A DNA stretch of 64,000 bases. It comes from Planctomycetota bacterium. GTDB taxonomy: Bacteria; Planctomycetota; Phycisphaerae; UBA1845. Below, one piece after another: positions 1 to 64,000 of the stretch. The notes below the pieces were generated by a model. That model made no database searches and was not told the DNA's origin. It saw only the letters and a list, made by a program, of their open reading frames with translations. The DNA is taken from positions 1 to 64,000 of the forward strand of contig JAUWWQ010000021.1 of assembly GCA_030616775.1 (NCBI GenBank), written 5' to 3'. Both the position numbers and the translations under genes were made by a program. Within the stretch, counting starts at the first letter, position 1, and each line of letters begins with the position of its first letter.

Positions 1-488
1 ACACTAACCTCCATACGTGGCTGCTCATCGTTAACCTCCATGTTCTTGTCCAGGGACTCGGAGGCATAACGTTAGCAGCCACAACTACTTAGCGCAATTC
101 AAGTCGCACTTCGCGCGCATTCCTACTCTGGAGGTGGGGGAGGCGATGATCGTCGCGGATAGCATCGCCATTTTTGACAATGCTGGGACGAGATTCCCAT
201 CTCGTCCCCACGCGTGCGGGAATCCTTTCCTGCGGGGCGCGCGTGATTCGCGAAAGCCGAAGACGCGAGAGGGGATTCCCGCGGATGGGGGTGCGAGAAG
301 GGATTCTCGTACCAGCCGATAGAGTCCGCTGTGCGGACCAGGTGGTGTGCGAAAGCGAGCGTATGTCATCGTCTCCCCCATGTCCAAAGGACATAGGCCA
401 CCCGGCCTGAACAACACAGCGGTAGACACGCCGTAGGACATATGGCGCGCTTCGCACGTTGGGACCCTTCCTCCGGGCAGAGCCCGAC
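1..488. other. Repeat-bearing intergenic stretch, no credible gene
   Basis: Every open frame here is short, rich in Arg and Pro, and runs through hairpin repeats, so I see no gene. The right end abuts the stop of the minus-strand HAD hydrolase. The stretch holds a degenerate copy of the dispersed two-hairpin repeat described at 182-317. Confidence 0.6.
182..317. repeat. Degenerate copy of the dispersed two-hairpin repeat
   Basis: The first hairpin has a 10-bp perfect stem (gggacgagat with atctcgtccc, 185-208). A second imperfect one, gtgcgagaagggattctcgtac, spans 291-312. They are about 80 bases apart, whereas intact copies elsewhere have about 10 bases between hairpins. The core (stem, loop aatccctt, stem) recurs near 3.8, 14.8, 18.6, 29.2, 39.7 and 53.5 kb. 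Confidence 0.6.
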
Positions 489-1163
489 CTACAGGATTTC
501 ACTGAGACTATCGAGCGTGTCGATGATACGCTGCGCTTCCGCCGCTTCCGGTGGACAAACGCCGCGGTAGATGCCGTCGGGGCGGGTGATCTGGATGGTG
601 GTCCAGCCAAGGGCGTTAGGGGCGATGAAGTCTTTGGCCGGGTTGTCGGCCACATAGGCACACTGGCCTGGCTCGACATCCAGCCGCTTGGCCATCTGCT
701 CGAACGCGGCCGGATTCGGTTTGGCGTAATCGAGGCCTAAATCACTTGTGATGATGATTTCGTCGAGTCGGGATCGCAACCCCAGTGCATCGATCTTTGC
801 CCACTGGCTTACGGACGGCCCATCCGATATGAGGCCGAGTTTGTACCGGCCCTGCAGGTGTGTCAGGACTCTGTCAGCGTCAGGATGCAACGTGATGGTC
901 GGCCTGTGCGTGCGGTAAGTTTCGATCATCCTATCGATAAGCTGCTGATCTCCCGGAAGCCCGCGCTGAGAAAGAAGCTCGTTGAAAACCCGGCGACGAT
1001 GTTCTGAGTCGAAAAGCTGTTCCATCTGTTCTGTCGTCTCGGCAGGGTCGCCCAGCAGATCCTTGAACGCAGTGGCGACGGCGGCGAATCCGCTGAAAGC
1101 GTAGGCACGCTCCGGGTAGAGCGTATCGTCGAGATCGAAGATCACAGCTTTAATGACGGGCAT
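489..1163 (-). CDS. HAD-superfamily hydrolase (phosphatase-like)
   Basis: A 224-residue haloacid dehalogenase-superfamily hydrolase, probably a small-molecule phosphatase in the cytoplasm. Visible motifs are FDLDDTLYPE with nucleophile Asp10 and general acid Asp12, then the motif II Ser in LGLISDGPS, the motif III Lys in YAKPNP, and the acidic motif IV VADNPAKD. The helical insert after motif I fits subclass I. It starts 48 bases after the ATP-grasp gene ends, on the same strand, so the two are probably co-transcribed. The substrate is unknown; pairing with an ATP-grasp ligase suggests one biosynthetic step or repair reaction. Confidence 0.9.
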   Translation of the reverse strand: MPVIKAVIFDLDDTLYPERAYAFSGFAAVATAFKDLLGDPAETTEQMEQLFDSEHRRRVFNELLSQRGLPGDQQLIDRMIETYRTHRPTITLHPDADRVLTHLQGRYKLGLISDGPSVSQWAKIDALGLRSRLDEIIITSDLGLDYAKPNPAAFEQMAKRLDVEPGQCAYVADNPAKDFIAPNALGWTTIQITRPDGIYRGVCPPEAAEAQRIIDTLDSLSEIL

Positions 1164-1211
1164 GACCGTTGGAATGTAAAACCTACAGGCGTTGCCCGGC
1201 CTCGCGCTGCC

Positions 1212-2270
1212 TTACCTCCTGGTAAGCTTCGATGCGTTCGGGACAAACACCGAGTCGTCGAAGCGCAGCATGGCGATATCGTCGCGAAAGCCGGTCGGGT
1301 TGATCCGCGGTTTTTTGCCTAGAAGCTCTGAAAGAATCCACTTCGGAAAATCCGCACCGGCATGGATGGCCAGCGGAACGCCCCCGCCGAACCGCGGGTT
1401 GATTTCTATAACACGTATACGCCGGTCGGGCGTCACGATGCACTGAACCGTGATTACGCCGCGGCATTCACCGAGCATCTCGGCCACGCGGCATCCCACG
1501 GCCATGATCGCAGGGTCTTTGACGATCAGTCCCTTGCTGACCTCTCCGCTGCGGACCTCCAGTCTTCGACGGGGCACAACGCAACGCGGCTTTCCGTCGA
1601 AACCGATGTAGACATCTAGGGTGTGCTCCACGCCCTCGACATATTCTTGCACTATGGGATCGCGGACACGCTTACCGAGCGTATCAAGCTCATTGCGGTC
1701 CCTGACTACGTAGTTGCCCATCGCGGCGCTGCCCGCCCGGGGCTTTAGGAAGTAGGGAAAGCGGTGGCGTTTGCGTCTGACGGCCTCACTCCATGGCCAG
1801 GTTGTTGGTGTGTCGATGCCCGCCGCCTTCAACGCATCGTAGGTGGCAATCTTGTCGCGGCAGGTCTGCACCACTGCCTCGGAGGAGATCAGTGCGCAGC
1901 AGCCGACCCCAGTAAGCCTGTCAGCCATCGCCGCCACCAGCGGCAGTTCCAGGTCAATCAGCGGTATCAGCAGATCGATCCGGGTCCGTCGGACGAGGTT
2001 GAACAAAGCCTCGGTGTAATCACCGGCGGAGATGGGCGGTAGAACATGAGCCTTGTCCACCTGGTGAAGGGCCGGCGAGAGCCGGCTGGCGTCAGCTCCA
2101 TGAACCTCAAATCGGATGGTGAGGCTTTTGGCAGCTCGTCGGAAGGCTTGGAGCAGTTCGACCCGCCGCCCGATGCAGGTAAAAAGCACCCGCAGGCGCT
2201 CTTTGCCCTCCCGCTTGGCTTGCGGCGATTTACCGCTAGATCGCATACCCCCTGCCCTTTTACCTGCCAA
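1212..2270 (-). CDS. ATP-grasp domain enzyme (CarB-like fold)
   Basis: A 352-residue ATP-grasp protein. The N-terminal Rossmann-like pre-ATP-grasp segment (VLFTCIGRRVELLQAFR) is followed by the ATP-grasp domain: FLKPRAGSAAMGNYVV as nucleotide-binding Lys and small loop, IVQEYVEG, and the metal-binding VIEINPRFGGG near residue 300. Such enzymes join a carboxylate to an amine or thiol using ATP. This type, with an N-terminal CarB-like domain, often sits in cell-surface or secondary-metabolite clusters. The acceptor is not predictable. The start may instead be Met9 at 2246. It is transcribed divergently from cinA (start 2391), leaving about 120 bases for both promoters. Confidence 0.88.
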   Translation of the reverse strand: MAGKRAGGMRSSGKSPQAKREGKERLRVLFTCIGRRVELLQAFRRAAKSLTIRFEVHGADASRLSPALHQVDKAHVLPPISAGDYTEALFNLVRRTRIDLLIPLIDLELPLVAAMADRLTGVGCCALISSEAVVQTCRDKIATYDALKAAGIDTPTTWPWSEAVRRKRHRFPYFLKPRAGSAAMGNYVVRDRNELDTLGKRVRDPIVQEYVEGVEHTLDVYIGFDGKPRCVVPRRRLEVRSGEVSKGLIVKDPAIMAVGCRVAEMLGECRGVITVQCIVTPDRRIRVIEINPRFGGGVPLAIHAGADFPKWILSELLGKKPRINPTGFRDDIAMLRFDDSVFVPNASKLTRR

Positions 2271-2390
2271 TCCGTCCGGTTACAGCCCACGGCCCGGGGC
2301 CGCCGGTCGCGACTATATAGCGGTCGCCGCGGGTATGCCACTAAAGACACGCTTGGTGGCCACGCCGCCTCGTGCTACCTTGGTCGGATC

Positions 2391-3647
2391 ATGGATGCCG
2401 TCATCCTCAGTATCGGAACGGAGTTGACGACCGGGCAGCAGGTCGACACGAACGCCGCCTGGCTGTCGGCCGAGCTGACACGGATCGGCATACGCGTCGT
2501 GGGTCATATCACGACCGGCGACGATCTTGGACACATTCGGGCCGCCATCTCCCCGGTCCTGGACGGACCGCAAGTAGTGATCCTGACAGGCGGGCTTGGG
2601 CCCACGCCCGATGATCTGACCCGATATGCTCTGGCCGAGGCGATTGGCGAGCCCTTGGAGGAAAACGCCGAAGCGCTGGGACGGATCCGCGCCCTGTTTG
2701 AGCGTCTGCAGCGGCCGATGTCCGAGGCAAATAAGGTTCAAGCAATGATTCCGCGTGGCTGCGATGTGATCCCCAACGAGCGGGGAACGGCCCCGGGAAT
2801 CTGGTATCACGGCGATGACGCTGACCTCTTTGCCCTACCCGGCGTGCCGGCGGAGATGAAGGCCATGTTCCTGGCCAGCGTGGCACCGGCGCTGGGACCA
2901 CGTGTCGGTGCCCGATGCGGCCGTGAGGCGCGGCTAATGTGCTTCGGAATCAGCGAGGCAAAGACCGGCGAGTTGCTTGGCGGCCTGATGAGCCGCGATC
3001 GCAATCCGCTGATCGGCACAACGGCCTCCCGGGGGATCATAAGCGTACGGATCACGGCGCAGGGGAAGGGCGAGTCCGAGGCCAAGCGGCTGGCCGCCGC
3101 GGATTTGGCCGAGGTCCGCCGTCGACTTGGGGCCGCAGTCTTTGGGGAGGGTGATGACTCATTAGAGCTGGCCGTCGCGCGCTTGTTAGAGCGACACGGT
3201 CGCACCGTGGCTACGGCTGAGTCGTGCACGGGGGGCCTGTTGGCCAAGCGTTTGACGGATGTCCCAGGAAGCAGCGCGTATTACCTTCGCGGCTACATCA
3301 GCTACTCGAACGAAGCCAAGAGTGACCAGCTCGATGTCCCGCCCGAGCTGATCGCCGAGCATGGCGCTGTCAGCGAGCCCGTGGCTCGGGCGATGGCGTC
3401 CGGTTGCAGGACAGCCGCAAATGCCGATTTCGCTCTTGCCACGACGGGCATAGCCGGCCCCGGTGGCGGAACACCGCCGGATAAGCCGGTCGGGCTGGTG
3501 TATCTTGGATTCGCTGCCCCGGCGACCGTGGAAGTGAAACGGCTACTTCTGGGCGAGCACCTTACCCGTGACGAGATCCGTGACCGGGCGTGCAACGCCG
3601 CACTTAACCTGCTACGCCTCCATTTGCTCCGGGCCTATGGGGAATAA
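2391..3647 (+). CDS. cinA: CinA, competence/damage-inducible protein A family
   Basis: A 418-residue CinA with two domains. The N-terminal MoCF/COG1058 domain (about residues 1-170) begins AVILSIGTELTTGQQVDTN and has GGLGPTPDDLT. The C-terminal PncC-like domain (about 255-410) has TAESCTGGLL, GYISYSNEAK and TTGIAGPGGG. Family members hydrolyse NMN to nicotinate mononucleotide in pyridine-nucleotide recycling, and ADP-ribose pyrophosphatase activity is reported for the N-terminal domain. I chose ATG 2391 because the family N-terminus starts there. The frame stays open upstream to 2046, but that part lies antisense to the ATP-grasp gene and looks non-coding. No recA neighbour is present. Confidence 0.93.
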   Translation: MDAVILSIGTELTTGQQVDTNAAWLSAELTRIGIRVVGHITTGDDLGHIRAAISPVLDGPQVVILTGGLGPTPDDLTRYALAEAIGEPLEENAEALGRIRALFERLQRPMSEANKVQAMIPRGCDVIPNERGTAPGIWYHGDDADLFALPGVPAEMKAMFLASVAPALGPRVGARCGREARLMCFGISEAKTGELLGGLMSRDRNPLIGTTASRGIISVRITAQGKGESEAKRLAAADLAEVRRRLGAAVFGEGDDSLELAVARLLERHGRTVATAESCTGGLLAKRLTDVPGSSAYYLRGYISYSNEAKSDQLDVPPELIAEHGAVSEPVARAMASGCRTAANADFALATTGIAGPGGGTPPDKPVGLVYLGFAAPATVEVKRLLLGEHLTRDEIRDRACNAALNLLRLHLLRAYGE

Positions 3648-3767
3648 GGCCATGCCTTCGGGCTGTTGGTCCAGGGCATCGCGGACAACGCGCCCGTGCA
3701 CTTCGCTCAGTGAGTTCGCCTTTGGTACGGTTATTGCTAATCGGATCGTGGACGGGTCAAGCTCGAC

Positions 3768-3899
3768 CTAGTACTGTGTTTCACAAGTAATACGACTATA
3801 CGCTGTGCCGAGAATCCTGTCTCGGCACCTGCCGGAGGACCGAGAAGGGATTCTCGGTCCAGCGATGATAGTCGCGTTTTTTATGAAACACGGTACTAG
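3768..3899. mobile_element. MITE-like element with terminal inverted repeats and two hairpins
   Basis: A 132-bp non-coding element. The left end ctagtactgtgtttca (3768-3783) and the reverse complement of the right end (3884-3899) differ at one of 16 positions. A second inner inverted pair (cgactat near 3794, atagtcg near 3869) lies inside. The centre is the two-hairpin repeat (gtgccgag...ctcggcac 3805-3828, ggaccgag...ctcggtcc 3837-3860). No transposase is encoded. It sits between cinA and nuoI in a 325-base gap otherwise empty of genes. Confidence 0.65.
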
Positions 3900-3972
3900 T
3901 AGATCGATGTGGGAATTGGTGCGGGAACCGAGAGCGCGGCGGTAGCTGCGTGGAATTCGGGCATCGAGAGGC

Positions 3973-4650
3973 ATGCAAGACAACGCGATTCGTCGGTACT
4001 TTCACAACATCTGGATGACGGTCTACACGATCCTGATAGGGATGCGGACCTCAGCCAAGTACTGCTTCGCCAAGACGGTGACGGTCCAGTACCCCGATGT
4101 CGCCCCCACGGTCCAACAAAGGTTCCGGGGGTTTCACTTCTATGAGATCGAGAAGTGTATCGCCTGTGACCAGTGCGCCAAGGCCTGTCCCGTGGACTGC
4201 ATCTACATCGACAAGACCGGGCCGCGCAAGCTCGACAAGGAGACGGGTCTCGCCCAGGGTGGGGCCATGACCCGCTACGCCATCGACTACGCCAAATGCA
4301 TGTTCTGCGGACTATGTTGCGACCCATGCCCGACGGGCTGCATCCACATGGGCAACGTGCACGATATGTCCGGCTACACACGGCAAGACATGATCGTCGA
4401 GTTCACCGAGCTGGCCAAACAGGGCTTGCAGACGCCGCAACCCCTATGGATGCATAAGGACAGGCTGCCCGAATGGGCCCAAAAGCGCAAGCAGGAGTGG
4501 CTGCAGTATGCCTATTCCGACGACAAGCTGACGGGCGATAACGAGTTGCGGCGCGAGAAGATGCTCAAGGCCCTGGAGCCGTCCGGACCGGTAAAGAAAA
4601 AGAAAACGAGCGAGGATGCGTTGACAGGTCCGGCGGAGAAACAGTCTTGA
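3973..4650 (+). CDS. nuoI: NADH-quinone oxidoreductase subunit I (two 4Fe-4S clusters)
   Basis: A 225-residue complex I ferredoxin-like subunit carrying clusters N6a and N6b, which relay electrons to NuoB. Two CxxCxxCxxxCP motifs are visible: CIACDQCAKACPVDC near residue 60 and CMFCGLCCDPCPTGC near residue 112. The N-terminal amphipathic stretch (IWMTVYTILIGMRTSAKY) resembles the membrane-abutting helix of the family. It has a Lys/Glu-rich C-terminal tail of about 50 residues. Its position is odd: it opens the operon, whereas nuoI usually lies between nuoH and nuoJ. Its stop overlaps the TTG start of nuoA. Confidence 0.95.
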   Translation: MQDNAIRRYFHNIWMTVYTILIGMRTSAKYCFAKTVTVQYPDVAPTVQQRFRGFHFYEIEKCIACDQCAKACPVDCIYIDKTGPRKLDKETGLAQGGAMTRYAIDYAKCMFCGLCCDPCPTGCIHMGNVHDMSGYTRQDMIVEFTELAKQGLQTPQPLWMHKDRLPEWAQKRKQEWLQYAYSDDKLTGDNELRREKMLKALEPSGPVKKKKTSEDALTGPAEKQS

Positions 4651-5135
4651 TATCCATCCTGACATCCACGGTTCACTCGCTGGTTCTTGCCGGCCCGCTT
4701 GCGCAGCCCTCGGCCACCCACGGCAACACCAATGTCGAACTGGTGGTGGGCATCTTTCTGTTCGTCATAGCCGGTTTTGTGATCGGGTTCGGGGGATTGA
4801 CTATCGGCCGGATCGTGCGTCCGACGATGCCGCATCCGGAGAAGGGGAAAGCGTACGAATGTGGTGAGCCGGCCATTGGCGATAGTTGGGTCCAGTTTGA
4901 CCTGCGCTTCTACACCGTGGCTCTTGTCTTCATCGTGTTCGACGTGGAGGTGGCTCTGCTCTGGCCCTGGGCGGTGGTGTTCAAAGATATGGGAGCCCCG
5001 GCGTTTTGGGCATTTATAGTGTTCTTCTTGCTGATCGCGATTCCCTTTTTGTATGAGTGGAAGTCGGGGTACTTGAACTGGGTCCGGGCCAGTACGGCCC
5101 AGAAGCGGCGGTCGGTTCTGGAAGAGGGGACGTAG
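4647..5135 (+). CDS. nuoA: NADH-quinone oxidoreductase subunit A
   Basis: A 162-residue three-helix membrane subunit of the complex I quinone-site region. Diagnostic features are EKGKAYECGEPAIGDSWVQF in the first loop, followed by RFYTVALVFIVFDVEVALLWPW, with the conserved acidic residues of helix 2. The proposed start is TTG at 4647, overlapping the nuoI stop, which implies translational coupling. The N-terminus of about 30 residues before helix 1 is longer than usual, so a later start is possible. It is followed by a 67-base gap containing a half copy of the GC-rich hairpin repeat before nuoB. Confidence 0.93.
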   Translation: MISILTSTVHSLVLAGPLAQPSATHGNTNVELVVGIFLFVIAGFVIGFGGLTIGRIVRPTMPHPEKGKAYECGEPAIGDSWVQFDLRFYTVALVFIVFDVEVALLWPWAVVFKDMGAPAFWAFIVFFLLIAIPFLYEWKSGYLNWVRASTAQKRRSVLEEGT

Positions 5136-5202
5136 CGACTCGCGGGTTTCGACCCTTACGGGAGGCCGCGCAGACTGAAGCCTGCGGCTCGGAGATAAGA
5201 GG

Positions 5203-5721
5203 ATGAGCTGGATCGAGAATCGCTTTGAAGAGGGCTTGATCGTTACATCCCTCGACTGGGCGATCAATTGGGGTCGCAGCAACAGCCTGTGGCCCATGAC
5301 GTTCGGTCTGGCGTGCTGCGCCATCGAGATGATGGCTACGGGGGCATCGCGTTTTGACCTGGACCGGTTCGGTGCGGGCGCGTTTCGGGCGACCCCAAGG
5401 CAGGCTGATCTGATGATCGTGGCTGGTACCGTCACCTACAAGATGGCCAGTCGCCTGAAGCGGCTCTACAACCAGATGCCCGAGCCCAAGTACGTAATGG
5501 CCATGGGTGCGTGCACGGTCGGCGGCGGCCCGTATTTCAAGTACGGATACCACGTGGTCAAGGGCGTGGATCTGATAGTGCCGGTGGATATCTACGTTCC
5601 GGGTTGTCCGCCGCGGCCCGAGGCCCTGCTGGAAGGGTTGATGCGTTTGCAGGATAAGATTCGGCGTCAGACACGGGCCAAGAGCACGATCCCCAAGGTT
5701 CGGGAAGCGGTTCTGAGTTAA
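5203..5721 (+). CDS. nuoB: NADH-quinone oxidoreductase subunit B (cluster N2)
   Basis: A 172-residue subunit that binds 4Fe-4S cluster N2, the last carrier before quinone. The four ligands are visible: adjacent Cys38-Cys39 in [12 protein letters not shown], the Cys in [12 protein letters not shown], and the Cys in [15 protein letters not shown]. The full core from [20 protein letters not shown] to the PGCPPRPE motif is intact, and length matches the family. It lies in the complex I operon, 29 bases upstream of nuoC. Confidence 0.97.
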
Positions 5722-5749
5722 GTGATATGGATTGTAGGGAATAAGACAG

Positions 5750-6283
5750 GTGGTACCGGAAGAGATTAGCAGGCTTCTGCTGTCGCAGTTTGGCAATGCG
5801 GTCGTCGACACCGCTCTGCAAGGCGGGCATCCCTACGCGCAGGTTGAAGCCGGGCGTTGGCCCGAGATTGCGTTGTTCTTGCGTGACGATCCGCGCCTGG
5901 CGTTCAATTTCCTGCGGTCGATCTCATCGCTCGACCTTGTTGCCGACGGCCGGCTGGCGTGTGTCTACGATTTGATGCACATGCCGACGGACAACCCGAC
6001 GGAACTGATTACCGAGACTCGTGAGTTTGCAGTCCGTGTAGTGGTGGAGCGGGATGATCCGATTATTCCCTCGGTGGCCCACGTGTGGCCAACGGCTAAC
6101 TGGCATGAGCGGGAGGCGTATGACCTGATGGGGATTCGCTTTGACGGGCATCCCGACCTGCGGCGAATCCTTTGCCCGGAGGATTGGGAGGGTCATCCGC
6201 TGCGCAAGGATTACCAGTTCCCGCTGGAGTACCACGGGATTCCGGCGACGACGGAGTATGAACTGACCAACCCCCGTCACTAG
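5750..6283 (+). CDS. nuoC: NADH-quinone oxidoreductase subunit C
   Basis: A 177-residue 30-kDa-type subunit of the complex I peripheral arm, separate from NuoD rather than fused as in E. coli. The signature lies near the C-terminus: [20 protein letters not shown], then [19 protein letters not shown]. The start is GTG at 5750. Helical and beta segments earlier ([27 protein letters not shown]) match the family. It contacts NuoD and NuoI, with no cofactor. Confidence 0.95.
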
Positions 6284-6349
6284 CGGGTGAGACACAGCAA
6301 GGAGTGGATAACTGGAGCTTACGGCTGGCTCCGGCAGACGGACAGGTTA

Positions 6350-7549
6350 ATGGCTGAAATCGTTTTACAGTCCGCCCCGGATGTTCTGATCGACATCGAT
6401 CGCTCCGAGCAGGGCGATCTGCACACCGAAGAGATGCTGGTCAACATGGGGCCTCAGCATCCGGCTACCCACGGTGTGCTGCGGGTGGTTCTTCGTACGG
6501 ACGGCGAGATGGTGTTGGAGGCCATCCCGCATATCGGGTATCTGCACCGCTGCGCCGAGAAGATCGGCGAGAATCTGCAGCCGTTTCAGTTCATCCCTTA
6601 TACCGACCGGATGGACTACCTGTCGGGGATAAACAACAATCAGGCCTTTGCAATCGCGGTGGAAAAGCTGTGCGGGATCAAGGTACCGTCGCGAGGGCAG
6701 GCGATTCGCGTGATTTTTGCGGAGCTGAACCGCATCGCCTCGCACTTGGTGACTGTGGGTTGCTACGGCCTGGACATGGGCGCCATGACGATGTTTTGGT
6801 GGTGCTTCCGTGAGCGGGAGATGATCCTGGACCTGTTCGAGGCGGCTTGCGGGGCGCGGCTAACCTACAGCGCCATCACCGTCGGCGGGGTCCACGACGA
6901 TCTGCCCGACGGCTGGGTCGAGCGGTGCCGGGAGTTTTTGGACTACTTCGGGCCCAAGATCGACGACTACAACAAGCTGCTGAGCTACAATCACATCTTC
7001 CTCAAGCGTACCGGCAACGTTGGGGTCATTTCGCTGGAAGATGCGATCGCCTACGGTCTGACCGGTCCATGTCTTCGAGGAAGCGGAATCCGCTGGGATC
7101 TCCGCAAGGTGCGACCCTACGACGGCTATGAGAAGTACGATTTCGACATACCGATCGCTTTGCCGGGCGGCACGGATGGTCGCCCGGAGGGAGTTGTCGT
7201 CGGGGACAACTGGTGCCGGTATTTCATGAGAGTGCTCGAGATGGCCCAATCGGTGCGGATCATCCGCCAGGCCCTCGATCAGCTTCCGGACGGCGACGTG
7301 CTGGCCAAGAAGATTAAGAACCTTAAGCTGCCCGATGACGAAGTTTACGTGGAGGCCGAGAACCCGCGCGGTCAGCTCGGCTTTTATGTTCGAGGCGACG
7401 GATCCACGATACCCTATCGGGTCAAGGCGCGCGGCCCGAGCTTCAACAACTTGTCGATTCTGACCCATATTTGCCGGGATATCCTGATCGCGGACATGCC
7501 GGCGTTTATCGCCAGTATCGACATTGTGCTGGGCGAGGTGGATCGCTGA
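6350..7549 (+). CDS. nuoD: NADH-quinone oxidoreductase subunit D
   Basis: A 400-residue 49-kDa subunit, descended from the hydrogenase large subunit, that lines the quinone cavity with NuoB. Visible motifs are LVNMGPQHPATHGVLR at the N-terminus, GYLHRCAEKIGENLQPFQFI, YTDRMDYLSGINNNQAFAIA, and the C-terminal HICRDILIADMPAFIASIDI. I chose ATG 6350. The frame extends to GTG 6287, but those 21 residues do not resemble the family. Core residues appear complete, so the quinone site should be functional. Confidence 0.97.
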   Translation: MAEIVLQSAPDVLIDIDRSEQGDLHTEEMLVNMGPQHPATHGVLRVVLRTDGEMVLEAIPHIGYLHRCAEKIGENLQPFQFIPYTDRMDYLSGINNNQAFAIAVEKLCGIKVPSRGQAIRVIFAELNRIASHLVTVGCYGLDMGAMTMFWWCFREREMILDLFEAACGARLTYSAITVGGVHDDLPDGWVERCREFLDYFGPKIDDYNKLLSYNHIFLKRTGNVGVISLEDAIAYGLTGPCLRGSGIRWDLRKVRPYDGYEKYDFDIPIALPGGTDGRPEGVVVGDNWCRYFMRVLEMAQSVRIIRQALDQLPDGDVLAKKIKNLKLPDDEVYVEAENPRGQLGFYVRGDGSTIPYRVKARGPSFNNLSILTHICRDILIADMPAFIASIDIVLGEVDR

Positions 7550-7686
7550 GTTCCTTCGGCGACAGGCGCAGTGTCGTGGCCCCGACATCCGCCGGCTCGG
7601 AGAAGGTTTTCTTGAAAGGACGCGGACTGGCATCCGCAGCTAAGTTGGTAAAGCCGCTTACCTGATTTGAGGAGTAAACCGGCGTC

Positions 7687-9360
7687 GTGACACAGTTTTC
7701 CGTACCATGGCTTCCCAGACCGGAGCGAGGCAATTACGGTTTCCCCGCCAAGGCGGTCGTGGCGGCGATAGTACTACTGGTGGTTGCGGCCGTGTTCTAT
7801 TGGGTCACGAACACGTTTCTCGGCGGACGTCCGGTTGCGATGCTGCTTCTGGTAGCCGCACCGATCCTGGTCGCCATCATGGCCGCTGCCGCAGCATTCG
7901 CCGTATCGACCTGGCGGGCGTGGGGCCCGATCCTTTTTAAGACAGCTCCTTTCCTGCTGATCGGGGCGGTGATCGCCTCATGTGTCTGCGTGTGGGCTGC
8001 CAATGCGCTGTTCGAGTGGGCGAGAGAAGACCTGGTTGCCGCGGCCGCCAATGATCCTGGGGCCACGACCTGGTTCAACGGGCCGCTTACTCTTGACGAA
8101 ATCGTAAGTGCATCACCTGCCTTGCTGCCGGCATGGATATCTCCGCTGATCTGGCCGCTGCAATTCCCGCTCTTCCGTGATGTCGTTTCGATGACGACGT
8201 TGATCATTTTCTTCACCATCGTTCCGGTGTTTGTGATCTGGTGGGAGCGCAAGGTGGCCGGCCGGATTCAGTCGCGGCTGGGACCGATGCGGGTGGGCGG
8301 ATGGCACGGTTGGGCGCAATCTCCGGCGGACGGGATCAAACTGGTACTCAAGGAGGATCTTGTTCCGAAGGAGGCCGACAGGATCCTGTTTCGTCTGGCC
8401 CCCTACTTTGCGATCATCCCGGCAGCAGCCGCGTACATGGCCTTGCCGTTCGGCGTGACCTACGTGTTCCGCGATCTGGACATTGCGCTGGTCTTTATTC
8501 TCGCTTTGCTGGGAATCGGGGTCGTGGCCGTTATCGTCGCCGGGTGGGCTTCCAACAACAAATGGAGCATCTACGGCGCGATGCGCGAGGCCTGCCAGAT
8601 GGTCTCCTATGAGATTCCCATGGGGATGGCTCTTCTGGTACCGGTGCTCTGCGTCGGGTCGCTGAGCTTGCGGGAAATCGGGGAAGCCCAGGCGGAAGGG
8701 TGGTTCAGTTGGCTGGCCTTTAGCAATCCATTCGCGTTTATAGCGTTTGTGTCTTACTTCATCGCCTCGCTGGCGAGCTGTAAGCGGGCTCCCTTCGACC
8801 TCCCGGAGGCGGAGAGCGAGCTGGTGGCCGGTTTTCTCACCGAATATTCCGGATTTCGCTGGGCGTTGTTCTTCTTTGCCGAGTATGCGGCCATGTTCGT
8901 GATCTGCGGCTTGGCGGTGATTCTGTTTTTGGGTGGTTGGCACTCGCCGCTGCCGGCCTCGTGGGGCGCCGCGTGGGGTGACGGGATCCTGGCACGCGGA
9001 CTAAAGGGCGTTCTGTTCAGCGGGCCGATCTGGTTCGTCTTGAAGGGTACGTTCTTCCTGTACGTTCAGCTATGGCTGCGGTGGACCTTGCCGCGGATTC
9101 GGATCGACCAGGTGCTTTATGCATGCATTCAGGTGCTGCTGCCGCTCACGATGATTCTGGTGCTGGGATCGACGCTGTGGGTCTGGGCGGGGATGTCGGA
9201 AAGCGGTGCCTGGACGGTGTTTGACAGGATTGTGACTTGGGTACTGGGTGTTGTGGGCATGATCTTCGCCCTGGGGCTGCCGGCCATTGCTGCGTACGGG
9301 TTCTACCATCGGCGGCGGCTGGTGGGCAGTCTGGTGATTGATCCGTTGCCGGGATCGTAG
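7687..9360 (+). CDS. nuoH: NADH-quinone oxidoreductase subunit H with extra N-terminal membrane domain
   Basis: A 557-residue membrane subunit linking the peripheral arm to the antiporter chain. The conserved part holds WWERKVAGRIQSRLGPMRVG (Trp near residue 185), ADGIKLVLKEDLVP, FDLPEAESELVAGFLTEYSG and FRWALFFFAEYAAM. Usual NuoH is about 320-420 residues and has the WER motif near residue 40. Here about 145 extra residues precede it, with three predicted transmembrane helices (around 22-40, 52-78 and 88-110) and a polar loop. The start is GTG 7687; a gaggag sequence lies about 12 bases before it. Confidence 0.93.
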   Translation: MTQFSVPWLPRPERGNYGFPAKAVVAAIVLLVVAAVFYWVTNTFLGGRPVAMLLLVAAPILVAIMAAAAAFAVSTWRAWGPILFKTAPFLLIGAVIASCVCVWAANALFEWAREDLVAAAANDPGATTWFNGPLTLDEIVSASPALLPAWISPLIWPLQFPLFRDVVSMTTLIIFFTIVPVFVIWWERKVAGRIQSRLGPMRVGGWHGWAQSPADGIKLVLKEDLVPKEADRILFRLAPYFAIIPAAAAYMALPFGVTYVFRDLDIALVFILALLGIGVVAVIVAGWASNNKWSIYGAMREACQMVSYEIPMGMALLVPVLCVGSLSLREIGEAQAEGWFSWLAFSNPFAFIAFVSYFIASLASCKRAPFDLPEAESELVAGFLTEYSGFRWALFFFAEYAAMFVICGLAVILFLGGWHSPLPASWGAAWGDGILARGLKGVLFSGPIWFVLKGTFFLYVQLWLRWTLPRIRIDQVLYACIQVLLPLTMILVLGSTLWVWAGMSESGAWTVFDRIVTWVLGVVGMIFALGLPAIAAYGFYHRRRLVGSLVIDPLPGS

Positions 9361-9390
9361 TGGTCGTGGGTTGGCGTCTTTCAGTAGAGT

Positions 9391-10149
9391 GTGGATGCGG
9401 TGATTCGGCATCGAAGAGAACTAACTCGGACGAACCGTGATTTTGACGAGGTGTGGATGTTCGCGCGGGCTAAAGCCCGCGGCTCGGGTGGATTGTCCGC
9501 GCAGGCTAAAGCCTGCGGCTCGTTCAGGATTGCAATCCTCCTCGTGCTGACCGGGATGGTCCTGTTGGCGCCGACAGGGTCGGTTGCGTGGGCGACCGAC
9601 GATGCAGTGACGGCGGAGCAGCAAATAGGCGTGACCGGCGCGGCACCACCGGGCGGCCTCCTCGAACCGATCTTGTTCTATGCGGTGGCGATGACGACGG
9701 TGATTGCGGCCCTGGGTGTGTGCATCGCCAAGAACATCGTCCGCATGGCCGTGTGGTTGTTTATCGCCCTTGGTTCGGTGGCGATGCTTTACTTTCTGCT
9801 GGCGGCGGACTTCCTTGGGGCGATCCAGTTGATCGTCTATGTCGGCGGTACGTTGATCCTGCTGATCTTCGGGGTGATGCTCACCAGCAAGTCGCCGTGG
9901 GTGCGGTTCGAGCCGCCCAAGCTGGAACTGATCGGTGCGGCCGTGGTATGTGGCGCGCTGCTGGTCGCACTGTGCGTAGTCCTTTATAGCGCGGTCTGGC
10001 CGGAAACGGAGGGAGTGGTACCCGGTGTGTCCGTCGCCGATCTTGGCCGGCGGCTTCTAACCACGTACCTGGTTCCCTTTGAGGTCGCGGGTGTGTTACT
10101 GATGATCGTGATGGTGGGTGCGGCCCACCTGGCCCGACAGGAAAAGTGA
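9391..10149 (+). CDS. nuoJ: NADH-quinone oxidoreductase subunit J with unusual N-terminus
   Basis: A five-helix antiporter-arm subunit. The family core starts near residue 75 (EPILFYAVAMTTVIAALGVC) and includes LIVYVGGTLILLIFGVML. Before it is a non-family extension: residues 1-43 run through two GC-rich hairpin repeats (translated ARAKARG and AQAKACG), then a signal-like helix ending PTGSVAWATDD. The true start is uncertain. Candidates are ATG 9391, ATG 9457, TTG 9493 after the first hairpin, or ATG 9556. If translation starts late, the repeats are leader. It ends 4 bases before nuoK. Confidence 0.88.
   Translation: MDAVIRHRRELTRTNRDFDEVWMFARAKARGSGGLSAQAKACGSFRIAILLVLTGMVLLAPTGSVAWATDDAVTAEQQIGVTGAAPPGGLLEPILFYAVAMTTVIAALGVCIAKNIVRMAVWLFIALGSVAMLYFLLAADFLGAIQLIVYVGGTLILLIFGVMLTSKSPWVRFEPPKLELIGAAVVCGALLVALCVVLYSAVWPETEGVVPGVSVADLGRRLLTTYLVPFEVAGVLLMIVMVGAAHLARQEK
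9465..9516. repeat. Paired GC-rich hairpins inside the 5' part of nuoJ
   Basis: Two near-identical hairpins, gcgggctaaagcccgc (9465-9480) and gcaggctaaagcctgc (9501-9516), each followed by ggctcg. The same motif recurs between nuoM and nuoN (14719-14771) and as a half copy before nuoB. It is a dispersed family distinct from the ctcgg/ccgag hairpin repeats. Confidence 0.7.
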
Positions 10150-10153
10150 TCCG

Positions 10154-10468
10154 ATGCTGACGATCGGTTTAACCCATTATCTGTTGGTGGCTGCGGTGCT
10201 GTTTTGCAGCGGCATCTTCACCATGATGACCAAGCGAAACGCCATTGGGATTCTGATCGGCGTAGAGCTGGTGCTCAACAGCGCCGGCGTCAATCTGGTG
10301 GCGTTCGATCGATACCTCGGTCCCGGGCGCGTCGACGGGCAGATAATGGCCCTGTTCGTGATTGTCCTGGCCGCGGCCGAGGCGGCGTTGGCCGTGGGAA
10401 TCTGCATCAACCTGTACAAGAACCTGGCGACGGTGGACGTCGACACGGCCGCAACCTTGCGGGGATAG
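10154..10468 (+). CDS. nuoK: NADH-quinone oxidoreductase subunit K
   Basis: A 104-residue three-helix subunit of the proton-pumping arm. It carries the conserved helix 2 Glu in GILIGVELVLNSAGVNLVAF and the helix 3 region MALFVIVLAAAEAALAVGI, whose Glu is also conserved. I chose ATG 10154, giving the normal family length and N-terminus (LTHYLLVAAVLFCSGIF). An upstream in-frame start at 10118 would overlap nuoJ. The spacing to nuoJ (4 bases) indicates coupled expression. Confidence 0.95.
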   Translation: MLTIGLTHYLLVAAVLFCSGIFTMMTKRNAIGILIGVELVLNSAGVNLVAFDRYLGPGRVDGQIMALFVIVLAAAEAALAVGICINLYKNLATVDVDTAATLRG

Positions 10469-10469
10469 A

Positions 10470-10540
10470 CAGCGATTGCGGATTGGGGATTACGGATTGC
10501 GGACTGGAGATTGGGGATTGTCGATTGCTGACTGCTGAAA
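10470..10540. repeat. Low-complexity ggattgc-type repeat before nuoL
   Basis: Degenerate repeats of gcggattgggga, attacggattgcgga and gattgtcgattgctga fill the gap between nuoK and nuoL. A similar tract lies at 27661-27745 between two ABC transporter genes, in both cases within an operon. Confidence 0.6.
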
Positions 10541-10544
10541 GCTT

Positions 10545-13013
10545 ATGACGACTTCACACACCTACGAAATCCTGCTGGCACTCGGCATTCTTGCCCCGAT
10601 GATCAGTTTCTGGGTGCTGGTGCTGTTTGGCCGATATTTGAGGAAACCCGGTGCTGGCTGGTTCGCGGTGCTTCTTGGCATGGGCGTACCGCTGGTGCTT
10701 GCCACGGTGGTTCTCATCGGGTGGTCGGGTGAGGACGCGGCGGCGCGGGCGGCCCTGACCGAGAATGCCTATCGCTTCCACTGGGCTAACCTGGGTGCGG
10801 TACCAGTCACGATCGGCGTCAAGCTCGATTCACTCACAGTGGCCATGTTCTTCATGGTCGCCATAGTCTCGTTTTTGATCTTCTTCTTCAGCATCGGCTA
10901 TATGTCCGGTCACAGCGACGAAGTGGACGGGAAAAGCTTGTACAGCCGCTTCTTTGCCTACCTGTCGTTGTTTGGCTTCAGCATGCTGGGATTGGTGGTC
11001 AGCAGCAGTCTGCTGTTTCTGTTTATCTGCTGGGAGCTGGTGGGCCTGTGCAGCTATCTGCTGATCGGGTTCTACTTTGATCGGGCCTACGCATCGGCGG
11101 CGGGGATCAAGGCGTTCATCACCAATCGGGTGGGCGATTTCGGTTTCATCGTCGGGCTGATGCTGGTCTTCTTCCAGCTCGGTACGTTGGATCTTGACCA
11201 GGCGGCCGCAACCTTCGCTGGGCAGCACGCGGCATTTCTGGCGGATCCGACGTCCGCTGCAGCAGGGATCTTTGCCGACCCCTTCACGTTGTTCGGCTGG
11301 TCTTTGGCTACGATCATGGGAATCGGGCTGTTTTGCGGAGCGATGGGCAAAAGCGCCCAGTTTCCCCTGCATGTGTGGTTGCCGGACGCGATGGCCGGCC
11401 CCACCCCGGTCAGTGCCTTGATCCACGCCGCAACGATGGTGGCCGCCGGTGTGTACCTGGTTGCCCGGGTGTTCAGGCTGATGACGCCCGAGGCGTTGAT
11501 GTTCATCGCGGTCATCGGCTGTCTGACGCTGACCCTGATGGCCCTGGTCGCCATTGTCCAGGTGGACATAAAGAAGTGCCTGGCATACTCCACGCTTTCG
11601 CAGCTTGGCTATATGATCTTCGGGATGGGGTGCGGGGCGTGGATAGCGGCCCTGTTCCATTTGACCACTCACGCGTTCTTCAAGGCCATGCTCTTCCTGT
11701 GCTCCGGTCAGGTGATTGAGGGCTGTCACCACGAGCAGGACATGCGGAAGATGGGCGGGCTCTACAAGAAGATGCCCGTCACGTGTTGGACGTTCTTCAT
11801 CGGTGTGCTGGCGATTTCCGGTGCCGGCATCGCCGGGACCGGCATCGGTCTTGGCGGCTTCTTCAGCAAGGACGAGATCCTGGCCGTCGCCTATACCCGT
11901 GCCTACGGGTGGGAGTACGAGAAGCATCAGGAAAGCGCCGGTCACGATTCGCACGCACTGGGCGCACCGCGCTCGAAGACCGAAGTGCGTCTTGTCGCCT
12001 TCCAGGACTCCGATCAGGCCGGGCATCGCCCGGATCAGACTCACGACGGGCAACGCGTCGAGCCGGCCGGTAATGAGGACCAGGTCCAGCGCGATCGCCA
12101 GCCGATCCTTGAGGATGGTAAGGAACCCTTGCATGCCGGCGCGATTCGCTTGCTCCAGCACCCTGAAGAGCACGGTGCAGGAACCGCTGCCATCTTTCGG
12201 GGCATCCCGCCGTTGCCCAAGTGGTTGTTCTGGCTGGCGGTGTTCACCGCGTATGTGACCCCATTCTATATGATGCGGGCGTGGTGGATGACCTTCATGG
12301 GCAAGCCGCGTGACGAGCACGTGTACAAACACGCCCATGAGATATGGCTGATGTACGTGCCGCTAATTGCGCTGTCAGTCGGCACTGTCTTTTCCGGTTA
12401 CCTGCTCTTTAGACCCTTGATCTCCGACGGAGCGGCGGCTGCCACGGCCGCGGCCACGGTGCTGGCGACCGATGGCCATATGCACACCGAAGCCATCAAT
12501 GCCGCCCACGGCTGGCTGTTCTGGGGTGTCGGCTTCGCGTTCCTCGTCGGCTTCGCAATTGCGTTCGCGATCTATCGGAAGGGATTGGAAACGGCGGACA
12601 AGATCAGGCGGGGCGCCGGTATTCTGTACGTGATCCTGGAGCGCAAGTACTTCTTCGACGAGGTATACAACTTCGTCTGGGTCAAGGGTTGCATTCTGGT
12701 AGCGAAGATCAGCCGGCTCATCGACACCTATGTGGTCGACTTGCTGTTCGACCTGGCCGCTTTCACAATCCGGCGGCTGGCGGACTTCTCCGGCTGGGTC
12801 CTGGACAACCACGGCGTGGACGGCGTCTTCAACGGCGTGGCCAAGACCTCGCAGGATTTCGCCGGCGTGGTTCGCAGCCCGCAGACCGGGCGGATTCGCA
12901 ATTATTTACTGTTCGCAGCCGCCGTGGCGACTGTGGTGCTGATATGTGTTTTGCTTGCTGGATGGGAGTCGGTGTCGTCGGTCGCAAGGGCCGCTGAAAC
13001 GACGATTCCATAG
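10545..13013 (+). CDS. nuoL: NADH-quinone oxidoreductase subunit L with a large polar insert
   Basis: An 822-residue antiporter-like subunit with the long C-terminal lateral helix. The core is clear: ICWELVGLCSYLLIGFYF, then MGKSAQFPLHVWLPDAMAGP, TPVSALIHAATMVAAGVYLV, and HAFFKAMLFLCSGQVI. Typical length is 610-720. The excess lies at residues 450-552 (DNA about 11892-12200), between FFSKDEILAVAY and LPKWLFWLAVFTAYVTPFYM. It is about 100 residues rich in Gln, Asp, His, Glu and Arg and lacks helices. It falls in the loop after discontinuous helix 12 in family terms. Third-position GC stays high there, so it looks translated. Confidence 0.93.
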   Translation: MTTSHTYEILLALGILAPMISFWVLVLFGRYLRKPGAGWFAVLLGMGVPLVLATVVLIGWSGEDAAARAALTENAYRFHWANLGAVPVTIGVKLDSLTVAMFFMVAIVSFLIFFFSIGYMSGHSDEVDGKSLYSRFFAYLSLFGFSMLGLVVSSSLLFLFICWELVGLCSYLLIGFYFDRAYASAAGIKAFITNRVGDFGFIVGLMLVFFQLGTLDLDQAAATFAGQHAAFLADPTSAAAGIFADPFTLFGWSLATIMGIGLFCGAMGKSAQFPLHVWLPDAMAGPTPVSALIHAATMVAAGVYLVARVFRLMTPEALMFIAVIGCLTLTLMALVAIVQVDIKKCLAYSTLSQLGYMIFGMGCGAWIAALFHLTTHAFFKAMLFLCSGQVIEGCHHEQDMRKMGGLYKKMPVTCWTFFIGVLAISGAGIAGTGIGLGGFFSKDEILAVAYTRAYGWEYEKHQESAGHDSHALGAPRSKTEVRLVAFQDSDQAGHRPDQTHDGQRVEPAGNEDQVQRDRQPILEDGKEPLHAGAIRLLQHPEEHGAGTAAIFRGIPPLPKWLFWLAVFTAYVTPFYMMRAWWMTFMGKPRDEHVYKHAHEIWLMYVPLIALSVGTVFSGYLLFRPLISDGAAAATAAATVLATDGHMHTEAINAAHGWLFWGVGFAFLVGFAIAFAIYRKGLETADKIRRGAGILYVILERKYFFDEVYNFVWVKGCILVAKISRLIDTYVVDLLFDLAAFTIRRLADFSGWVLDNHGVDGVFNGVAKTSQDFAGVVRSPQTGRIRNYLLFAAAVATVVLICVLLAGWESVSSVARAAETTIP

Positions 13014-13043
13014 GTTCTCTTTAAGAAAGAAGAGGACGCTTCG

Positions 13044-14708
13044 ATGGGTATTCTGACATTGCTCGTGTTTTTGCCGGTGCTGGGCGCCGTGGTGTGTCTG
13101 TTCGTTCCCAAGCAGCAGGTGCGGACGGTGGCGGTGGCGTTTGCCTTAGCCACTTTCGTCCTGTCGCTGTCGCTGTTCGGAACGTTCTTCGGTGGTGGGG
13201 AGGACTCGACCGAGGCGATATTCGGAACTCAATACGGCAAGCTGCATCACGTCGAACGGGCAACGTGGATTGAAGGGAAGAACTTCACGGTCGAGTACTT
13301 CCTGGGGATCGACGGGCTGGGGTTTCCGCTCTTTATCCTGACCACGCTGATAGCGTTTCTGGCCTGCCTGGCAAGCTGGAACTTCGACCGCTGGAAAATC
13401 AACAAGGGCGTCCGGGCGTATTTCATCCTGTTTCTGTTGTTAGAGACGGGCATGCTGGGTGTCTTCGTCTCTATGGACTTTTTCCTCTTCTACGTATTTT
13501 GGGAAGTGATGCTGCTGCCCATGTACTTCCTGATCGGGGTATGGGGCGGATCGAGGCGCGAATACGCAGCGATAAAGTTCTTCCTGTTTACGCTTGCCGG
13601 CTCGGTGCTGATGCTCGTGGTCCTGGTGGCCATGTACTTCTACAGCGACGCCCCGATTACGGCGGAGATGAGCCGCCTGGGCACGGAAGGGATCGCCAGC
13701 GGCTACCGTGGTGAGGATGTGCTGATCAGCCACGGTACCTTCGATCTGATCGAGCTGGCTACGAATCCCGTCATACAGAGCTACTTCGCAGCCAAATCGA
13801 CGCTCTTTTTGGGTCTGAAGTTCGCCCCGGTGATGTTCATGCTGCTTTTCATCGGCTTTGCGATCAAGCTGCCCTGCGTGCCGGTGCACACCTGGTTGCC
13901 GGATGCTCACGTGGAAGCCCCGACGCCGATCAGCATGATCCTGGCCGGGGTTTTGCTGAAGATGGGCGGCTACGGATTCCTGCGACTGTGCTACCCGATC
14001 TTCCCGACCGGGGGCGAGAGGTGGGCTTTCTTCCTGGCGGTCGTGGGTGTGGTCAGCATCATCTACGGGGCGCTATGCGCCATGGCTCAGACCGATTTCA
14101 AGAAGCTGGTCGCCTACAGCTCCGTGTCGCACATGGGTTATGTTTTGCTCGGCATTGCGGTGATGACCCAGGCCGGTTTCCAGGGTGCCATGTTCCAGAT
14201 GATCGCCCACGGCATAAGCTCACCCATGTGCTTTTATTTAGTCGGCGTGATTTACGATCGGGCCCATCATCGGGAGATCGACCGGTTCGGCGGCTTATGG
14301 CTTACCATGCCGAGATACGGCACGCTGGCAACGATCGGGTTCTTCGCGTCGCTGGGCCTGCCCGGGTTGTGCGGGTTCATCGGCGAAATATGGGTATTGC
14401 TCGGCACGTTCGGGGCACGTGACAAGTACGTTTGGGCGGTTCCGATGGCGATCATCGCCGCCGGCGGTGTGATCCTGACCGCCGGGTACATTCTCTGGCT
14501 GATTCGACGTGTGTATCTTGGCCAGGAGCGCGAAGAGTACGCCGGATTCTCCGACGCCAGCGCCCGGGAGACGTTCGTGCTTATCCCGATGGCCGTGCTG
14601 GCCATAGCTATGGGTATCTTCCCAATGCAGACGGTGTTCAATTACACCAACGGCACGCTGGACCTGATGCTGGCCCACGTTGCCAACGCCACGGCGATGA
14701 TGCCCTGA
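13044..14708 (+). CDS. nuoM: NADH-quinone oxidoreductase subunit M
   Basis: A 554-residue antiporter-like proton-pumping subunit of about 14 helices. Conserved parts are FFLFYVFWEVMLLPMYFLIG (with the key Glu), IKLPCVPVHTWLPDAHVEAP, TPISMILAGVLLKMGGYGFL (with the key Lys), and the discontinuous-helix region near LVAYSSVSHMGYVLLGIAVM. A gaggac sequence about 9 bases upstream could be the ribosome binding site. It lies 30 bases after nuoL. A hydrophilic loop (around residues 205-225, SRLGTEGIASGYRGEDV) is slightly longer than usual. Confidence 0.96.
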   Translation: MGILTLLVFLPVLGAVVCLFVPKQQVRTVAVAFALATFVLSLSLFGTFFGGGEDSTEAIFGTQYGKLHHVERATWIEGKNFTVEYFLGIDGLGFPLFILTTLIAFLACLASWNFDRWKINKGVRAYFILFLLLETGMLGVFVSMDFFLFYVFWEVMLLPMYFLIGVWGGSRREYAAIKFFLFTLAGSVLMLVVLVAMYFYSDAPITAEMSRLGTEGIASGYRGEDVLISHGTFDLIELATNPVIQSYFAAKSTLFLGLKFAPVMFMLLFIGFAIKLPCVPVHTWLPDAHVEAPTPISMILAGVLLKMGGYGFLRLCYPIFPTGGERWAFFLAVVGVVSIIYGALCAMAQTDFKKLVAYSSVSHMGYVLLGIAVMTQAGFQGAMFQMIAHGISSPMCFYLVGVIYDRAHHREIDRFGGLWLTMPRYGTLATIGFFASLGLPGLCGFIGEIWVLLGTFGARDKYVWAVPMAIIAAGGVILTAGYILWLIRRVYLGQEREEYAGFSDASARETFVLIPMAVLAIAMGIFPMQTVFNYTNGTLDLMLAHVANATAMMP

Positions 14709-14718
14709 CCAATGAGCC

Positions 14719-14771
14719 GCAGGCTTCAGCCTGCGCGGGATGCGCAACCTGAGCCGTAGGCTTTAGCCTGC
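14719..14771. repeat. Paired GC-rich hairpins between nuoM and nuoN
   Basis: Hairpins gcaggcttcagcctgc (14719-14734) and gtaggctttagcctgc (14756-14771), the same family as at 9465-9516, again as a pair about 20 bases apart. Confidence 0.65.
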
Positions 14772-14779
14772 GCGGCTCG

Positions 14780-14904
14780 GTATGACTCAATGAGGCTTTC
14801 TAAGACAACATGTGCTCGCTGGACCGAGAATCCCTTCTCGGTCCCAAGATACGTGCCGAGAACGGATTCTCGGCACAGCAGTATGACTCAGTGAGGCTTT
14901 CCAA
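14780..14904. repeat. Two-hairpin repeat bracketed by a 24-bp direct duplication
   Basis: A 24-base sequence (gtatgactca, tgaggctttc core) occurs at 14780-14803 and 14881-14904 with two differences. Between the copies lies the hairpin pair ggaccgag...ctcggtcc (14821-14844) and gtgccgag...ctcggcac (14853-14876). The right copy is the immediate leader of nuoN, so its upstream region seems to have been duplicated around the repeat. Confidence 0.6.
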
Positions 14905-14910
14905 GGCATT

Positions 14911-16563
14911 ATGTATTTGCTAGCACAAGCAAACGCGTGGGCTGACATTCCGGTGGGCGAGCATCTGTTCTACTTCTCGCCCCTGATCGCCCTGGTATGC
15001 ACGATGCTGGCCATAGTGGCCTGCCCGATCATTTTGGGCCGTGGGGCGCGCACCGCCGCAGTGGTCGCGTCCTTGGGGGTCGTGGCCACGTTCGTGCTGG
15101 CACTCCGAGTGGCAGGTGCCGTCGGTGACGGCGGCGTAAGTGGTCTGTCCACGTGGATCGGTGGAGGTATCCTGATCGCGGATAACCTCTCGGTCTGCTT
15201 CCAGATCATTTTGATGCTCTTTGTGGCCGGTGTGATGTGGCTCTGGTGGCTGGGCTCCGCCGAGCAGGAGCGCAATGCACCGGAGTTCTTCATCCTTCTT
15301 CTGGGCAGTGCCTTGGGAATGGCACTTATGGTCAGCACGGTGAACCTGCTGATGATCGTGGTAGCCTTCGAGGCGGCCTCGCTGCCCAGCTATGCATTCG
15401 TCGGGTTCGACAAGCGCGACCGCCTCGGGGCGGAAGCCTCCCTCAAATACATGGTCTTCGGGGCGATCTGCGCGGCGATCATGTTGTATGGTGCCAGCCT
15501 GCTGTACGGCCTGGTGGGCAGCCTGAGTGTGGTTGATGTCGCCAATTACACCGTCCGGCACTTAGCCGGCGGCCAGGCACCGATTCTACTGTGGATCGCT
15601 CTTATCTGTTTCCTTTCTGGGATTGCATTCAAGATCTCGGCGGTCCCCTTCCACTTCTGGTGCCCGGACGCCTTCGAGGGTGCCAAGATCGAGGTCACGA
15701 CCTGGCTGAGCGTGGTGAGTAAGGCGGCTGGTCTGCTGCTGCTGGCCCGGTTGGCGACGGTGTTCTGCACGGCCGTGGATTACCCGGTGGAGATGACACT
15801 GGTCAGGCCGCTGGCCTGGACCATCGGAATCATGGCCGCGATCACCTGCACGTTCGGCAACTTCTCGGCCTATAAACAGCAAAGCGTCAAACGCCTGCTG
15901 GCCTATTCTTCCATTGCCCATGCCGGCTACATGCTGATGGCCGTGGCCGTGTTCATCCACCCGAGCGTGGAGGGACATGAGGCCGGTCTGACCGCGCTGC
16001 TGGTTTACGTCATCATCTACATGTTCATGAACCTCGGGGCCTTCGGGGTGACGGCCCTGGTGGCCTGGGATACGGGCAGTGACAAGATCGAGTCATTTAC
16101 CGGGCTTGGCCGCCGTGCCCCGTGGCTGGCCGTGCCTATGATCATCTGCCTGATGTCCTTGGTCGGTATTCCACCCCTGGCCGGATTCATCGGGAAGTGG
16201 TGGATCCTGGTAGCCTTGGGCAGCCTCCATGATACCGTGGGCGTACAGGGGTGGTTCTCGTTGAGCACTCTGGGCTGGTTCTTGATCATCGTCGCCGTAC
16301 TTAACACGCTGTTCAGCCTGTACTACTACCTGCGTGTGGTGGTGGAGATGGCCCTGAAAGACGAGGGACAACCGCGCGTCCGAGTGCCTCTGGGCGGCGC
16401 CGTCCTGGTCAATCTGTGTGCGCTGGCGCTTTTGGGGCTGTTTGTGCTGGCCAATCCGCTGAAGAGCACGGCGGATCGTTTCTCGCGTGACATTTTCCAG
16501 GCAACGGCCACGTTACCTGCCGAGCCTGATTCAATAGCCTCCGCAACGGACGAGACTGATTGA
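14911..16563 (+). CDS. nuoN: NADH-quinone oxidoreductase subunit N
   Basis: A 550-residue antiporter-like subunit, the third proton channel of the complex I arm. Key stretches are LLMIVVAFEAASLPSYAFVG with the helix 5 Glu, FKISAVPFHFWCPDAFEGAK, the Lys in TTWLSVVSKAAGLLLLARL, and LLAYSSIAHAGYMLMAVAVF. Length is slightly above the usual 480-500. The nuoM-nuoN gap (202 bases) is the longest in the operon and is filled by repeats. Its TGA shares one base with the ATG of the next gene. Confidence 0.95.
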   Translation: MYLLAQANAWADIPVGEHLFYFSPLIALVCTMLAIVACPIILGRGARTAAVVASLGVVATFVLALRVAGAVGDGGVSGLSTWIGGGILIADNLSVCFQIILMLFVAGVMWLWWLGSAEQERNAPEFFILLLGSALGMALMVSTVNLLMIVVAFEAASLPSYAFVGFDKRDRLGAEASLKYMVFGAICAAIMLYGASLLYGLVGSLSVVDVANYTVRHLAGGQAPILLWIALICFLSGIAFKISAVPFHFWCPDAFEGAKIEVTTWLSVVSKAAGLLLLARLATVFCTAVDYPVEMTLVRPLAWTIGIMAAITCTFGNFSAYKQQSVKRLLAYSSIAHAGYMLMAVAVFIHPSVEGHEAGLTALLVYVIIYMFMNLGAFGVTALVAWDTGSDKIESFTGLGRRAPWLAVPMIICLMSLVGIPPLAGFIGKWWILVALGSLHDTVGVQGWFSLSTLGWFLIIVAVLNTLFSLYYYLRVVVEMALKDEGQPRVRVPLGGAVLVNLCALALLGLFVLANPLKSTADRFSRDIFQATATLPAEPDSIASATDETD

Positions 16564-17003
16564 TGGAAGACCAGGCGACTGTTGCCGTTCTGAACGAATT
16601 ACTGGCCCTCGAGCAGCGCAACCTTGCCGGGCGGCTTTTGGAATCGACGGTCTTCGTCTCCCGGCTCTCCGTTGAGAACTTGAACCTGGTAAAGCGTATG
16701 GCGCAGGCCAGCGCCGAGCACGGCGCCTGGCTGGCGGAAGCGATCATCGCGCTGGACGGCGTACCCGGTCCGCGCCACGGTGATGTCCACACGGCGGATC
16801 TGCACTACCTGGATTTGCGCCACATATTACCGCGTCTTACCACAGATCACGAGAACCTTATCCAGAAGTACACACTCGCCGCGGCGCGGATTACGTCGGA
16901 GTCGAAGGCCAACAGCGTGGCTTCGCATATTCTACGGCGTCATCAAGAGGAGCTGGACTCGCTGAGGCAACTCCCCAGTGAGAGCGTAACCGCCGTGAGC
17001 TGA
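16563..17003 (+). CDS. Small all-helical protein at the end of the complex I operon
   Basis: A 146-residue predicted all-helical protein of no recognised name. Glu and His are spaced as in ferritin-like four-helix bundles (ELLALEQRN near residue 15, ASAEHGAWLAEAI near 48, LTTDHENLIQKY near 95, ILRRHQEELDSL near 125), with the helix-2 to helix-3 link LDGVPGPR. That hints at a diiron-bundle fold. I do not see a strict pair of ExxH ferritin motifs, so metal binding is a guess. Its ATG overlaps the nuoN stop by one base, so it is translated with complex I and may serve assembly, iron supply or oxidative protection. Confidence 0.75.
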   Translation: MEDQATVAVLNELLALEQRNLAGRLLESTVFVSRLSVENLNLVKRMAQASAEHGAWLAEAIIALDGVPGPRHGDVHTADLHYLDLRHILPRLTTDHENLIQKYTLAAARITSESKANSVASHILRRHQEELDSLRQLPSESVTAVS

Positions 17004-17028
17004 CTTCTATCGCTGTATCCGGTCGCCA

Positions 17029-17688
17029 CTAGGTCGTTTCTATCGGTTCCGGGGAAGCGGATGCTTCGGCGGCGGGCTCAGCCGTCGGTGTCGACACGCC
17101 GGAGGCTTTTGCCTTGGTCGACGGCAGTCGCACCAGAACCGGTGCAGTTGTGCCCAGGCGTGTCTGCTCACGACGGATTCGGGCGAACAGCTCCTCGAGC
17201 GGGGGCGCCCATGAAAACCGATCCCGCTCCGGTGCACCCCATCGGGGCTGGTCTATGAACCGGACCTCGTGGTATGGACTCTTCACTAACTCCGCAACGG
17301 CGTCTTCGGTCGGGAGATCGTCCACGTACGCATGGCCGACCAGCCACCAACTCGGCGTTACCCGTCGCAACATCTGAAGCTGATGCAGAACAACAGGATG
17401 AAGCAACGCGCCGGGCGTTGGCGCGATGTGTACGGTAACAGGACAGTCTGCCCAGCGTTGGATAACCTCAGTCCACCACTCGTCTGCCAACCACGGGGCG
17501 ATTTCCAGTTTTGTGTTGGTGGCCTCGATGGTCAACTCGACCGGTCCCGTAGCGACATCATTGCCGAGGCCGCCCTCTCCCCTAAAGGTTGCGATCACCT
17601 GAACCGGTTCGCGAGGCCCGCGACGACTGCGCTGCGTCGCGCGGCGGATTTCAGCACGTTCTTCGAGGTCCATATTAGTCGCCTCCAT
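17029..17688 (-). CDS. Conserved-looking protein of unknown function
   Basis: About 219 residues. I do not recognise the family. The N-terminus is polar and Arg-rich (MEATNMDLEERAEIRRATQR), the middle has alternating strand and helix character (VTVHIAPTPGALLHPVVLHQ, PSWWLVGHAYVDDLPTEDAV), and the tail is a low-complexity Ala/Pro/Glu stretch. It lacks a signal peptide or membrane helix, so it is probably cytoplasmic. The open frame continues 48 codons upstream to 17832, but that part is Cys/Pro/Arg mixed and does not look coding. It converges with the complex I operon. Confidence 0.6.
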   Translation of the reverse strand: MEATNMDLEERAEIRRATQRSRRGPREPVQVIATFRGEGGLGNDVATGPVELTIEATNTKLEIAPWLADEWWTEVIQRWADCPVTVHIAPTPGALLHPVVLHQLQMLRRVTPSWWLVGHAYVDDLPTEDAVAELVKSPYHEVRFIDQPRWGAPERDRFSWAPPLEELFARIRREQTRLGTTAPVLVRLPSTKAKASGVSTPTAEPAAEASASPEPIETT

Positions 17689-17976
17689 GCGATATCGGGC
17701 TCCCGCCCTCGACGATGCTATTATCGGAGCGTTTGGGTTTTCCACTTGACGGCAGTGGAGAGATCCGTTCCTCGTTGGGACGTGGGGGGCACAACTGTGA
17801 TCCCACCCGGCCGGCGAAGCTGTGTTAACCATTTATTCCACAAAGGATTACGGCTGTCATCCTGCGGCTCTGCGGCATGCCAAGGATGCGTTTGACTCGT
17901 GGCGACGGATTATCATGGCCCAAAGGCCGATGGCCCTGCCGTGATACCAGCCATGCGAGCGACGTAGCCAGTCGCT

Positions 17977-18447
17977 TCACGCGTTTCGTATGGCGTCAAT
18001 TGCAGCCACGGCCAACCGATCGCACTCCTCGTTTTCTGGATGGCCGGCGTGGCCGCGGACGTATTCGTAGGTCATGTCGTGTTGCCCGGCCAGGGCGTGC
18101 AGCGTTTGCCACAGGTCGACGTTCTTGACCGGTGGGGAGCCGGGCTTTTTCCCCCGCCGCCAGTTGTTGGCGATCCAACCTTTGATCCACTCAGTCAGAC
18201 CGTTAATGACATATTGGCTGTCGCTGACCAGATGGACCCGCCAGCGCTTGTTGCCTTTCAGGCTGCGAAGCCCTTCGATGACGGCGGTAAGCTCCATGCG
18301 GTTGTTGGTGGTGTCAGGCTGGCCGCCGGAGAGCTTTTTGACGGTCCCGGTGGCGGGATGCTTGAGGATGGCCGCCCAGCCCCCCGGACCGGGATTGCCG
18401 CTGCACGCCCCGTCGGTGTACAGAATGACGTCCGGTTGATCGCCCAT
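17977..18447 (-). CDS. rnhA: Ribonuclease HI
   Basis: A 156-residue RNase HI that cleaves RNA in RNA-DNA hybrids. Catalytic carboxylates are visible: Asp in VILYTDGACSGNPGPGGW, Glu in TTNNRMELTAVIEGL, Asp in HLVSDSQYVINGL, and Asp in ECDRLAVAAIDAI. The basic-protrusion region WIANNWRRGKKPGSPPVKN matches the E. coli type. The length is normal. It probably stands alone, followed by 288 empty bases before the next minus gene. Confidence 0.97.
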   Translation of the reverse strand: MGDQPDVILYTDGACSGNPGPGGWAAILKHPATGTVKKLSGGQPDTTNNRMELTAVIEGLRSLKGNKRWRVHLVSDSQYVINGLTEWIKGWIANNWRRGKKPGSPPVKNVDLWQTLHALAGQHDMTYEYVRGHAGHPENEECDRLAVAAIDAIRNA

Positions 18448-18556
18448 AGCTGCCCGGCTCGCAAAGATCCGCGATGCGTCGCTACGTTACGTCGGTCCCG
18501 CAGGTCACGTTTCGCGGTTCCGGTACCTCGCTTCGCAATTGGCGCGAATATCTGTT

Positions 18557-18612
18557 GTGCCGAGGATCCTTTCTTGGTACGTACCTTGGGACCGAGAAGG
18601 GATTCTCGGTCC
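18557..18612. repeat. Dispersed two-hairpin repeat
   Basis: Hairpins gtgccgag...ttggtac (18557-18580, imperfect) and ggaccgag...ctcggtcc (18589-18612, perfect 8-bp stem). It lies in the gap between rnhA and the methyltransferase gene. Confidence 0.65.
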
Positions 18613-18662
18613 AGCGAAGTATATCCACTGCCGCGGTTTCTCGTCACCCGCAACAAATGACC

Positions 18663-19322
18663 CTACCTAAACCGCAGGTAGCGGGCGTGGGCCGGTGGGA
18701 GGTTTTGAAACACGGTCGTCCTGTCGAACTGGTATTGACGAATATTTCGAGACAGATAGGCGGAGACTGATCGGATGCGATGGCGTCGCCGGCCCATTGA
18801 CAACAGCCAAGACGTCTTGCGCAACCCCACGTATTCGAAGTAGCTGAACACGCCGCCCGGCTTTAGACTCCGGCGGACGATCCCGAACACGTCTTGCACG
18901 TCGCACAGCTCGAACGCGGTCAGGGGCAGACCCGAGATGACGAAGTCATACCTGTTCTCGTACCTGAGCTGTTGTACCGGTGATCGCAGGAGCCGGACCC
19001 GGCCGGCAGCGACGCTTCGTACGAAACCCGCACCGTTCAGGATATCGTGCTCCAAGATGTCAGCAAAGTCGGTGTGAATCTCGCAAATGTCGAGCTCGTC
19101 CTCTTCGCCCAAAAGCGAGCCTAGATGTCGGGTGACCGCACCGGTACCCGCTCCGACTTCCAGGACCTTCGCCGGTCCCCGGAACCGGCGGTAGGGTTCG
19201 CAAAGAGCAGCGGCCAAGGCTTGTGAACTTGGCGCAATCGCCCCAACGACGTCCGGTTTGCGCAGATAACTCGTCAGAAATCGCCAATGCTCACGCAGAT
19301 CCACCTGCATCCCTTTCAGCAA
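18663..19322 (-). CDS. Class I SAM-dependent methyltransferase (phospholipid N-methyltransferase-like)
   Basis: A 219-residue class I methyltransferase. The SAM-binding motif I is AKVLEVGAGTGAVTRHLG near residue 52, with the acidic motif II CEIHTDFADIL and DFVISGLPLTAFE as motif IV. The N-terminus (LTSYLRKPDVVGAIAPSSQ) resembles the bacterial phosphatidylethanolamine N-methyltransferase PmtA group and related rRNA dimethylases. Lipid methylation is therefore a reasonable inference, not proven. It is divergent from rimO across about 200 bases. Confidence 0.82.
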   Translation of the reverse strand: MLKGMQVDLREHWRFLTSYLRKPDVVGAIAPSSQALAAALCEPYRRFRGPAKVLEVGAGTGAVTRHLGSLLGEEDELDICEIHTDFADILEHDILNGAGFVRSVAAGRVRLLRSPVQQLRYENRYDFVISGLPLTAFELCDVQDVFGIVRRSLKPGGVFSYFEYVGLRKTSWLLSMGRRRHRIRSVSAYLSRNIRQYQFDRTTVFQNLPPAHARYLRFR

Positions 19323-19530
19323 AGTCGGGGAGGCACAAAAGTCCCCTACGGGACGAGCCGGCTACTGCCGCGTCAGTAGCCTTCCGCACCGTGTCGCCTC
19401 ATCCTAACGTACGGCAGTGAGACCGGCCAGGCCTGCGTTGCCCGCGCCGCCGCCCTGAGGCTCCCTTTTTTCCATTGCGACATCTGTTAGACTCTCACGC
19501 CGGCGAGACTTGACCCGGTTGTACCCTGAG

Positions 19531-20898
19531 ATGATGACTACTCCTACACGCGTTGCGTTCGTATCACTTGGCTGTCCCAAGAACCTGGTCGACTCCGAGA
19601 AGATGCTCGGGCAGTTGGCCGAGGCGGGCTGCGCCATCACCTTCGACGAGTCCGACGCAGACGCGATCGTCATCAATACGTGCGGTTTCCTCGGCGTCGC
19701 GCGGATTGAGGCGGACCAGGTCATCCGGGAGGCGGTGGAGCGGAAAGCAGCCGGGCAGATCAAGCGCGTCGTCGTTGTGGGCTGTCTGGTCCAACGGGAC
19801 AAGGAGGCCATCCTCACGCGCATCGACGGTATCGACGCTCTGGTCGGCGTGAACAACCGCGACGATATCGTCCGCGCCGTATTAGGAGGCGGCGGGCCGA
19901 AACGGGACCGGACGGTCGATGTTTACCTGAGCGACTATCACCCGTTTACTCAGCTCGACACGGCCCGCCTGCGCATCACTCCGCGCCATTACGCGTATCT
20001 CAGGATCAGCGAGGGCTGCGACCAGAAATGCACCTTCTGCACGATTCCATCGATCCGCGGACGAATGCACTGCAAGCCGCCGGAGATCATAGCCGCGGAA
20101 GCGAGGGAGCTGGTGGGCGACGGGGCGGTCGAGATCAACCTCATAGGCCAGGACACGACCAGCTACGGGCTGGGAGAGCATAAGTGTGGCGACGGTCTGG
20201 CGTCTTTGCTGCGCGAGCTTGACACGGTTGCCGGGCTGCTCCGGATTCGTCTCATGTATGCATATCCGTCGGCATTGACCGATGATATGATAGGGGCCAT
20301 CGCCGACTGTGAGCATGTATGCAAATACGTCGATATCCCCCTTCAGCACATAAGCGACCGTATACTTAGGGCTATGCACCGTGGTATCGACCGGGCCGCC
20401 ACGGAAATACTGCTTCACAAGATCCGCGATCGTATTCCGGGTGTTGCTATCCGCACGACGTTGATGGCCGGATTCCCCGGCGAGACCGATGAAGAGTTCC
20501 AAGAACTCGTGCAATTTGTCAAGGATTTCCGTTTCGATGCTCTGGGTGTGTTCCCCTATTCATGTGAACCTCAGACGCCGGCGGCCCGTATGAAGGGGCA
20601 ACTGCCCGACACCGTCAAGCAGGAGCGTGTTGACACTTTAATGACCGCGCAACAGGATGTTGCCTTTGCACTGGCAGAGGAACGAGTTGGATCACGGTTC
20701 GAGGTTCTTGTTGACCAGCGGCTTGACGACGGTGCAATTGTGGGACGTCACGAGGGTCAGGCACCTACCGTGGACGGTGTTACCTACGTGCGGGAATGCC
20801 AGACCTCACCCGGTGAGTTTGTGACGGTGAATTGCATCGGCAGTGATACGTATGACCTGGTGGCGACACCGACCGGAGTCGACCTGCCCGTACTTTAG
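19531..20898 (+). CDS. rimO: Ribosomal protein S12 methylthiotransferase RimO
   Basis: A 455-residue radical-SAM enzyme that methylthiolates Asp88 of ribosomal protein S12. Order of domains: MTTase N-terminal domain (VAFVSLGCPKNLVDSEKML; cluster ligands also in VINTCGFLG and VVVGCLVQRD), radical SAM core with CxxxCxxC (CDQKCTFCTIP), and C-terminal TRAM domain from about residue 385. NLVDSEKM favours RimO over MiaB. I took ATG 19531 (or 19534) over the TTG at 19510. It is followed 3 bases later by pgsA. Confidence 0.95.
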   Translation: MMTTPTRVAFVSLGCPKNLVDSEKMLGQLAEAGCAITFDESDADAIVINTCGFLGVARIEADQVIREAVERKAAGQIKRVVVVGCLVQRDKEAILTRIDGIDALVGVNNRDDIVRAVLGGGGPKRDRTVDVYLSDYHPFTQLDTARLRITPRHYAYLRISEGCDQKCTFCTIPSIRGRMHCKPPEIIAAEARELVGDGAVEINLIGQDTTSYGLGEHKCGDGLASLLRELDTVAGLLRIRLMYAYPSALTDDMIGAIADCEHVCKYVDIPLQHISDRILRAMHRGIDRAATEILLHKIRDRIPGVAIRTTLMAGFPGETDEEFQELVQFVKDFRFDALGVFPYSCEPQTPAARMKGQLPDTVKQERVDTLMTAQQDVAFALAEERVGSRFEVLVDQRLDDGAIVGRHEGQAPTVDGVTYVRECQTSPGEFVTVNCIGSDTYDLVATPTGVDLPVL

Positions 20899-20901
20899 TG
20901 T

Positions 20902-21516
20902 ATGAGACTCTCACTGAATCTTCCCAATCAGATCACCATCTCACGACTGGCACTGGCCATCGTCTTTTTTGTTCTGCTGTCGCAGTACTCGCAGCAAGAG
21001 CCCAGCCCGTGGATACTGGACATCGGGGCAGTGATCTTCATTGTCGCAGCGGTGACCGATATCCTGGACGGATATCTGGCCCGCAGGCGTGGGGAGGTCA
21101 CGCCGCTGGGCCGCGTGCTCGATCCGCTGGTCGATAAGGTGCTGGTCTGCGGGGCGTTTATACTTTTTACGGGTTCGCGGTTCGTCGATGCTACCGGCCA
21201 CAACGTGACCGAGGTGAGCGCTTGGATGGTGGTGGTCATCGTGGGACGAGAGTTGCTGGTTACCGGTCTGCGAGGCTTCAACGAATCGTTGGGGATATCA
21301 TTCGGCGCGTCAGTCTACGGGAAGCTCAAAATGTGGATGCAGAGCATTGCGGCGCCGGCCATCCTGTTCATCGTCGCCCATGAGGAGGCGTTGGGCGCAG
21401 CGGCCGGACCGGTCAAGAAGACTCTCGTCTGGCTGACCGTCGTTATCACCGCCCTTTCCACCATAGTATACCTGGTTCGTTCGCGGCACATTCTGGAAGA
21501 TAGTGCGCCGGCGTGA
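20902..21516 (+). CDS. pgsA: CDP-diacylglycerol-glycerol-3-phosphate 3-phosphatidyltransferase
   Basis: A 204-residue membrane enzyme making phosphatidylglycerol phosphate from CDP-diacylglycerol. The CDP-alcohol phosphotransferase signature DxxDGxxARxxxxxxxxGxxxDxxxD is seen as DILDGYLARRRGEVTPLG followed by RVLDPLVDK. Predicted helices number about five, and the start LNLPNQITISRLALA is typical. It is tightly placed after rimO (3 bases) and overlaps uppP by 4 bases, giving a rimO-pgsA-uppP transcription unit that combines translation quality with envelope lipids. Confidence 0.93.
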   Translation: MRLSLNLPNQITISRLALAIVFFVLLSQYSQQEPSPWILDIGAVIFIVAAVTDILDGYLARRRGEVTPLGRVLDPLVDKVLVCGAFILFTGSRFVDATGHNVTEVSAWMVVVIVGRELLVTGLRGFNESLGISFGASVYGKLKMWMQSIAAPAILFIVAHEEALGAAAGPVKKTLVWLTVVITALSTIVYLVRSRHILEDSAPA

Positions 21517-22343
21517 ACGAGTTCGACTATCTAACGGCCATGCTGCTCGGCGCGATCCAGGGGCTCACCGAGTTTCTACCCATCAGCAGCAGCGGGCACT
21601 TGGCACTGACGCAACGATGGCTGAATCTCGACCCTGATAGTACCCATATGTTGCTGTTCGATGTGTTGGCTCACCTGGGCACCCTGATCGCTGTGGTTAT
21701 CGTGTTCGTCACACCGGCCAGGCGCTTTGCCAATAGGCTTATCCGTGAGTCAAGCCGTTCGTGGTCCGCCCGGCGGTTTGGGTGGCGCATCGCCGTTCTT
21801 GCGGTTGCGGCCACCATCCCCACGGCCGTTATCGGGTTGGCGTTCAAGCAGAACCTCGAGGCGGCGTTCGACAAACCGGTATGGATCGGTATCTGTCTGC
21901 TTATAACCGGTGGTCTTCTGGCGGTGCTTGCCAAACTCCGCCGGGGAAGGCGCGGTTGGAAGGAGTTCCACTGGTGGGAAGCGGCGTTAGTTGGGGCCGC
22001 CCAGGCTTTGGCCATCTTGCCGGGCATATCGCGCAGCGGCTCAACGATCTGCGTCGCATCTTATTTCGGCTGGCGCCGGCGCTGGGCAGCCGAGTTCAGC
22101 TTTCTGATCGCTGTTCCCGCCATCGTCGGCGGCACGCTGCTGAAAATCAGAGACACTCTTGACCTGCCGGGTGAAGAGTTCGCCGCCGTTGCCCTGGGAC
22201 CGGTGATTGTTGGCAGCATCCTCTCACTTGTCGTCGGCGTGTTCGCTCTGAAGATTCTGCTTCACACGGTCCGCCGTGCGAAGCTTCACTATTTCGCGCT
22301 GTATTGTTGGGTAGCGGGAGCCTTGGCTCTCGCGGTGACCTAG
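21513..22343 (+). CDS. uppP: Undecaprenyl-diphosphatase
   Basis: A 276-residue BacA-type integral membrane phosphatase that recycles undecaprenyl pyrophosphate to the carrier used in peptidoglycan and other envelope polymers. Both signature regions are present: GAIQGLTEFLPISSSGHLAL near the N-terminus and ILPGISRSGSTICVASYFGW near residue 170. About eight helices are predicted. The start is GTG at 21513, overlapping the pgsA stop. Its own stop overlaps the stop of the convergent DUF4340 gene by 4 bases, so no terminator space exists between the two operons. Confidence 0.95.
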   Translation: MNEFDYLTAMLLGAIQGLTEFLPISSSGHLALTQRWLNLDPDSTHMLLFDVLAHLGTLIAVVIVFVTPARRFANRLIRESSRSWSARRFGWRIAVLAVAATIPTAVIGLAFKQNLEAAFDKPVWIGICLLITGGLLAVLAKLRRGRRGWKEFHWWEAALVGAAQALAILPGISRSGSTICVASYFGWRRRWAAEFSFLIAVPAIVGGTLLKIRDTLDLPGEEFAAVALGPVIVGSILSLVVGVFALKILLHTVRRAKLHYFALYCWVAGALALAVT

Positions 22344-24775
22344 GGGATTTCTTCCAGGTCATCGAGGGAAACATCGAAGCGCTGAAGGGAATCGGCGGTC
22401 AGGAGGAAAACGCCACTGCGTCCCTCGACGGTTGCGTAGTAGCCCTTGTCCGTGCCGTCGTCGCCTTTCTTGGCCGACACCCATAAGACCTGGCTGCTGC
22501 CATCGTCGAGGGTGATCATCACTTCATGAGACGGGGTGGACAAGCCGTAGGCACTCAGGTCCGATTCGGCGTGACGGACATAGCGTTTGGTTCGCAGATC
22601 CCTGACCTGCAAGAGCAGGTTGTAGACCTTCTTTGAATCAAGCGGAAGATCGGGTTCCGCCTGATAGACCCACCCACCATCCTCCTTCTTCTCAAATACG
22701 TGCGTCTGGTCACCCTTCCGAATCGACAATCGGCGTACATCGCCATCCTCGAAATCCATCACCCGATCGGTGCGGTACTCAGCAACAAGCTGTTTGAAGA
22801 AGTCTCCACCCATCTCGTATACCGTGCCACGGTCAGAGCGCTTGGCGTAGTACTTCCCGTCGTGTTTCGCCACCTTAAGCTCGAGAGTCCTGGCGGGAGG
22901 CTGGACCTCGATCGGCTCAGCCGGCTTGGTCTTGTCACCTTCCTCGCCTGACTTGTCCGGTTCGCCTTCGCTCGGTTGTTCTATGCGGTATTCGACGGGA
23001 GGCTTGTAGGTCAAGGCGACTGTCACAGCCGGGGCATGCAGGCCGTACGCGCTGGGCTCACCGGCTTCCGACACCACCTGTTCGGCGCGCAATCCGCCGA
23101 GTGCCTCGACGAGTTTGTCGATCTGCTCCTCCAGGACGCTGGCAACAACAGGCTCCGCCATGCTCCAAGTGTTGTCATGCCGGCTGAGTGTCACCTCGTT
23201 GCGCCCTCCGAGAAACCGATTCTCGGTGGATAACCTGATGCGCTCGAAGCGGCTGGGAAGGACTTCCACGACGGTGCGGTCGCGATAGAGCCGCGGGCCT
23301 TCGATTAGCTTGACCACGTCCGGCGTGCGCACCTTGGCAATGGAGGCGAGCTCGTTGCGGCGCACGTACACCAGGCGTTTGGCCTTCTCATCGGTGTAAC
23401 CACCAACTGTGATCCGCTCGAAGCCCTCGACACCGGGGACGGTTAGTCGAATCTCGGCCTGCGGCTCATCCAGGCCGTATAACGCCGGGTCCGTCGGCTC
23501 TTCGTCAATGAACACCACGGCGCTTAGGCCTTCAATCGCGCCGAGGAGATCCCCAACGGCCGAATCCTCCGCCCGCCCGCCGTCGGGCTCGAACGACCAC
23601 TCACCTTCCTTTTTTACCAGCGTTGCGAGACCCTCGGGCGTGGTCAGTTCGATCCGCGTCGCCGCACCGACGTTGACAGGCGTGATCCGCATCTCCCGCC
23701 ACTCGGACATGACGGGTTTGAACTTGTCGGTGGTAGTCTTCATGACCGTTGCCACGGCGTGCTCATCACCAACTCGCATGTAGGTCTTGGTATCCTCACC
23801 GATCGGCGATTGGCCGGAGAGGTGAAGTTCATAGACCGTTACCTTCTTCTCGGTAGTGATCTCAGGCGGTTCCTCGACACCCTCCTCGACTTTGGCCTCC
23901 TGTTCTTTCTCGACAGGGATCTCCTCCTCGACAGTGGTGCGCACACTCACGGAGGCCGGCGCCAGACCGTAGGTCACCAGTCTGTCGGGCTCATCGTCGT
24001 GCCATTGAACGGCACGGAGGCGACTCATGGCCCGGAGCATGTCATCTACCTTCGAGGTCGCCCTGGCTGTAACCGGTGATTCCATCATCCATCGAGCACC
24101 GTCCTTGCTGAAAGCGTAGCGGACGGGGGCATCAGCGTCACCGCGGTCTACGATCTCCACCCGCGTGACGTTTTCCGGCTTGAAGTCCCAAAGCTGTTTA
24201 TCGCGGTACTGGACCGCCCTGTCCTTGACCAGATCGCGCAGGTTGGACTGGCCGACACATATCTCGTTACTGCCGGCCAGCCGTACGTACGTCTCGCGAT
24301 CGGATGTAGGCTTACCGATCTCGACTGTCACGGTCCGATCGTCAGCGTCGGTCAAGGTAACAATCACTTCCGGCGGCTGGAGCCCTGCCTGGGCCGCAGT
24401 AATTGCCCCCGGCTCCCCGGGCTTGTAGCTCAGCTCGTACTGAAGGTTTCCGAGCCGGTTCCCGAACTTGTCCACCTCCCAACGGACGCACTTCATCTGA
24501 AGGGGCGAGGTCATCCGCCAGACACCCTGCCCGGCTTCCGAGGTCTCGGTATCCTTCTCGAACACCCATTCCTCGCCGTCCTTGCGCTTGCAGACCACCT
24601 TCACCACGTTGCTGAGCTTGTCCTCCAGCAGGTCCCGTGTTACTGCAGACGCAGCCACGGCCCGCACAGGCGCTGTATCAGCATCAATCGGCTTCGGTCG
24701 GGATCGCACAACGTAGTAGAAGGCACCCAAGACGACCAGCACAACCGCCAGAGACAATGTCGTTTTCGTGTTCAT
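22340..24775 (-). CDS. DUF4340-type protein of an ABC export cluster
   Basis: An 811-residue protein with one N-terminal helix (LSLAVVLVVLGAFYYVVRS) and a long extracytoplasmic part. The part contains at least four copies of a beta-rich unit built around (Y)GL.xP...V.LT, for example YGLHAPAVTVAL and YGLDEPQAEIRL. That is the DUF4340 pattern. Such proteins accompany GldG-like genes in Planctomycetota and other phyla. The role is unknown; it may be a periplasmic subunit of the exporter encoded by the three genes upstream. It lies 6 bases after the GldG-like gene. A variable acidic, Lys-rich linker sits near residue 290. Confidence 0.82.
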   Translation of the reverse strand: MNTKTTLSLAVVLVVLGAFYYVVRSRPKPIDADTAPVRAVAASAVTRDLLEDKLSNVVKVVCKRKDGEEWVFEKDTETSEAGQGVWRMTSPLQMKCVRWEVDKFGNRLGNLQYELSYKPGEPGAITAAQAGLQPPEVIVTLTDADDRTVTVEIGKPTSDRETYVRLAGSNEICVGQSNLRDLVKDRAVQYRDKQLWDFKPENVTRVEIVDRGDADAPVRYAFSKDGARWMMESPVTARATSKVDDMLRAMSRLRAVQWHDDEPDRLVTYGLAPASVSVRTTVEEEIPVEKEQEAKVEEGVEEPPEITTEKKVTVYELHLSGQSPIGEDTKTYMRVGDEHAVATVMKTTTDKFKPVMSEWREMRITPVNVGAATRIELTTPEGLATLVKKEGEWSFEPDGGRAEDSAVGDLLGAIEGLSAVVFIDEEPTDPALYGLDEPQAEIRLTVPGVEGFERITVGGYTDEKAKRLVYVRRNELASIAKVRTPDVVKLIEGPRLYRDRTVVEVLPSRFERIRLSTENRFLGGRNEVTLSRHDNTWSMAEPVVASVLEEQIDKLVEALGGLRAEQVVSEAGEPSAYGLHAPAVTVALTYKPPVEYRIEQPSEGEPDKSGEEGDKTKPAEPIEVQPPARTLELKVAKHDGKYYAKRSDRGTVYEMGGDFFKQLVAEYRTDRVMDFEDGDVRRLSIRKGDQTHVFEKKEDGGWVYQAEPDLPLDSKKVYNLLLQVRDLRTKRYVRHAESDLSAYGLSTPSHEVMITLDDGSSQVLWVSAKKGDDGTDKGYYATVEGRSGVFLLTADSLQRFDVSLDDLEEIP

Positions 24776-24781
24776 AAGGTC

Positions 24782-26935
24782 TTACCTGCGTCGAACCCAC
24801 CAGACCACGCCGCCACAGACTAAAGCCAGCGCCGGCCATATGACAATCGCAAACGCCCTGACCATTCTTACCGTGGACTCGCTTTCGACCTCGAGGATGG
24901 CGGCGTCGATCGGCTTACCGATGTTCATGAACTCGGTGTTGTCGTTGAGCCAGTGTAACGAGTTGATCAGAAGCGATACGTTGCCGGGATTGCGGGATCG
25001 GACGGTGAAGCCGCGGGAGGTCAGGGCCATGTCGCGGGCGAACGCGATGCTGTCAACGGCGAAGTCACTGCTGCTGATGACAACAATCTTGGCGTCATCC
25101 TTGGTGGCGGCCACGGCCAGGTCGAAGGGGCCTTCTAGATCGCCTTCCTCCTTGGTCAGGTATTGCCGACGCTGCTGCTGTTCCTGATATTTCATCAGGT
25201 TCTTGACACCCCAGATTCCGTCCCGTGGGGGCATATAGACCAAACGGGCATGTTCGACACCCTCAGGCGGCGTTTCCGACAGTTCCAGCGGCGCACATGC
25301 CGGCAGGCCCAGCTCGCGAGTCAGGGCGCCGGTCACGATGTCGTGGTCTGAAACGTTGAGGTCCTGCATGTGATGAAACATGCGCCGGCCGACAACGTAC
25401 CTGCCCGGTGCTATGCTCATGGTCTCGATCAACAGGGCGGAAGTATCGACCTTGATTCCCCACTGGTCATTGAGATAGTCGTTGTACTCGTAGCTCGAGG
25501 GGATCGGCCCGAACGGTCCCGGGCTCCAGCCGGCGATGAACAATACCCGACCATTGTCGCCGATGGCGTCAAGCGCAGCCTGGCGATGGCTGCCGCTGAA
25601 CGGCGGCTCCTGGCTCGGCCGGCCCATGGGCCCGCGCTGCGGCGGGGTCGGCTTGAGCACCACGTAGATGATCCGAGTGGGTGCGGGGTCGATGGTCGGC
25701 GGCGTCTGGGACGATTTGAGGTCCCACTCCTCGACGATGAAATTGGCGTCCCCGAGCTGCTCTTTCATTGCAGCATACGGGGCCGGCGGCTGGTTGGGCA
25801 TGAAGCCCCCCATAAAAAGCGGATTGCCCCCGTAACGGACAAATACAACCGCGGTCTGCTCCTTATGAGTCGCCCGTAAAATGGCCGAGGTCAGCTTCTC
25901 TTCACCCTTGAAAGCCCTTTGATGGAACCCGGACCGGACAGCCCTCTCGTGCATCGGGGGCCATACCGAGGGAAAGTCGACGACCAGGGCATCTTCGTCG
26001 GTCTCCACCAGGATGGGATTGGTCGTGGGACCCAATTCGTTGAGCAGGTCATCGATATCGAGCGTTTCAAGCTCCTGTAGCAGCGTCGTCTCTTCCTCAA
26101 TAGTCGCCACCAGATAGGCATACCTGTTGCCAGCCTCGCCAAGAAAATCAGCGTGCTCCGCCGCCAGATCCGGATTACGCTGCGACTGTTCAGAGCCGTA
26201 CTGGGCAATACTCTTCAAGATCTTGCTGAAATCGCGATACAGGTTTCTAAGTTCGTTTATCCCGGCCGTGTATTGCGGGTTCTCGGCCAGGGCGAAGGCG
26301 TCAACTCGCTCCCGCACCGCGTCCAGCATACTGGTCCACCTCATGAGGATGTTCTCGACAGGTGCGATCACGGCCTGGGTGGCCGAGTCACCGATCGACC
26401 CGCCCAACTCCTCGATCCGGGCCAGCTCCGACTGGACGATGTCGCGCATTTGCCCATCCAGCTCGTCAGTGTACTTATCGATTCTGGCCTTGTAGCTTTC
26501 GATCTGATCCTTAAACGCCGTCTTCTCGCGCAACCTGGCCTGCAGCTTGCGGAATTTCTCATGGTCTTTCAGCGGGTTGATCCATTCGGCGCTGATCTTT
26601 GCACGGTTGGTGGCTTCGTACAGATCAAGGAGGTCCTCAGCGGCCCGTCGGTAGCGCGGCTGATCCTCCTCCTCGCGGTCGGTCTCGAAGTACAGAGAAG
26701 TCAGCCGAATGTTGGTATCCAGGTTGCGCAAGAGATTCTCGGTGGCGTCGCTCAAGCTGTTTACGCCGGACAGAGTCATGTCCCAGCGACTCGGCATTGA
26801 GAAGGCGATCGCCTGAGCGACAACGACAATCGCCACTACCAGGACCGTGGCGATAACAACGTTGGTCCCTACCAGGAAACGTTGACCGGTTGAAGTCTGC
26901 GATACGGGTTTTCTGTCCTCGTTTTCTACTGCCAT
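24782..26935 (-). CDS. GldG-like ABC transporter auxiliary protein
   Basis: A 717-residue protein with an N-terminal transmembrane helix (TNVVIATVLVVAIVVVAQAI), the GldG-type start of the extracytoplasmic part (SRWDMTLSGVNSLSDATENL), a long coiled region (about 85-280), an ABC_transp_aux-like domain, and a C-terminal helix ending VVWWVRRR. In Bacteroidota GldA/F/G form an ABC transporter required for gliding; other phyla carry the set without gliding. The gene overlaps the permease by 10 bases. The coiled insert is longer than in short GldG homologues. Confidence 0.83.
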   Translation of the reverse strand: MAVENEDRKPVSQTSTGQRFLVGTNVVIATVLVVAIVVVAQAIAFSMPSRWDMTLSGVNSLSDATENLLRNLDTNIRLTSLYFETDREEEDQPRYRRAAEDLLDLYEATNRAKISAEWINPLKDHEKFRKLQARLREKTAFKDQIESYKARIDKYTDELDGQMRDIVQSELARIEELGGSIGDSATQAVIAPVENILMRWTSMLDAVRERVDAFALAENPQYTAGINELRNLYRDFSKILKSIAQYGSEQSQRNPDLAAEHADFLGEAGNRYAYLVATIEEETTLLQELETLDIDDLLNELGPTTNPILVETDEDALVVDFPSVWPPMHERAVRSGFHQRAFKGEEKLTSAILRATHKEQTAVVFVRYGGNPLFMGGFMPNQPPAPYAAMKEQLGDANFIVEEWDLKSSQTPPTIDPAPTRIIYVVLKPTPPQRGPMGRPSQEPPFSGSHRQAALDAIGDNGRVLFIAGWSPGPFGPIPSSYEYNDYLNDQWGIKVDTSALLIETMSIAPGRYVVGRRMFHHMQDLNVSDHDIVTGALTRELGLPACAPLELSETPPEGVEHARLVYMPPRDGIWGVKNLMKYQEQQQRRQYLTKEEGDLEGPFDLAVAATKDDAKIVVISSSDFAVDSIAFARDMALTSRGFTVRSRNPGNVSLLINSLHWLNDNTEFMNIGKPIDAAILEVESESTVRMVRAFAIVIWPALALVCGGVVWWVRRR

Positions 26936-27645
26936 CGCCGCATCTCCACTCGCTTGACGGTCAGGAACAGAAACAAAGCGGTTGTTGTGAGAAAGAAGAC
27001 CACGTGGTTCATGTCCACCATACCACGCACGAAATCAAAAAAGTGGGTCCGCACAGATAGGTGCTGGAGTACCGCTTTGGGCCAGCCGTCCACCGTTTGG
27101 GCAAGACCGTGAGCGGCAAAGGTCATTAGAGCCAGCAACGCAAAACTGAGCAGTACGGAGATGATCTGATGCTTGGTAAAAGCACTGAAGAAAAGCCCCA
27201 CGGAAATGTACAACGCCCCCAGCAGCAACAGGCCAATGTAATTGCATACCAGAAGCATGGCATCCACGGGCCCGAAGATCGACAGTACGATCGGATACAC
27301 CAGCAAGGTCGCCAGCAGAATCAGATAAAACACCAGTGCACCAAAGAACTTGCCGAGCACGACTTCGACCTCGGTGATCGGTACGGTCATCAGCGTCTCG
27401 ATCGTGCCGCTGCGGAGCTCTTCGCTTATAAGCCGCATGGTGAGCATGGGTAATACGAACACCAGAATCACCACAATCCAAAACTCGATCAACGAACGCA
27501 GCGACGCTTCCGCCCCGTTTCGGAAGGTTCCGAGAGCAAAGGCCAGACCGGTCGCAAACAGGAAGACCGCACTAACTGCGTAGGCAATCGGTGACAGAAA
27601 ATAGGCACCGAGTTCACGTTGAACCATGGTGGTAATGTTACGCAT
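26926..27645 (-). CDS. ABC-2 type permease, GldF-like
   Basis: A 239-residue permease with six predicted helices. The N-terminus MVQRELGAYFLSPIAYAVSA and the conserved LTMRLISEELRSGTIETLMT loop are typical of GldF-like ABC-2 permeases. I chose the ATG at 27645; the frame continues upstream only through a repeat tract. It partners with the ATPase encoded upstream and the GldG-like protein downstream. The translocated substrate is unknown. Confidence 0.88.
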   Translation of the reverse strand: MRNITTMVQRELGAYFLSPIAYAVSAVFLFATGLAFALGTFRNGAEASLRSLIEFWIVVILVFVLPMLTMRLISEELRSGTIETLMTVPITEVEVVLGKFFGALVFYLILLATLLVYPIVLSIFGPVDAMLLVCNYIGLLLLGALYISVGLFFSAFTKHQIISVLLSFALLALMTFAAHGLAQTVDGWPKAVLQHLSVRTHFFDFVRGMVDMNHVVFFLTTTALFLFLTVKRVEMRRWQ

Positions 27646-27660
27646 AAGCGCCTCCGTCAG

Positions 27661-27745
27661 TAAGCAATTGTCGATTGCGGATTGACGATTGTCGATTAGA
27701 CCGGACTGCTGACATATGGCAATCACCAATCGTCAATGACCAACC
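27661..27745. repeat. Low-complexity attgtcgattgcgga-type repeat
   Basis: Degenerate repeats of gattgtcgattg and gattgacgattg, with an inverted tail (atcaccaatcgtcaatgacc), between the ATPase and permease genes. They resemble the tract at 10470-10540. Confidence 0.6.
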
Positions 27746-27748
27746 GTC

Positions 27749-28696
27749 CTACCGCGTCTGGGTATCCTGCTGCTGCGCGGTAACCTGTACGAAGAAGTCC
27801 TCCAGCGTCGCCCCCTCGCGCCGAAGCTCGCGCAGGGACCACCCCTTGGAACTCGTCAGTCGAAAGATATCCTCGCGGACGTCGTGTTCAGGCTTGGGTT
27901 CGATGGCCAACCGTACCCAGCCGTCCGACGAAGAAACTTCGACGTTGCGCACGCCATCCAGGGAGCGAGCACTTTTCTCGACCTCTTCGGGCGGCCCGCG
28001 CATCTCCGCGATAACCCGTGCCTGGGCGCTTAGCTGATTGCGCAGCTCTTCCGGCGACCCGCTGGCCACGATCCGCCCGGCGGCGATGATGATTGTTCTG
28101 TAACAGGTCTGCTCGATCTCATGAAGGATATGCGAGCTGAGCAGAACCGTATGATTCGCGCCCAGCTCCTTGATCAGGTTGCGCGTTTCACGAATCTGCG
28201 TCGGGTCGAGCCCGAGGGTCGGCTCGTCCAGAATGAGCACCTCCGGACTGTGCATGATCGCGTCAGCCAGGCCGACACGCTGCTTCATCCCTTTGGAGAG
28301 CTGCCCGATCGGCCGATCGATGAAGCCGCCCAGCCAGCAGCGGTCGGAGACGTGCCGGATTGCCTTGGTCCGCTCCGGATAGGACATCCCCCGCAACTTC
28401 CCGCGAAAGTGTAGGTACTCGCGAACCCGCATCTCCGGATACAGCGGAGCGGTTTCCGGGAGATAGCCGACGCAGCGACGGACCTCCAACGACTGCTTGA
28501 ACACGTCGAATCCGCGTATACTCGCCGAGCCGCTGGTCGCCGGCTGATAGCAGGTCAGTATCCGCATCGCCGTGGTCTTACCCGCCCCGTTGGGGCCCAG
28601 AAAGCCCACGACCCCGCCCTGCTCCACATCGAACGTAATATCGTCCACGGCCAGGACAGGCCCGTAACGCTTCGTCAGGTTCTTCACACGAATCAT
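27749..28696 (-). CDS. ABC transporter ATPase, GldA-like
   Basis: A 315-residue ATPase, first gene of the minus-strand exporter operon. Walker A is FLGPNGAGKTTAM, the Q-loop is at TCYQPATSGSA/YLPETAPLYPE, the signature is QLSKGMKQRVGLADA, Walker B is VLILDEPTLGLDP, and the H-loop is LLSSHILHE. A C-terminal extension (about 225-315) is typical of the GldA/NatA group. The operon order ATPase, permease, GldG-like and DUF4340 supports one complex at the cytoplasmic membrane. A candidate promoter lies at 28803-28831. Confidence 0.92.
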   Translation of the reverse strand: MIRVKNLTKRYGPVLAVDDITFDVEQGGVVGFLGPNGAGKTTAMRILTCYQPATSGSASIRGFDVFKQSLEVRRCVGYLPETAPLYPEMRVREYLHFRGKLRGMSYPERTKAIRHVSDRCWLGGFIDRPIGQLSKGMKQRVGLADAIMHSPEVLILDEPTLGLDPTQIRETRNLIKELGANHTVLLSSHILHEIEQTCYRTIIIAAGRIVASGSPEELRNQLSAQARVIAEMRGPPEEVEKSARSLDGVRNVEVSSSDGWVRLAIEPKPEHDVREDIFRLTSSKGWSLRELRREGATLEDFFVQVTAQQQDTQTR

Positions 28697-28802
28697 GTCA
28701 CATATCCTGGTTGCACCGTGTCACATCTCCAAAGGACACAATATACAAAGTTAGGATCACTGGCAATGTGACGCGTACGCTCCCGACGCGCCAAGTCGGG
28801 AA

Positions 28803-28831
28803 AATTAACATACAGCCGAAACCGCTGTCAA
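28803..28831 (-). promoter_or_regulatory. Candidate sigma-70-type promoter for the ABC operon
   Basis: On the minus strand a perfect ttgaca (28826-28831) is followed after 17 bases by ttaatt (28803-28808). It lies about 105 bases upstream of the ATPase start. A second weaker candidate (ttgcca, 15 bases, tatatt) lies nearer the gene, around 28740-28766. Both are guesses from consensus only. Confidence 0.3.
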
Positions 28832-29000
28832 GACAACTGAACAACCGACTTGACGCCACCCTGCCTACTGGCCACATCTGGATTGGTTCCAACACGTCTG
28901 CCGCGTGATCACCTGGCGTGAGAGGGCGACACAGACCTTCGACAAAGCCGCTGCGGCGCTCAACAAGGATTGAGTGCACACGTGGACGACTGATGGGTGA

Positions 29001-29075
29001 CAGGGGTAGGGAAGATCGGTTGTCCCGATCTCCCCTCCCTCCGAACCGTACGAGCGGTTCTCCCGCATACGGCTC
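29001..29075 (-). ncRNA. Group II intron 3' remnant (domains V and VI)
   Basis: Read on the minus strand, 29043-29075 folds as a group II intron domain V: gagccgtatgcgg, gaga tetraloop, then accgctcgtacggttc. It keeps the catalytic AGC triad and the two-part stem. The next bases (29001-29040) form a domain VI-like hairpin (gatcgggacaaccgatc) followed by ttccctacccc with a candidate branch-point A. No reverse transcriptase frame or 5' intron domains are found upstream, so this is a dead fragment. Confidence 0.6.
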
Positions 29076-29117
29076 TCCAGTCAGTAGTTCACCGCCTTGC
29101 GGATTGACGGGGGGGGG

Positions 29118-29176
29118 AGGTGTCAGGATGATGTTCTCGACGCAAGAAAAGACGCAAGAAAAGAATCCTGACACCT
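29118..29176. repeat. Perfect 11-bp inverted repeat with internal tandem repeat
   Basis: aggtgtcagga (29118-29128) and tcctgacacct (29166-29176) pair perfectly, followed by a T tract. The 37-base loop holds two copies of acgcaagaaaag. No gene ends here, so a terminator role is unlikely; it may be an element end. Confidence 0.5.
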
Positions 29177-29193
29177 TTTTATTTCCATTTGCT

Positions 29194-29249
29194 GTGCCGA
29201 GAATCCTTTCTCGGCACGCGCGAAAGGACCGAGAGGGGATTCTCGGTCC
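29194..29249. repeat. Dispersed two-hairpin repeat
   Basis: Hairpins gtgccgag...ctcggcac (29194-29217) and ggaccgag...ctcggtcc (29226-29249), 8 bases apart, bounded by gct and agc. It is one of the best preserved copies and lies downstream of the lipoprotein gene. Confidence 0.7.
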
Positions 29250-29302
29250 AGCGAGCGCACAACGTCGGACACACTGGATCCGAGGCGTTGACGCACTGCG
29301 GC

Positions 29303-30208
29303 CTACTCGCCCTCGGGAATCTCCTCGGGGACGACTTCGACCACACCTATGGCGTACTGAATGGTGGGAGCGGAAGGAGATACGGAGTCTCCGGTGGACC
29401 CTCCGGTCAATCGCAAAAGGACCTCCTCAGCGGCCGGAGCGGTGAACTCGCTGGTTCCCGGCCTCCCTGCGGATGAGCTGACGTCGATGGCCAGCCCGCC
29501 GGCTGTTGCCACCCCGAAGTTGACCTGTCCAAACCGGTCCTCGGCCCCGGAGGTTACGTGGACCGAGTCGGTAGACTCCAGCGTGAGCTGATAGGTCGTA
29601 TCGGCCTGTACCTGAAACATAAAATAGTCGGCTTCGTCCCCGGGGCTAATGGAGCCGGTTCGCTCGCCCTCTATGCCCACAGCGAGCGTGACCGCGTCCT
29701 CAGGGACGGTGCCGTTATCGTCAAATCCCAGATCGGTTACGAGGAGTTCATAGCTAGCGCGCGTAGATCCGCGGATCAGACGGCGAATTGACTCGAGAGC
29801 ACTGCCCGTCGACTCCGTCGTTTGCGTCGACGCCAAGACAAACTCGATCACGACCTGGCCATCGAGGTCTGGGACGAAGGTATTACTCAGCCCTGAACCA
29901 TCAAGGCCTGCGCCGCCCGGAGACTCGACGAAGAATTCTACAGGCTCCGCGAGAGGAGCACCCGAGACCACTCCTTCCACCCCATCGAACTCGGTCGAGC
30001 CGGCTGTTACCGCGGTCAGACTCGCAGTGATATGGTAAACATGACCGGCCTCCACGGACATCGTAGCGCGAAGTTCCTGTCCGCTGAACAGATCGCCGGC
30101 GGCGGTCTCGCCGGGAACCACTTCGATCTGCACCGTCCCGACGGTACTACCGGCGGGCTGCACGCACCCCGGCGGGCCAAGCAAGACCACGACAAGCAGA
30201 GAACCCAT
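29303..30208 (-). CDS. Predicted secreted lipoprotein of unknown function
   Basis: About 301 residues. MGSLLVVVLLGPPGC gives a signal peptide with a lipobox-like end, then a beta-rich, Asp/Gly/Thr-rich body (EVVPGETAAGDLFSGQEL; GDEADYFMFQVQADTTYQL). The segment with SPGDEADYF is reminiscent of pre-peptidase C-terminal (PPC) domains, here as one or two weak copies. I chose ATG 30208, which has gagggagc about 8 bases before it; the longer frame to 30385 is Arg/His-rich and unlikely. It lies 321 bases downstream of the dockerin-type gene on the same strand. Confidence 0.68.
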   Translation of the reverse strand: MGSLLVVVLLGPPGCVQPAGSTVGTVQIEVVPGETAAGDLFSGQELRATMSVEAGHVYHITASLTAVTAGSTEFDGVEGVVSGAPLAEPVEFFVESPGGAGLDGSGLSNTFVPDLDGQVVIEFVLASTQTTESTGSALESIRRLIRGSTRASYELLVTDLGFDDNGTVPEDAVTLAVGIEGERTGSISPGDEADYFMFQVQADTTYQLTLESTDSVHVTSGAEDRFGQVNFGVATAGGLAIDVSSSAGRPGTSEFTAPAAEEVLLRLTGGSTGDSVSPSAPTIQYAIGVVEVVPEEIPEGE

Positions 30209-30529
30209 CAGTGCTCCCTCAACGCTCAGAGAACGAGCTGAGAGTCCAATACCGGTGCGAGCGTGCCACCGGCGGCTTGTCCGCCAGTGGGCACGGGTAG
30301 GCGAGCTGCCCGTGGCACCCGGGTGAGGCAAACCACCGGGCACACCAATCCTTGTCAGGTTCCCGCGACAATGCATTGTTATCACTCCGCCTCCCGCCTA
30401 TGAGAGAATCGTCCACTATGCCGCTATGCTCAAGCAAATCAGTCGGAAGGAATCTGCCTTGGCCCTCTCAGGACTACATAACACCGATGCCCAAGTCAAG
30501 CCGGAATGCGAGGCCGCCAGGCTGGACAA

Positions 30530-31375
30530 CTACTCCTGCGCGAAGGAGCCCAGGAGGCTCGAGAAATCCGCAAGGTCCACGTCCTGATCGGCATCGCGGT
30601 CGAAGTACCACAGGCAGTCTCTTGCGTCGAGGCCCACCCTGGTGGGCTCCGGCGAGATGTGGGGGCCGGCCAGGCAATCTGTGAAAATAGCGAAGTCGTC
30701 CAGGTCCACATCGCCGTCGTCGTCAGCGTCGCCGGGCACGGCGCTGCGAATGATCAGAAGCGGCTTTGTCACCGGATCGGCGTCGAGTGCGTCGATGAAC
30801 ACCTGGTTGGTCACGTGCGGGGTGTTGGGATCGATCTGGAATCGGAATGCTACCGCTTTGTCACCAGCCAGCAAGGCCGACGCCACCAGTTCGGTAACGT
30901 CAAGCGTCTCAGCACGCGGTGCCTGGTTGGCCATTACTGTGATCACTCCCTGCAAAGTAGCGGGTCCTGCGGAGAAATCGTTCGGCGATTCGTACAAGTC
31001 CGCCGGGTAGGAGTACACGTGGAGGGTCACGTCCGGAAATGGGAAGACGCTGGCGCCGCGGGTTGTGAAGCTGAGTGTGACGGTAAAAGGCGTTGTGAGG
31101 TTCGCTCCGCGCAGGTCGTACTCGCATACGATGCGGTGGTCCACTGCGCTTTGCGGCGTCTCCGTTGTGAGCGTCACGGCGCCGGCGAATCCCGCCGGGC
31201 CGAAGACCCAGTTCCAACCGTCCACCACCCCGTCGTAATCGCCCAAGCCACCACCGTCCGCCAGTGTGCCGCCGGCCGTGGGGTAGACGATATCGGCGGC
31301 ACGAGTCGGCAAGGAGATCAATGCCAAGGCAGCCAACGCCAGATACGCCGGGATTCTGGTAAGACGGAGCATCAT
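30530..31375 (-). CDS. Secreted protein with C-terminal dockerin-type EF-hands
   Basis: A 281-residue exported protein. The signal peptide is LALAALALISLPTRA with cleavage before ADIVYP. A beta-sandwich-like central part follows. The C-terminus has two Ca-binding loops of the dockerin type: GDADDDGDVDLDDFAIFTDC near residue 215 and FDRDADQDVDLADFSSLLGS near 257. Secreted Planctomycetota proteins often end this way; the repeat may mediate surface attachment. The ATG overlaps the stop of the upstream NHL-cytochrome gene by 4 bases, so the two are co-translated. Confidence 0.8.
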   Translation of the reverse strand: MMLRLTRIPAYLALAALALISLPTRAADIVYPTAGGTLADGGGLGDYDGVVDGWNWVFGPAGFAGAVTLTTETPQSAVDHRIVCEYDLRGANLTTPFTVTLSFTTRGASVFPFPDVTLHVYSYPADLYESPNDFSAGPATLQGVITVMANQAPRAETLDVTELVASALLAGDKAVAFRFQIDPNTPHVTNQVFIDALDADPVTKPLLIIRSAVPGDADDDGDVDLDDFAIFTDCLAGPHISPEPTRVGLDARDCLWYFDRDADQDVDLADFSSLLGSFAQE

Positions 31376-33543
31376 TCCCTCTCCTCAATCCGGCTACGAG
31401 CGCCGCTGGTGGATTTCCCGTCTCGCCCTTCTGCTCGACTGGAAGGCGCGTCGCTGCCGAGTACCGCGGGGCTTGTAGGGAGTGCAGTCTCGCTCGCCGA
31501 GGTGCCAAAGGAAGTGGGGCATGACCGGCACGGGCCGAGGGGACAGTGACCTCTCTGGTGACTGTGGCAGAACGTGCATGGGAACCCGTCCGCGACATTG
31601 TGCGTGTGATCCCCCTCGGGGCTGTTGCGGTGCCAAGCCGTTGTGGTGTGACACACCTCGCAGATCCCGTCATAGGTGGGTGGATCGTTGTTGCTGTGGA
31701 TGAAGTCGCTACCTGAGAAGGTTACCGGTGTACCGTCGATCTCGCGCGCGATCAGCGCGGCATTGTCGTTCTCCACGTCGTGAACGTCGTGACACTCCTG
31801 GCAGGTCGGCTCCCACTCGTCGCAAACGGCGTGAATTGCCTTGCGCGTGTGGCAGCTCCCGCACAGGGTTTCATCGTTGGCGGTGCGGAGCAGCATTCCA
31901 TCTCCGTCACCGTCGTTGACGCCGCCGGAATCCGCCCCGTGGGGTGCATGACATGTCATACACTCGACCTTGCCGTCTTTGACAAACAGCGGCTGCAGCT
32001 CATCGGGCGGTGGAAACTCGCCCTCACCAGCCGGGTAGGGGTGACCCACCGGATGAGAGCCGCCGTCACCAAGGCCTCTATCACGCTCAGCGTGGCAGTC
32101 TTTGCACATAGCGTCCCCGTCATTGCTTACCTGCAAGTACGACGGGCCATAGGTGGTGTCATGCTGGTAATGACAGGTGCAACACTTGATGTTGCCGTTG
32201 GCGTCCAGGGACATGCCTTCCAGCGTCGGACCTCCGGAATCCGCCGTTGAATTTACCCCCGAAACACCCCAGGCGTGCGAACGACCGTGACCATCTCGAG
32301 CAGCATCGTTCGTCCCAAAAGGGTCGGCCAGGTCGCGCTCATGAACGACTGCCCGCAGGGCTCGCCCGCCGGAACTGTGGCATGACATGCACAATACGAT
32401 CTGGCCCTCCATGGTGCCCCCAGTTCCGCCCGGCTGACCATTGATCCTATGGCAGGGCTTGCAGATATGCGGCCTGTCCTCAACGAGATGCGGCCCGTCC
32501 AGGTAGATTTCGGCGGCCAGCGCCGTTTCTGCCAGGAGAGTCTCGTGCCCAATGTCATGGCCGGCCCCACTGGTGGCCGTCGTGAGCTTGCGCGACTCCG
32601 ATGCGCCAAACCCTTCAACCGGAAGCGGCACTGCCTGCCCGGCGATGCCGGCACCAGTAAGGTCGTACACCTCCACTCGCGAGCTTCCGCTGCTTACAAC
32701 GTACAACCGAAATCCGTCGTTGCTCACCTCCAGATCGCACGGGATCCGCAGCTTTCCCGGCTCGTACCCATACTCGACGACCTTACCGAGTTCCGTGCCG
32801 TTTGGATCAAACACCCGAACCGTACCCATCAGGGCATCGGTGAGGTAGATGAGTCCTTCGGCGTCAACGGTTAATCCCAGGGGGCGCGGCATCCAGCCTT
32901 CCAGCAGGTAGATTCCGATGGACTTCAGTCGATCCCCGAACTGCTGCAGAAACACGCCCGCTGTAGTGAACACCTGGAGACGCGACTTGTCGTGGTCCGC
33001 AATAATGATGCGGTTATGCGGTTCATCGACGGTGATCGCACTTGGATATATGAACTCGCCGGGCCAGATTCCCCGGGACCCGAGGATCAACGCCAGGCTG
33101 CCGTCGCCTTCAAACCCGTAGATCCTGTCCCCCTCTGCGTCGACCACATAGATCCGCCCGGTATCGGCGGCGATGTCAATGTCCGTGGGACCGACGAACG
33201 AAACCAGTGGCTCATCATCACCCAGATACCCCAACAAGCTAAAGGCCCTGTCATAGACCGCGACCTTGGGTACATCGCGTAGGGACACGAAGAGGCGGCC
33301 GTCGGGGTGGACAGCCACGCCGATCGGCCCCTCCGGGACGGGCCAGGTGTTCGTCAGAATGCCCGAAGCGTCGAACCGGGCGATGCGCCGGGCAAGCGGA
33401 TCGGACACGAAAACCGAGTCATCCGGCGCAATGGAAAGTCGGGCCGGGCCACGGAGCTGTTCCGCCAGCGAGCCAAGATGCGGCAACGGCTCCATCTGCC
33501 CGACGGACATCAGGCCGACAATCACTGCATTGATTGCGATCAC
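31372..33543 (-). CDS. NHL-propeller / nine-heme cytochrome c fusion
   Basis: A 723-residue fusion. A short signal-like start (INAVIVGLMSVGQ) leads to about six NHL-type blades over residues 20-305 (for example GPTDIDIAADTGRIYVVDAE and RPLGLTVDAEGLIYLTDALM). Residues about 350-690 carry nine CxxCH heme sites: CKPCH, CMSCH, CCTCH, CKDCH, CMTCH, CGSCH, CQECH, CEVCH and CTFCH. Distal His residues are plentiful. The tail after residue 690 is Ser/Arg-rich. It is probably periplasmic or surface electron transfer with a propeller for docking. It overlaps the dockerin-type gene by 4 bases. Confidence 0.87.
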   Translation of the reverse strand: MIAINAVIVGLMSVGQMEPLPHLGSLAEQLRGPARLSIAPDDSVFVSDPLARRIARFDASGILTNTWPVPEGPIGVAVHPDGRLFVSLRDVPKVAVYDRAFSLLGYLGDDEPLVSFVGPTDIDIAADTGRIYVVDAEGDRIYGFEGDGSLALILGSRGIWPGEFIYPSAITVDEPHNRIIIADHDKSRLQVFTTAGVFLQQFGDRLKSIGIYLLEGWMPRPLGLTVDAEGLIYLTDALMGTVRVFDPNGTELGKVVEYGYEPGKLRIPCDLEVSNDGFRLYVVSSGSSRVEVYDLTGAGIAGQAVPLPVEGFGASESRKLTTATSGAGHDIGHETLLAETALAAEIYLDGPHLVEDRPHICKPCHRINGQPGGTGGTMEGQIVLCMSCHSSGGRALRAVVHERDLADPFGTNDAARDGHGRSHAWGVSGVNSTADSGGPTLEGMSLDANGNIKCCTCHYQHDTTYGPSYLQVSNDGDAMCKDCHAERDRGLGDGGSHPVGHPYPAGEGEFPPPDELQPLFVKDGKVECMTCHAPHGADSGGVNDGDGDGMLLRTANDETLCGSCHTRKAIHAVCDEWEPTCQECHDVHDVENDNAALIAREIDGTPVTFSGSDFIHSNNDPPTYDGICEVCHTTTAWHRNSPEGDHTHNVADGFPCTFCHSHQRGHCPLGPCRSCPTSFGTSASETALPTSPAVLGSDAPSSRAEGRDGKSTSGARSRIEERE

Positions 33544-33848
33544 GACGCACTACTTAACAAGCAGATGTTCGGTCCCCCGTGAAGGTGCCCCGAGTACTCC
33601 TGCGACCTCCCCGGCTCAGTATAGCACGGAACCTGCGTATGGTCAGGACATCAGGTAGGAAGAGCAGCGATTCTTTTCGGTCCGCCGTCCACCCAGGGCC
33701 AAACGGGCCTCATTTATCGGTACCACCCCCTTGCACAGCCGCTGTGGGTCTACAGGTTTGGCCTCAATTCGCCGATCAGCGCTGGGAGCCACATTCGAGG
33801 CAGGCGCGAGCCTCACCCGCGGGACCTCCGCGCCGCTGGAATACCCCG

Positions 33849-34628
33849 ATGATGTCACCACTACCCGCGACTCCAACGCCCGGCCCGCGTCCCTCGAGCG
33901 CCGCATCAGTTGGCCTGACAGTCGCTCTGTCACTGACTGGCGTGGCGGCAGCCCTGGGCGGTTCATCGACGGTACCCAACACGCTGCAATTCGGTCCGGG
34001 AAGTACGAATCATCCGGTCGGCGTCATCCCTTCTACGGCCGTTACCGTGCCTTCCAGTTGGCCGGTGGACAACCGCGGGGCGATCACCTGCTTGACCTGC
34101 CACGCGGACATCCCAACCAGCCGGGAAGTATCAGGGCCGCAACTGCGTGATTTCGAGTCACACGCTCCACAAGCGGCCGATTTCTGTGCGAGATGTCACG
34201 GTGAGACAGACCAGGGCAGCGCCAGGTCGGTGCATTGGCGTACACTGGGGGTAGCGCATCTCCCCAGCGATCGGACCGATCCTCGCGATGGTGGCGGAGT
34301 ACTCGATACCCGCACGCGGCAATGCCTCTCCTGCCACGACGGTGTCAGCGCACCCGAATCCACCAACACGACACCGTGGGCCCGTTCCCTGGGTAACATG
34401 GGTGACAAGCGCCGCAACCACCCCATCGGCGTCCAATACCGTGACCTTGGCCGCCCGAAGGACCTTTCCCCGCTCCGCCCCGCTAGCCTGTTGCCACGGG
34501 AGGTCGCTCTGCCCAACGGGAAAGTGGGCTGTCTTTCGTGTCACAACCTCTTTGCCGGAGGGGAGTATCTGCTGACTGTTCCGACCAAGGGTTCCGAACT
34601 ATGCCTGACTTGTCACGACATGAGATAA
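33849..34628 (+). CDS. Five-heme cytochrome c
   Basis: About 259 residues with a signal or anchor helix (VGLTVALSLTGVAAALGGSS) and five CxxCH sites: CLTCH, CARCH, CLSCH, CLSCH and CLTCH. The C-terminal half, with QCLSCHDGVSA, NHPIGVQYRDLG, VGCLSCHNLFAGGEYLL and CLTCHDMR, resembles the tetraheme module seen at 40213, 40897 and 46813. The frame runs up to 33579, but the upstream portion is Pro/Arg-rich and unlike a cytochrome, so I start at ATG 33849 (or 33852). It is divergent from the NHL fusion. Confidence 0.82.
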   Translation: MMSPLPATPTPGPRPSSAASVGLTVALSLTGVAAALGGSSTVPNTLQFGPGSTNHPVGVIPSTAVTVPSSWPVDNRGAITCLTCHADIPTSREVSGPQLRDFESHAPQAADFCARCHGETDQGSARSVHWRTLGVAHLPSDRTDPRDGGGVLDTRTRQCLSCHDGVSAPESTNTTPWARSLGNMGDKRRNHPIGVQYRDLGRPKDLSPLRPASLLPREVALPNGKVGCLSCHNLFAGGEYLLTVPTKGSELCLTCHDMR

Positions 34629-34641
34629 AAGCGAGGCAGTA

Positions 34642-34684
34642 AGGATGAAATATGAAGGATGAAGGATGAAGGATGAAGGATGAA
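34642..34684. repeat. Short tandem repeat (ggatgaa, period 7)
   Basis: About five copies of the heptamer ggatgaa directly after the five-heme cytochrome gene. It is a simple sequence tract between convergent genes. Confidence 0.75.
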
Positions 34685-34701
34685 TCGGGACGCTGATGTT
34701 T

Positions 34702-34956
34702 TCATTCTTCATCGGCCAGCAGTTGGTCAAAGACCAGGTCGATGGCGACATCGACGAGCGACACGCGCGCGGCATTGGCGATGGTCCACTCGTCGTCAGT
34801 GCCAAGCAGCGCGCTGCGTGTGGCCGTCTCAAACACGCTTACGACGTCGACACGAAATCCCGGACAGCCGCCCATCAGAAGCGGGACCAGGCAACACAAG
34901 CCAAACAGCGCTCGACACATTGTCGGCCCGCTAGAGACATTCGTACCCGTCTTCAT
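34702..34956 (-). CDS. Small predicted lipoprotein
   Basis: An 84-residue product. RALFGLCCLVPLLMGGC is a lipoprotein signal with lipobox LMGGC, leaving a mature peptide of about 50 residues (GFRVDVVSVFETATRSALLG). An ggag element lies about 10 bases before the ATG. I know no family by sight, though short lipoproteins of this pattern are common in Planctomycetota. It is unlike shadow frames because the signal peptide, Cys and amphipathic tail are all sensible. Confidence 0.55.
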   Translation of the reverse strand: MKTGTNVSSGPTMCRALFGLCCLVPLLMGGCPGFRVDVVSVFETATRSALLGTDDEWTIANAARVSLVDVAIDLVFDQLLADEE

Positions 34957-35096
34957 ATCTTGACACTCCGAGGTCCAACACGCCCGTTCAGTAGTATGCC
35001 GTCATCTGTCAAACGTCGCAAGGGCGCGAATTGCCCCGGTCACATCTTGGAAACACAGCTCCGGACTCGGGTATTGGCCTCTTACTTCATGGCCAG

Positions 35097-35417
35097 TCAC
35101 GCCGGTGCCTTGGCCGTCTCGATGGCATCGAGGAGGGCTCGCATGGCAGTGAGATAATCCGCCAACGCCTTCCGTCCTGCAGGCCTCAGACGGTAGGTTG
35201 TCTTGGGCCGGCGGCCGACGAATGCTTTCTTGCTGGCGATGTACCCGGTGTCCTCCAACGTTTGCAGGTGTGACCCCAGGCTGCCATCCGAGACTCGGAG
35301 GCGCTTTTTAAGGGTGGTGAAGTCCAGCGGTCCGTCCATCTGGAGGGCCGTCAAAACACCCAAGCGTACCGGTCCATGGACGGCCGTATCCAGCTTGTTG
35401 AAATCAATTGGCGGCAT
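35097..35417 (-). CDS. Winged-helix transcriptional regulator (HTH_34-like)
   Basis: A 106-residue winged-helix protein. The pattern HGPVRLGVLTALQMDGPLDF, LKKRLRVSDGSLGSHLQTLE and GYIASKKAFVGRRPKTTYRL matches the DNA-binding domain of PF13601 (HTH_34), related to ArsR/MarR repressors. It has no metal-binding Cys. It overlaps the upstream membrane-protein gene by 14 bases. Regulators of this kind, paired with a small membrane protein, commonly repress their own operon. Confidence 0.88.
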   Translation of the reverse strand: MPPIDFNKLDTAVHGPVRLGVLTALQMDGPLDFTTLKKRLRVSDGSLGSHLQTLEDTGYIASKKAFVGRRPKTTYRLRPAGRKALADYLTAMRALLDAIETAKAPA

Positions 35418-36012
35418 GGCCGGCGACGCTTCCTCGAAGCTGATGGGCGGTCAGTAGTGCAGCAGCCGCTCCGCCGACGACGAAGGCGGCGCCTACCAGA
35501 ATCCAAAGCGAGACCGGGCACAGTGGAATGGCCAGCCCGCACAGAATGAGCGGGACGGCTATACCCAGGTCGGGCATCCGCCCGCGGTCTTTAAGAACGG
35601 GCAAGATCATCGACAGTCCCAGAAGGAACAGCGCCGCGCCACCCGCGACGGTCAGTGAGATGCCCAGCTTGGTAGCCCACAGGCGGTAGACAACGGCCAG
35701 CCCACCGACCACGACCATGCCGACAAGACCGGCTGTGTACTCGCGACGGCGGATGGGTGACCGTCCCGTGCTGCGGCGGTATCTGGCTCGCATCCGCACT
35801 ACGTGGACCACGGCCAGCACAATCAGAGGGACCATACCCCACTGGGCCGGCAGCCCATGAGGCACCAGGGCCCAGCCCACGGCCACCGCACCGCCCGCGG
35901 CCAGCATGAGATTGGCCCGGACCTCCTCTTGCCCATAGGGCAGCTCGAACCCGGCGGCGCGTTGGACGGCCGCCAAATCCTCCTTCACCCGGTTCAGGTC
36001 ATCGTCACTCAC
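35404..36012 (-). CDS. Multi-pass membrane protein paired with the regulator
   Basis: A 202-residue protein with a polar, helical N-terminus (DLNRVKEDLAAVQRAAGF) and about six predicted helices (AAGGAVAVGWALV, GMVPLIVLAVVHVV, GLVGMVVVGGLAVVY and others). I do not recognise a named function. The start is GTG at 36012, preceded at good distance by a perfect gaggaggt. An imperfect palindrome (tactctagatcttgtagta, near 36070-36088) lies upstream and could be the operator for the co-encoded regulator. Expression is probably autoregulated. Confidence 0.8.
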   Translation of the reverse strand: MSDDDLNRVKEDLAAVQRAAGFELPYGQEEVRANLMLAAGGAVAVGWALVPHGLPAQWGMVPLIVLAVVHVVRMRARYRRSTGRSPIRRREYTAGLVGMVVVGGLAVVYRLWATKLGISLTVAGGAALFLLGLSMILPVLKDRGRMPDLGIAVPLILCGLAIPLCPVSLWILVGAAFVVGGAAAALLTAHQLRGSVAGHAAN

Positions 36013-36931
36013 GGGTTGTACCTCCTCGCGATGCTCCCGGCAGCGCGCTATACTCGGACAATTTGATTACTCTAGATCTTGTAGTATATCGGCGCTGCGG
36101 GCAGCCGGTCAAGCTTTTTTCCGAGATTTCCCTTCTTCTAACGCCGCCGTGTCCACGACCCTGCTGAAACAGACCGTCCGATCGCAGGCGAAACCACAGA
36201 TACGGGCTGAATCCGTTGCTCGTCGCCACTCAATGCCGCCCTCAAAAACCCGGTTGGCCGCCGGGACGGTTCCGACCGAGAGCATCGAGGAGCCCCTGAG
36301 ACTCACCCGAGTGTCGAAACTCCGGCTTCGCAACCCCGGAGATAACCCGAAATCGCTATTGGCTCCGGTTACAGAACGCGCCCAGGCTCTAGAGTCGCCT
36401 GAATAGCGTCGGGTGTGCTCTGGTACTCCCCAAACGGAATCGTGGCGTTTTTGCAGAGTCTTTGCCCGCTGGGCATGGAGCACTTCGGGCATCATCAGGG
36501 CTGTCAGCAATAAGGTAAAGATCAGGATTAAGACCAGACCCTGACTCGCCGTCTGAGCACCACCGTGGCCGCCGCCAGGACGAGCAGCGTCATGGCCACC
36601 AGAGAGGTCCAGCCAGTTGCACCGGGGCCGGTGGAAGACTCGCCACGACTCTGGTATCCTGGATGGAGTGCCGCAACTCAGGTCGACTCGGAGCGTAGCA
36701 GTGCCATACGTTGCTGACATGGACCTTTCATCGGCGGACGTCGGAGCCCTATCCTCCGTTGGCGCTCAGGCGGGGTTCCTAGCCAAGCTGGGCTACCCGA
36801 CGGGCTGCCGGAAGGAACTCACGGCGTTGGCGCTCGGCCTGAAGGGCGACACCGGTCAGGCCCGCTGAAGGGGTAATGGTGGAATAAAGTGAATGACCAG
36901 AGACTTCGCGGGCGTGTAGAAGGTTCCGAAT
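36013..36931. other. Gene-poor stretch with gene debris
   Basis: No intact gene is convincing in this 0.9 kb. It holds the upstream region of the regulator operon, a C-terminal membrane-anchor remnant (36528-36644), and long minus-strand open frames that mix a hydrophobic helix (LVLILIFTLLLTALMMPEV) with non-coding-like residues. It looks like decayed genes. Confidence 0.5.
36528..36644 (-). pseudogene. C-terminal membrane-anchor remnant
   Basis: The minus frame ending at 36528 reads a Gly/Ser/Thr-rich start (GESSTGPGATGW), a hydrophobic helix (VAMTLLVLAAATVVL) and a basic end (RRRVRVWS), then stop. This is the layout of a C-terminal sorting or anchoring tail. The frame is closed by a stop codon just upstream and no start codon is available, so it is probably the last piece of a lost surface-protein gene. 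Confidence 0.35.
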
Positions 36932-37873
36932 ATGGTCAAGGCAAAACTGCCACAACCGTTGCAGCGTGATCCTCAGACCGACATGGAAGTCGAGCGCAGC
37001 AAGGCGGATTCATTGTGCTACGTGGCGATCGAGCGAGTCGTGGCCAAGCTCCTTGATGGGTGCGACTCGCATCTACGGATGACGAAGGGGCATCTACTCC
37101 GCTCCCTCAAGCTAACCCACCAGTCAATGGTTACCCTTGTCACACGGGGGAAGCAGGAACACATGGGCGACCTCCTGCCGCTGACACGGATGCAGGTTGA
37201 GCGAGTACTCATGTGCATGCTGCTCGTGGAGGACCCCGGCAAGTATTTGCCACGATTTCGTAAAGCAGCTTGGAAGGCCACGATCACGCGCGACTGGCGG
37301 ATGCTGGCAGAGGTGGGATATCTCGATTCGGTACAGGAGTTTAAGAAGAATCTCGATGGGCAGATTTACGACTACGCCAAGGACTTCGACGTGACGCCCG
37401 ACGAAGTGGAGACGCTGCGCTCGGAGCTTCATGGTACGCCACTCGATGCCAAGTACATGAAAACGACCATCCCGGAAATGCCGAACGCAGGCAATGTGGA
37501 GGACATTGTAAAGGACTCCGCGTTAAGACAGGTTGCCCAGCGTCTCTACGTCACGTTCAATGATCTCTGCAACTACTCGCATGGTGGCTTTTTGGGCGTG
37601 ATGATCGGGGGATTGCTGGGCGGGCACATAAAGAGCGTGGATCAGTCCAAGGCAGACACTTTTTTTGAGAAAAAGGTGGTTGATCCCACGTTTCCTTGCA
37701 GCTATGTGTGCATGATGACAGCAGCGACATTGTTCGGATTGCCCTACAAGCGCGATCCGGAAGTGGTGGCTGCGTTGATCAACGGCTGGTCGCCACACCT
37801 TTGTGAGGCGACCGCTCTCGGTATCGTCGTGTGGGATGCGTGGGCGAGAGAGGCCCTTGGAGCACTGGGCTGA
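36932..37873 (+). CDS. Hypothetical helical protein, DUF5677-like pattern
   Basis: A 313-residue soluble, helix-rich protein. Segments such as RSLKLTHQSMVTLVTRGKQE, LTRMQVERVLMCMLLVEDPG and LCNYSHGGFLGVMIGGL resemble DUF5677-type proteins, whose His-containing C-terminal helix is HEPN-like. This resemblance is from memory and weak. The first Met (GTTCCGAATATGG context) is reasonable. The gene starts a plus-strand accessory patch with a helicase fragment and a HEPN-like gene, so a defence or stress role is plausible. Confidence 0.62.
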   Translation: MVKAKLPQPLQRDPQTDMEVERSKADSLCYVAIERVVAKLLDGCDSHLRMTKGHLLRSLKLTHQSMVTLVTRGKQEHMGDLLPLTRMQVERVLMCMLLVEDPGKYLPRFRKAAWKATITRDWRMLAEVGYLDSVQEFKKNLDGQIYDYAKDFDVTPDEVETLRSELHGTPLDAKYMKTTIPEMPNAGNVEDIVKDSALRQVAQRLYVTFNDLCNYSHGGFLGVMIGGLLGGHIKSVDQSKADTFFEKKVVDPTFPCSYVCMMTAATLFGLPYKRDPEVVAALINGWSPHLCEATALGIVVWDAWAREALGALG

Positions 37874-37911
37874 CGACAACGGACAGCGCGAAGGCGCAAA
37901 GGTGTACCGGA

Positions 37912-38118
37912 ATGCTCCCCTTTGCCATCGACAACGACCAATACCGTCTTGTAGACGCGCTCGACGAGCTGCTGGGCGCGACTGGGAGCAGGCCGTTCGA
38001 CGTGGCCACGGCATACTTCGCGATCTCAGGCTACCGCGAGGTCAAGGACGGCCTGCACAGGGTCGGAGCATTTCGCCTGCTCATCGGCTCCGACTGGTCA
38101 AACGGCAGCCTGTGCTAG
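37912..38118 (+). pseudogene. N-terminal fragment of a PLD-domain helicase-like protein
   Basis: Only 68 residues. The start LVDALDELLGATGSRPFDVA followed by TAYFAISGYREVKDGL and FRLLIGSD is the opening of the phospholipase D-like domain found at the N-terminus of SNF2/DEAD-type helicases in restriction and phage-defence loci. The reading frame stops after GSDWSNGSLC, so the HxK catalytic part and the helicase are missing. It sits 38 bases after the upstream gene. Confidence 0.5.
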
Positions 38119-38134
38119 CCAGGAAGAAAATAGC

Positions 38135-39472
38135 ATGCCCGAAGAACTGCGCCCGTTGTATACTACTCCAGAGGCAAATACTCCGGTCCATCTATACACT
38201 GGTTCAGTGGAAATCTTCAGAACCGGTGATACGTACCGGAAGGACGCGGAAGTCTCACTCGCTTGGCTCCCGTCGCCGCGCGTCGAAATTCGCGTGGTTG
38301 ACTTCCTTCCACCGGGGATCTTGGATGGAAGTGACGAATGGCGAGTCTCCATCCCCGGTCGTGCTGTGTCGATCCTCGCGCATTGGACGAGCGCCAACGT
38401 GTCGTCCGGGACCGGTGCTGAGCCGGCACGCACCATCGGAAGGCTGTATGACAACGACACGTTCGCTGGGTGCGAGTTGAATTCCGTTGTATTTCACGTC
38501 GCAAACGGGACGGAGTACATCGGTGCACCGGTCCACCACCATGATGGACCGGGTGCGAGCGCATCTCGGGCAGTCTTGGAAGCCGCGCCCTGGCGAATAA
38601 CATTTGACGCGATCCGTCAATGGCAAGGGGACAACACCCGCCGAAGCCTGCGGGCCTTGGGTGGATACGCGATCACTCATGTGGGTCGCCTTGAGCGAAT
38701 CGACGGGCGACCCTTTACGGGCGAGGACGCTGACCGTCTTATAGAATCCCTCGGATGGCTGCTCTCGCTCTGCCGCGGAGCCTGGACGTTCCCATTGCTG
38801 CTTGCGGGTGAAGACACAGACAGCCAGGAGCGCCGGGATATTTGGCGGTGCCTTCGAATCGACGCCGATGCAGCACATCGGAGCTGGTTCAACCAGTTGT
38901 CGAGCGAAGGCTTCAGTGCGTTCCCGGGCTTGGTGGCCAGACTCGGCGACCCGACTTGGAACGAACCGGTTCGTCACGCCCTGCACTGGTACATCGTGTG
39001 CAACAAGCCGAGGCCGGTCAGCATCGAGGGTGCAATCGTACTGCAGCAGGCCGCGTTTGAGTTATTGGCCTGGACGTTGCTGGTGGAAGATCACAGGGTC
39101 CCGAGCGAGGACGGAATTCAGAAGCTCCCGGCGTCAGATCGGATACGGCTAATGCTCTCGACCTGCGACATCCCGCTCGATATTCCTCCGGACCTAAGCG
39201 ATCTCGTGAACGTCGCAAAGGCCGAGAACTGGCAGGACGGCCCCCGTGCAACCACTGAGATCCGCAACGCAATCGTCCACGCCAGTCCGAAAAAGCGGGC
39301 TCGAATCCTCGCACACGGGCCCAACGCTCGGACGGACGCCTGGACACTTGGACAGTGGTATCTTGAACTTGTTCTTTTACACCTATTTGGCTACACGGGA
39401 CATTACTCAAACCGTCTGCGCCGCAGTGGTTGGCGAGGGACGGAGGTCGAGCCGATCCCGTGGGCGAAGTGA
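38135..39472 (+). CDS. Hypothetical protein with a HEPN-type RNase motif
   Basis: A 445-residue protein with no recognised name. The N-terminal 170 residues are beta-rich; the C-terminal part is helical (ALHWYIVCNKPRPVSIEGAI, LQQAAFELLAWTLLVED). Near residue 390 the motif TEIRNAIVHASPKK gives R-x4-H, the HEPN RNase signature. The layout (beta N-terminus, HEPN C-terminus) recalls ApeA-type abortive-infection proteins, but I cannot claim homology. A stand-alone HEPN RNase acting in defence is the working idea. It starts 16 bases after the helicase fragment. Confidence 0.7.
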   Translation: MPEELRPLYTTPEANTPVHLYTGSVEIFRTGDTYRKDAEVSLAWLPSPRVEIRVVDFLPPGILDGSDEWRVSIPGRAVSILAHWTSANVSSGTGAEPARTIGRLYDNDTFAGCELNSVVFHVANGTEYIGAPVHHHDGPGASASRAVLEAAPWRITFDAIRQWQGDNTRRSLRALGGYAITHVGRLERIDGRPFTGEDADRLIESLGWLLSLCRGAWTFPLLLAGEDTDSQERRDIWRCLRIDADAAHRSWFNQLSSEGFSAFPGLVARLGDPTWNEPVRHALHWYIVCNKPRPVSIEGAIVLQQAAFELLAWTLLVEDHRVPSEDGIQKLPASDRIRLMLSTCDIPLDIPPDLSDLVNVAKAENWQDGPRATTEIRNAIVHASPKKRARILAHGPNARTDAWTLGQWYLELVLLHLFGYTGHYSNRLRRSGWRGTEVEPIPWAK

Positions 39473-39641
39473 CGTTGCAGCCGCCTTATGAATGAGCCGT
39501 TTGTCATCGATAATGAGCTATCATGGGAGAAAGTCACCGATTCTTGAAGCAGCGGGATCGTCGCCTTCCGATCCGATGAGCGCGATCTCGACGACAGCGG
39601 CACAATCGAGCTGACGGACTTTGCCGAATTCCGAAACAAAC

Positions 39642-39986
39642 TCATGGGACCATAGCCGGGCCGCTAACCCACCGGATCGAGTCTGAACCGGGGACGAAAA
39701 GAGTACAACGCTGAGGACAACCACATCGCTGGACCGAGAATCCCTTCTCGGTCCTCTGGCAGGTGCCGAGAATCCCGATGTACATCGGGACTCGGCACAG
39801 CAAACAGGTCAACTCGCCGTCGATCCCGGCGCACTTTCTGCACCCCAACGACCAGTAAGCGGCGTTCCGGTAATGTCCAGCCGGCTTGTCGCCGCACTCG
39901 CGGCATATCGACCCGGCGGGTTCCCCCGGCCTTGCGGCTTGAGGAAATGCGCCCAACCTGTTATGATAACAGAGCTTACAGCCCAT
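39642..39986 (-). CDS. Possible small zinc-ribbon protein running into a repeat
   Basis: The first 65 residues show four CxxC pairs at regular spacing: GCKLCYH, ICRECGD, GCRKCAG and TCLLCRV, which fits a double zinc ribbon. The last of these and everything after it are encoded by the two-hairpin repeat (translated RTEKGFSVQR). The repeat therefore supplies the C-terminal 50 residues, and the gene may have been truncated by insertion. No clear ribosome binding site is seen. It may be real but small. Confidence 0.42.
   Translation of the reverse strand: MGCKLCYHNRLGAFPQAARPGEPAGSICRECGDKPAGHYRNAAYWSLGCRKCAGIDGELTCLLCRVPMYIGILGTCQRTEKGFSVQRCGCPQRCTLFVPGSDSIRWVSGPAMVP
39731..39798. repeat. Dispersed two-hairpin repeat
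   Basis: Hairpins ggaccgag...ctcggtcc (39731-39754) and an extended gtgccgag...ctcggcac (39763-39798) whose loop has grown into a longer palindrome (cccgatgtacatcggg). It is bounded by gct and agc. Confidence 0.7.
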
Positions 39987-40212
39987 TCTGTTATGGACCG
40001 TGTGGGGCTAATGGGGGGTTGACGGGTCGGTACGGTCCGGGTAGTCAGCCGGCAGAGCGAGTATGGGACCCGTGCGAAGCACCAGGATGCCGGTGTTACT
40101 CAGTCGTTTCCGGGGCACGGCCACGAGAAATGGCTGCCGCGTTGTGCTAGCATTAGTACAGGCTCCGGGGGTGTGTTGGTCAGGGAGAGCCACATTTGAG
40201 TAGGAGGTTGCC

Positions 40213-40824
40213 ATGAGGCAGGCAATATTCATCCCGCTCTCGATCGCGCTGGGCGCTTGCGGTGCGGCCGCGTTTGCAGCCGGGATCATCGGGACCGGGC
40301 ATGACTTTTCGAGCGAAGCGTGGAGCGACGGGCGAATCTGTCTGCCGTGTCATGCATCGCACAACGCACAGACTGACGACGACGGCAGCAGCATGGTCCT
40401 CTGGAACCATGTGATGACCGACGAGACATTCACGATGTACTCCGATTTCGTGATCGAACGAACGGATCGCGACCAGGATGAGCAGCCGGGAGGGTCCAGC
40501 AAGCTGTGCCTGAGCTGCCACGATGGTGCAACCGCCGTCGATGCCTTCGGTGGCGGGCCGGAGTCCCCTTCGGTCTTCGCAGAGACCTCCCTGGGCACGG
40601 ATCTGCGGGATGACCACCCGATCGGAGTGCAATATCCGCCCGACGGCTTCGCCGGGTTCAAGCCGAGGGCCAATCTGCCCCCGGTGAAGCTGGAGGCCTG
40701 GGGTGGCAAGACCGACCGCGTTGAGTGCACGTCATGTCATGAACCGCACTCGGACGATTTCGGCATGTTCCTGCGCATGGACAATACCGGCAGCGCCCTG
40801 TGTCTGCAGTGTCATGACAAGTAG
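40213..40824 (+). CDS. Tetraheme cytochrome c (copy 1)
   Basis: A 203-residue secreted cytochrome. The signal peptide (IPLSIALGACGAAAFAAG) is followed by four CxxCH sites: CLPCH, CLSCH, CTSCH and CLQCH. The conserved module runs GRICLPCHASH, SSKLCLSCHDGATA, LGTDLRDDHPIGVQYP, RVECTSCHEPHSDDFGMFL and SALCLQCHDK. The next gene is a close paralogue 72 bases away, showing local duplication. It was probably a soluble periplasmic carrier. The HP in DDHPIGVQ and the H of PCHASH are candidate distal ligands. Confidence 0.9.
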   Translation: MRQAIFIPLSIALGACGAAAFAAGIIGTGHDFSSEAWSDGRICLPCHASHNAQTDDDGSSMVLWNHVMTDETFTMYSDFVIERTDRDQDEQPGGSSKLCLSCHDGATAVDAFGGGPESPSVFAETSLGTDLRDDHPIGVQYPPDGFAGFKPRANLPPVKLEAWGGKTDRVECTSCHEPHSDDFGMFLRMDNTGSALCLQCHDK

Positions 40825-40896
40825 CCCCGCTTCACTTCGCGGGACGGCCCGACTGCAAAGGTATAGCTAGCGAATGGATGAATGGATGGGGGATCG

Positions 40897-41529
40897 ATGA
40901 AATCTACAATGGGGTGGCGAACAGCAGTATTCGTGGCCATACTGACTGGCGCGGCCATTTCACAGGACACGTCCAGGATCGCGAATACGCCGCATAATCT
41001 AAACACCGTGGACGTTTGGGGCGTGGTCGTTCCCCAGAACCGTGTGTGCCTGCCCTGTCACACGTCCCATGGTGCCAAGATGGACGATGACCGGGGGGCC
41101 TTGGTGTTGTGGAACCACGAGATCACGGAGCAGACGTTCGAGATGTATACCACCTCGGCGGGTCACCAGGGCGGTCAGCCGGAGGGCACCAGTAAACTCT
41201 GCCTGAGCTGCCATGATGGGGCCACCGCCATCGACAGCTTCGGCGGCAACAGCGATTTCTTCAACAATGTCAGGATCGCCCCGGATCGTCCCAGCAACCT
41301 CGGCACGGACCTGCGGGACGATCACCCCATCGGGATTCAATATCCTCCGCCGGACTTGACAGGTTACAACGACAAGAGCACATTCAGCGGGGTGAAGGTA
41401 GTGACGGTCAACGGCATTGACCGGGTGGAATGTACGTCTTGCCACGACCCCCATGACAACTCACTCGGAATGTTCCTTCGACAAACGCTGGACGGCAGTG
41501 CGATCTGTCTCGAGTGTCATGACAAATAG
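40897..41529 (+). CDS. Tetraheme cytochrome c (copy 2)
   Basis: A 210-residue secreted cytochrome. I chose ATG 40897 so the signal peptide WRTAVFVAILTGAAISQ starts near the N-terminus. Four CxxCH sites follow: CLPCH, CLSCH, CTSCH and CLECH. It matches copy 1 almost motif for motif (GTSKLCLSCHDGATAIDSFG, LGTDLRDDHPIGIQYPP, VECTSCHDPHDNSLGMFLR), with the largest differences in the middle loop (about 95-140). It lies 72 bases after copy 1 and 181 bases before the NHL lipoprotein. Confidence 0.9.
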   Translation: MKSTMGWRTAVFVAILTGAAISQDTSRIANTPHNLNTVDVWGVVVPQNRVCLPCHTSHGAKMDDDRGALVLWNHEITEQTFEMYTTSAGHQGGQPEGTSKLCLSCHDGATAIDSFGGNSDFFNNVRIAPDRPSNLGTDLRDDHPIGIQYPPPDLTGYNDKSTFSGVKVVTVNGIDRVECTSCHDPHDNSLGMFLRQTLDGSAICLECHDK

Positions 41530-41710
41530 TCGCCCCGGGAGAAGATGCGAAAGGCGGAAACGCCGATAACTTCCCATGGACGGACCTGATCGGTGAAGGC
41601 GCAATCGGGGCCTCGCTCGATGTCCCGTCGCGGAGCCGATGCCCCAATCCGGGAGGTGTTGCCTTGTGAAAGGAAGCCAGCGACATCCGTGTATTCTGCG
41701 ATGTTGGCCG

Positions 41711-42931
41711 ATGGTAGGGCGGCGGACACAAGCAAGCGCGACCGGCGTCGTGTTCGTTGCTCTGACCCTGGCCGCGGGGTGCAACGCCCCGCACAAGACA
41801 CAAGCCCCTTTGCTGCTGTTCCCCTCGCCGCCGGACAAGCCCAGGATCCAGTTCCTGACCTGGGCGAGTGGCGCCGAGGAGGTTGAGGTCCCAAAGAGCA
41901 GTTTCGCACAGTTCGTACTCGGCGACGAACCCGAGAACAGTTTGGGTATTCAGAAGCCCTACGGCGTGGCCGCGAGGGACGGCGTTGTGTACGTGTGCGA
42001 CACGAAGATGCCGGGACTGTGTCGGCTGGACTTCAAGAACCGAACCTTCTCGGTGCTTGGCGTCCGCGGACCGGGGCGGTTGCGCAAACCGATAAACGTC
42101 CTCCTTGATGCCGCGGCGTACAAGTTCGTTGCGGACTCGGAACGTGAGCAAATCGTCGTCTTCGGCCCTGATGACCAGTATGTAACGGCGTTTGACGTCC
42201 CCAAGCCAAGCCATCCGGTCGACGTAGCCCTGTGGGAAAATGAGCTGTATGTGCTGGACAACGATGATTCCTGCCAGATCGTGGTTATGGATCGGCAGAC
42301 CGGCGAAGTGCTCCGTACTCTGGGCGGTCCGGGCGAGGAACCGGGGCAGTTCAGAAGACCCAACAGCCTGTGCATCGGTCCCGAAGGGCACCTGTACGTC
42401 AGCGACACCTTGAATTGGCGCATCCAGAAACTGACCCGTGACGGAGAGGTCGTCTGGACCACTGGGACGCCGGGCCAGCGCCTGGGACAGTTTATACGCA
42501 ACCGTGGTCTACGCATCGGACCTGACGGGATCATTTATGTTGCCGACGCCGCTACCGAGATCATCCAGATGTACAACGTGGAAGGCCAGATACTCATGCA
42601 CTTCGGCGGTCCGGGTTCGGTGCCCGGTGCCCTGGTGCTTCCCGCGACCGTGGCCATCGATGCGAGTTCCATCCCTTATTTCAAGCAGTTCATCCACGAA
42701 GATTTCAACGCCGAGTACCTCCTGTTCGTCAGCAGTCAATACGGCGAACACCTGATCAGCGTTTACGCCTTCGGTTCCTTCCCCGAAGGCTATCAGCTTT
42801 CGGACGCTCAGATAGCCTCACTCCCACCGGTGGGCGAAGACGAGAGCGAAAAGTCGGCAGCCTCATCGCCAGACGCCGAAGGTAGTCCGAATCAGGCGGG
42901 CGAGGCTCAGCAACCCAAGGAGCAGGAATAA
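41711..42931 (+). CDS. NHL-repeat lipoprotein 1
   Basis: A 406-residue beta-propeller lipoprotein. The signal ends in lipobox TLAAGC (TGVVFVALTLAAGCNAP). About six NHL blades follow, such as EPGQFRRPNSLCIGPEGHLY and IRNRGLRIGPDGIIYVADAA. The C-terminus is an acidic Ser/Glu/Pro/Gln tail after residue 375. I took ATG 41711 since the longer frame (41639) is Cys/Arg-rich. It starts the coupled electron-transfer operon. It is a paralogue of the 45713 gene (shared RIQFL/RIRYV start and phased blades). The propeller may hold cytochromes together or bind a substrate. Confidence 0.85.
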   Translation: MVGRRTQASATGVVFVALTLAAGCNAPHKTQAPLLLFPSPPDKPRIQFLTWASGAEEVEVPKSSFAQFVLGDEPENSLGIQKPYGVAARDGVVYVCDTKMPGLCRLDFKNRTFSVLGVRGPGRLRKPINVLLDAAAYKFVADSEREQIVVFGPDDQYVTAFDVPKPSHPVDVALWENELYVLDNDDSCQIVVMDRQTGEVLRTLGGPGEEPGQFRRPNSLCIGPEGHLYVSDTLNWRIQKLTRDGEVVWTTGTPGQRLGQFIRNRGLRIGPDGIIYVADAATEIIQMYNVEGQILMHFGGPGSVPGALVLPATVAIDASSIPYFKQFIHEDFNAEYLLFVSSQYGEHLISVYAFGSFPEGYQLSDAQIASLPPVGEDESEKSAASSPDAEGSPNQAGEAQQPKEQE

Positions 42932-42934
42932 GCC

Positions 42935-43615
42935 ATGGATGCCTGCCGGCCCCATCAGTGCCCTGCGCACCAGTTGCCCAAGCGACCAGGAGATTCCCGG
43001 ACGTATTCACATCGAGCCGGTTGGTGCGCGGCGGCCGTTTTGCCGCTGATGGTAGCAGCTCTGATCGTGGCGGCGGCGTGCTCACCCGAGGCCAAGCATC
43101 GGGCGCTGACATTCTTCTTCGATGGCGTTCCCCCACTTGAGGGCGACGTTGCCCATATCGAGGTCCAGGTTCCGGGAGACTTACTGGCCGGTGCGGCACT
43201 CAAACCGCCGCGGCGCGTGGAGGCCATGAAGAAGTTCTACAACCATCCACCCTATAAGGACAATCGTTGTGCCGGCTGCCACGACGTTGACGCCGGTGGG
43301 CTGCTGAAGACGGCCCGGGAGGGACTGTGCCAGAGCTGCCATCCCGAGAAGCCCGCGAAGAAGAAATATGTCCACGGGCCCGTGGCGGTTAACGGCTGCC
43401 TGGCGTGTCATCGTTATCACAGGGCATTGCATCCGAAAGTGCTGATAGACGACGCCCAGACCCTCTGCTTCCATTGCCACGAGACCGGTGAGCTGAGGAC
43501 CGATGAGCATCACGCGACGATCGAAGAGGAGCCTTGCATCGACTGCCACGACGCGCACGGCGGCGACGATCGGTTTTTCCTCATTCCGAAAGAGGAAACG
43601 GTTGATGCTTCATGA
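42935..43615 (+). CDS. Pentaheme c-type lipoprotein
   Basis: A 226-residue protein whose N-terminal signal (AAVLPLMVAALIVAAACS) has a lipobox-like IVAAAC. Five CxxCH sites lie between residues 110 and 210: CAGCH, CQSCH, CLACH, CFHCH and CIDCH, with bridging His in HGPVAVN and HATIEE. The first M follows the NHL gene stop by 3 bases, so the two are co-translated. Predicted attachment to a membrane on the periplasmic face makes it a candidate link between propeller and porin. The first 20 residues are polar and could be over-long. Confidence 0.85.
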   Translation: MDACRPHQCPAHQLPKRPGDSRTYSHRAGWCAAAVLPLMVAALIVAAACSPEAKHRALTFFFDGVPPLEGDVAHIEVQVPGDLLAGAALKPPRRVEAMKKFYNHPPYKDNRCAGCHDVDAGGLLKTAREGLCQSCHPEKPAKKKYVHGPVAVNGCLACHRYHRALHPKVLIDDAQTLCFHCHETGELRTDEHHATIEEEPCIDCHDAHGGDDRFFLIPKEETVDAS

Positions 43616-43628
43616 AACGTATTGATCG

Positions 43629-45716
43629 TTGAACGGAAGCAACGAACAGGTTCGTCGCGCGATATGCTGGACCGCTATAGGGGCAGCGGGGCGCGCAGGT
43701 TGTTGGATTGTGTGCCTGGCCCTCGGTGCCGCCGGTGCTGCATGTCCGGCCGGTTGCCGCACACAGCCTGGGAGGTCCACCGGCATCGGGGCGCTAAGAT
43801 TCACCGACTTTGGGGCCCACGCGGACTTCGTTGTCAGGTGGCGGGAAAGGGAGCAAACGTCGAAGACCACAACCAGTGAGACCCGGTCCGAAGAGACAAT
43901 CTACGAGGAGAGTGTCAGCCTGGAGACGAAAGGCTATGTGTACCATCCTAACCTGCTCGAATTCGCCCTCGGGGGAGTGTTCGGGCTGGTGCAGGAGGAT
44001 TTTACGGACATCATCGATGGGCGCAGGCGACACGACACCAATACGGGCGATCTTCTCGAGTTCGACGTGGACGCGCGGATGTTCAAGAGGAAGTCTTACC
44101 CCATGACGGTGTTTGCCCACCGCCGCCGCGGGCTTGTCCCCCGGCCCTTTCTACCCAGCCTGGAGACCACCACCACAAACCTCGGGTTCACCTGGCAATA
44201 CGTCAGCAAGAAGACTCCCAGCAGTTTTCAATTCAGCCACACTGATGCCAAGCTGACTCCGCTTTTCGTGACCGGGCGCACCGATGAGGAAGGCCGGCAG
44301 AAAAACACCGAACTGAGATTCGAGACCGCCTATCACTTCAGCGACCACCACGTGCTGTCGTTAACTTACGAGCATGAAACGGTCGAAGAAGAACCCTTCG
44401 AGCTCGACTATGACGCCGATGAGATCACCCTCACCCATCGCCTGGAGTTTGGCAGCCGGCACCAACACGATCTGCGCTCGGAGCTACATTACCTGAATCA
44501 GCGCGGTACGATCGACATTGAGCGTGCCCGCTGGCGCCAAGACCTGCGGTTGAAACACTCGGATACGTTGCAGTCTCTATTCCAATTGGAGTTGCTGGAC
44601 CGGACCCGCGGAAACCGATTCAGCAATGTGCCGGACGTGGAGGAGCGTTCACTCCTGCTTTCCGGGTCGCTCCGGCACCAGCTTTACCAGAGCCTGACTT
44701 CGCAGCTCCGAATGTACGTACGGGAACAGGAATTCGAACCCGACCTAAAGATCACCAGATGGGGTGGTGAGGCCAACTTCAACTACCGCAAGATTAACCG
44801 TTGGGGCGTGCTGTATGCCAACTACGGCTTCCGAGCCGAGCGGAACGATCACCGCGGAGAGTCGCGCACGACCGAGGTTGTCGACGAATCGCGGACTTTT
44901 CAAGACCCCGATCCGATCAGACTCAACAACCGGAATGCCCATGTCGGCTCCATTTTCATCACCGCGGAAGATCGCGTCACCATATACCAGCGCGGCCGGG
45001 ACTTTGTGGTGCGGACCTTCGGCAACGTCGTCGAGATTGAGCGCGTGCCGACCGGACACATCGCGGACGGCGAGACGGTTCTAATTGACTACCTGTTCAA
45101 CCTGGGCGGCAGCTTCGAACTGGACACCATCGCCCACAACTTCGGCATTCGACAGGACTTCGACTTCGGTCTGACACCGTACTACCGATTCGAGTGGCAG
45201 GATCAGTCCATCACTCCGACCAGAGCTACCGGGGCAATTGCCGAGGATATCACGGCTCACGTTGTCGGCGTGGAGTACCGGGATGCCCCGCTGAGACTCT
45301 TTGCGGAATACGAGGACCATGATTCAACCATAAATCCATTCGTCAGCTCGCGTCTGGGGGCGTCCTATACGCACCGATTCAAGTCCGGTGCGGAGACGAG
45401 CCTTCACACCCGCTGGACTGATACCAGCCATGTCGCGCCCGTTGAACGGGATATCAGGCTGCTGACGCTGGAAGGCCGGTACCGACACCGCATCGGGCAA
45501 AACCTGACAGTTGAAAGTTCTGTGCTCTACCGCAACGGAGAGGACTCGGTCTCCCGTGACACCGAAGGGATTGACGCATCGCTAGCGGTGGAATGGTCCG
45601 TGCGGCAGACGGATGTCAGAATGAGCTTGGAGTACAGCGATTTTGAGGACGAATTCACGGAGAATGACTCTTGCACCCTGTTCGTCCACGTGAGGCGAAG
45701 GATCTGGCAACCATGA
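43629..45716 (+). CDS. Predicted outer-membrane beta-barrel protein
   Basis: A 695-residue protein with a signal-like N-terminus (CWIVCLALGAAGAACPAGC), then long amphipathic alternating strands with aromatic girdles (LLEFALGGVFGLVQ, ELRFETAYHFSDHHVLSLTY, SLLLSGSLRHQLYQSLTSQL), up to the terminal strand ending RRRIWQP. No Cys-heme motif occurs after residue 50. That is the profile of a large outer-membrane barrel, as in porin-cytochrome conduits. The start is TTG at 43629 and is uncertain; an ATG lies just upstream out of frame. It overlaps the next gene by 4 bases. Confidence 0.8.
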   Translation: MNGSNEQVRRAICWTAIGAAGRAGCWIVCLALGAAGAACPAGCRTQPGRSTGIGALRFTDFGAHADFVVRWREREQTSKTTTSETRSEETIYEESVSLETKGYVYHPNLLEFALGGVFGLVQEDFTDIIDGRRRHDTNTGDLLEFDVDARMFKRKSYPMTVFAHRRRGLVPRPFLPSLETTTTNLGFTWQYVSKKTPSSFQFSHTDAKLTPLFVTGRTDEEGRQKNTELRFETAYHFSDHHVLSLTYEHETVEEEPFELDYDADEITLTHRLEFGSRHQHDLRSELHYLNQRGTIDIERARWRQDLRLKHSDTLQSLFQLELLDRTRGNRFSNVPDVEERSLLLSGSLRHQLYQSLTSQLRMYVREQEFEPDLKITRWGGEANFNYRKINRWGVLYANYGFRAERNDHRGESRTTEVVDESRTFQDPDPIRLNNRNAHVGSIFITAEDRVTIYQRGRDFVVRTFGNVVEIERVPTGHIADGETVLIDYLFNLGGSFELDTIAHNFGIRQDFDFGLTPYYRFEWQDQSITPTRATGAIAEDITAHVVGVEYRDAPLRLFAEYEDHDSTINPFVSSRLGASYTHRFKSGAETSLHTRWTDTSHVAPVERDIRLLTLEGRYRHRIGQNLTVESSVLYRNGEDSVSRDTEGIDASLAVEWSVRQTDVRMSLEYSDFEDEFTENDSCTLFVHVRRRIWQP

Positions 45717-46816
45717 CAACGGAACTGATCGAAAGGGGCGTAAATCCGGTGGCATGGCGTCCCGTCGGGGTGTTCTATATCATCGCGATGGCGGTGCCGC
45801 TCCTTGTCGCGTCGGGCTGTCAGCGTCCTTTAAGGCCGATCTTCGACGAGCCTTTATCGCCAATCACCTGGCCTGCCGACCCCGCTCGGGCAAGGATCAG
45901 GTATGTGGGGCAACTGACCTCGTCGGCCGACCTCAAGCCGCAGCGAAAGCTCTTCCAGGGAGTCGTGGACTTCCTCGTAGGGATAAAGGCCCCGGAGCAG
46001 CTTTACGGACCACGTTCCGTGGTCATCACCAAGGACGGAACCAGAGTGTGGATCGCGGATCCCGGTGGGCGCTGCCTGCACCTGTTTGATTTGCAGGATC
46101 GGTCCTACAAGAAGGTCATACGTGCGGGCAACGAGCATTTGTTCAGTCCGTCGGGCTTGTGCGTTGGACCTGACGAAACGATCTTCGTCAGCGATGCCGA
46201 GAGCGTCGCTATTTATCAATTGTCTGGACGTACCGGGGCGCTTCGCCGTTCGCTGCGCCTTACTGATGACGTTAAGCGGCCCGTGGCCCTGCACTATGAC
46301 GGTGATAAAGAGGAGCTCTTCGTCGTCGACGTCGCCGCTCACAACGTCAAGGTTCTAGGTCTTGACGGGCGGCCCATTCGCATTATTGGCAGACGGGGAA
46401 AGGGCCCGGGTCAGTTCAACTTTCCGTGTGACATCGCCGACGACGGCACGGTCATCTGGATTGCCGACACCGGCAACCAGCGGGTCCAGGGACTGACCCA
46501 TACCGGCGATCCGGTCGCCATCTTCGGGGAGGCGGGTGACGCCCCGGGCCAGTTGGCCCTGCCCAAGGGAATCGCCACCGACAGCGATGGAAACATATAC
46601 GTCGTGGATGCCCGCTTTGAGAACGTGCAGATATTCGACCGTACCGGTAGCCTGCTGCTCGTGATCGGCGAGGAGGGGACCGGGCCGGGGCAGTTCTGGC
46701 TGCCTGCCGGGATATTCGTCGATCCAGACGACAGAATCTGGATCTGCGATACGTATAATCGGCGCGTCCAGGTCTTCGAGCGCCTAATAGAGACTCGCGT
46801 CGGAGTTCAGCCATGA
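45713..46816 (+). CDS. NHL-repeat lipoprotein 2
   Basis: A 367-residue NHL-propeller lipoprotein. The signal FYIIAMAVPLLVASGCQRPL has lipobox VASGC. Blades include LYGPRSVVITKDGTRVWIAD, PGQFNFPCDIADDGTVIWIA and LALPKGIATDSDGNIYVVDA. ATG 45713 overlaps the barrel stop and its own stop overlaps the next ATG, both by 4 bases. Compared with NHL lipoprotein 1 it lacks the acidic tail. It probably lies on a membrane surface next to the barrel and the twelve-heme cytochrome. Confidence 0.86.
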   Translation: MTTELIERGVNPVAWRPVGVFYIIAMAVPLLVASGCQRPLRPIFDEPLSPITWPADPARARIRYVGQLTSSADLKPQRKLFQGVVDFLVGIKAPEQLYGPRSVVITKDGTRVWIADPGGRCLHLFDLQDRSYKKVIRAGNEHLFSPSGLCVGPDETIFVSDAESVAIYQLSGRTGALRRSLRLTDDVKRPVALHYDGDKEELFVVDVAAHNVKVLGLDGRPIRIIGRRGKGPGQFNFPCDIADDGTVIWIADTGNQRVQGLTHTGDPVAIFGEAGDAPGQLALPKGIATDSDGNIYVVDARFENVQIFDRTGSLLLVIGEEGTGPGQFWLPAGIFVDPDDRIWICDTYNRRVQVFERLIETRVGVQP

Positions 46817-48528
46817 ATCCCGCGTCAAACCGCAGTTTGTTGGGTGTGTTCGTAGTGGCGATCGTGTGCTGTCCCCGGATGGTTGGGGCCCAAGAACGTG
46901 TCGTCGAAACGGTGCATAACCTCTCGGTCAGCGGTCCGGGGGAGATTCGCGCTGAGTCGGAAGAGCAAGTCTGCATCTTCTGCCACGCGCCCCACAGCAC
47001 CGCCGGGTCGATACCGTTGTGGAATCGTGAGTTTCCGGTCGCGAACTACAGGATATACCAGTCATCGACGTTCGATGCCGCCCCGGGCCAACCCACCGGG
47101 GCCAGCAAGCTGTGCCTGAGCTGTCATGATGGGACCATCGCACTTGGTCGTGTTCTCAGCCGGGCCGACCGCATTCGCATGGTCGGTGGAGACTTCATAC
47201 CGGCGGGTCTATCAAACCTTGGGACCGATCTATCTGACGATCACCCGGTCAGTTTTCATTACACGGCCGGACTGGCGGCATCGGACCGCCAGCTCAAAAA
47301 CCCCAGCACACTGCCGGCCGAGATCACGCTCGATCCATCTGGGCAGCTCCAGTGCACGGCGTGCCACGACCCGCACCGCAACAGACACCGAATGTTCCTG
47401 ACGTTAAGCGACGAGTTCGGCGTCCTCTGCGCGGTATGTCATGACATGCGCGGTTGGTCATCCGGTTCACACGGCGTCTCCGGGCAGGCGGTGTCTGGCG
47501 CGGCCATGGGCGATTGGCCGTTCGGTACCGTGGCCCAGAACGCCTGCCGCAGTTGCCACCGCAGCCATGCCGCAGGCGGCCGTGAGCGGCTGCTTATCTT
47601 TGAGAGAGAGGAAGATAACTGTCTGAGCTGTCACGACGGACGAGTCGCACGGTCTGACATCAGCGCTGAAATTGACAAGCAGAGCTCTCACGACCCGCGC
47701 TTGTATATTGGCATTCACGACCCTGCGGAGACGGCGGCTGGTTCGCAACCGCATGTCGAGTGCAGCGACTGTCACAATCCACATGCGGCTGCCGCACCGA
47801 GCGATCAGGGTTACATCCCCATCGGGGCGACCATGCGCGGGGTATCGGGGGTGACATCGGGCGGCGGCTATGTGCAGGAGGCCCAGTTTGAATATCAGGT
47901 CTGCTATCGCTGCCACGGCGACGCGCCGGTTCCGACTACACGCCGCATTGTCCGCCAGGCCGATCAGCCCAACCTGCGTCTGAAGTTCAGCTCGACCAAT
48001 CCCAGCTTCCACCCGTTGGTAACGGCCTCGCCGGGCACGGATACGGTCAGCCTGGATCCGACCATCCCCCGTGGGACGCTGATCCGCTGCACCGACTGCC
48101 ACAGTAATGACACCGGGCCCCGAGCAGGCGGCAGCGGGCCTGACGGGCCACACGGCTCCGTGTACGACTTTCTTCTGGAACGCAACTACACCGTGTACGA
48201 CAATACGCCCGAATCGGACTACGACTACGCACTCTGCTACAAATGCCACAGACGCGCCAGCATCTTGAATAATGAGAGCTTCCCACGGCACGCCGAACAC
48301 CTGCGAGACCGGGACGCACCATGCAGCGCCTGCCACGACCCCCACGGAGTCAGTACGACCGTAGGCGGCGCCTCGGACCACATTCACCTTATCAACTTCG
48401 ACATCACCATTGTCCGCCCGTTGACCGGGACCGGGCAGATGGCATTTCGAGACCTCGGACGATTGGCCGGTAGCTGCACCTTGACATGCCACGGCCATGA
48501 CCACGACAACCAAGAATACGGCAACTGA
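46813..48528 (+). CDS. Twelve-heme-motif cytochrome c
   Basis: A 571-residue secreted cytochrome (signal LLGVFVVAIVCCPRMVGAQ). Eleven CxxCH sites occur: CIFCH, CLSCH, CTACH, CAVCH, CRSCH, CLSCH, CSDCH, CYRCH, CTDCH, CYKCH and CSACH. A last CxxxCH (CTLTCH) lies near residue 560. The N-terminal 200 residues match the tetraheme module of 40213 and 40897 (GASKLCLSCHDGTIALGRVL, LGTDLSDDHPVSFHY). The C-terminal 370 residues are unrelated. It could be the extracellular or periplasmic end of the conduit. It closes the operon. Confidence 0.9.
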   Translation: MNPASNRSLLGVFVVAIVCCPRMVGAQERVVETVHNLSVSGPGEIRAESEEQVCIFCHAPHSTAGSIPLWNREFPVANYRIYQSSTFDAAPGQPTGASKLCLSCHDGTIALGRVLSRADRIRMVGGDFIPAGLSNLGTDLSDDHPVSFHYTAGLAASDRQLKNPSTLPAEITLDPSGQLQCTACHDPHRNRHRMFLTLSDEFGVLCAVCHDMRGWSSGSHGVSGQAVSGAAMGDWPFGTVAQNACRSCHRSHAAGGRERLLIFEREEDNCLSCHDGRVARSDISAEIDKQSSHDPRLYIGIHDPAETAAGSQPHVECSDCHNPHAAAAPSDQGYIPIGATMRGVSGVTSGGGYVQEAQFEYQVCYRCHGDAPVPTTRRIVRQADQPNLRLKFSSTNPSFHPLVTASPGTDTVSLDPTIPRGTLIRCTDCHSNDTGPRAGGSGPDGPHGSVYDFLLERNYTVYDNTPESDYDYALCYKCHRRASILNNESFPRHAEHLRDRDAPCSACHDPHGVSTTVGGASDHIHLINFDITIVRPLTGTGQMAFRDLGRLAGSCTLTCHGHDHDNQEYGN

Positions 48529-48547
48529 CGTGAGTCGTACGATCGGC

Positions 48548-48574
48548 TACGGCCGGCAGGGGCGCCGGCCGCTA
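48548..48574. terminator. Candidate bidirectional terminator hairpin
   Basis: tacggccggc and gccggccgcta pair around a short loop between the stops of two convergent operons. There is no T tract after it on either strand, so it may be a simple hairpin instead. Confidence 0.4.
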
Positions 48575-48600
48575 CACAAAGAACGAGAATGCCCTGGGCA

Positions 48601-49716
48601 TCACAACATCTGTCTGTCCGGCGAGCCGGCGGTGTGTCCGGGATGTTCACAGAAGGCCTTCTTGTACAGCACGAGCATGGCAGCTAGGACGAAGAGCAGG
48701 CCCGCGGTACCGACGGCGATTCTGGTTTGCCGCTGACGGGCGTCGTGCAACGCCTGAACGAGTTCGTGGTCATAGGCCGTGTGCTTGGCGACGTGCTCGA
48801 TGGATTTGGCCAGCTCGTTGATCTCCCGGATGTTGCACCCGTGTTGCACTTCGCGGAGGCGGAGCCAGGTGTCGTCCAGGTGCTCGTACATTTCGGTCAG
48901 GGCCAGGTTGCGATAGCCCATCCGCTGGAGGTCCTGAAACTGCACGGAGCATTGCTCGATCAGCCCGGCGGCCTGCTCGAAGGTCTCCCGGATCTTGGCG
49001 ACCACAGTCATGTTGCCCGTCGTGTGGCAGGGTGAACATTTGCCGAGTTCCTCCCGGGAGCGGGCATCCAGGATGTCCGTGGTGGCAAGGGGGATGGCAT
49101 GACTGCCTTCCCCATGGCAGAACAGACAGGAAGGGACGCCGACTCTCCCGTGGGCACTGGCCAGGTGTTTCTCCGCACTTTTGGCATGGCATATCGCGCA
49201 CACATACGCGATACCTCGTCCTCGGGTCATGTTGACACCGCCGTCCCGGCTGAACAGGCAGCCGGGGGCCTCCGGGCCCACGTGCGGGTCGCCGAGATGC
49301 TTCTCAATATCGCTGCTGTGGCATTCCCTACACGCGAAGGAGATATCTGCTTCGACGGCCATGCCGATTCCAACACGGTCCCGCAAGAACAGAAACTCCG
49401 GGTTGAACGCCAGATGAGAGACCTCCTTGAACTCGTCATCCGACGAGAACTCCTCGCGTTTCACCTTCGCGTCACCACCATGGCAGCTCTCGCAGGGAGT
49501 GTTCTCCTCATAGTGCACGCTCTTGGCCCACTCCTGGTCGACGATCTCCGCCAATCGCCCGCCGCTTTTGCGGTGGCACTCCATGCAGGCATTGCCGGCG
49601 TACCATACCTCGGGAGTTGCATCTTCGGCCGGTGGCACACCCACCGTGTCAGGGGCGCTCGACAAGAGCAGTAAGACAAAAATGGCCGGAAGCAGCATCA
49701 TCTCGACCAGTCCCAT
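48601..49716 (-). CDS. Six-heme membrane-anchored cytochrome c
   Basis: About 371 residues with an N-terminal hydrophobic segment (LLPAIFVLLLLSS), six CxxCH sites (CMECH, CESCH, CRECH, CAICH, CLFCH, CSPCH), a helical stretch (EQAAGLIEQCSVQFQDLQRM) and a C-terminal helix (GTAGLLFVLAAMLVLYKKA). A GCLFSR in the middle may be a lost heme motif. ATG 49701 overlaps the upstream stop as ATGA; ATG 49716 is an alternative. Last gene of the Rieske/b operon, it could replace cytochrome c1/f as the acceptor. The family is unnamed to me. Confidence 0.85.
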   Translation of the reverse strand: MGLVEMMLLPAIFVLLLLSSAPDTVGVPPAEDATPEVWYAGNACMECHRKSGGRLAEIVDQEWAKSVHYEENTPCESCHGGDAKVKREEFSSDDEFKEVSHLAFNPEFLFLRDRVGIGMAVEADISFACRECHSSDIEKHLGDPHVGPEAPGCLFSRDGGVNMTRGRGIAYVCAICHAKSAEKHLASAHGRVGVPSCLFCHGEGSHAIPLATTDILDARSREELGKCSPCHTTGNMTVVAKIRETFEQAAGLIEQCSVQFQDLQRMGYRNLALTEMYEHLDDTWLRLREVQHGCNIREINELAKSIEHVAKHTAYDHELVQALHDARQRQTRIAVGTAGLLFVLAAMLVLYKKAFCEHPGHTAGSPDRQML

Positions 49717-50267
49717 GGCCCGTGCAAAACGCGTTGAATTTTGCGACGCTCGCGGGCCAACAGCACGTAGAACAAAGCCACGACCAGGCACGACATGAAG
49801 ATCATCGGAATCGACGGCGGCCAGGCAGCCCAAAGCGTAAACGCCACGAACAGCACAATGACCAGCGTGACCAAAAATCGATGAAGCGCACCCGGCGGTC
49901 TATGCGACCAACGACGCGCCCACAGCGGAACCAGGACCACGGCAAGTGCAATCAACCCCTGCGAAAGCACACCGATCGTCTTGCCGGACATGCCCAGCAA
50001 CTCCTGCGGGGGCAGCTTGAGATACTGATAGGCCGCAAGGAAATACCACTCGGGCCGGAGGTGGGCGGGCGTGGCTCGTGGGTTGGCCGGCTCCGACTCC
50101 TCGATCCAATGCCCCAGGTCCCAATGATCCAGAATAACGGGAAGAACGGCCAGGACCGTGATGACAGCCAGCGTGCACAGCGTGACAACGGCCATGCGCA
50201 TGATCTCGTTCGGCCAGAAGGGTTCGAGTTGCTCCGGCGTGTATTGTTTGCGATAGTCAACCGCCAC
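49698..50267 (-). CDS. petD: Cytochrome b subunit IV (PetD-like, C-terminal half)
   Basis: A 189-residue membrane protein homologous to the C-terminal half of cytochrome b, encoded apart from the N-terminal half as in b6f-type complexes. PEWYFLAAYQYLKL carries the PEWY motif of the quinol-oxidation (Qo) site. Four helices are predicted (VVTLCTLAVITVLAVLPVIL, GLIALAVVLVPLWARR, FLVTLVIVLFVAFTLWAA, IFMSCLVVALFYVLL), one more than plain subunit IV. It lies 22 bases after petB. Confidence 0.93.
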   Translation of the reverse strand: MAVDYRKQYTPEQLEPFWPNEIMRMAVVTLCTLAVITVLAVLPVILDHWDLGHWIEESEPANPRATPAHLRPEWYFLAAYQYLKLPPQELLGMSGKTIGVLSQGLIALAVVLVPLWARRWSHRPPGALHRFLVTLVIVLFVAFTLWAAWPPSIPMIFMSCLVVALFYVLLARERRKIQRVLHGPWDWSR

Positions 50268-50289
50268 GCTCGTTCACTCCCAATACCGC

Positions 50290-50949
50290 TTACAGCGGTT
50301 TCGAAATCCCGGTCCGACGGATCATGGTAAAATGGATCCCCATAAATATTACGGCAGCACCCGGCAGCACCCAAATGTGCATGGCGAAGAAGAAGCCCAA
50401 GGTCTCCCCGGAGATGTTTGGTCCGCGCCGGGCCCAGATCGAAATCTGCTCACCAATAACCGGGATGGCGGTGGGAATTTCAGTCGCCACGCTCGCCCCC
50501 CAATAGCTGAGATTGGTCCAGGGAAGCAGATATCCGGTAAACGCCATCCCCGCAGTCAAGGAGAGAAGAATTATGCCCGACAACCAGTGCAACTCGCGCG
50601 GGGACCGGTAAATCTTGTAGTAGGCAATGCGGGCCATGTGCATCAAGACCAACACGATCATCACGTCGGCGCCGACGGCATGAACACGCTGAATCAGCCA
50701 ACCCATCGGAACGTTGCTCTTGATGAAGGTCACCGAGTCCCAGGCCCGGGCGGGATCCGGTTTGTAGTAGATCAGCAGGAGAATGCCCGTGTACACCTGG
50801 ATCACGAACAGCAGGAACGCCAGTCCTCCGAAACAGCCCGCCCAACCGAGCGTGCGCGGGACCCACTTCCTGGTGATGTTCTTCTCCACGAAGGGCGTGA
50901 GTTGATAGCGGTCGTCGAGTCCCTTATAGATGGCCCGTAATAACGCCAT
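50290..50949 (-). CDS. petB: Cytochrome b N-terminal half (b6-like)
   Basis: A 219-residue cytochrome b6-like subunit binding two b hemes. The two His pairs are VHAVGADVMIVLVLMHMAR and FAMHIWVLPGAAVIFMGIHF. Cys39 lies in GWAGCFGGLAFL, the site where b6f-type and Gram-positive b6 subunits bind heme ci (cn) covalently. GYLLPW is conserved. The length is normal. The gene order Rieske, b, subunit IV makes a quinol-oxidising complex. It is 16 bases downstream of the Rieske gene. Confidence 0.94.
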   Translation of the reverse strand: MALLRAIYKGLDDRYQLTPFVEKNITRKWVPRTLGWAGCFGGLAFLLFVIQVYTGILLLIYYKPDPARAWDSVTFIKSNVPMGWLIQRVHAVGADVMIVLVLMHMARIAYYKIYRSPRELHWLSGIILLSLTAGMAFTGYLLPWTNLSYWGASVATEIPTAIPVIGEQISIWARRGPNISGETLGFFFAMHIWVLPGAAVIFMGIHFTMIRRTGISKPL

Positions 50950-50965
50950 TCCTATACCTTTGGCC

Positions 50966-51445
50966 TCACGCCCTCCCGCCCTGGTCGCGAATCTTGAGCA
51001 CGTCCTCTTCCACGACGAACTCGACGCGCCTAAGGGGCATGTTCACCGGCCCGGCAATCGGGTTGCCCAGATCGTCGAACGCAGCGTTATGGCAGGGGCA
51101 TTTGAAACCCTGACTGGCGCTTTCCCACTGGACTATGCAGCCAAGATGTGGACATGTCCCATCAAAGGCCCGGATGTCGTCCTTCAACTTCACGACCACG
51201 ATCTGACTGCCCCGGTGCTCGCCCCAATAGGCGTAGCCTTCCACCAACTCTTCCAACGGGACCTCCATCAACTCCATAGGACCCAACGATTTCGGCAGCC
51301 GGAGAAACGCAACGATCGGGTAGCCGACGGCTGCGGCAGACACAGCGGCCGTTCCGCCGATGGCAACCTGGCAAAACCGCCGGCGATTACCGTCCGCCGG
51401 AGAGCCGATCTGATCGGCGTCGTTTTTGTCGTTTGTATCGTTCAT
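50966..51445 (-). CDS. qcrA: Rieske iron-sulfur protein
   Basis: About 159 residues from ATG 51445, the start I favour because a ggtagg-like site precedes it; the frame is open to 51505. The N-terminus NRRRFCQVAIGGTAAVSAAA is a twin-arginine signal or anchor. The 2Fe-2S ligands are in CPHLGCIVQW and CPCHNAAFDDLG, the Pro loop is GPVNMPLRR. It accepts electrons from quinol at the Qo site of the b complex. The first gene after the 13-15-heme cytochrome, which ends 87 bases upstream. Confidence 0.95.
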   Translation of the reverse strand: MNDTNDKNDADQIGSPADGNRRRFCQVAIGGTAAVSAAAVGYPIVAFLRLPKSLGPMELMEVPLEELVEGYAYWGEHRGSQIVVVKLKDDIRAFDGTCPHLGCIVQWESASQGFKCPCHNAAFDDLGNPIAGPVNMPLRRVEFVVEEDVLKIRDQGGRA

Positions 51446-51532
51446 GTTCGACCTACCACTCGCCTCGGCGTCTCCCATCATCCTCAACGGTAGGCAAGTG
51501 TACACATCCTAAAGTTCCGACAGCCGCTGATA

Positions 51533-53038
51533 TCACTCTTCAAGCTTCTCCGGTTTCAAGCCCGCCCGTGGCGCCTTGGGCATTTCACCTTTACCTCGAT
51601 CGTAGGAACGCGACTCATGGCAGCCCGGGGCACACCTTCCACCATCAGGTAGTCTCGTGTGGTTAATCTCGATCTGCCACCCGCGCGGGCCGAACGGCAC
51701 CGTCTCGCGCATATGGAAGGGCCTGGACGATGCGTGCATCTCGTGACAGGCCCGGCAGGTACGGCCCCTAAACTCCTTGTTGACGTGAACGAAATGCAAG
51801 TTGCGCTCCTGATCACGAAACTCGGTAACGCCTATGCCCTGCTCTGCGACCACGAGCTGTTCAATGTGACACTCGAAACACAGAGCATATGACTTGACGT
51901 CAAACGGAGCGTAGAACGACTCGGGATAATCGCCGGCCAACCGGGCGTAACGCGTCGAGGCGTGTGACTCGTGGCACGGCGTGCACTGTCCCTCACGGAT
52001 CGGACCATGATGCCGGGGGTTCTCCTTGAGCAGATAGGCCATGTCGGTGAGCACCCGACCGTCGTCCGTGCGTAACAGCTCGTTGTGACACGAAAGACAA
52101 AGGGTCTTCTCCAGCTTGGAGAGCAGGCTGGGCAGCACGCTGCCGTGCCCGGCATGACAGGCGTTGCAGGATTCCTCGGTGGTCAAGGCGCCGTGAACGA
52201 ACGGGGAGGTCTCGACGAGCTTTCGAATATCATCGTGCTCGTGGCACAAATAGCACAGCTTCTGTGGGCCCTCCCGTAGTTGCCCCGGGTGCTCCCTAGT
52301 ATGGGCGTCATGGCAGTCCAAACAACGTCCATCCATGACCGGGGCGTGCGAACGGCCAATCAGTTCGAGGCGAGAACGGAGGTCCTCGTGGCAATACAGA
52401 CAGAGTTGCTGCACCTCCTTGGGCAGGAGCATCGGCATCCACGACGAGTGGGATTCGTGACAGACGCTGCAATCGCCGACGACCTCCATACGCCCATCAA
52501 CGTACCGTATGCCCCCGTACTCCTCCGGCTTGTGACAGGGGAAGCAGAGTGTGCCCGACGGGTCACCGAGCAATTGCAATCGATAATCGCTCCCGTGCGG
52601 GTCGTGGCACTTGTCGCACTCCTTATCGGTAACGGGCTTATGGACGACGGTGCGCTCGGACTGCGTGTGGCAGTAGCTGCACAGCTCGGTTTTGGGGACA
52701 ATCAGCCCGTAGGTGTGCTTTTGCAGATCGGTTACGACATGGCACGCCTCACACTGCTTCTGGGCCGTCGGACCGTGGAGGACCCGGCCGGCCATCTCCT
52801 TGGTGTGACACTCGGTGGTCACGCACGATTCAACCGGGCCGGTGGGCCGCTCGACCGAGGTGAGAGGCTGCATGAGTGGGCTGAAAGGTTCGTCGACCGG
52901 AACGACAGGCTGCTCAAGGGGGCCGACGGGCTGTTCGACGGGGCCTGTCAGCGGCTCCACGGGCGTCTGCACCGCGGCAGACAGACCCGCCAACAGCCAC
53001 AGGAAAACCACACAAGAAACATGGCGACGGTTCATCAA
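51533..53038 (-). CDS. Multiheme cytochrome c (13 CxxCH plus 2 atypical sites)
   Basis: A 501-residue secreted cytochrome. After the signal (VVFLWLLAGLSAAVQT) comes a Pro-rich low-complexity linker of about 45 residues with periods like PVEPLTGPVEQP. Thirteen CxxCH sites follow, many in doublets (QCEACH, LCSYCH, ECDKCH, LCFPCH, DCSVCH, LCLYCH, RCLDCH, LCYLCH, SCNACH, LCLSCH, QCTPCH, LCFECH, TCRACH). An upstream CVTTECH (Cx4CH) and a late CAPGCH (Cx3CH) may bind atypical hemes. It heads the Rieske/b operon and may be its high-capacity electron acceptor. Confidence 0.92.
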   Translation of the reverse strand: MMNRRHVSCVVFLWLLAGLSAAVQTPVEPLTGPVEQPVGPLEQPVVPVDEPFSPLMQPLTSVERPTGPVESCVTTECHTKEMAGRVLHGPTAQKQCEACHVVTDLQKHTYGLIVPKTELCSYCHTQSERTVVHKPVTDKECDKCHDPHGSDYRLQLLGDPSGTLCFPCHKPEEYGGIRYVDGRMEVVGDCSVCHESHSSWMPMLLPKEVQQLCLYCHEDLRSRLELIGRSHAPVMDGRCLDCHDAHTREHPGQLREGPQKLCYLCHEHDDIRKLVETSPFVHGALTTEESCNACHAGHGSVLPSLLSKLEKTLCLSCHNELLRTDDGRVLTDMAYLLKENPRHHGPIREGQCTPCHESHASTRYARLAGDYPESFYAPFDVKSYALCFECHIEQLVVAEQGIGVTEFRDQERNLHFVHVNKEFRGRTCRACHEMHASSRPFHMRETVPFGPRGWQIEINHTRLPDGGRCAPGCHESRSYDRGKGEMPKAPRAGLKPEKLEE

Positions 53039-53467
53039 TGAAAGCCGAGGTTACCGGATCCAACACCTAGGGGCGATACAGCCAGAACTCCGATCTCCAA
53101 GGTTCCTTAAACGCGGCTCACCGTGGCAACTCCCGATCCACGCGGCACATGACCACTGAAGGGTGCCCCGGCCACTCGCTCCGATGAGTCTAATCGGCCA
53201 TCTGCGGTCCGGATCGCTCCAGAAGCCCCTTGATTCTAACGTGCTTCAAGCTGCAGGGCGAACAGTTGCTGCCTCAGATGGCAGCCATTATCGGCCGCTG
53301 GCGTCGCAGCCCAGCGCCAACCATGGGACATACAGCACTTGTCAATACACGTACCAGATTAGGAGTTCCCCGATGACCGCCGGTTTAGTGCTCCGACAGC
53401 TCTCAATTAATGGGGTGGCATGTCCGTCGAAGACGGACGCCGGCATGTTGTACGCTGCTTACGAGTA

Positions 53468-53573
53468 CTTCGCTGGACCGAGAATCCCTTCACTTCGCTG
53501 GACCGAGAATCCCCTCACTTCGCTGGACCGAGAATCCCTTCACTTCGCTGGACCGAGAATCCCTTCTCGGTCC
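53468..53573. repeat. Tandem expansion of the dispersed repeat (25-bp unit x4)
   Basis: Four head-to-tail 25-bp units (cttcgctggaccgagaatcc core) end in one full hairpin with ctcggtcc. Only the last unit has its pairing partner. This seems to be local slippage of one hairpin arm. Confidence 0.8.
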
Positions 53574-53590
53574 ACTTGACAATGGAGGTA

Positions 53591-53675
53591 TGGTGCGAGA
53601 AAGGATTCTCGCACCAGCGATGATTCTCGCACCAGCGATGATTCTCGCACCAGCGAAAGGATTCTTGCACCAGAG
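53591..53675. repeat. Tandem expansion of the partner arm (18-bp unit)
   Basis: After one hairpin (ggtgcgag...ctcgcacc) about three units of gattctcgcaccagcgat repeat, the last degenerate. The other hairpin arm of the same element has thus also expanded. Confidence 0.7.
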
Positions 53676-53748
53676 ATCAAGAAGCATGCCTAGCTCATGG
53701 CGGCGCCGCGCTTGGTCATGCCACCCGTCGGAGGAAAGCTTAAGCGAG

Positions 53749-54762
53749 TCAATATGCGCCTGGCGCCCAGATGTACAGAAATTGCGGTGTGGTGTGGTAA
53801 GGCCAGCCCGGCACATCGATGTTCAGGAGGTTGATGTCGCCGATGGCGTAGGGCGTTTGCGCATAATAGTTGGGACGGTAGCCGAAAGGGCGCGTGTATG
53901 TGACGAAGCGGATCCGTTTTGAGCCGATCCGCTCCTTGACCATGCCGACGGCTTCGCGCAGGTTCGCAATCCGGTCGATCAGGCCTGCCTCCAGCGCTTG
54001 TGTCGCCGTATAGATTCGGCCGTCAGCCAGCCGTCGGACGGCGGCTTCATCCAGATCGGACCGTCCTTCGACGACGACATCGACGAACCGTTCATACATG
54101 TCGTTGACCACATGTTGAAACAGCTCGCGCTCCTCGGGCCGCATCTTACGCAACGGTGAGCCGATGTCCTTGAACTCGCCGGAGGTGATCGCATCGCTCT
54201 TTACGCCGACCAGATTCATCGTGCCGGTTACGTCGAAGGTCTGCATGATGACGCCGATGCTGCCGGTAACGGTTGACGGCTGTGCCAGAATCTCGTCACA
54301 CGCGCAGGCGATGTAGTAGGCCCCGCTCGTGGCTACGTCCATCATCACCGCGATGATCGGCTTGCCGCTCTTCTTGAAATGGGTGATTTCGTCATGCATC
54401 AGCTCGCTGGCCACCACGGTCCCGCCCGGCGAGCTGATACGCAGAACAACGCCCTTGACCAGACGGTCCCGCCGGGCCTTGTCGAGCTGCTCGAGCAACA
54501 GGCTTACCGAATGCTCCCCCTCGCCCCAAAGCTGTCGTCTGTGCGTGTTGGTGAGAGTTCCCGTGACGCTGATAAGGGCGATCTTGTCCAACGCCCACCA
54601 CGACTCCCGCCATAGCTCTGTTTCGACCAAGTCGCGCCGCTTGCTAACCGGTGTGATCAGCAGACTCGGCTGTGCACAGCCAGCCATACCTGCCAGAAGG
54701 CCGAAGGCCGTCGCATACACCGTCACCGCCATCAACTGCCTGGAACTTGCGGTATGCATCAT
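53749..54762 (-). CDS. sppA: Signal peptide peptidase SppA-type S49 protease, lipoprotein
   Basis: A 337-residue S49 serine protease. The N-terminal signal (VTVYATAFGLLAGMAGC) has a lipobox (MAGC), so it is probably a lipid-anchored periplasmic form. The S49 fold shows VVLRISSPGGTVVASELMHD and the catalytic Ser in DVATSGAYYIACACDEI, with VTGSIGVIMQTFD. I chose ATG 54762, which has ggagg 7 bases upstream. The SppA family degrades cleaved signal peptides. The C-terminal 45 residues (about 290-337) are extra. Confidence 0.88.
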   Translation of the reverse strand: MMHTASSRQLMAVTVYATAFGLLAGMAGCAQPSLLITPVSKRRDLVETELWRESWWALDKIALISVTGTLTNTHRRQLWGEGEHSVSLLLEQLDKARRDRLVKGVVLRISSPGGTVVASELMHDEITHFKKSGKPIIAVMMDVATSGAYYIACACDEILAQPSTVTGSIGVIMQTFDVTGTMNLVGVKSDAITSGEFKDIGSPLRKMRPEERELFQHVVNDMYERFVDVVVEGRSDLDEAAVRRLADGRIYTATQALEAGLIDRIANLREAVGMVKERIGSKRIRFVTYTRPFGYRPNYYAQTPYAIGDINLLNIDVPGWPYHTTPQFLYIWAPGAY

Positions 54763-54998
54763 ACAAACCTCCGCGCCGGTACGCCGGCAACGCGCGGGCG
54801 AGCCCGGGGTGAGAGTCAGGTTAACGGGTGACAGGGCGCTCCGCCATAGCCCCCTACAGCCCCTCAGCAAGGGGAAGTGAGGGGGTTGTCGCTCCATCCG
54901 TCCACGTATCCGTCAAGGCTGAGGCCCGCATACCGGTGAATCCATAACAGACTATGGTTTCACACCTCGGATTGCTATCCTAAACTGGCCCGAGGGGG

Positions 54999-55427
54999 AT
55001 GGCCACTCGGAGCTACAGCCCCGACGCCTACGAACCGGAACCCGTAATGGCCATGCGATTGTCCGAAAGTGAGTTCGCCGATCTGGTCTGCGAAGCACTG
55101 GATGTCATCCCGGAACCGCTCGTTGCCTGCATGCGTGAGGTCGCGGTCGACGTTCAGCCCATACCAGACGCCCGCACCTGTAAAGAGGTCGGCATCGGCA
55201 ATCCCCGAACACTTCTAGGCCTGTATCGGGGGACGCCGCTTACCCGCCGCAGCGTGGAGCACAGCGGGCGTTTGCCCGATCGCATCATAATCTATCAGCA
55301 CAACATCGAACGCCGCTGCCACACCCACCGGCAGATCATCCAGCAGATTCGCAAGACCGTGTTCCACGAGGTCGGTCACCACTTCGGGTTGTCTGAAGAC
55401 GATCTCCAGGATTTGGGCTACCAGTGA
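54999..55427 (+). CDS. Zincin-like metallopeptidase family protein (PF06262-like)
   Basis: A 142-residue protein. The Zn motif HEVGHHFGLSEDDL (HExxH then downstream acidic residue) is at the C-terminal end. The N-terminal helix pair LSESEFADLVCEALDVIPEP matches the short DUF1025-type zincin family, whose natural substrate is unknown. The first Met may be late (residue 17 or 19 fits the family N-terminus better). It is divergent from sppA and converges on the ABC permease. Confidence 0.85.
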   Translation: MATRSYSPDAYEPEPVMAMRLSESEFADLVCEALDVIPEPLVACMREVAVDVQPIPDARTCKEVGIGNPRTLLGLYRGTPLTRRSVEHSGRLPDRIIIYQHNIERRCHTHRQIIQQIRKTVFHEVGHHFGLSEDDLQDLGYQ

Positions 55428-55440
55428 CTCGCCACACCCA

Positions 55441-55472
55441 TTTCGACGTTTCGACGTTTCGACGTTTCTACG
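55441..55472. repeat. Tandem repeat of tttcgacg (period 8)
   Basis: Four copies of an octamer. The last, variant copy (tttctacg) contains, on the minus strand, the TAG stop codon of the ABC permease gene. Confidence 0.8.
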
Positions 55473-57285
55473 TTCCCGACTGCTTCCGCAGGGTCATGTC
55501 GAAGTTGCGCACCAGGGACGTATAGACGCGCCAGACGATCACGACATACAGGCCGGCTGCGATGGCACTACCGATCAGCGCGGCAAAACGCACCGCCACG
55601 GCCCCATTGGCGAATTCCCTCCGCGAGGTGAAAAGCTCGGATGGATCGACCAGGAACCTGATCGAGGTAAACGGCGCGAATGGCGCGAGGAATGCACCGA
55701 ATTCGGCACCTGACGCATTGACGAAGGCAAATACCAGCATGGACGTAATGCCGCTACCCAGAATCATCAGCCCCACGCTGTACATCACGGCGGTTACGTT
55801 CTTGGTGGCATTTAGTGACACGTATAAACCCAGGAGGCATGCTGCCGCCGTGTAGACCACCAACAACACCGCCAACTCGACGCCGGTTTCCAGCCAGACG
55901 GCCGGCGGTGAATCATCACCGGCAAGACCGTAAACCCCAAACATCAACAAGACGATCACGGGACCGGCCAGAAGCGGCATGGCGAAGCTCACCAGTCCCC
56001 GCAGCTTGCCCCACAAGATGTACTTGCTGGTCAGCCGCGTGGAGAGCAGCAGGTCCAAAGCCTTGGATTCCTTCTCCTTGGTCATTGACGTGGCGGCTGT
56101 ATTGGTCGCGATGAGCAGGGCAAGGGCGAACTGAATGATGACCAGTGCAGCCAGCCAGCGAGGAACCTGGTCCACCGTGATACCGTCTCGCAGATAATAC
56201 AGAAAAAGCGACATCGGCCCGGCAAAGCCGCCGGCGATGATCACCAGACGCATCAGGCGGCCGCCCGATGCGCGGGTCTTGGCCTCTCGCCACGCCACCG
56301 GGTTGTTCCAGACATTACGAGGCGGGCGCGTCCGCTCACCCGACGGCCGGCGGCGGAAACGGTCGATCAGGGAACCTATCAACGTGGTCTCGCCGGTCTT
56401 TGCCCCGCGACGTACGAAGAAGATGCTCGCCGTAGTAAGCAGCAGTGCTACCCCACTCGTCCAGGCTACATAAACTGCCGACGGGTAAGCCAGCGCATAA
56501 CGGATCAACGAAGGATGATTGCCCAGACGACTGTACGGCGGGGCATAGACCTTATTGAGGGCGACCTCCAGGGCCAGAAAAGGGTGCAGCGGGGTGAGCC
56601 AACTCATCCTCTCCCCGCCGATATTCGCAGGCGAGGCCTCCACCCATGTCCGACTCCACTGCCCTAAGAGATAAGCGCTGAGCAGATACAGCGCGATCAC
56701 CATGTAGAACGAGAAGATCGTCCGCCGTGTGCCCACTCCGATCATCGCAATGAAAATGGCGATGGCCCCGGTGAGAATCGCCGTCGAGCCGGACAGCGCG
56801 AAACTCTGCACAACCTGCGAAGTGGTGACACCACCGTACACCATGGTCGTCAGGAAGATCGGCAGGCCCGCAATCAGCAGCATGATCACAAAGTACAGCC
56901 GGCTGATAAGTGAGCCGAACACTATTTGGGCGTTGGAGAGCGGGGTGGCCAGAAGAATGCTGAATGTCTGAGCGTCGCGTTCCTGGGTAATGGCCCCGGC
57001 TGTAAAGATCGGAGCCAAAAAACACATTAGGGCGAGCTGGGCCATCGACGCCAGTGCGAACGTTTGCGATGCCCCCTTGGCCAGTTCCGTAAGCGATGCA
57101 CTCGGCGCGCTCATCGAGATGACCAGCGACGATAGCACCACCAGAAGCAGTATGCTGAGGTAGCCGACGCGAAGATACAGATGCCGCGATCGCCGGGAGG
57201 CACCGTACACCACGCGCACCAGAATCGGGTTCGCCGGCAGTAAATGCCAGAGCCAAAGCCACAACTTGGCAAGAACACGATTCAT
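55468..57285 (-). CDS. ABC-2 type permease, long form
   Basis: A 605-residue permease with about 12 helices in two halves, suggesting a fused two-domain permease. Features include FTAGAITQERDAQTFSILLA in the first half and TSMTKEKESKALDLLLSTRL in the second, both the conserved loop of ABC-2 exporters. A cytoplasmic loop of about 70 residues (residues 285-345) separates the halves. Its partner ATPase is encoded upstream at 57835, with an S23 gene inserted between. The final stop is formed by a repeat. Confidence 0.88.
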   Translation of the reverse strand: MNRVLAKLWLWLWHLLPANPILVRVVYGASRRSRHLYLRVGYLSILLLVVLSSLVISMSAPSASLTELAKGASQTFALASMAQLALMCFLAPIFTAGAITQERDAQTFSILLATPLSNAQIVFGSLISRLYFVIMLLIAGLPIFLTTMVYGGVTTSQVVQSFALSGSTAILTGAIAIFIAMIGVGTRRTIFSFYMVIALYLLSAYLLGQWSRTWVEASPANIGGERMSWLTPLHPFLALEVALNKVYAPPYSRLGNHPSLIRYALAYPSAVYVAWTSGVALLLTTASIFFVRRGAKTGETTLIGSLIDRFRRRPSGERTRPPRNVWNNPVAWREAKTRASGGRLMRLVIIAGGFAGPMSLFLYYLRDGITVDQVPRWLAALVIIQFALALLIATNTAATSMTKEKESKALDLLLSTRLTSKYILWGKLRGLVSFAMPLLAGPVIVLLMFGVYGLAGDDSPPAVWLETGVELAVLLVVYTAAACLLGLYVSLNATKNVTAVMYSVGLMILGSGITSMLVFAFVNASGAEFGAFLAPFAPFTSIRFLVDPSELFTSRREFANGAVAVRFAALIGSAIAAGLYVVIVWRVYTSLVRNFDMTLRKQSGT

Positions 57286-57293
57286 GGGTAACC

Positions 57294-57321
57294 AATTACA
57301 AATTACGAATTACAAATTACA
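57294..57321. repeat. Heptamer tract, left end of the S23 cassette
   Basis: Four head-to-tail copies of aattaca with one variant (aattacg), 27 bases before the S23 stop. The inverse tract is at 57800-57827. Confidence 0.75.
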
Positions 57322-57347
57322 AACCATAGAATCCTGAACACAAGGAG

Positions 57348-57761
57348 TTACTTGCCGGTATTGCGAATAATCGCTGTCAGAATGCGGACGAGCTGGTCGG
57401 CTTCGTCAATGATATCGTTCAGCCTATCACGGGAGACCAGTCCGGCATTCGCAATCCGAAGCAGGAAGTATCGCGCTTCCCGACACTCTTTTCTCGCAAT
57501 TCTCATCTTGTGAAGGAAATCGGCGGTGCTTTCGCCGCCCTGGGCTTCCTCCACGTTCGCTCCAACACTCGTTCCGGCTCGTACGAGCTGTCTGCCAATC
57601 TCCCATCCCGCCACATTGTTCGGAAGTGATAATGACAGCCGAACGACACGATCGGCGAATGACGCTGTCCGTTCCACAATATCGGGCGGTGCAGCGACTC
57701 CAGATGACGCTCCCCGAGCTATCGCACGCTTCGTCAAAGCCACTCGACTCCCCCAAGCCAC
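57348..57761 (-). CDS. Four-helix bundle protein (S23/IVP family)
   Basis: A 137-residue protein with the S23 pattern: SFADRVVRLSLSLPNN, IGRQLVRAGTSVGANVEEAQ, DFLHKMRIARKECREARYFL. This family occurs inside 23S rRNA intervening sequences and as stand-alone genes. The start is a GTG and the first 25 residues do not belong to the family, so a later start is possible. It is flanked on both sides by inverted heptamer tracts and sits between ATPase and permease genes of one ABC operon, so it is an insertion in the cluster. Confidence 0.87.
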   Translation of the reverse strand: MAWGSRVALTKRAIARGASSGVAAPPDIVERTASFADRVVRLSLSLPNNVAGWEIGRQLVRAGTSVGANVEEAQGGESTADFLHKMRIARKECREARYFLLRIANAGLVSRDRLNDIIDEADQLVRILTAIIRNTGK

Positions 57762-57799
57762 ATACGACTCCAGACCCTGTCAGTCACTTCTCGCAAGTC

Positions 57800-57827
57800 G
57801 TAATTCGTAATTTGTAATTCGTAATTC
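57800..57827. repeat. Heptamer tract, right end of the S23 cassette
   Basis: Four copies of gtaattc with one variant (gtaattt), the reverse complement of the left tract at 57294-57321. Together they enclose the S23 gene. Confidence 0.75.
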
Positions 57828-57834
57828 GCACTCG

Positions 57835-58764
57835 CTACTGCACCATGCCTTTGGTCAGTCGCATGAACGCCGTCTCCAGGTTGACGTCCTCCTCCCTGAT
57901 CTCGTGGATCTTGAAGTTGTTGTCCAGCAGGACACGGGCAATGCCGCTAAAATCGTGGGTCTGGTGCTCAAGCTCGACCACCAGGGCGCTGTCGCGCTGA
58001 TCCACGCTCCTCACCCCCTTGGTCCGTTGCAGCAGCAAAGCGGCCAGGTCCTGCTGTTCGGTGACCCGAATATGCAGCTTGGTGCCGGTGCGGGCCCGCC
58101 GGATGATCTCTTCGAGCGGGCCGTGGTACAGCAACTCACCCTGTTCAATGATGCCCACCGTGGTGCACAGCTCGGCAAGTTCGTGGAGAATGTGGGAGCT
58201 GATGATGATGGTCTTGCCCATCCGGTGCAGTTCCTTGAGCAGCTCACGGATTTCGATGCGGGCCCGCGGATCAAGCCCGCTGGCCGGTTCATCCAGCAAG
58301 AGCACCTTGGGGTCGTGCAATAGAACGCGGGAGATGCTCAGCCGTTGCTTCATCCCGCGCGAGAGTGAATCGACCAGCGCGTCGCGTTTGTACACCAGGT
58401 CGGTCAGTTCGAGAACGTCGTTCACCACGCGCGTGCGCTGCTTGCCGGTGATGTTGTAGGCACTGGCGAAGAATTCCAGGTATTCCTGGACCACCATGTC
58501 CTCATAAGCGCCGAAAAAGTCCGGCACATACCCGATCAGCGGGCGAATCTTGCGGGACTCATAGCCGATGACGTGCCCGCAGATCCGGGCCTCGCCCCAG
58601 GTCGGCTGCAGCAGCGTCGCCAGAATCTTGATGGTAGTCGTCTTCCCGGCGCCGTTGGGGCCGATATATCCGAAGCACTCCCCTTCCTGAATCTTGAGGT
58701 GCAGATTATTCAGGGCCGTCAGCCTGCCGTAGCGCTTGGTCAGATTGATCGTCTCGACTATCAA
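57835..58764 (-). CDS. ABC transporter ATPase
   Basis: A 309-residue ATPase. Walker A is YIGPNGAGKTTTIKI, the signature is SLSRGMKQRLSISR, Walker B is VLLLDEPASGLDPRA, and the H-loop is IISSHILHELAEL. The C-terminal part (about 215-309) resembles the GldA/CcmA-like exporters, with EEDVNLETAFMRLTKGM at the end. The partner permease lies 0.5 kb downstream. The next gene upstream (800-residue membrane protein) is 22 bases away, so all three form one operon. Confidence 0.92.
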   Translation of the reverse strand: MIVETINLTKRYGRLTALNNLHLKIQEGECFGYIGPNGAGKTTTIKILATLLQPTWGEARICGHVIGYESRKIRPLIGYVPDFFGAYEDMVVQEYLEFFASAYNITGKQRTRVVNDVLELTDLVYKRDALVDSLSRGMKQRLSISRVLLHDPKVLLLDEPASGLDPRARIEIRELLKELHRMGKTIIISSHILHELAELCTTVGIIEQGELLYHGPLEEIIRRARTGTKLHIRVTEQQDLAALLLQRTKGVRSVDQRDSALVVELEHQTHDFSGIARVLLDNNFKIHEIREEDVNLETAFMRLTKGMVQ

Positions 58765-58785
58765 AGTATGCGCCCCGATCCGTTT

Positions 58786-61188
58786 CTACTGGATGCGCTT
58801 GTCGATCTCTTCCTCGTACTCGTCCTTCTCCGGCTCCTCGAACACGGTAACTGGAATTCGAATCCGATACATCGTCCACGACCTGTCCGGATCAGGATTG
58901 AGTATCTGGTAATCCCGGTCGCCCGTACGGCGGAACAGGCGAATGGGGCCCGGGTCGTCCGCAAACCCGATCAGTATCATCGTGTCACGCCGCAGGTGCT
59001 CCCGCATATCCAACTGGCGGAGCCGGTCACGGGACCAGGTCGCCACCCCGAACAAGCCAGCCTCCGCACTCGGATCATGTTCCCCGACCGTCGACAACAG
59101 CAACAGCGCGTTCTTCTCCTGCCCCAGCACAAGCTCGCCGCCGGAGCCCCAAGTATAACCGCCACCGGAGAAGACGCTGCGGAATTTGGCTCCCCACCTC
59201 TCTTGAGCCTCCTTGAGGGTCGGGCGCGCCTTAACCTCGGTACCGGTCTCCTCGCCTTCCTCAGGGGACTCCCCTGGAGTGAGATCGAATCTCCTGTTGC
59301 CGGAGGGAACCGTCCCGATCGGATAGGCATAAATCGCCGTGGCTCGGGGTGCTGCCATGCGGGGGATATCCAACGCTGTCTGGAGCAAGTAGCAGTCCGT
59401 CAAGTCCACACCAAGGTTGTTGATGATATAGCTGCCTTCCATGATGTCAGAGCCGCGTACCGTGATGTCGCCGGTCACCATGCCGCCCAGTGCCCCCGCC
59501 CATCGCCCTTCGAATCGCTTGAGCGTTGCCCGGACACGCACGTCATCCACTACCGCATTCGCCGGCAGCAGGCGATACTCCTCCGGATCGGCAAAGCTGG
59601 AGCTGGCCTCGGCTGGATCGCTTCCCACAGGGATTGGCCTTAGAAAACAGTCCGTCCGACCCGGCTCGGTCGCACCCAGCGGGTCTGAGGGAAGCCAGAA
59701 ATCGAGTTCCCTGTCCGTTCCCGTCTTGACTCCGAAAAACACCGTGCCGTAGCCGTAAGCCTCCCCCGCCTTGGCATCCAGGATGGATATCTGGTGAAGG
59801 GTCTCACCAAAACCTCGCACGGAGTTCACAGCCAGGACGCTCAGAACACTGGCCGCCACCCCCACGACCGCAAATGCGCTCCAACTGTGGTGTCGTCGTC
59901 CCCTTGCACCGAGTAACGCCCAGGTCCCGGAGGTGGCGATGAGGACGTATGCAGCGGAGAAAACGCCCGCGATCAGCAGGTAAAAACTGCCCGAGCGGGC
60001 GAAACCCACCGCACTGACCACGTACGGGAACAACGGCTTCAGGTCCGGCCGGCCCAAGTCGGACTCTTCCAACACAGTCAGATGGAACAATTTCCGGAAA
60101 AAGTCCACGGCGCTGCCCCCGGCACCGAGCAAGTCCTTCAAAGTGACGGCCAAGAACATGACGAATCCCCGGCCAACTTGGCGGCGCGATACGACGTTGG
60201 ATTGATTGTACTTGTTGTCGGGGATGCGCAAGGCCCCGTCACGCAGCGCACATTGCACGACAGACACAGGGGCGGGGAATGGGGTCTCCCACCAGGTGTC
60301 GTCCTCCTCTCCTCTCCTTTTTCTTTCCTTGCGTGCCGACAGTAGCGCTTGTCGCACGTGTGGCAGGTTGTCCACGGGAACGACCTCGCCTAAGTCTACG
60401 GGCAAAACCGCGTCTATTGACTTTACGAGCTTGAGCGATCCCGCCGTGCGCGCCGCGGCGATCAACAGCGTCCCGCCTTGCCGAACCCATTCGAGCAGTG
60501 CGCCGATCTGTCGGTCAGTGAGCTCCTCTGGGCGAGCATCGTCCCAGACGATGTGGTCCACCGTCTCCAAGCCGATCCAAAGCTCGGGTAGATCGGTCGG
60601 GCTCATGTGTCCAATGTGGATTGGGCGGGTGTATAGATCCAGTTGATCCGGGCCCACCAGCTCCTGCACGCGCCCGATTGCCCCGCTTGACAATGAGAGG
60701 ATCAGGATCGCATCGTCCGAGACTATGGAGGGTTGTCGGGCGGACTCGGCCTGGTAGGTCAACTCGCCCTGGCAGAGGACCTGGACGGCCTCACCATCAT
60801 CGCTGAACAGTTCGACGACGAATCGACCTTGATTTCGTTGTGGATTGGCCAGGGCATATAGATAAATCCGCTGGGTACCGCCGGTCTCGGCGCGAAGATG
60901 CACGCTGACACTGTCGTAGCACTCGTCACCGTCGTTATCGAACTGGCCAACACGCACGTAGCCGTCGAAGCTCTGCTGATCGATCAGTGACAGATCAACA
61001 ATAATCGACACCCATGCACCACTGCGGACCACCTCCCCGGCCTGCAACGTCGGGAACCCGACCCGCGTGACGTTGACTTCGATCACCCCGTAGGCGGCGT
61101 TGGGCCTTGCGAGTACGATCATTGCAGCGCATATCGCCGCCGCAATGCCCACACACCGCCTGACGCCGGGTTGGTACTTGCAGGCCAT
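58786..61188 (-). CDS. Large exported or membrane protein of the ABC cluster
   Basis: About 800 residues, unnamed. An N-terminal signal helix (CVGIAAAICAAMIVLARPNA) is followed by a beta-rich part, a Rossmann-like stretch (IGALLEWVRQGGTLLIAAAR, like the GATase-type domains of DUF4350-like proteins), two helices (SFYLLIAGVFSAAYVLIATS and AVVGVAASVLSVLAVNSV) and a C-terminal extracytoplasmic part. It might be the GldG-like partner of this exporter, but I cannot show homology. I started at ATG 61188; ATG 61215 is also possible. Confidence 0.75.
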   Translation of the reverse strand: MACKYQPGVRRCVGIAAAICAAMIVLARPNAAYGVIEVNVTRVGFPTLQAGEVVRSGAWVSIIVDLSLIDQQSFDGYVRVGQFDNDGDECYDSVSVHLRAETGGTQRIYLYALANPQRNQGRFVVELFSDDGEAVQVLCQGELTYQAESARQPSIVSDDAILILSLSSGAIGRVQELVGPDQLDLYTRPIHIGHMSPTDLPELWIGLETVDHIVWDDARPEELTDRQIGALLEWVRQGGTLLIAAARTAGSLKLVKSIDAVLPVDLGEVVPVDNLPHVRQALLSARKERKRRGEEDDTWWETPFPAPVSVVQCALRDGALRIPDNKYNQSNVVSRRQVGRGFVMFLAVTLKDLLGAGGSAVDFFRKLFHLTVLEESDLGRPDLKPLFPYVVSAVGFARSGSFYLLIAGVFSAAYVLIATSGTWALLGARGRRHHSWSAFAVVGVAASVLSVLAVNSVRGFGETLHQISILDAKAGEAYGYGTVFFGVKTGTDRELDFWLPSDPLGATEPGRTDCFLRPIPVGSDPAEASSSFADPEEYRLLPANAVVDDVRVRATLKRFEGRWAGALGGMVTGDITVRGSDIMEGSYIINNLGVDLTDCYLLQTALDIPRMAAPRATAIYAYPIGTVPSGNRRFDLTPGESPEEGEETGTEVKARPTLKEAQERWGAKFRSVFSGGGYTWGSGGELVLGQEKNALLLLSTVGEHDPSAEAGLFGVATWSRDRLRQLDMREHLRRDTMILIGFADDPGPIRLFRRTGDRDYQILNPDPDRSWTMYRIRIPVTVFEEPEKDEYEEEIDKRIQ

Positions 61189-61442
61189 GAGAATCGCCGA
61201 ACAGGGATGACCCATCAGCCGGCAAGAGTCAACGCTGACCTCGCACCGACCATCCGAACGCTCGTGCGTTCGGTAGCAATACAATTGTATCTCTGCCAAC
61301 CGCCCCCGACAACCAGATCGCACCCTTGTACGCGCAATCAGAGGGCATCGCGGAGCACGGCACAACTTCTTACGCGGGCCTGACGCTCACCGATCGAGAG
61401 CGTCTACAGCAGGCAGGTCATTAGGAAATGTGACCGATGAGT

Positions 61443-63965
61443 CTATGTTTCGTCGGGGTGGCCGGCGCCGACTGCCTCGGCTTCGTCAGTTTCTTTGCTT
61501 TCGACTAGCACACCTTCAACGAGCAGTGACGGCACTTCATCCTCCGACGCCGCCTCCTTGACCGAGACCATAACCTTGTTCTTGCCGGAAAACTCCCCAC
61601 GCAGCATCGATTCGGACAGCGGATCTTCGAGGTGATGCCCGATCGCCCGACGTAGCGGCCTGGCGCCGAATTTCTCATCCGTGCCGTGCTCGATAAGGAA
61701 ATCCTTGGCCTCTCGCGTCACTTCGAGCTCGACTCCCTTGCCCCTCATCCGGCCGGCGAGTTTCTCCAGCTCCAGATCCACAATTTGCACCATATTGTCA
61801 TGGGTGAGCTTGCGGAACACGATGACCTCATCGAGGCGGTTGAGGAACTCCGGGCGGAAATGGTCGTCCAACTCCGTCTTGAGCATCTCCTTCATCTTCT
61901 CATAGGAGACCTCTTCGTCGCGCTTGCCGAACCCGAACTCGTCTTGGTGGGTGATCCTGTGGGCGCCGACGTTGCTGGTCATGATCACGACTACGTTCTT
62001 GAAATCGACATGACGCCCGAAGGAATCCGTCAGGCGGCCTTCCTCCATTATCTGCAGCAGCATGTTGAAAACGTCGGGATGGGCCTTCTCGATCTCATCG
62101 AGCAGAATCACCGAGTAGGGACGACGACGAATCCGCTCGGTTAGCTGGCCGCCTTCCTCGTACCCGACATAACCCGGCGGCGCACCGATCAGGCGCGAGA
62201 CATTGTGCTTCTCCATGTACTCGGACATATCCAGCACGAACAATGCCTCCGGATCACCGAACATGAACTCCGCCAGACACTTGGCCAGATATGTCTTGCC
62301 CACACCCGAAGGTCCGATGAAAACGAAGCTGCCCATCGGGCGGTTGGGATCCTTCAGTCCGCTGCGGCTGCGACGAACCGCCCGGGCGACTGCGCCGACG
62401 GCCTCATCCTGACTGACGACCCGTTTGTGAAGTTCGTCTTCGAGAGCCAGGAGTCGATCGGCCTCGTCCCGGCCCATACGCGTCAGCGGGATACCCGTCA
62501 TCGTAGCCACTACCTGGGCGATCACCTCTTCGTCGACCACTCCGTCGATCTCCTTGCTGCGGTCCCGCCACTCCTTCTGGAGCTGCCGTTTCTTGAGTTT
62601 GATGGAGTCGAACTGATCTCGAATCTGGGCGGCGCGCTCATAGTCGGCGTTCTTGACCGCCTCATCCTTCTCCGCGCTGAGCTTCTCCGCTTCACGCTCG
62701 AGCTCGGTCAGGTCCGGCGGCTTGGTCATCGACTTCAAACGGACACGGGCACCGGCCTCGTCCATCACGTCGATGGATTTATCAGGCTGCACATGCGGGA
62801 TATACCGGGCGGAGAGCTCGACGGCGTGCTCCAGCGCCGTGTCGGTGATCCGCACGCGATGGTGAGCCTCATACCGATCCCGCAATCCCTTGAGGATCTG
62901 CATCGTCTCTTCATTCGTCGGCGGCTCAACAATGATCTGCTGGAATCGGCGCTCCAGCGCCGTGTCCTTTTCGACGTACTTGCGATATTCGTCGAGCGTG
63001 GTGGCGCCGATACACTGAATCTCTCCGCGGCTTAAGGCCGGTTTGAGAACGTTGGATGCGTCGATCGCCCCCTCCGCGCCGCCGGCACCGACAAGCGTGT
63101 GCAGTTCGTCAATGAATAGAATCACATTCCCCGCTCGGCGGACTTCGTTCATCACCGCTTTGATCCGCTCCTCGAATTGGCCGCGATACTTCGTGCCCGC
63201 CACCATCATGGCAAGGTCCAGCACGACAATGCGACGATCCGCGAGAAGCTCGGGGATATCATTGCCCACAATGCGCTGTGCCAGGCCCTCGACGATCGCC
63301 GTCTTGCCGACACCAGCTTCACCCAAGAGCACCGGATTATTCTTCTGGCGCCGACAGAGGATCTGGATGATGCGTTCGATTTCCTTCATCCGCCCGATGA
63401 CAGGATCGAGCTTGCCTTGCCGGGCGATCTCGGTCAGATCCCGCCCGAATGAATCCAGCGCCGGCGTCTTGCTCTTGCCCCTTTTCTGCTCACCGGGCAT
63501 CACCGCCCCGACCTCTTCCGGCTCCTCGCTCGCCCCGAGAAGGTTCAGCACCTCCTCGCGAACGTCTTCCAGCCGGAGGTTGAGGTTCATGAGTACCTGG
63601 GCCGCGACACCATCCTGCTCACGAAGCAGACCGAGCAGCAAGTGCTCCGTGCCGACATAGTTGTGGTTGAGGTTGCGGGCCTCTTCGATCGCGTACTCAA
63701 TCACCTTTTTGGCGCGCGGCGTTTGGGGAAGCTTGCCCATGGTCACCGTCTCAGGGCCGCTCTTGACGAGCTTCTCCACCTCCAGCCGCACCTTGCGCAG
63801 ATCAACATCAAGGTTCTTGAGCACATTTGCCCCGACGCCCGAACCCTCCTTGACCAGGCCGAGAAGGATGTGCTCCGTGCCAATATACTCGTGGTTGAAA
63901 CGCTGTGCCTCCTGATTGGCCAGCGCCATGACCTTGCGAGCGCGATCGGTAAACCGCTCAAACAT
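61443..63965 (-). CDS. clpC: ATP-dependent Clp protease ATP-binding subunit ClpC
   Basis: An 840-residue AAA+ unfoldase. Two N-terminal Clp repeats (FERFTDRARKVMALANQEAQ, NYVGTEHLLLGLLREQDGVA), AAA-1 with Walker A GEAGVGKTAIVEGLAQRIVG and Walker B VILFIDELHTLVGAG, a coiled M domain with a UVR-like pair (YERAAQIRDQFDSIKLKKRQ) near residue 440, and AAA-2 with GPSGVGKTYLAKCLAEFMFG. The LGF/VGF-type loop that binds ClpP is not obvious to me. ClpC delivers misfolded or tagged proteins to ClpP; no clpP or mcsB neighbours are seen. 35 bases of upstream sequence remain in the window. Confidence 0.97.
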   Translation of the reverse strand: MFERFTDRARKVMALANQEAQRFNHEYIGTEHILLGLVKEGSGVGANVLKNLDVDLRKVRLEVEKLVKSGPETVTMGKLPQTPRAKKVIEYAIEEARNLNHNYVGTEHLLLGLLREQDGVAAQVLMNLNLRLEDVREEVLNLLGASEEPEEVGAVMPGEQKRGKSKTPALDSFGRDLTEIARQGKLDPVIGRMKEIERIIQILCRRQKNNPVLLGEAGVGKTAIVEGLAQRIVGNDIPELLADRRIVVLDLAMMVAGTKYRGQFEERIKAVMNEVRRAGNVILFIDELHTLVGAGGAEGAIDASNVLKPALSRGEIQCIGATTLDEYRKYVEKDTALERRFQQIIVEPPTNEETMQILKGLRDRYEAHHRVRITDTALEHAVELSARYIPHVQPDKSIDVMDEAGARVRLKSMTKPPDLTELEREAEKLSAEKDEAVKNADYERAAQIRDQFDSIKLKKRQLQKEWRDRSKEIDGVVDEEVIAQVVATMTGIPLTRMGRDEADRLLALEDELHKRVVSQDEAVGAVARAVRRSRSGLKDPNRPMGSFVFIGPSGVGKTYLAKCLAEFMFGDPEALFVLDMSEYMEKHNVSRLIGAPPGYVGYEEGGQLTERIRRRPYSVILLDEIEKAHPDVFNMLLQIMEEGRLTDSFGRHVDFKNVVVIMTSNVGAHRITHQDEFGFGKRDEEVSYEKMKEMLKTELDDHFRPEFLNRLDEVIVFRKLTHDNMVQIVDLELEKLAGRMRGKGVELEVTREAKDFLIEHGTDEKFGARPLRRAIGHHLEDPLSESMLRGEFSGKNKVMVSVKEAASEDEVPSLLVEGVLVESKETDEAEAVGAGHPDET

Positions 63966-64000
63966 CTACCGCTTATCTCCTGCGTCTACGTAGCAGACCC

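Follow-up and report, generated by a model that had tools for sequence, protein, structure and literature searches.

A predicted outer-membrane electron conduit joined to an OmcE-like cytochrome in a bacterium of the Planctomycetota

How are protein nanowires plugged into cells? A 2025 review lists the membrane anchoring of cytochrome nanowires and their electron entry points as key open challenges, and says that direct biochemical evidence linking porin-cytochrome complexes to nanowire formation is lacking (PMC12307469). This question is raised by a gene cluster in a window of 64,000 nucleotides (the whole stretch of DNA analyzed: assembly GCA_030616775.1, contig JAUWWQ010000021.1, positions 1 to 64,000). 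A preliminary description, made from the sequence alone, proposed that five adjacent genes at 41711-48528 form a possibly new porin-cytochrome conduit of a Planctomycetota bacterium, in which NHL-propeller lipoproteins alternate with cytochromes and may dock partners or orient the conduit.

We first asked whether these five genes are as described, and they are. They encode an NHL lipoprotein, which we call NHL1 (41711-42931, lipobox AAG-C), a pentaheme lipoprotein (42935-43615, five CXXCH motifs, lipobox AAA-C), a 695-aa protein with a TTG start (43629-45716), a second NHL lipoprotein, NHL2 (45713-46816, lipobox ASG-C), and a 12-heme cytochrome (46813-48528, 11 CXXCH and one CX3CH), all on the forward strand. 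The gaps are 3, 13, -4 and -4 bases. Pfam searches confirm NHL repeats in NHL1 (E 3.8e-15) and NHL2 (E 8.6e-22) and doubled-CXXCH cytochromes, with a Paired_CXXCH match of 9.4e-22 in the pentaheme protein. A wider survey of lipoboxes is only rough, since it depends on start-codon calls. The taxonomic assignment to Planctomycetota is also right: the genome belongs to the Phycisphaerae, a genome of the same family is that of Phycisphaerae OFTM371, and the family is probably UBA1845.

However, the gene set is larger than the preliminary description reported, and its nanowire-like component had been missed altogether. Just upstream, on the same strand, lie two tetraheme genes, 57 bases apart, the second ending 181 bases before NHL1. 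The first (40213-40824) and the second (40882-41529) each have four CXXCH motifs and are homologues of OmcE, the nanowire subunit of Geobacter; phmmer comparison to the OmcE filament of Geobacter sulfurreducens (PDB 7TFS) gave E 3.8e-20 over the full length for the first and E 8.3e-21 for the second. Both are therefore predicted nanowire subunits. Downstream, on the reverse strand, is a second cluster. It consists of a hexaheme cytochrome with a C-terminal hydrophobic anchor (48601-49716, six CXXCH, its end set at an internal ATG, with weak MtrC-like and cytochrome c7 hits), a cytochrome b C-terminal subunit resembling subunit IV/petD (49698-50267, Pfam Cytochrom_B_C 2.8e-11), a cytochrome b6-like subunit (50290-50949, Pfam Cytochrome_B 6.1e-50), a Rieske iron-sulfur protein (50966-51505, Pfam Rieske 4.9e-11) and a 15-heme cytochrome (51533-53038; 13 CXXCH, one CX3CH and one CX4CH), which is a candidate trans-periplasmic wire. 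Counterparts of the 15-heme protein lie next to the module in many relatives.

We next asked whether the 43629 product is an outer-membrane barrel, as had been proposed. The AlphaFold2 model (pLDDT 91.6, pTM 0.80) has about 30 long antiparallel strands, which is more than the 18-26 anticipated beforehand, and a small inserted domain near residues 424-483. Its top-listed PDB matches, by Foldseek and VIA, are outer-membrane proteins, including MtrB (6R2Q_B), and most homologues end in Phe. The alternative that this is a non-membrane beta-protein is rejected by the fold. We also rejected an ordinary cytochrome c maturation or nitrite-reduction locus, because Pfam and NCBIfam searches found no such domains. 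The interpretation as a conduit, i.e., a large outer-membrane barrel co-encoded with multiheme cytochromes, therefore holds, but the proposal as a whole is only partly supported, because this kind of complex is already known.

A complex of the same parts has been published as Uet (undecaheme electron transfer) in Tenderiales and Gallionella (PMC10734462). Uet combines, in one cluster, a tetraheme extracellular cytochrome, a large beta-barrel, two NHL proteins and an 11/12-heme doubled-CXXCH cytochrome, and by composition the present locus has each of these. The present locus has a pentaheme lipoprotein in place of the triheme periplasmic cytochromes UetDEG, two tandem OmcE-like genes and the Rieske/cytochrome b/15-heme neighbor, and we found no peptidylprolyl isomerase (UetB) gene among the ORFs at 40213-48528. 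A twelfth heme (CX3CH) is invariant in the 50 aligned homologues of the 12-heme protein. Nitrospirota loci found here with this module have the OmcE-isomerase-barrel order of UetA-UetB-UetC, and gammaproteobacterial ones have trihemes; gammaproteobacterial modules with the same layout are homologous to ours. The pentaheme lipoprotein has an FFFDGVPP motif after its lipobox, and a similar motif occurs at the same place in gammaproteobacterial triheme lipoproteins.

MtrCAB of Shewanella (PDB 6R2Q) has a barrel of similar size, and MtrB has the best TM among the listed Foldseek hits (0.46). However, the barrel of the present locus has about 30 rather than 26 strands and gave no MtrB/PioB hit in Pfam or NCBIfam at E<=1, nor any in PDB sequences, and the locus encodes an OmcE-fold head and NHL lipoproteins. 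Neither multiheme protein reaches the curated cut-off of the DmsE/MtrA-family model (192 bits), as the 12-heme protein scores 44 bits and the 15-heme protein 109 bits, and no protein matches the MtrC/OmcA models at their cut-offs. Geobacter OmcE loci lack the 12-heme gene. They have a ~740-aa barrel-like protein after OmcE, for which hhalign gave a probability of 58 as a homologue of our barrel; a search with the barrel profile found no match in 12 genomes including Geobacter and Geothrix, although there was no positive control among these. NHL proteins also lie next to OmcE-like or outer-membrane multiheme cytochromes in the OmcE/MtoA/two-NHL locus of Geoalkalibacter ferrihydriticus (PMC12016550) and in cytochrome/NHL clusters of Desulfovibrio ferrophilus (PMC9769857), which are reported without this barrel/12-heme core.

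What appears to be new is the architecture of the 12-heme protein. It is predicted to join an OmcE-fold head (about residues 25-211) to a linear heme rod like that of MtrA, the trans-barrel wire. Its similarity to the OmcE subunit is seen by phmmer (2.8e-30), by profile (3.5e-51) and in the predicted fold, where residues 10-187 of the model match 7TFS with a VIA Z of 13.5 (rmsd 2.5 over 175 aa). Residues 111-504 match MtrA (6R2Q_A) with a Z of 9.9 (rmsd 3.9 over 222 aa), and this match spans nine hemes. It is important to consider that AlphaFold2 was run without hemes and on single chains. However, ligand conservation points in the same direction. The four distal histidines of OmcE, one of which acts on a neighboring subunit (PMC9473688), are kept in 100, 94, 100 and 100% of the tetrahemes and in 90 or more of 101 12-heme heads, and the two tetrahemes and the head share with OmcE the whole subunit by sequence and all eight heme-ligand histidines of a filament subunit. 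The 12-heme family has 15 conserved non-motif histidines for 12 hemes. Moreover, in Desulfuromonadales and Acidobacteriota, including Geobacter relatives, head and rod occur as neighboring separate genes behind an NHL gene; in Geobacter they lie elsewhere than the OmcE loci.

The alternation of propellers and cytochromes is real, but a sharper explanation is available, namely that each OmcE-fold cytochrome has its own NHL partner, NHL1 being that of the OmcE-like tetraheme and NHL2 that of the 12-heme cytochrome, which would explain why there are two. Of 107 OmcE-like tetrahemes, 92 lie next to an NHL gene, and an NHL gene is immediately upstream of 77 of 84 12-heme genes. The NHL2 proteins form a clade of their own (support 0.98), and in seven relatives NHL1 is fused to an 8-heme domain beside OmcE. 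By contrast, the exclusive clade of 12-heme heads has low support (0.37).

We therefore propose that the genes at 40213-48528 encode a Uet-type porin-cytochrome conduit wired to an OmcE-type cytochrome filament, and we assign this reading a probability of roughly 0.5. In this view, a Rieske/cytochrome b quinol oxidase and its 6- and 15-heme cytochromes would pass electrons across the periplasm, and the pentaheme lipoprotein would hand them to the 12-heme protein, whose rod would run through the barrel. The OmcE-like domain would be the first subunit onto which the exported tetrahemes polymerize into a surface nanowire, while NHL1 and NHL2, as outer-membrane lipoprotein propellers, would each hold or assemble one OmcE-fold cytochrome. 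Our analysis establishes the gene order, homologies, predicted folds, conservation of hemes and ligands, conservation across phyla and the relations between split and fused genes. However, the insertion of the rod in the barrel, the outward-facing head, polymerization and nucleation of the filament, the role of the propellers and outward electron flow are inferences, the last from the fact that the genome has no detected heme-copper oxidase and no RuBisCO, only a quinol bd oxidase. A more specific and more tentative version is that the 12-heme protein is the long-sought base of a cytochrome nanowire, which nucleates and electrically docks the filament through a shared histidine-heme bond, and that the same machine is used in about ten phyla. 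There are also observations that sit poorly with our proposal. If the rod sits in the barrel as MtrA does in MtrB, with the N-terminus inside, the OmcE-like head would be periplasmic rather than extracellular. In addition, OmcE is absent from some loci that have the barrel and the 12-heme protein (loci L123, L154 and L156 in our set). Despite these caveats, a single conserved protein predicted to combine the nanowire-subunit fold with a trans-barrel wire gives a concrete, testable junction. It also gives a marker (12-heme protein, NHL protein and barrel) for finding electroactive bacteria, and places it in Phycisphaerae, where extracellular electron transfer is little described.

The alternative that survives best, although we consider it unlikely, is a classical three-part conduit without a filament. 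Here, the 15-heme protein would plug the barrel as MtrA does, the 12-heme protein would sit outside like MtrC, and the tetrahemes would be soluble or surface cytochromes that do not polymerize. The 15-heme protein is indeed closer to MtrA by sequence, as reflected in the scores given above, and part of the 12-heme protein hits the MtrC/MtrF domain model (43 bits). However, many gammaproteobacterial and Nitrospirota modules have the barrel and the 12-heme protein without a nearby 15-heme protein, the 12-heme fold itself matches MtrA, and the tetrahemes keep the histidines of a filament subunit.

Less likely still is that the locus is mainly a machine for secreting and assembling nanowires, in which the barrel exports or guides the OmcE-like filament, the propellers are assembly factors as reported for the Geobacter osc cluster, the 12-heme protein is a cap or priming subunit, and conduction across the membrane is secondary. 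In the Geobacter osc cluster for OmcS nanowires, beta-propeller, channel and isomerase genes reportedly accompany the nanowire cytochrome (Shen et al. 2025); the parallel with OscD/OscEFG/OscH rests on gene types alone, and OmcS is not in this locus. This reading would fit the NHL gene next to nearly every OmcE-fold gene, a SurA-type isomerase between OmcE and the barrel in several Nitrospirota loci, and split head/rod genes next to type II/IV secretion-like genes in Geobacter (assigned by eye). Against it, the 12-heme rod resembles MtrA, a separate multiheme lipoprotein is a regular part in the Planctomycetota, and no isomerase is encoded in this locus. Finally, an electron-uptake conduit running inward from Fe(II), a mineral or a partner cell, as proposed for Tenderia Uet, shares its gene set with cathode- and iron-oxidizing bacteria (PMC10734462, PMC5371394) but is doubtful, because in this 97.8% complete genome, with no detectable COX1 or RuBisCO and one bd oxidase, electrons entering through c-type cytochromes have no evident sink.

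The arrangement is not a chance one. A scan of the region for sigma70 promoters and terminators gave nothing above shuffled sequences and so does not resolve the operon limits. However, the same order recurs in relatives found by the barrel alone, and the module, in the order OmcE, NHL, in some cases a 5-heme protein, barrel, NHL and 12-heme protein, recurs in about ten phyla. Among 20 close relatives, 15 carry every part by a strict automatic count, and several of the rest are cut by contig ends. A chimeric assembly is considered unlikely, because the same order occurs in independent genomes, including a one-contig genome of the same genus, in which the 12-heme gene appears broken, probably by sequencing errors. 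The barrel is rare across the phylum (12 of 294 evenly drawn Planctomycetota) but frequent in the bacterium's own order (52 of 60 relatives).

The five genes of the preliminary description (41711-48528) are all present at the stated coordinates, so the observation itself holds: an NHL lipoprotein, a pentaheme lipoprotein, a predicted large barrel, a second NHL lipoprotein and a 12-heme cytochrome are separated by gaps of 3, 13, -4 and -4 bases. The two NHL proteins and the pentaheme protein carry lipoboxes. The last protein has 11 CXXCH motifs and one CX3CH, and hence 12 hemes. Because the CX3CH is invariant in an alignment of 50 homologues from many phyla, proteins counted as "undecaheme" in this family probably carry 12 hemes.

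However, the gene set is larger than these five genes. Two genes directly upstream on the same strand, at 40213-40824 and 40882-41529, encode tetraheme cytochromes that are homologous over their full length to OmcE, the subunit of a Geobacter nanowire (PDB 7TFS; E 3.8e-20 and 8.3e-21, respectively). The first 211 residues of the 12-heme protein match the same structure at E 2.8e-30, and at 3.5e-51 when the family profile is used. A second solved multiheme cytochrome, PDB 9YUQ chain N, from an entry with 16 chains, also matches the tetrahemes and the 12-heme head, and is probably another OmcE-type filament. Downstream, on the opposite strand (48601-53038), lie a hexaheme protein, two cytochrome b subunits, a Rieske protein and a 15-heme cytochrome. 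This cluster, with its split cytochrome b, resembles a quinol oxidase that feeds multiheme proteins, and the same arrangement stands beside the 12-heme gene in a locus of Phycisphaerae bacterium OFTM5.

The genome is 97.8% complete in 108 contigs. A contig of a same-family genome is identical in sequence to a contig of Phycisphaerae bacterium OFTM371, which has been placed in family UBA1845 (PMC10732223). At the thresholds used, searches of the genome detected no heme-copper oxidase and no RuBisCO, but did detect one cytochrome bd.

An AlphaFold2 model of the barrel, made with 37 homologues, has a mean pLDDT of 91.6 and a pTM of 0.80, and consists of about 30 long antiparallel strands and a small inserted domain. 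Its top-listed PDB matches are outer-membrane barrels, and the highest TM-score among those listed belongs to MtrB of the Mtr complex (0.46 on both lengths; VIA Z 15.3, with 419 residues aligned across the whole model). At the level of sequence, the protein matches no curated barrel family and no PDB sequence. Most homologues end in Phe, as barrel proteins often do.

For the 12-heme protein, AlphaFold2 gives a pLDDT of 83 and a pTM of 0.80. Residues 10-187 of the model superpose on the OmcE subunit (Z 13.5, rmsd 2.5 over 175 residues), while residues 111-504, which hold hemes 3-11, superpose on MtrA, the rod that fills the MtrB barrel (Z 9.9, rmsd 3.9 over 222 residues). The predicted head and rod would thus form one continuous heme chain. 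In five loci from Desulfuromonadales (L170-L174), the head and the rod are two neighbouring genes directly behind an NHL gene: a tetraheme matching profile positions about 12-213, and a 7+1-heme protein matching about 243-569. The same split pair occurs in Acidobacteriota. Proteins that are fused in one lineage and neighbouring in another often touch. In these Desulfuromonadales loci and in a further one (L176), the NHL, tetraheme and octaheme genes mostly lie next to genes that look, as judged by eye, like type II secretion or type IV pilus assembly genes, and a SurA-type isomerase is nearby in L170. In four Geobacter loci (L033, L035, L039 and L040), omcE is instead followed by a gene for a ~740-aa protein that ends like an outer-membrane barrel (KxF/RTF), and that is at most distantly related to the barrel studied here.

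We also considered the heme ligands. OmcE has exactly four conserved non-motif histidines for its four hemes, and one heme per subunit is ligated by the neighbouring subunit (PMC9473688). All four histidines are kept in 94-100% of the tetrahemes and in at least 90 of 101 12-heme heads. The 12-heme family has 15 such histidines conserved at 90% or more for 12 hemes. This is consistent with, but does not prove, a head that shares a histidine-heme bond with a filament subunit.

The presence of two propellers can be related to the two kinds of OmcE-fold cytochrome. An NHL gene is the immediate neighbour of 92 of 107 OmcE-like tetraheme genes, and lies directly upstream of 77 of 84 12-heme genes. 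The NHL proteins of the 12-heme genes form a clade of their own (77 plus 2 strays, support 0.98), and the 12-heme heads form an exclusive clade (84 of 84), although with a support of only 0.37. So each OmcE-fold cytochrome has its own propeller. In seven relatives the first NHL protein is fused to an 8-heme domain next to OmcE, which places the propeller on the heme chain itself. Whether its role is docking, assembly or insulation is a matter of inference.

The barrel is found in 52 of 60 relatives, but in only 12 of 294 genomes drawn across the phylum. Among loci found by the barrel alone, 15 of 20 from close relatives, 14 of 20 with the divergent barrel and 4 of 10 phylum-wide have all four core parts within the stretch examined, by a strict automatic count that misses genes at contig ends. 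Among named loci retrieved through OmcE, the full module occurs in Planctomycetota, Bacteroidota/Ignavibacteria, Gamma- and Betaproteobacteria, Desulfobacterota, Gemmatimonadota, KSB1, Nitrospirota, Poribacteria and Verrucomicrobiota, and, as judged by eye, in a locus from Calditrichota.

The published Uet complex has a tetraheme, an isomerase, a barrel, trihemes, two NHL proteins and an 11/12-heme cytochrome (PMC10734462). The loci that we found in Gammaproteobacteria (with trihemes) and in Nitrospirota (with the order OmcE-isomerase-barrel) have that layout, and their barrels are homologous to the present one (HMM hits, with an hhalign probability of 97.7 for more divergent barrels). By its gene layout, the locus is therefore a predicted Uet-type conduit with a pentaheme lipoprotein in place of trihemes and without the isomerase. 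The preliminary interpretation, a possible new porin-cytochrome conduit, is thus partly supported, as a conduit of this type had already been published. In the literature consulted, which did not include the primary Uet and OmcE papers, we found no statement that the Uet 11/12-heme protein carries an OmcE fold.

We consider it likely that these genes encode a trans-outer-membrane electron conduit coupled to OmcE-type cytochromes. The more specific hypothesis that the 12-heme protein is the wired base of a filament is tentative, with a probability of about 0.4-0.5. The gene order, homologies, predicted folds, conserved histidines and distribution are results of our analysis, whereas filament formation, occupancy of the barrel by the rod, the orientation of the head, the role of the propellers and the direction of electron flow are inferred. 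The weakest step is orientation because, by analogy with MtrA, the N-terminal head would face the periplasm. The 15-heme protein, which is closer to MtrA in sequence, is a rival for the barrel lumen. Outward flow is favoured by the lack of a detected cytochrome c oxidase, but the Uet precedent is electron uptake (PMC5371394).

The same genome carries a second, divergent copy of the module, including the barrel (30% identical) and 12-heme genes, on another contig (C42, 500-20400), with the pentaheme gene on the other strand. In addition, a second electron-transfer cluster lies in the same window, in which a gene at 31372-33543 on the reverse strand, encoding a 723-aa protein that fuses an NHL propeller to nine CXXCH hemes, is divergent from a gene for a five-heme protein at 33579-34628 on the forward strand.

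Follow-up and report, generated by a model that had tools for sequence, protein, structure and literature searches.

A planctomycete Rieske/cytochrome b operon with multiheme cytochromes beside a putative extracellular electron conduit

Rieske/cytochrome b complexes that work with multiheme cytochromes are already known from Geobacter (Ext) and from Kuenenia (PMC2825233, PMC5877670, PMC12954380). The Geobacter extHIJKLMNOPQS cluster (GSU2940-GSU2930), which includes ExtM, ExtN, ExtO, ExtP, ExtQ and ExtS, runs from one or more multihemes through a Rieske protein, a b6-like protein and a membrane protein at the place of subunit IV to a small multiheme, and it contains a porin (PMC2825233, PMC5877670). 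The Kuenenia complexes (Kustd1480-1485 and Kuste4569-4574) comprise a b6-type cytochrome b with heme cn, a subunit IV-like protein and a multiheme cytochrome in place of cytochrome f (PMC12954380). The complex described here is encoded in a 64,000-nucleotide stretch of DNA, referred to in its entirety as the window, and is a separate, uncharacterised planctomycete version of the kind known from Geobacter and anammox bacteria. The original prediction had implied that this arrangement was novel, which it is less than supposed since both Ext and Kuenenia already pair a Rieske/b core with multihemes.

Gene content and heme sites of the operon

Five genes on the minus strand, from 53035 to 48601, are separated by gaps of 27, 16, 22 and -4 bp and follow the Ext order. 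All five predicted ORFs were found and profile matches returned the expected families, namely Paired_CXXCH cytochrome, Rieske (PF00355, 43 bits), Cytochrome_B (PF00033, 170 bits), Cytochrom_B_C/subunit IV (PF00032, 44 bits, and also TIGR01156) and six-heme cytochrome. The features are as follows:

51533-53035, minus strand: multiheme cytochrome c, 500 aa, signal peptide and no other transmembrane helix (TM), DmsE/MtrA-like in part
50966-51505, minus strand: Rieske [2Fe-2S] protein, motifs CPHLGC and CPCHNAAF, true start perhaps downstream
50290-50949, minus strand: b6-type cytochrome b (PetB), 4 TM, heme-b histidines H90, H104, H191 and H206
50833-50835, minus strand: codon of PetB Cys39, counterpart of Cys35 in cytochrome b6, which binds heme ci (cn)
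49698-50267, minus strand: subunit IV-like protein, PEWY motif, 4 predicted TM
48601-49701, minus strand: HexC, a six-heme cytochrome c with signal peptide; at the C-terminus a helical bundle leads into a single TM

The operon has the general hallmarks of a Rieske/b complex: alongside a Rieske protein, it encodes all four heme-b histidines of a cytochrome b and a Qo motif of PEWY type. Unlike the fused cytochrome b of bc1, its cytochrome b is split over two genes of b6 and subunit IV type. As predicted, no cytochrome c1 or f was detected: PF02167 (c1) had zero matches in the 98%-complete genome, whilst PF01333 (f) had none in the operon and none over the cut-off genome-wide. The genome also contained no match to a heme-copper oxidase (COX1).

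The multiheme cytochrome carries 13 CXXCH motifs and HexC 6, where shuffling the proteins gave 0.15 and 0.04 respectively. The former, which starts with ATG at 53035, had been assigned 13-15 hemes. Its 13 CXXCH sites are preceded by one CX4CH and followed by one CX3CH, and as both are conserved in 16/16 homologues the protein probably binds 15 hemes, the upper end of that range. Its closest solved relative is a chain of the Mtr complex structure (6r2q_A, E 1.3e-8). The start of HexC was moved from the 49833 first proposed to 49701, where start and subunit IV stop codons overlap as ATGA, an arrangement that recurs in relatives. AlphaFold2 (16 rows) predicted the C-terminal helices of HexC confidently, including the long helix that contains the TM; the heme domain was modelled poorly (mean pLDDT 61), and a Foldseek search with the model returned nothing significant. 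The genome has a second Rieske/b operon, whose nine-heme cytochrome is a homologue of HexC (97%).

PetB Cys39 aligns with Cys35 in the cytochrome b6 sequences of 2zt9, 6rqf, 1vf5, 1q90 and 7r0w, as had been suggested, and is invariant throughout its clade; we propose that it carries a covalent heme ci. The subunit IV position equivalent to the Phe40/Glu heme-ci ligand holds Ala or another non-aromatic residue. In the Rieske motif, Ser is replaced by Ala in all 16 proteins of the set and Tyr by Phe in 14 of the 16. The cluster is predicted to be of low potential because the potential-raising Ser is missing from every one. Anammox Rieskes, by comparison, retain the Ser, and potentials of +303/+335 mV have been reported for them (PMC12954380).

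Relationship to described complexes and to NAD(P)-linked relatives

The complete five-gene set was found in 16 loci (that of the window and 15 named others), plus G431, G362 and G365; all sequences compared come from draft genomes or MAGs. When PetB was placed against b6f and anammox sequences, as the original prediction had proposed, it fell in a planctomycete clade of 19 (SH-aLRT 94), apart from b6f and distinct from both the Kustd1480-85 and Kuste4569-74 types of NAD-linked anammox complexes, in a tree built without Geobacter and Bacillus sequences. The best NCBIfam match of PetB is ExtP, but its 214 bits lie below the equivalog cut-off of 290. Ext differs further in having 12- and 10-heme proteins where the window has one 15-heme cytochrome, and a 4-heme lipoprotein, ExtS, where the window has a six-heme protein with a C-terminal TM (ExtS model, 17 bits; cut-off 100). 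None of ExtH, ExtI, ExtJ or ExtKL was found beside the window operon.

Operons matching the Kuenenia Rieske/b content occur in G317. The Kuenenia complexes themselves differ from that of the window in the branch occupied by PetB, in a subunit IV with 5 TM and in possessing an NAD(P) oxidoreductase subunit, which is absent from the window's operon. Homology of HexC to the Kuenenia hexaheme was considered and is unsupported (18%). With b6f the window complex shares the split cytochrome b, the ci cysteine and the PEWY motif in subunit IV, whereas it lacks the Ser and Tyr of the Rieske motif and its subunit IV has 4 predicted TM rather than 3. CbcL-like proteins (10-11 hemes plus a b-type TM domain) adjoin the complex in several relatives. 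ImcH, CbcL and CbcBA of Geobacter, which oxidise menaquinol in extracellular electron transfer, are not known to have a Rieske Q-cycle core. What they have in common with the complex proposed here is the passage of menaquinol electrons to multihemes (PMC12307469).

The OFTM relatives L059-L062 carry a fusion in which the six-heme cytochrome continues through its membrane helix into a cytoplasmic NAD(P)/FAD/[4Fe-4S] module. This module is an NAD(P) oxidoreductase whose lineage differs from that of the anammox enzyme. The idea that the window complex derives from an ancestor with the NAD fusion was set aside as the less parsimonious one: the module is missing from the outgroups L048 and L050-L058, and the fusions form a single branch. 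The copy from the same genus, L049, breaks off within HexC and so does not bear on the choice. We also considered whether an NAD module elsewhere in the genome could serve the window complex; the nearest relative there (53%) forms a fusion with an apparent 2-oxoacid oxidoreductase gamma subunit gene and therefore likely has another job.

The neighbouring conduit cluster

A second cluster, on the plus strand, converges on HexC, with the end of its 11-heme cytochrome gene 72 bp away:

46813-48528, plus strand: 11-heme cytochrome (12 with CX3CH), N-terminal 211 aa OmcE-like
45671-46816, plus strand: NHL beta-propeller
43629-45716, plus strand: predicted outer-membrane beta-barrel, putative MtrB-like fold
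42935-43615, plus strand: five-heme cytochrome c
41639-42931, plus strand: NHL beta-propeller
40882-41529, plus strand: tetraheme cytochrome, full-length OmcE-like (7tfs_A, E 8.3e-21)
40213-40824, plus strand: tetraheme cytochrome, full-length OmcE-like (7tfs_A, E 3.8e-20)

The filament cytochrome OmcE (7tfs) matched three of these proteins, which are therefore nanowire-like. The top Foldseek match of the predicted barrel was MtrB (6r2q_B, E 1.3e-8), which also ranked first in VIA-align with a Z of 17.0 over 443 residues, a score that unrelated large barrels approach at up to 16. These matches to MtrB and OmcE lie in the adjacent cluster, outside the Rieske/b operon. The conduit adjoins the operon in the window, G041, OFTM5 (L062) and G422, so that linkage is seen in several lineages, one of them of another class. 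Moreover, in 7/25 genomes the other Rieske/b operon has a paralogous conduit no more than 12 kb away, against 0.25 expected, an excess inflated by genome kinship. Adjacency of conduit and complex was seen in only 2/7 relatives. The conduit is far commoner than the complex, with a barrel homologue in 52/60 relatives, and lies on a separate contig in several complex-bearing genomes; the two are therefore not obligate partners.

Electron route, alternatives and implications

Taken as a whole, the locus may encode a menaquinol-oxidising Q-cycle complex that feeds extracellular electron transfer through its multihemes and the neighbouring conduit, a reading to which we give a probability of roughly 60%. 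We infer that the products assemble as one complex and that its quinone is menaquinone. With covalent heme ci, the split Rieske/b core would oxidise menaquinol by a Q-cycle, in which one electron would reduce menaquinone again at the cytoplasmic face, travelling over hemes bp, bn and ci, and the other would pass from the low-potential Rieske cluster to membrane-anchored HexC, standing in for c1 or f. The periplasmic 15-heme cytochrome would carry electrons onward to the outer membrane, its acceptor most likely being the neighbouring barrel, putatively MtrB-like, together with the multiheme and OmcE-like cytochromes encoded beside it. Proton-motive force would be gained at the quinol step of an anaerobic extracellular respiration. 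The original prediction of a quinol-oxidising complex wired to multihemes is supported by the recurrence of the gene set in 15 other loci, the TM anchor of HexC, the Rieske motif, the lack of a heme-copper oxidase and the neighbouring barrel and tetrahemes; the transfer itself and its direction we infer from these features. Neither of the two findings named beforehand as fatal to it turned up: the genome showed no c1 or f partner, and Cys39 fell on the heme-ci site.

The same proteins might run in reverse, with electrons from outside, for example from Fe(II) or Mn(II), entering by the conduit and multihemes and being driven by proton-motive force through a reverse Q-cycle to quinone and finally NAD(P)+. 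The fusions in L059-L062 would suit such a role, and the tunnel from which the OFTM MAGs were recovered harbours biofilms that oxidise iron and manganese (PMC10732223). We regard reverse flow as unlikely in the window, whose copy has no NAD(P) module and whose predicted low-potential Rieske fits electrons moving outward. The simplest account of the module is that the OFTM branch acquired it later. Slightly less probable still is that the 15-heme cytochrome feeds soluble or periplasmic acceptors (nitrate, nitrite, sulfur or selenium oxyanions) and lies near the conduit by chance. Ext, with its like gene order, has been tied to selenite and tellurite reduction through ExtI (PMC5877670), and complex and conduit are frequently unlinked, but their linkage across lineages, another class included, and the repeated pairing of the paralogous conduit with a Rieske/b operon speak against coincidence. 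That the real partner of the Rieske protein is a mono- or diheme cytochrome encoded elsewhere, which escaped detection, leaving both multihemes downstream, seems very improbable: the survey of the genome's other small c-type cytochromes was partial, yet neither c1 nor f was matched over the cut-off and a TM-anchored cytochrome of five or six hemes lies inside the operon in every homologue.

Returning to outward flow, a wider and more tentative proposal is that in a planctomycete lineage extracellular electron transfer starts at the inner membrane with a proton-pumping Q-cycle complex. In sister genomes this complex would bifurcate quinol electrons, sending some outward over multihemes and others to NAD(P)+ through a hexaheme-TM-NAD(P) reductase fusion of separate origin from the anammox one. 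In Geobacter, the path outward from menaquinol is thought to yield no further proton-motive force (PMC12307469). If a Q-cycle complex feeds the conduit, energy would be conserved at exactly this step, and the window and its relatives offer a concrete, conserved gene set in which this can be tested. Moreover, the separate NAD(P) fusion in the relatives would provide an independent natural experiment on the unproven proposal of NAD(P)H bifurcation by anammox Rieske/b complexes.

The operon and its cofactors

The five-gene operon of the original prediction proved to be real and complete. On the minus strand the genes run, 5′ to 3′, from a multiheme cytochrome through a Rieske protein, cytochrome b6 (PetB) and subunit IV to a six-heme cytochrome (HexC), with intergenic gaps of 27, 16, 22 and -4 bp. 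The start of the six-heme gene is at 49701, in an ATGA overlap also found in relatives. The first protein contains 13 CXXCH motifs, one CX4CH and one CX3CH. Since all fifteen sites are conserved among 16 homologues, 15 is the better count, narrowing the 13–15 hemes first proposed. Its best solved relative is 6r2q_A, an Mtr complex entry, although the molecule label of that chain is odd in the match table. Upstream of the operon (53460–53680) are short direct repeats, with units such as 'ctcggtccagcgaagtgaagggatt' and 'ctggtgcgagaatc'.

The Rieske cluster motif is CPCH-x-Ala-x-Phe; Ser is lost in all 16 homologues and Tyr in 14 of them. As quoted in PMC12954380, losing Ser or Tyr lowers the potential of yeast Rieske by about 130 or 65 mV, respectively. 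Two anammox Rieske proteins retain Ser (measured at +303 and +335 mV), and the one without Tyr is not lower than the other (PMC12954380), so a prediction of potential from the motif is approximate.

Genome background and the PetB family

The draft genome (4.45 Mb, 97.8% complete) has Phycisphaerae MAGs of the Planctomycetota as its nearest named relatives. It encodes two members of this cytochrome b superfamily, PetB and a fused copy on C10:

Second Rieske/b operon (C10 of the window's genome, G000, L008:6393-9494; also L216, L217): nine-heme TM cytochrome and Rieske gene, then fused cytochrome b lacking the ci cysteine

Neither operon carries cytochrome c1 or f, as originally claimed for that of PetB, and profile searches of the whole genome gave zero matches to PF02167 and none over cut-off to PF01333. 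COX1 is also absent from the genome.

Over its full length PetB can be aligned with the b6 sequences of the b6f structures 2zt9, 6rqf, 1vf5, 1q90 and 7r0w; Cys39 falls on Cys35, in line with the match to the heme ci site first noted. In an alignment of 92 cytochromes b, all of which have the four heme histidines, this Cys is present in every window-type, b6f and anammox NAD-type protein, whereas most fused proteins, the C10 copy included, have Val, Ser, Thr, Ala or another residue.

The same genes occur in fifteen named loci (PetB identity 66–82%); in each of them the large cytochrome has 13 CXXCH motifs and the small one has 5 or 6. Three further phylum members carry the set. In a PetB tree of 73 rows (quick method, SH-aLRT support only), the 19 window-type proteins form one clade (support 94), whose sister (90) comprises planctomycete operons without a Rieske gene nearby. 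The b6f and anammox NAD-type proteins, with which the original prediction proposed to compare PetB, fall outside both; the anammox comparators were identified by gene content, which matches published operons (PMC12954380).

Sister-group operons (L169, L170, L172, L173, L188): PetB and subunit IV, then several multihemes; no Rieske gene in the neighbourhood

One such operon sits in an anammox-type genome (G317). Adjoining the complex in several relatives (L048:720-4490, L052:10569-14324, L055, L057, L166, L167) are an 11-heme cytochrome and a CbcL-like fusion of a 10–11-heme protein with a b-type membrane domain. In the five-heme subgroup (L048:6435-7511, L050:1389-2624, L167:9773-10795) the Rieske gene is separated from that of the large cytochrome by a gene for a thioredoxin-like (redoxin) and TPR protein, possibly a cytochrome assembly factor, which is not in the window.

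HexC and the conduit cluster

HexC, a six-heme protein with a signal peptide, ends in a TM helix; its helical bundle is predicted with confidence, and the nine-heme cytochrome encoded in the C10-type operon is its homologue. A second gene cluster converges on the operon at a distance of 72 bp:

Conduit cluster (40213–48528, plus strand): two OmcE-like tetrahemes, two NHL propellers, a five-heme protein, a predicted large beta-barrel and an 11-heme protein

The tetrahemes match 7TFS, which is OmcE (PMC12954529), and the 11-heme protein is OmcE-like in its N-terminal part. The predicted barrel structure (pLDDT 84) has MtrB as its top match. An electron exit function of the complex, with its direction and energy yield, is what we infer. 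Conduit genes adjoin the complex in the genomes G041, OFTM5 and G422. Most members of the family have the barrel (52/60), so it is independent of this complex. In 7 of 25 genomes the C10-type complex has a paralogous conduit no more than 12 kb away, where 0.25 would be expected, though these are kin genomes and the probability is overstated.

In several relatives the second operon type is linked to a paralogous MtrB-like/NHL/11-heme conduit. An NHL-propeller protein with nine CXXCH (31372–33543, minus strand) is divergent from a five-heme cytochrome (33579–34628, plus strand), and homologues also adjoin the conduit in relatives (L212–L214). In G002, of the same genus, 7.65 kb of the cluster is collinear at 87%, and homology breaks inside the 11-heme gene (window 47567; L211:8645), through either rearrangement or an assembly fault. 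No cytochrome b of window type was found in G002.

NAD(P) modules and known complexes

In OFTM321, OFTM243, OFTM285 and OFTM5 the six-heme cytochrome runs past the TM helix into about 520 extra residues with Fer4_20, Pyr_redox_2 and a further [4Fe-4S] domain (PRK12771-like, 484 bits); by topology this module is on the cytoplasmic side.

Six-heme/NAD(P) fusions (L061:9231-11831; L062:9157-11772; L059:8823-11297; L060:4653-6860; two of the four genes end at contig ends): GltD/PRK12771-like NAD(P)/FAD/[4Fe-4S] module across the TM helix

'R/b complex genes' were already recorded in some OFTM MAGs (PMC10732223); no description of the hexaheme-TM-NAD(P) architecture was found in the literature searched. 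Geobacter (PMC2825233, PMC5877670) and Kuenenia (PMC12954380) have established or proposed Rieske/b complexes in which multihemes take the place of c1 or f; in Methanoperedens pentaheme cytochromes are added to such a complex (PMC4683180). Beside these cases the window complex is a new, distinct and conserved variant. The fusion modules group with a copy at C45, elsewhere in the window's genome (53% identity), and not with anammox modules (28–32%; split 94/93). From these sequences, therefore, Rieske/b complexes seem to have become coupled to an NAD(P) oxidoreductase on two or more separate occasions within the Planctomycetota.
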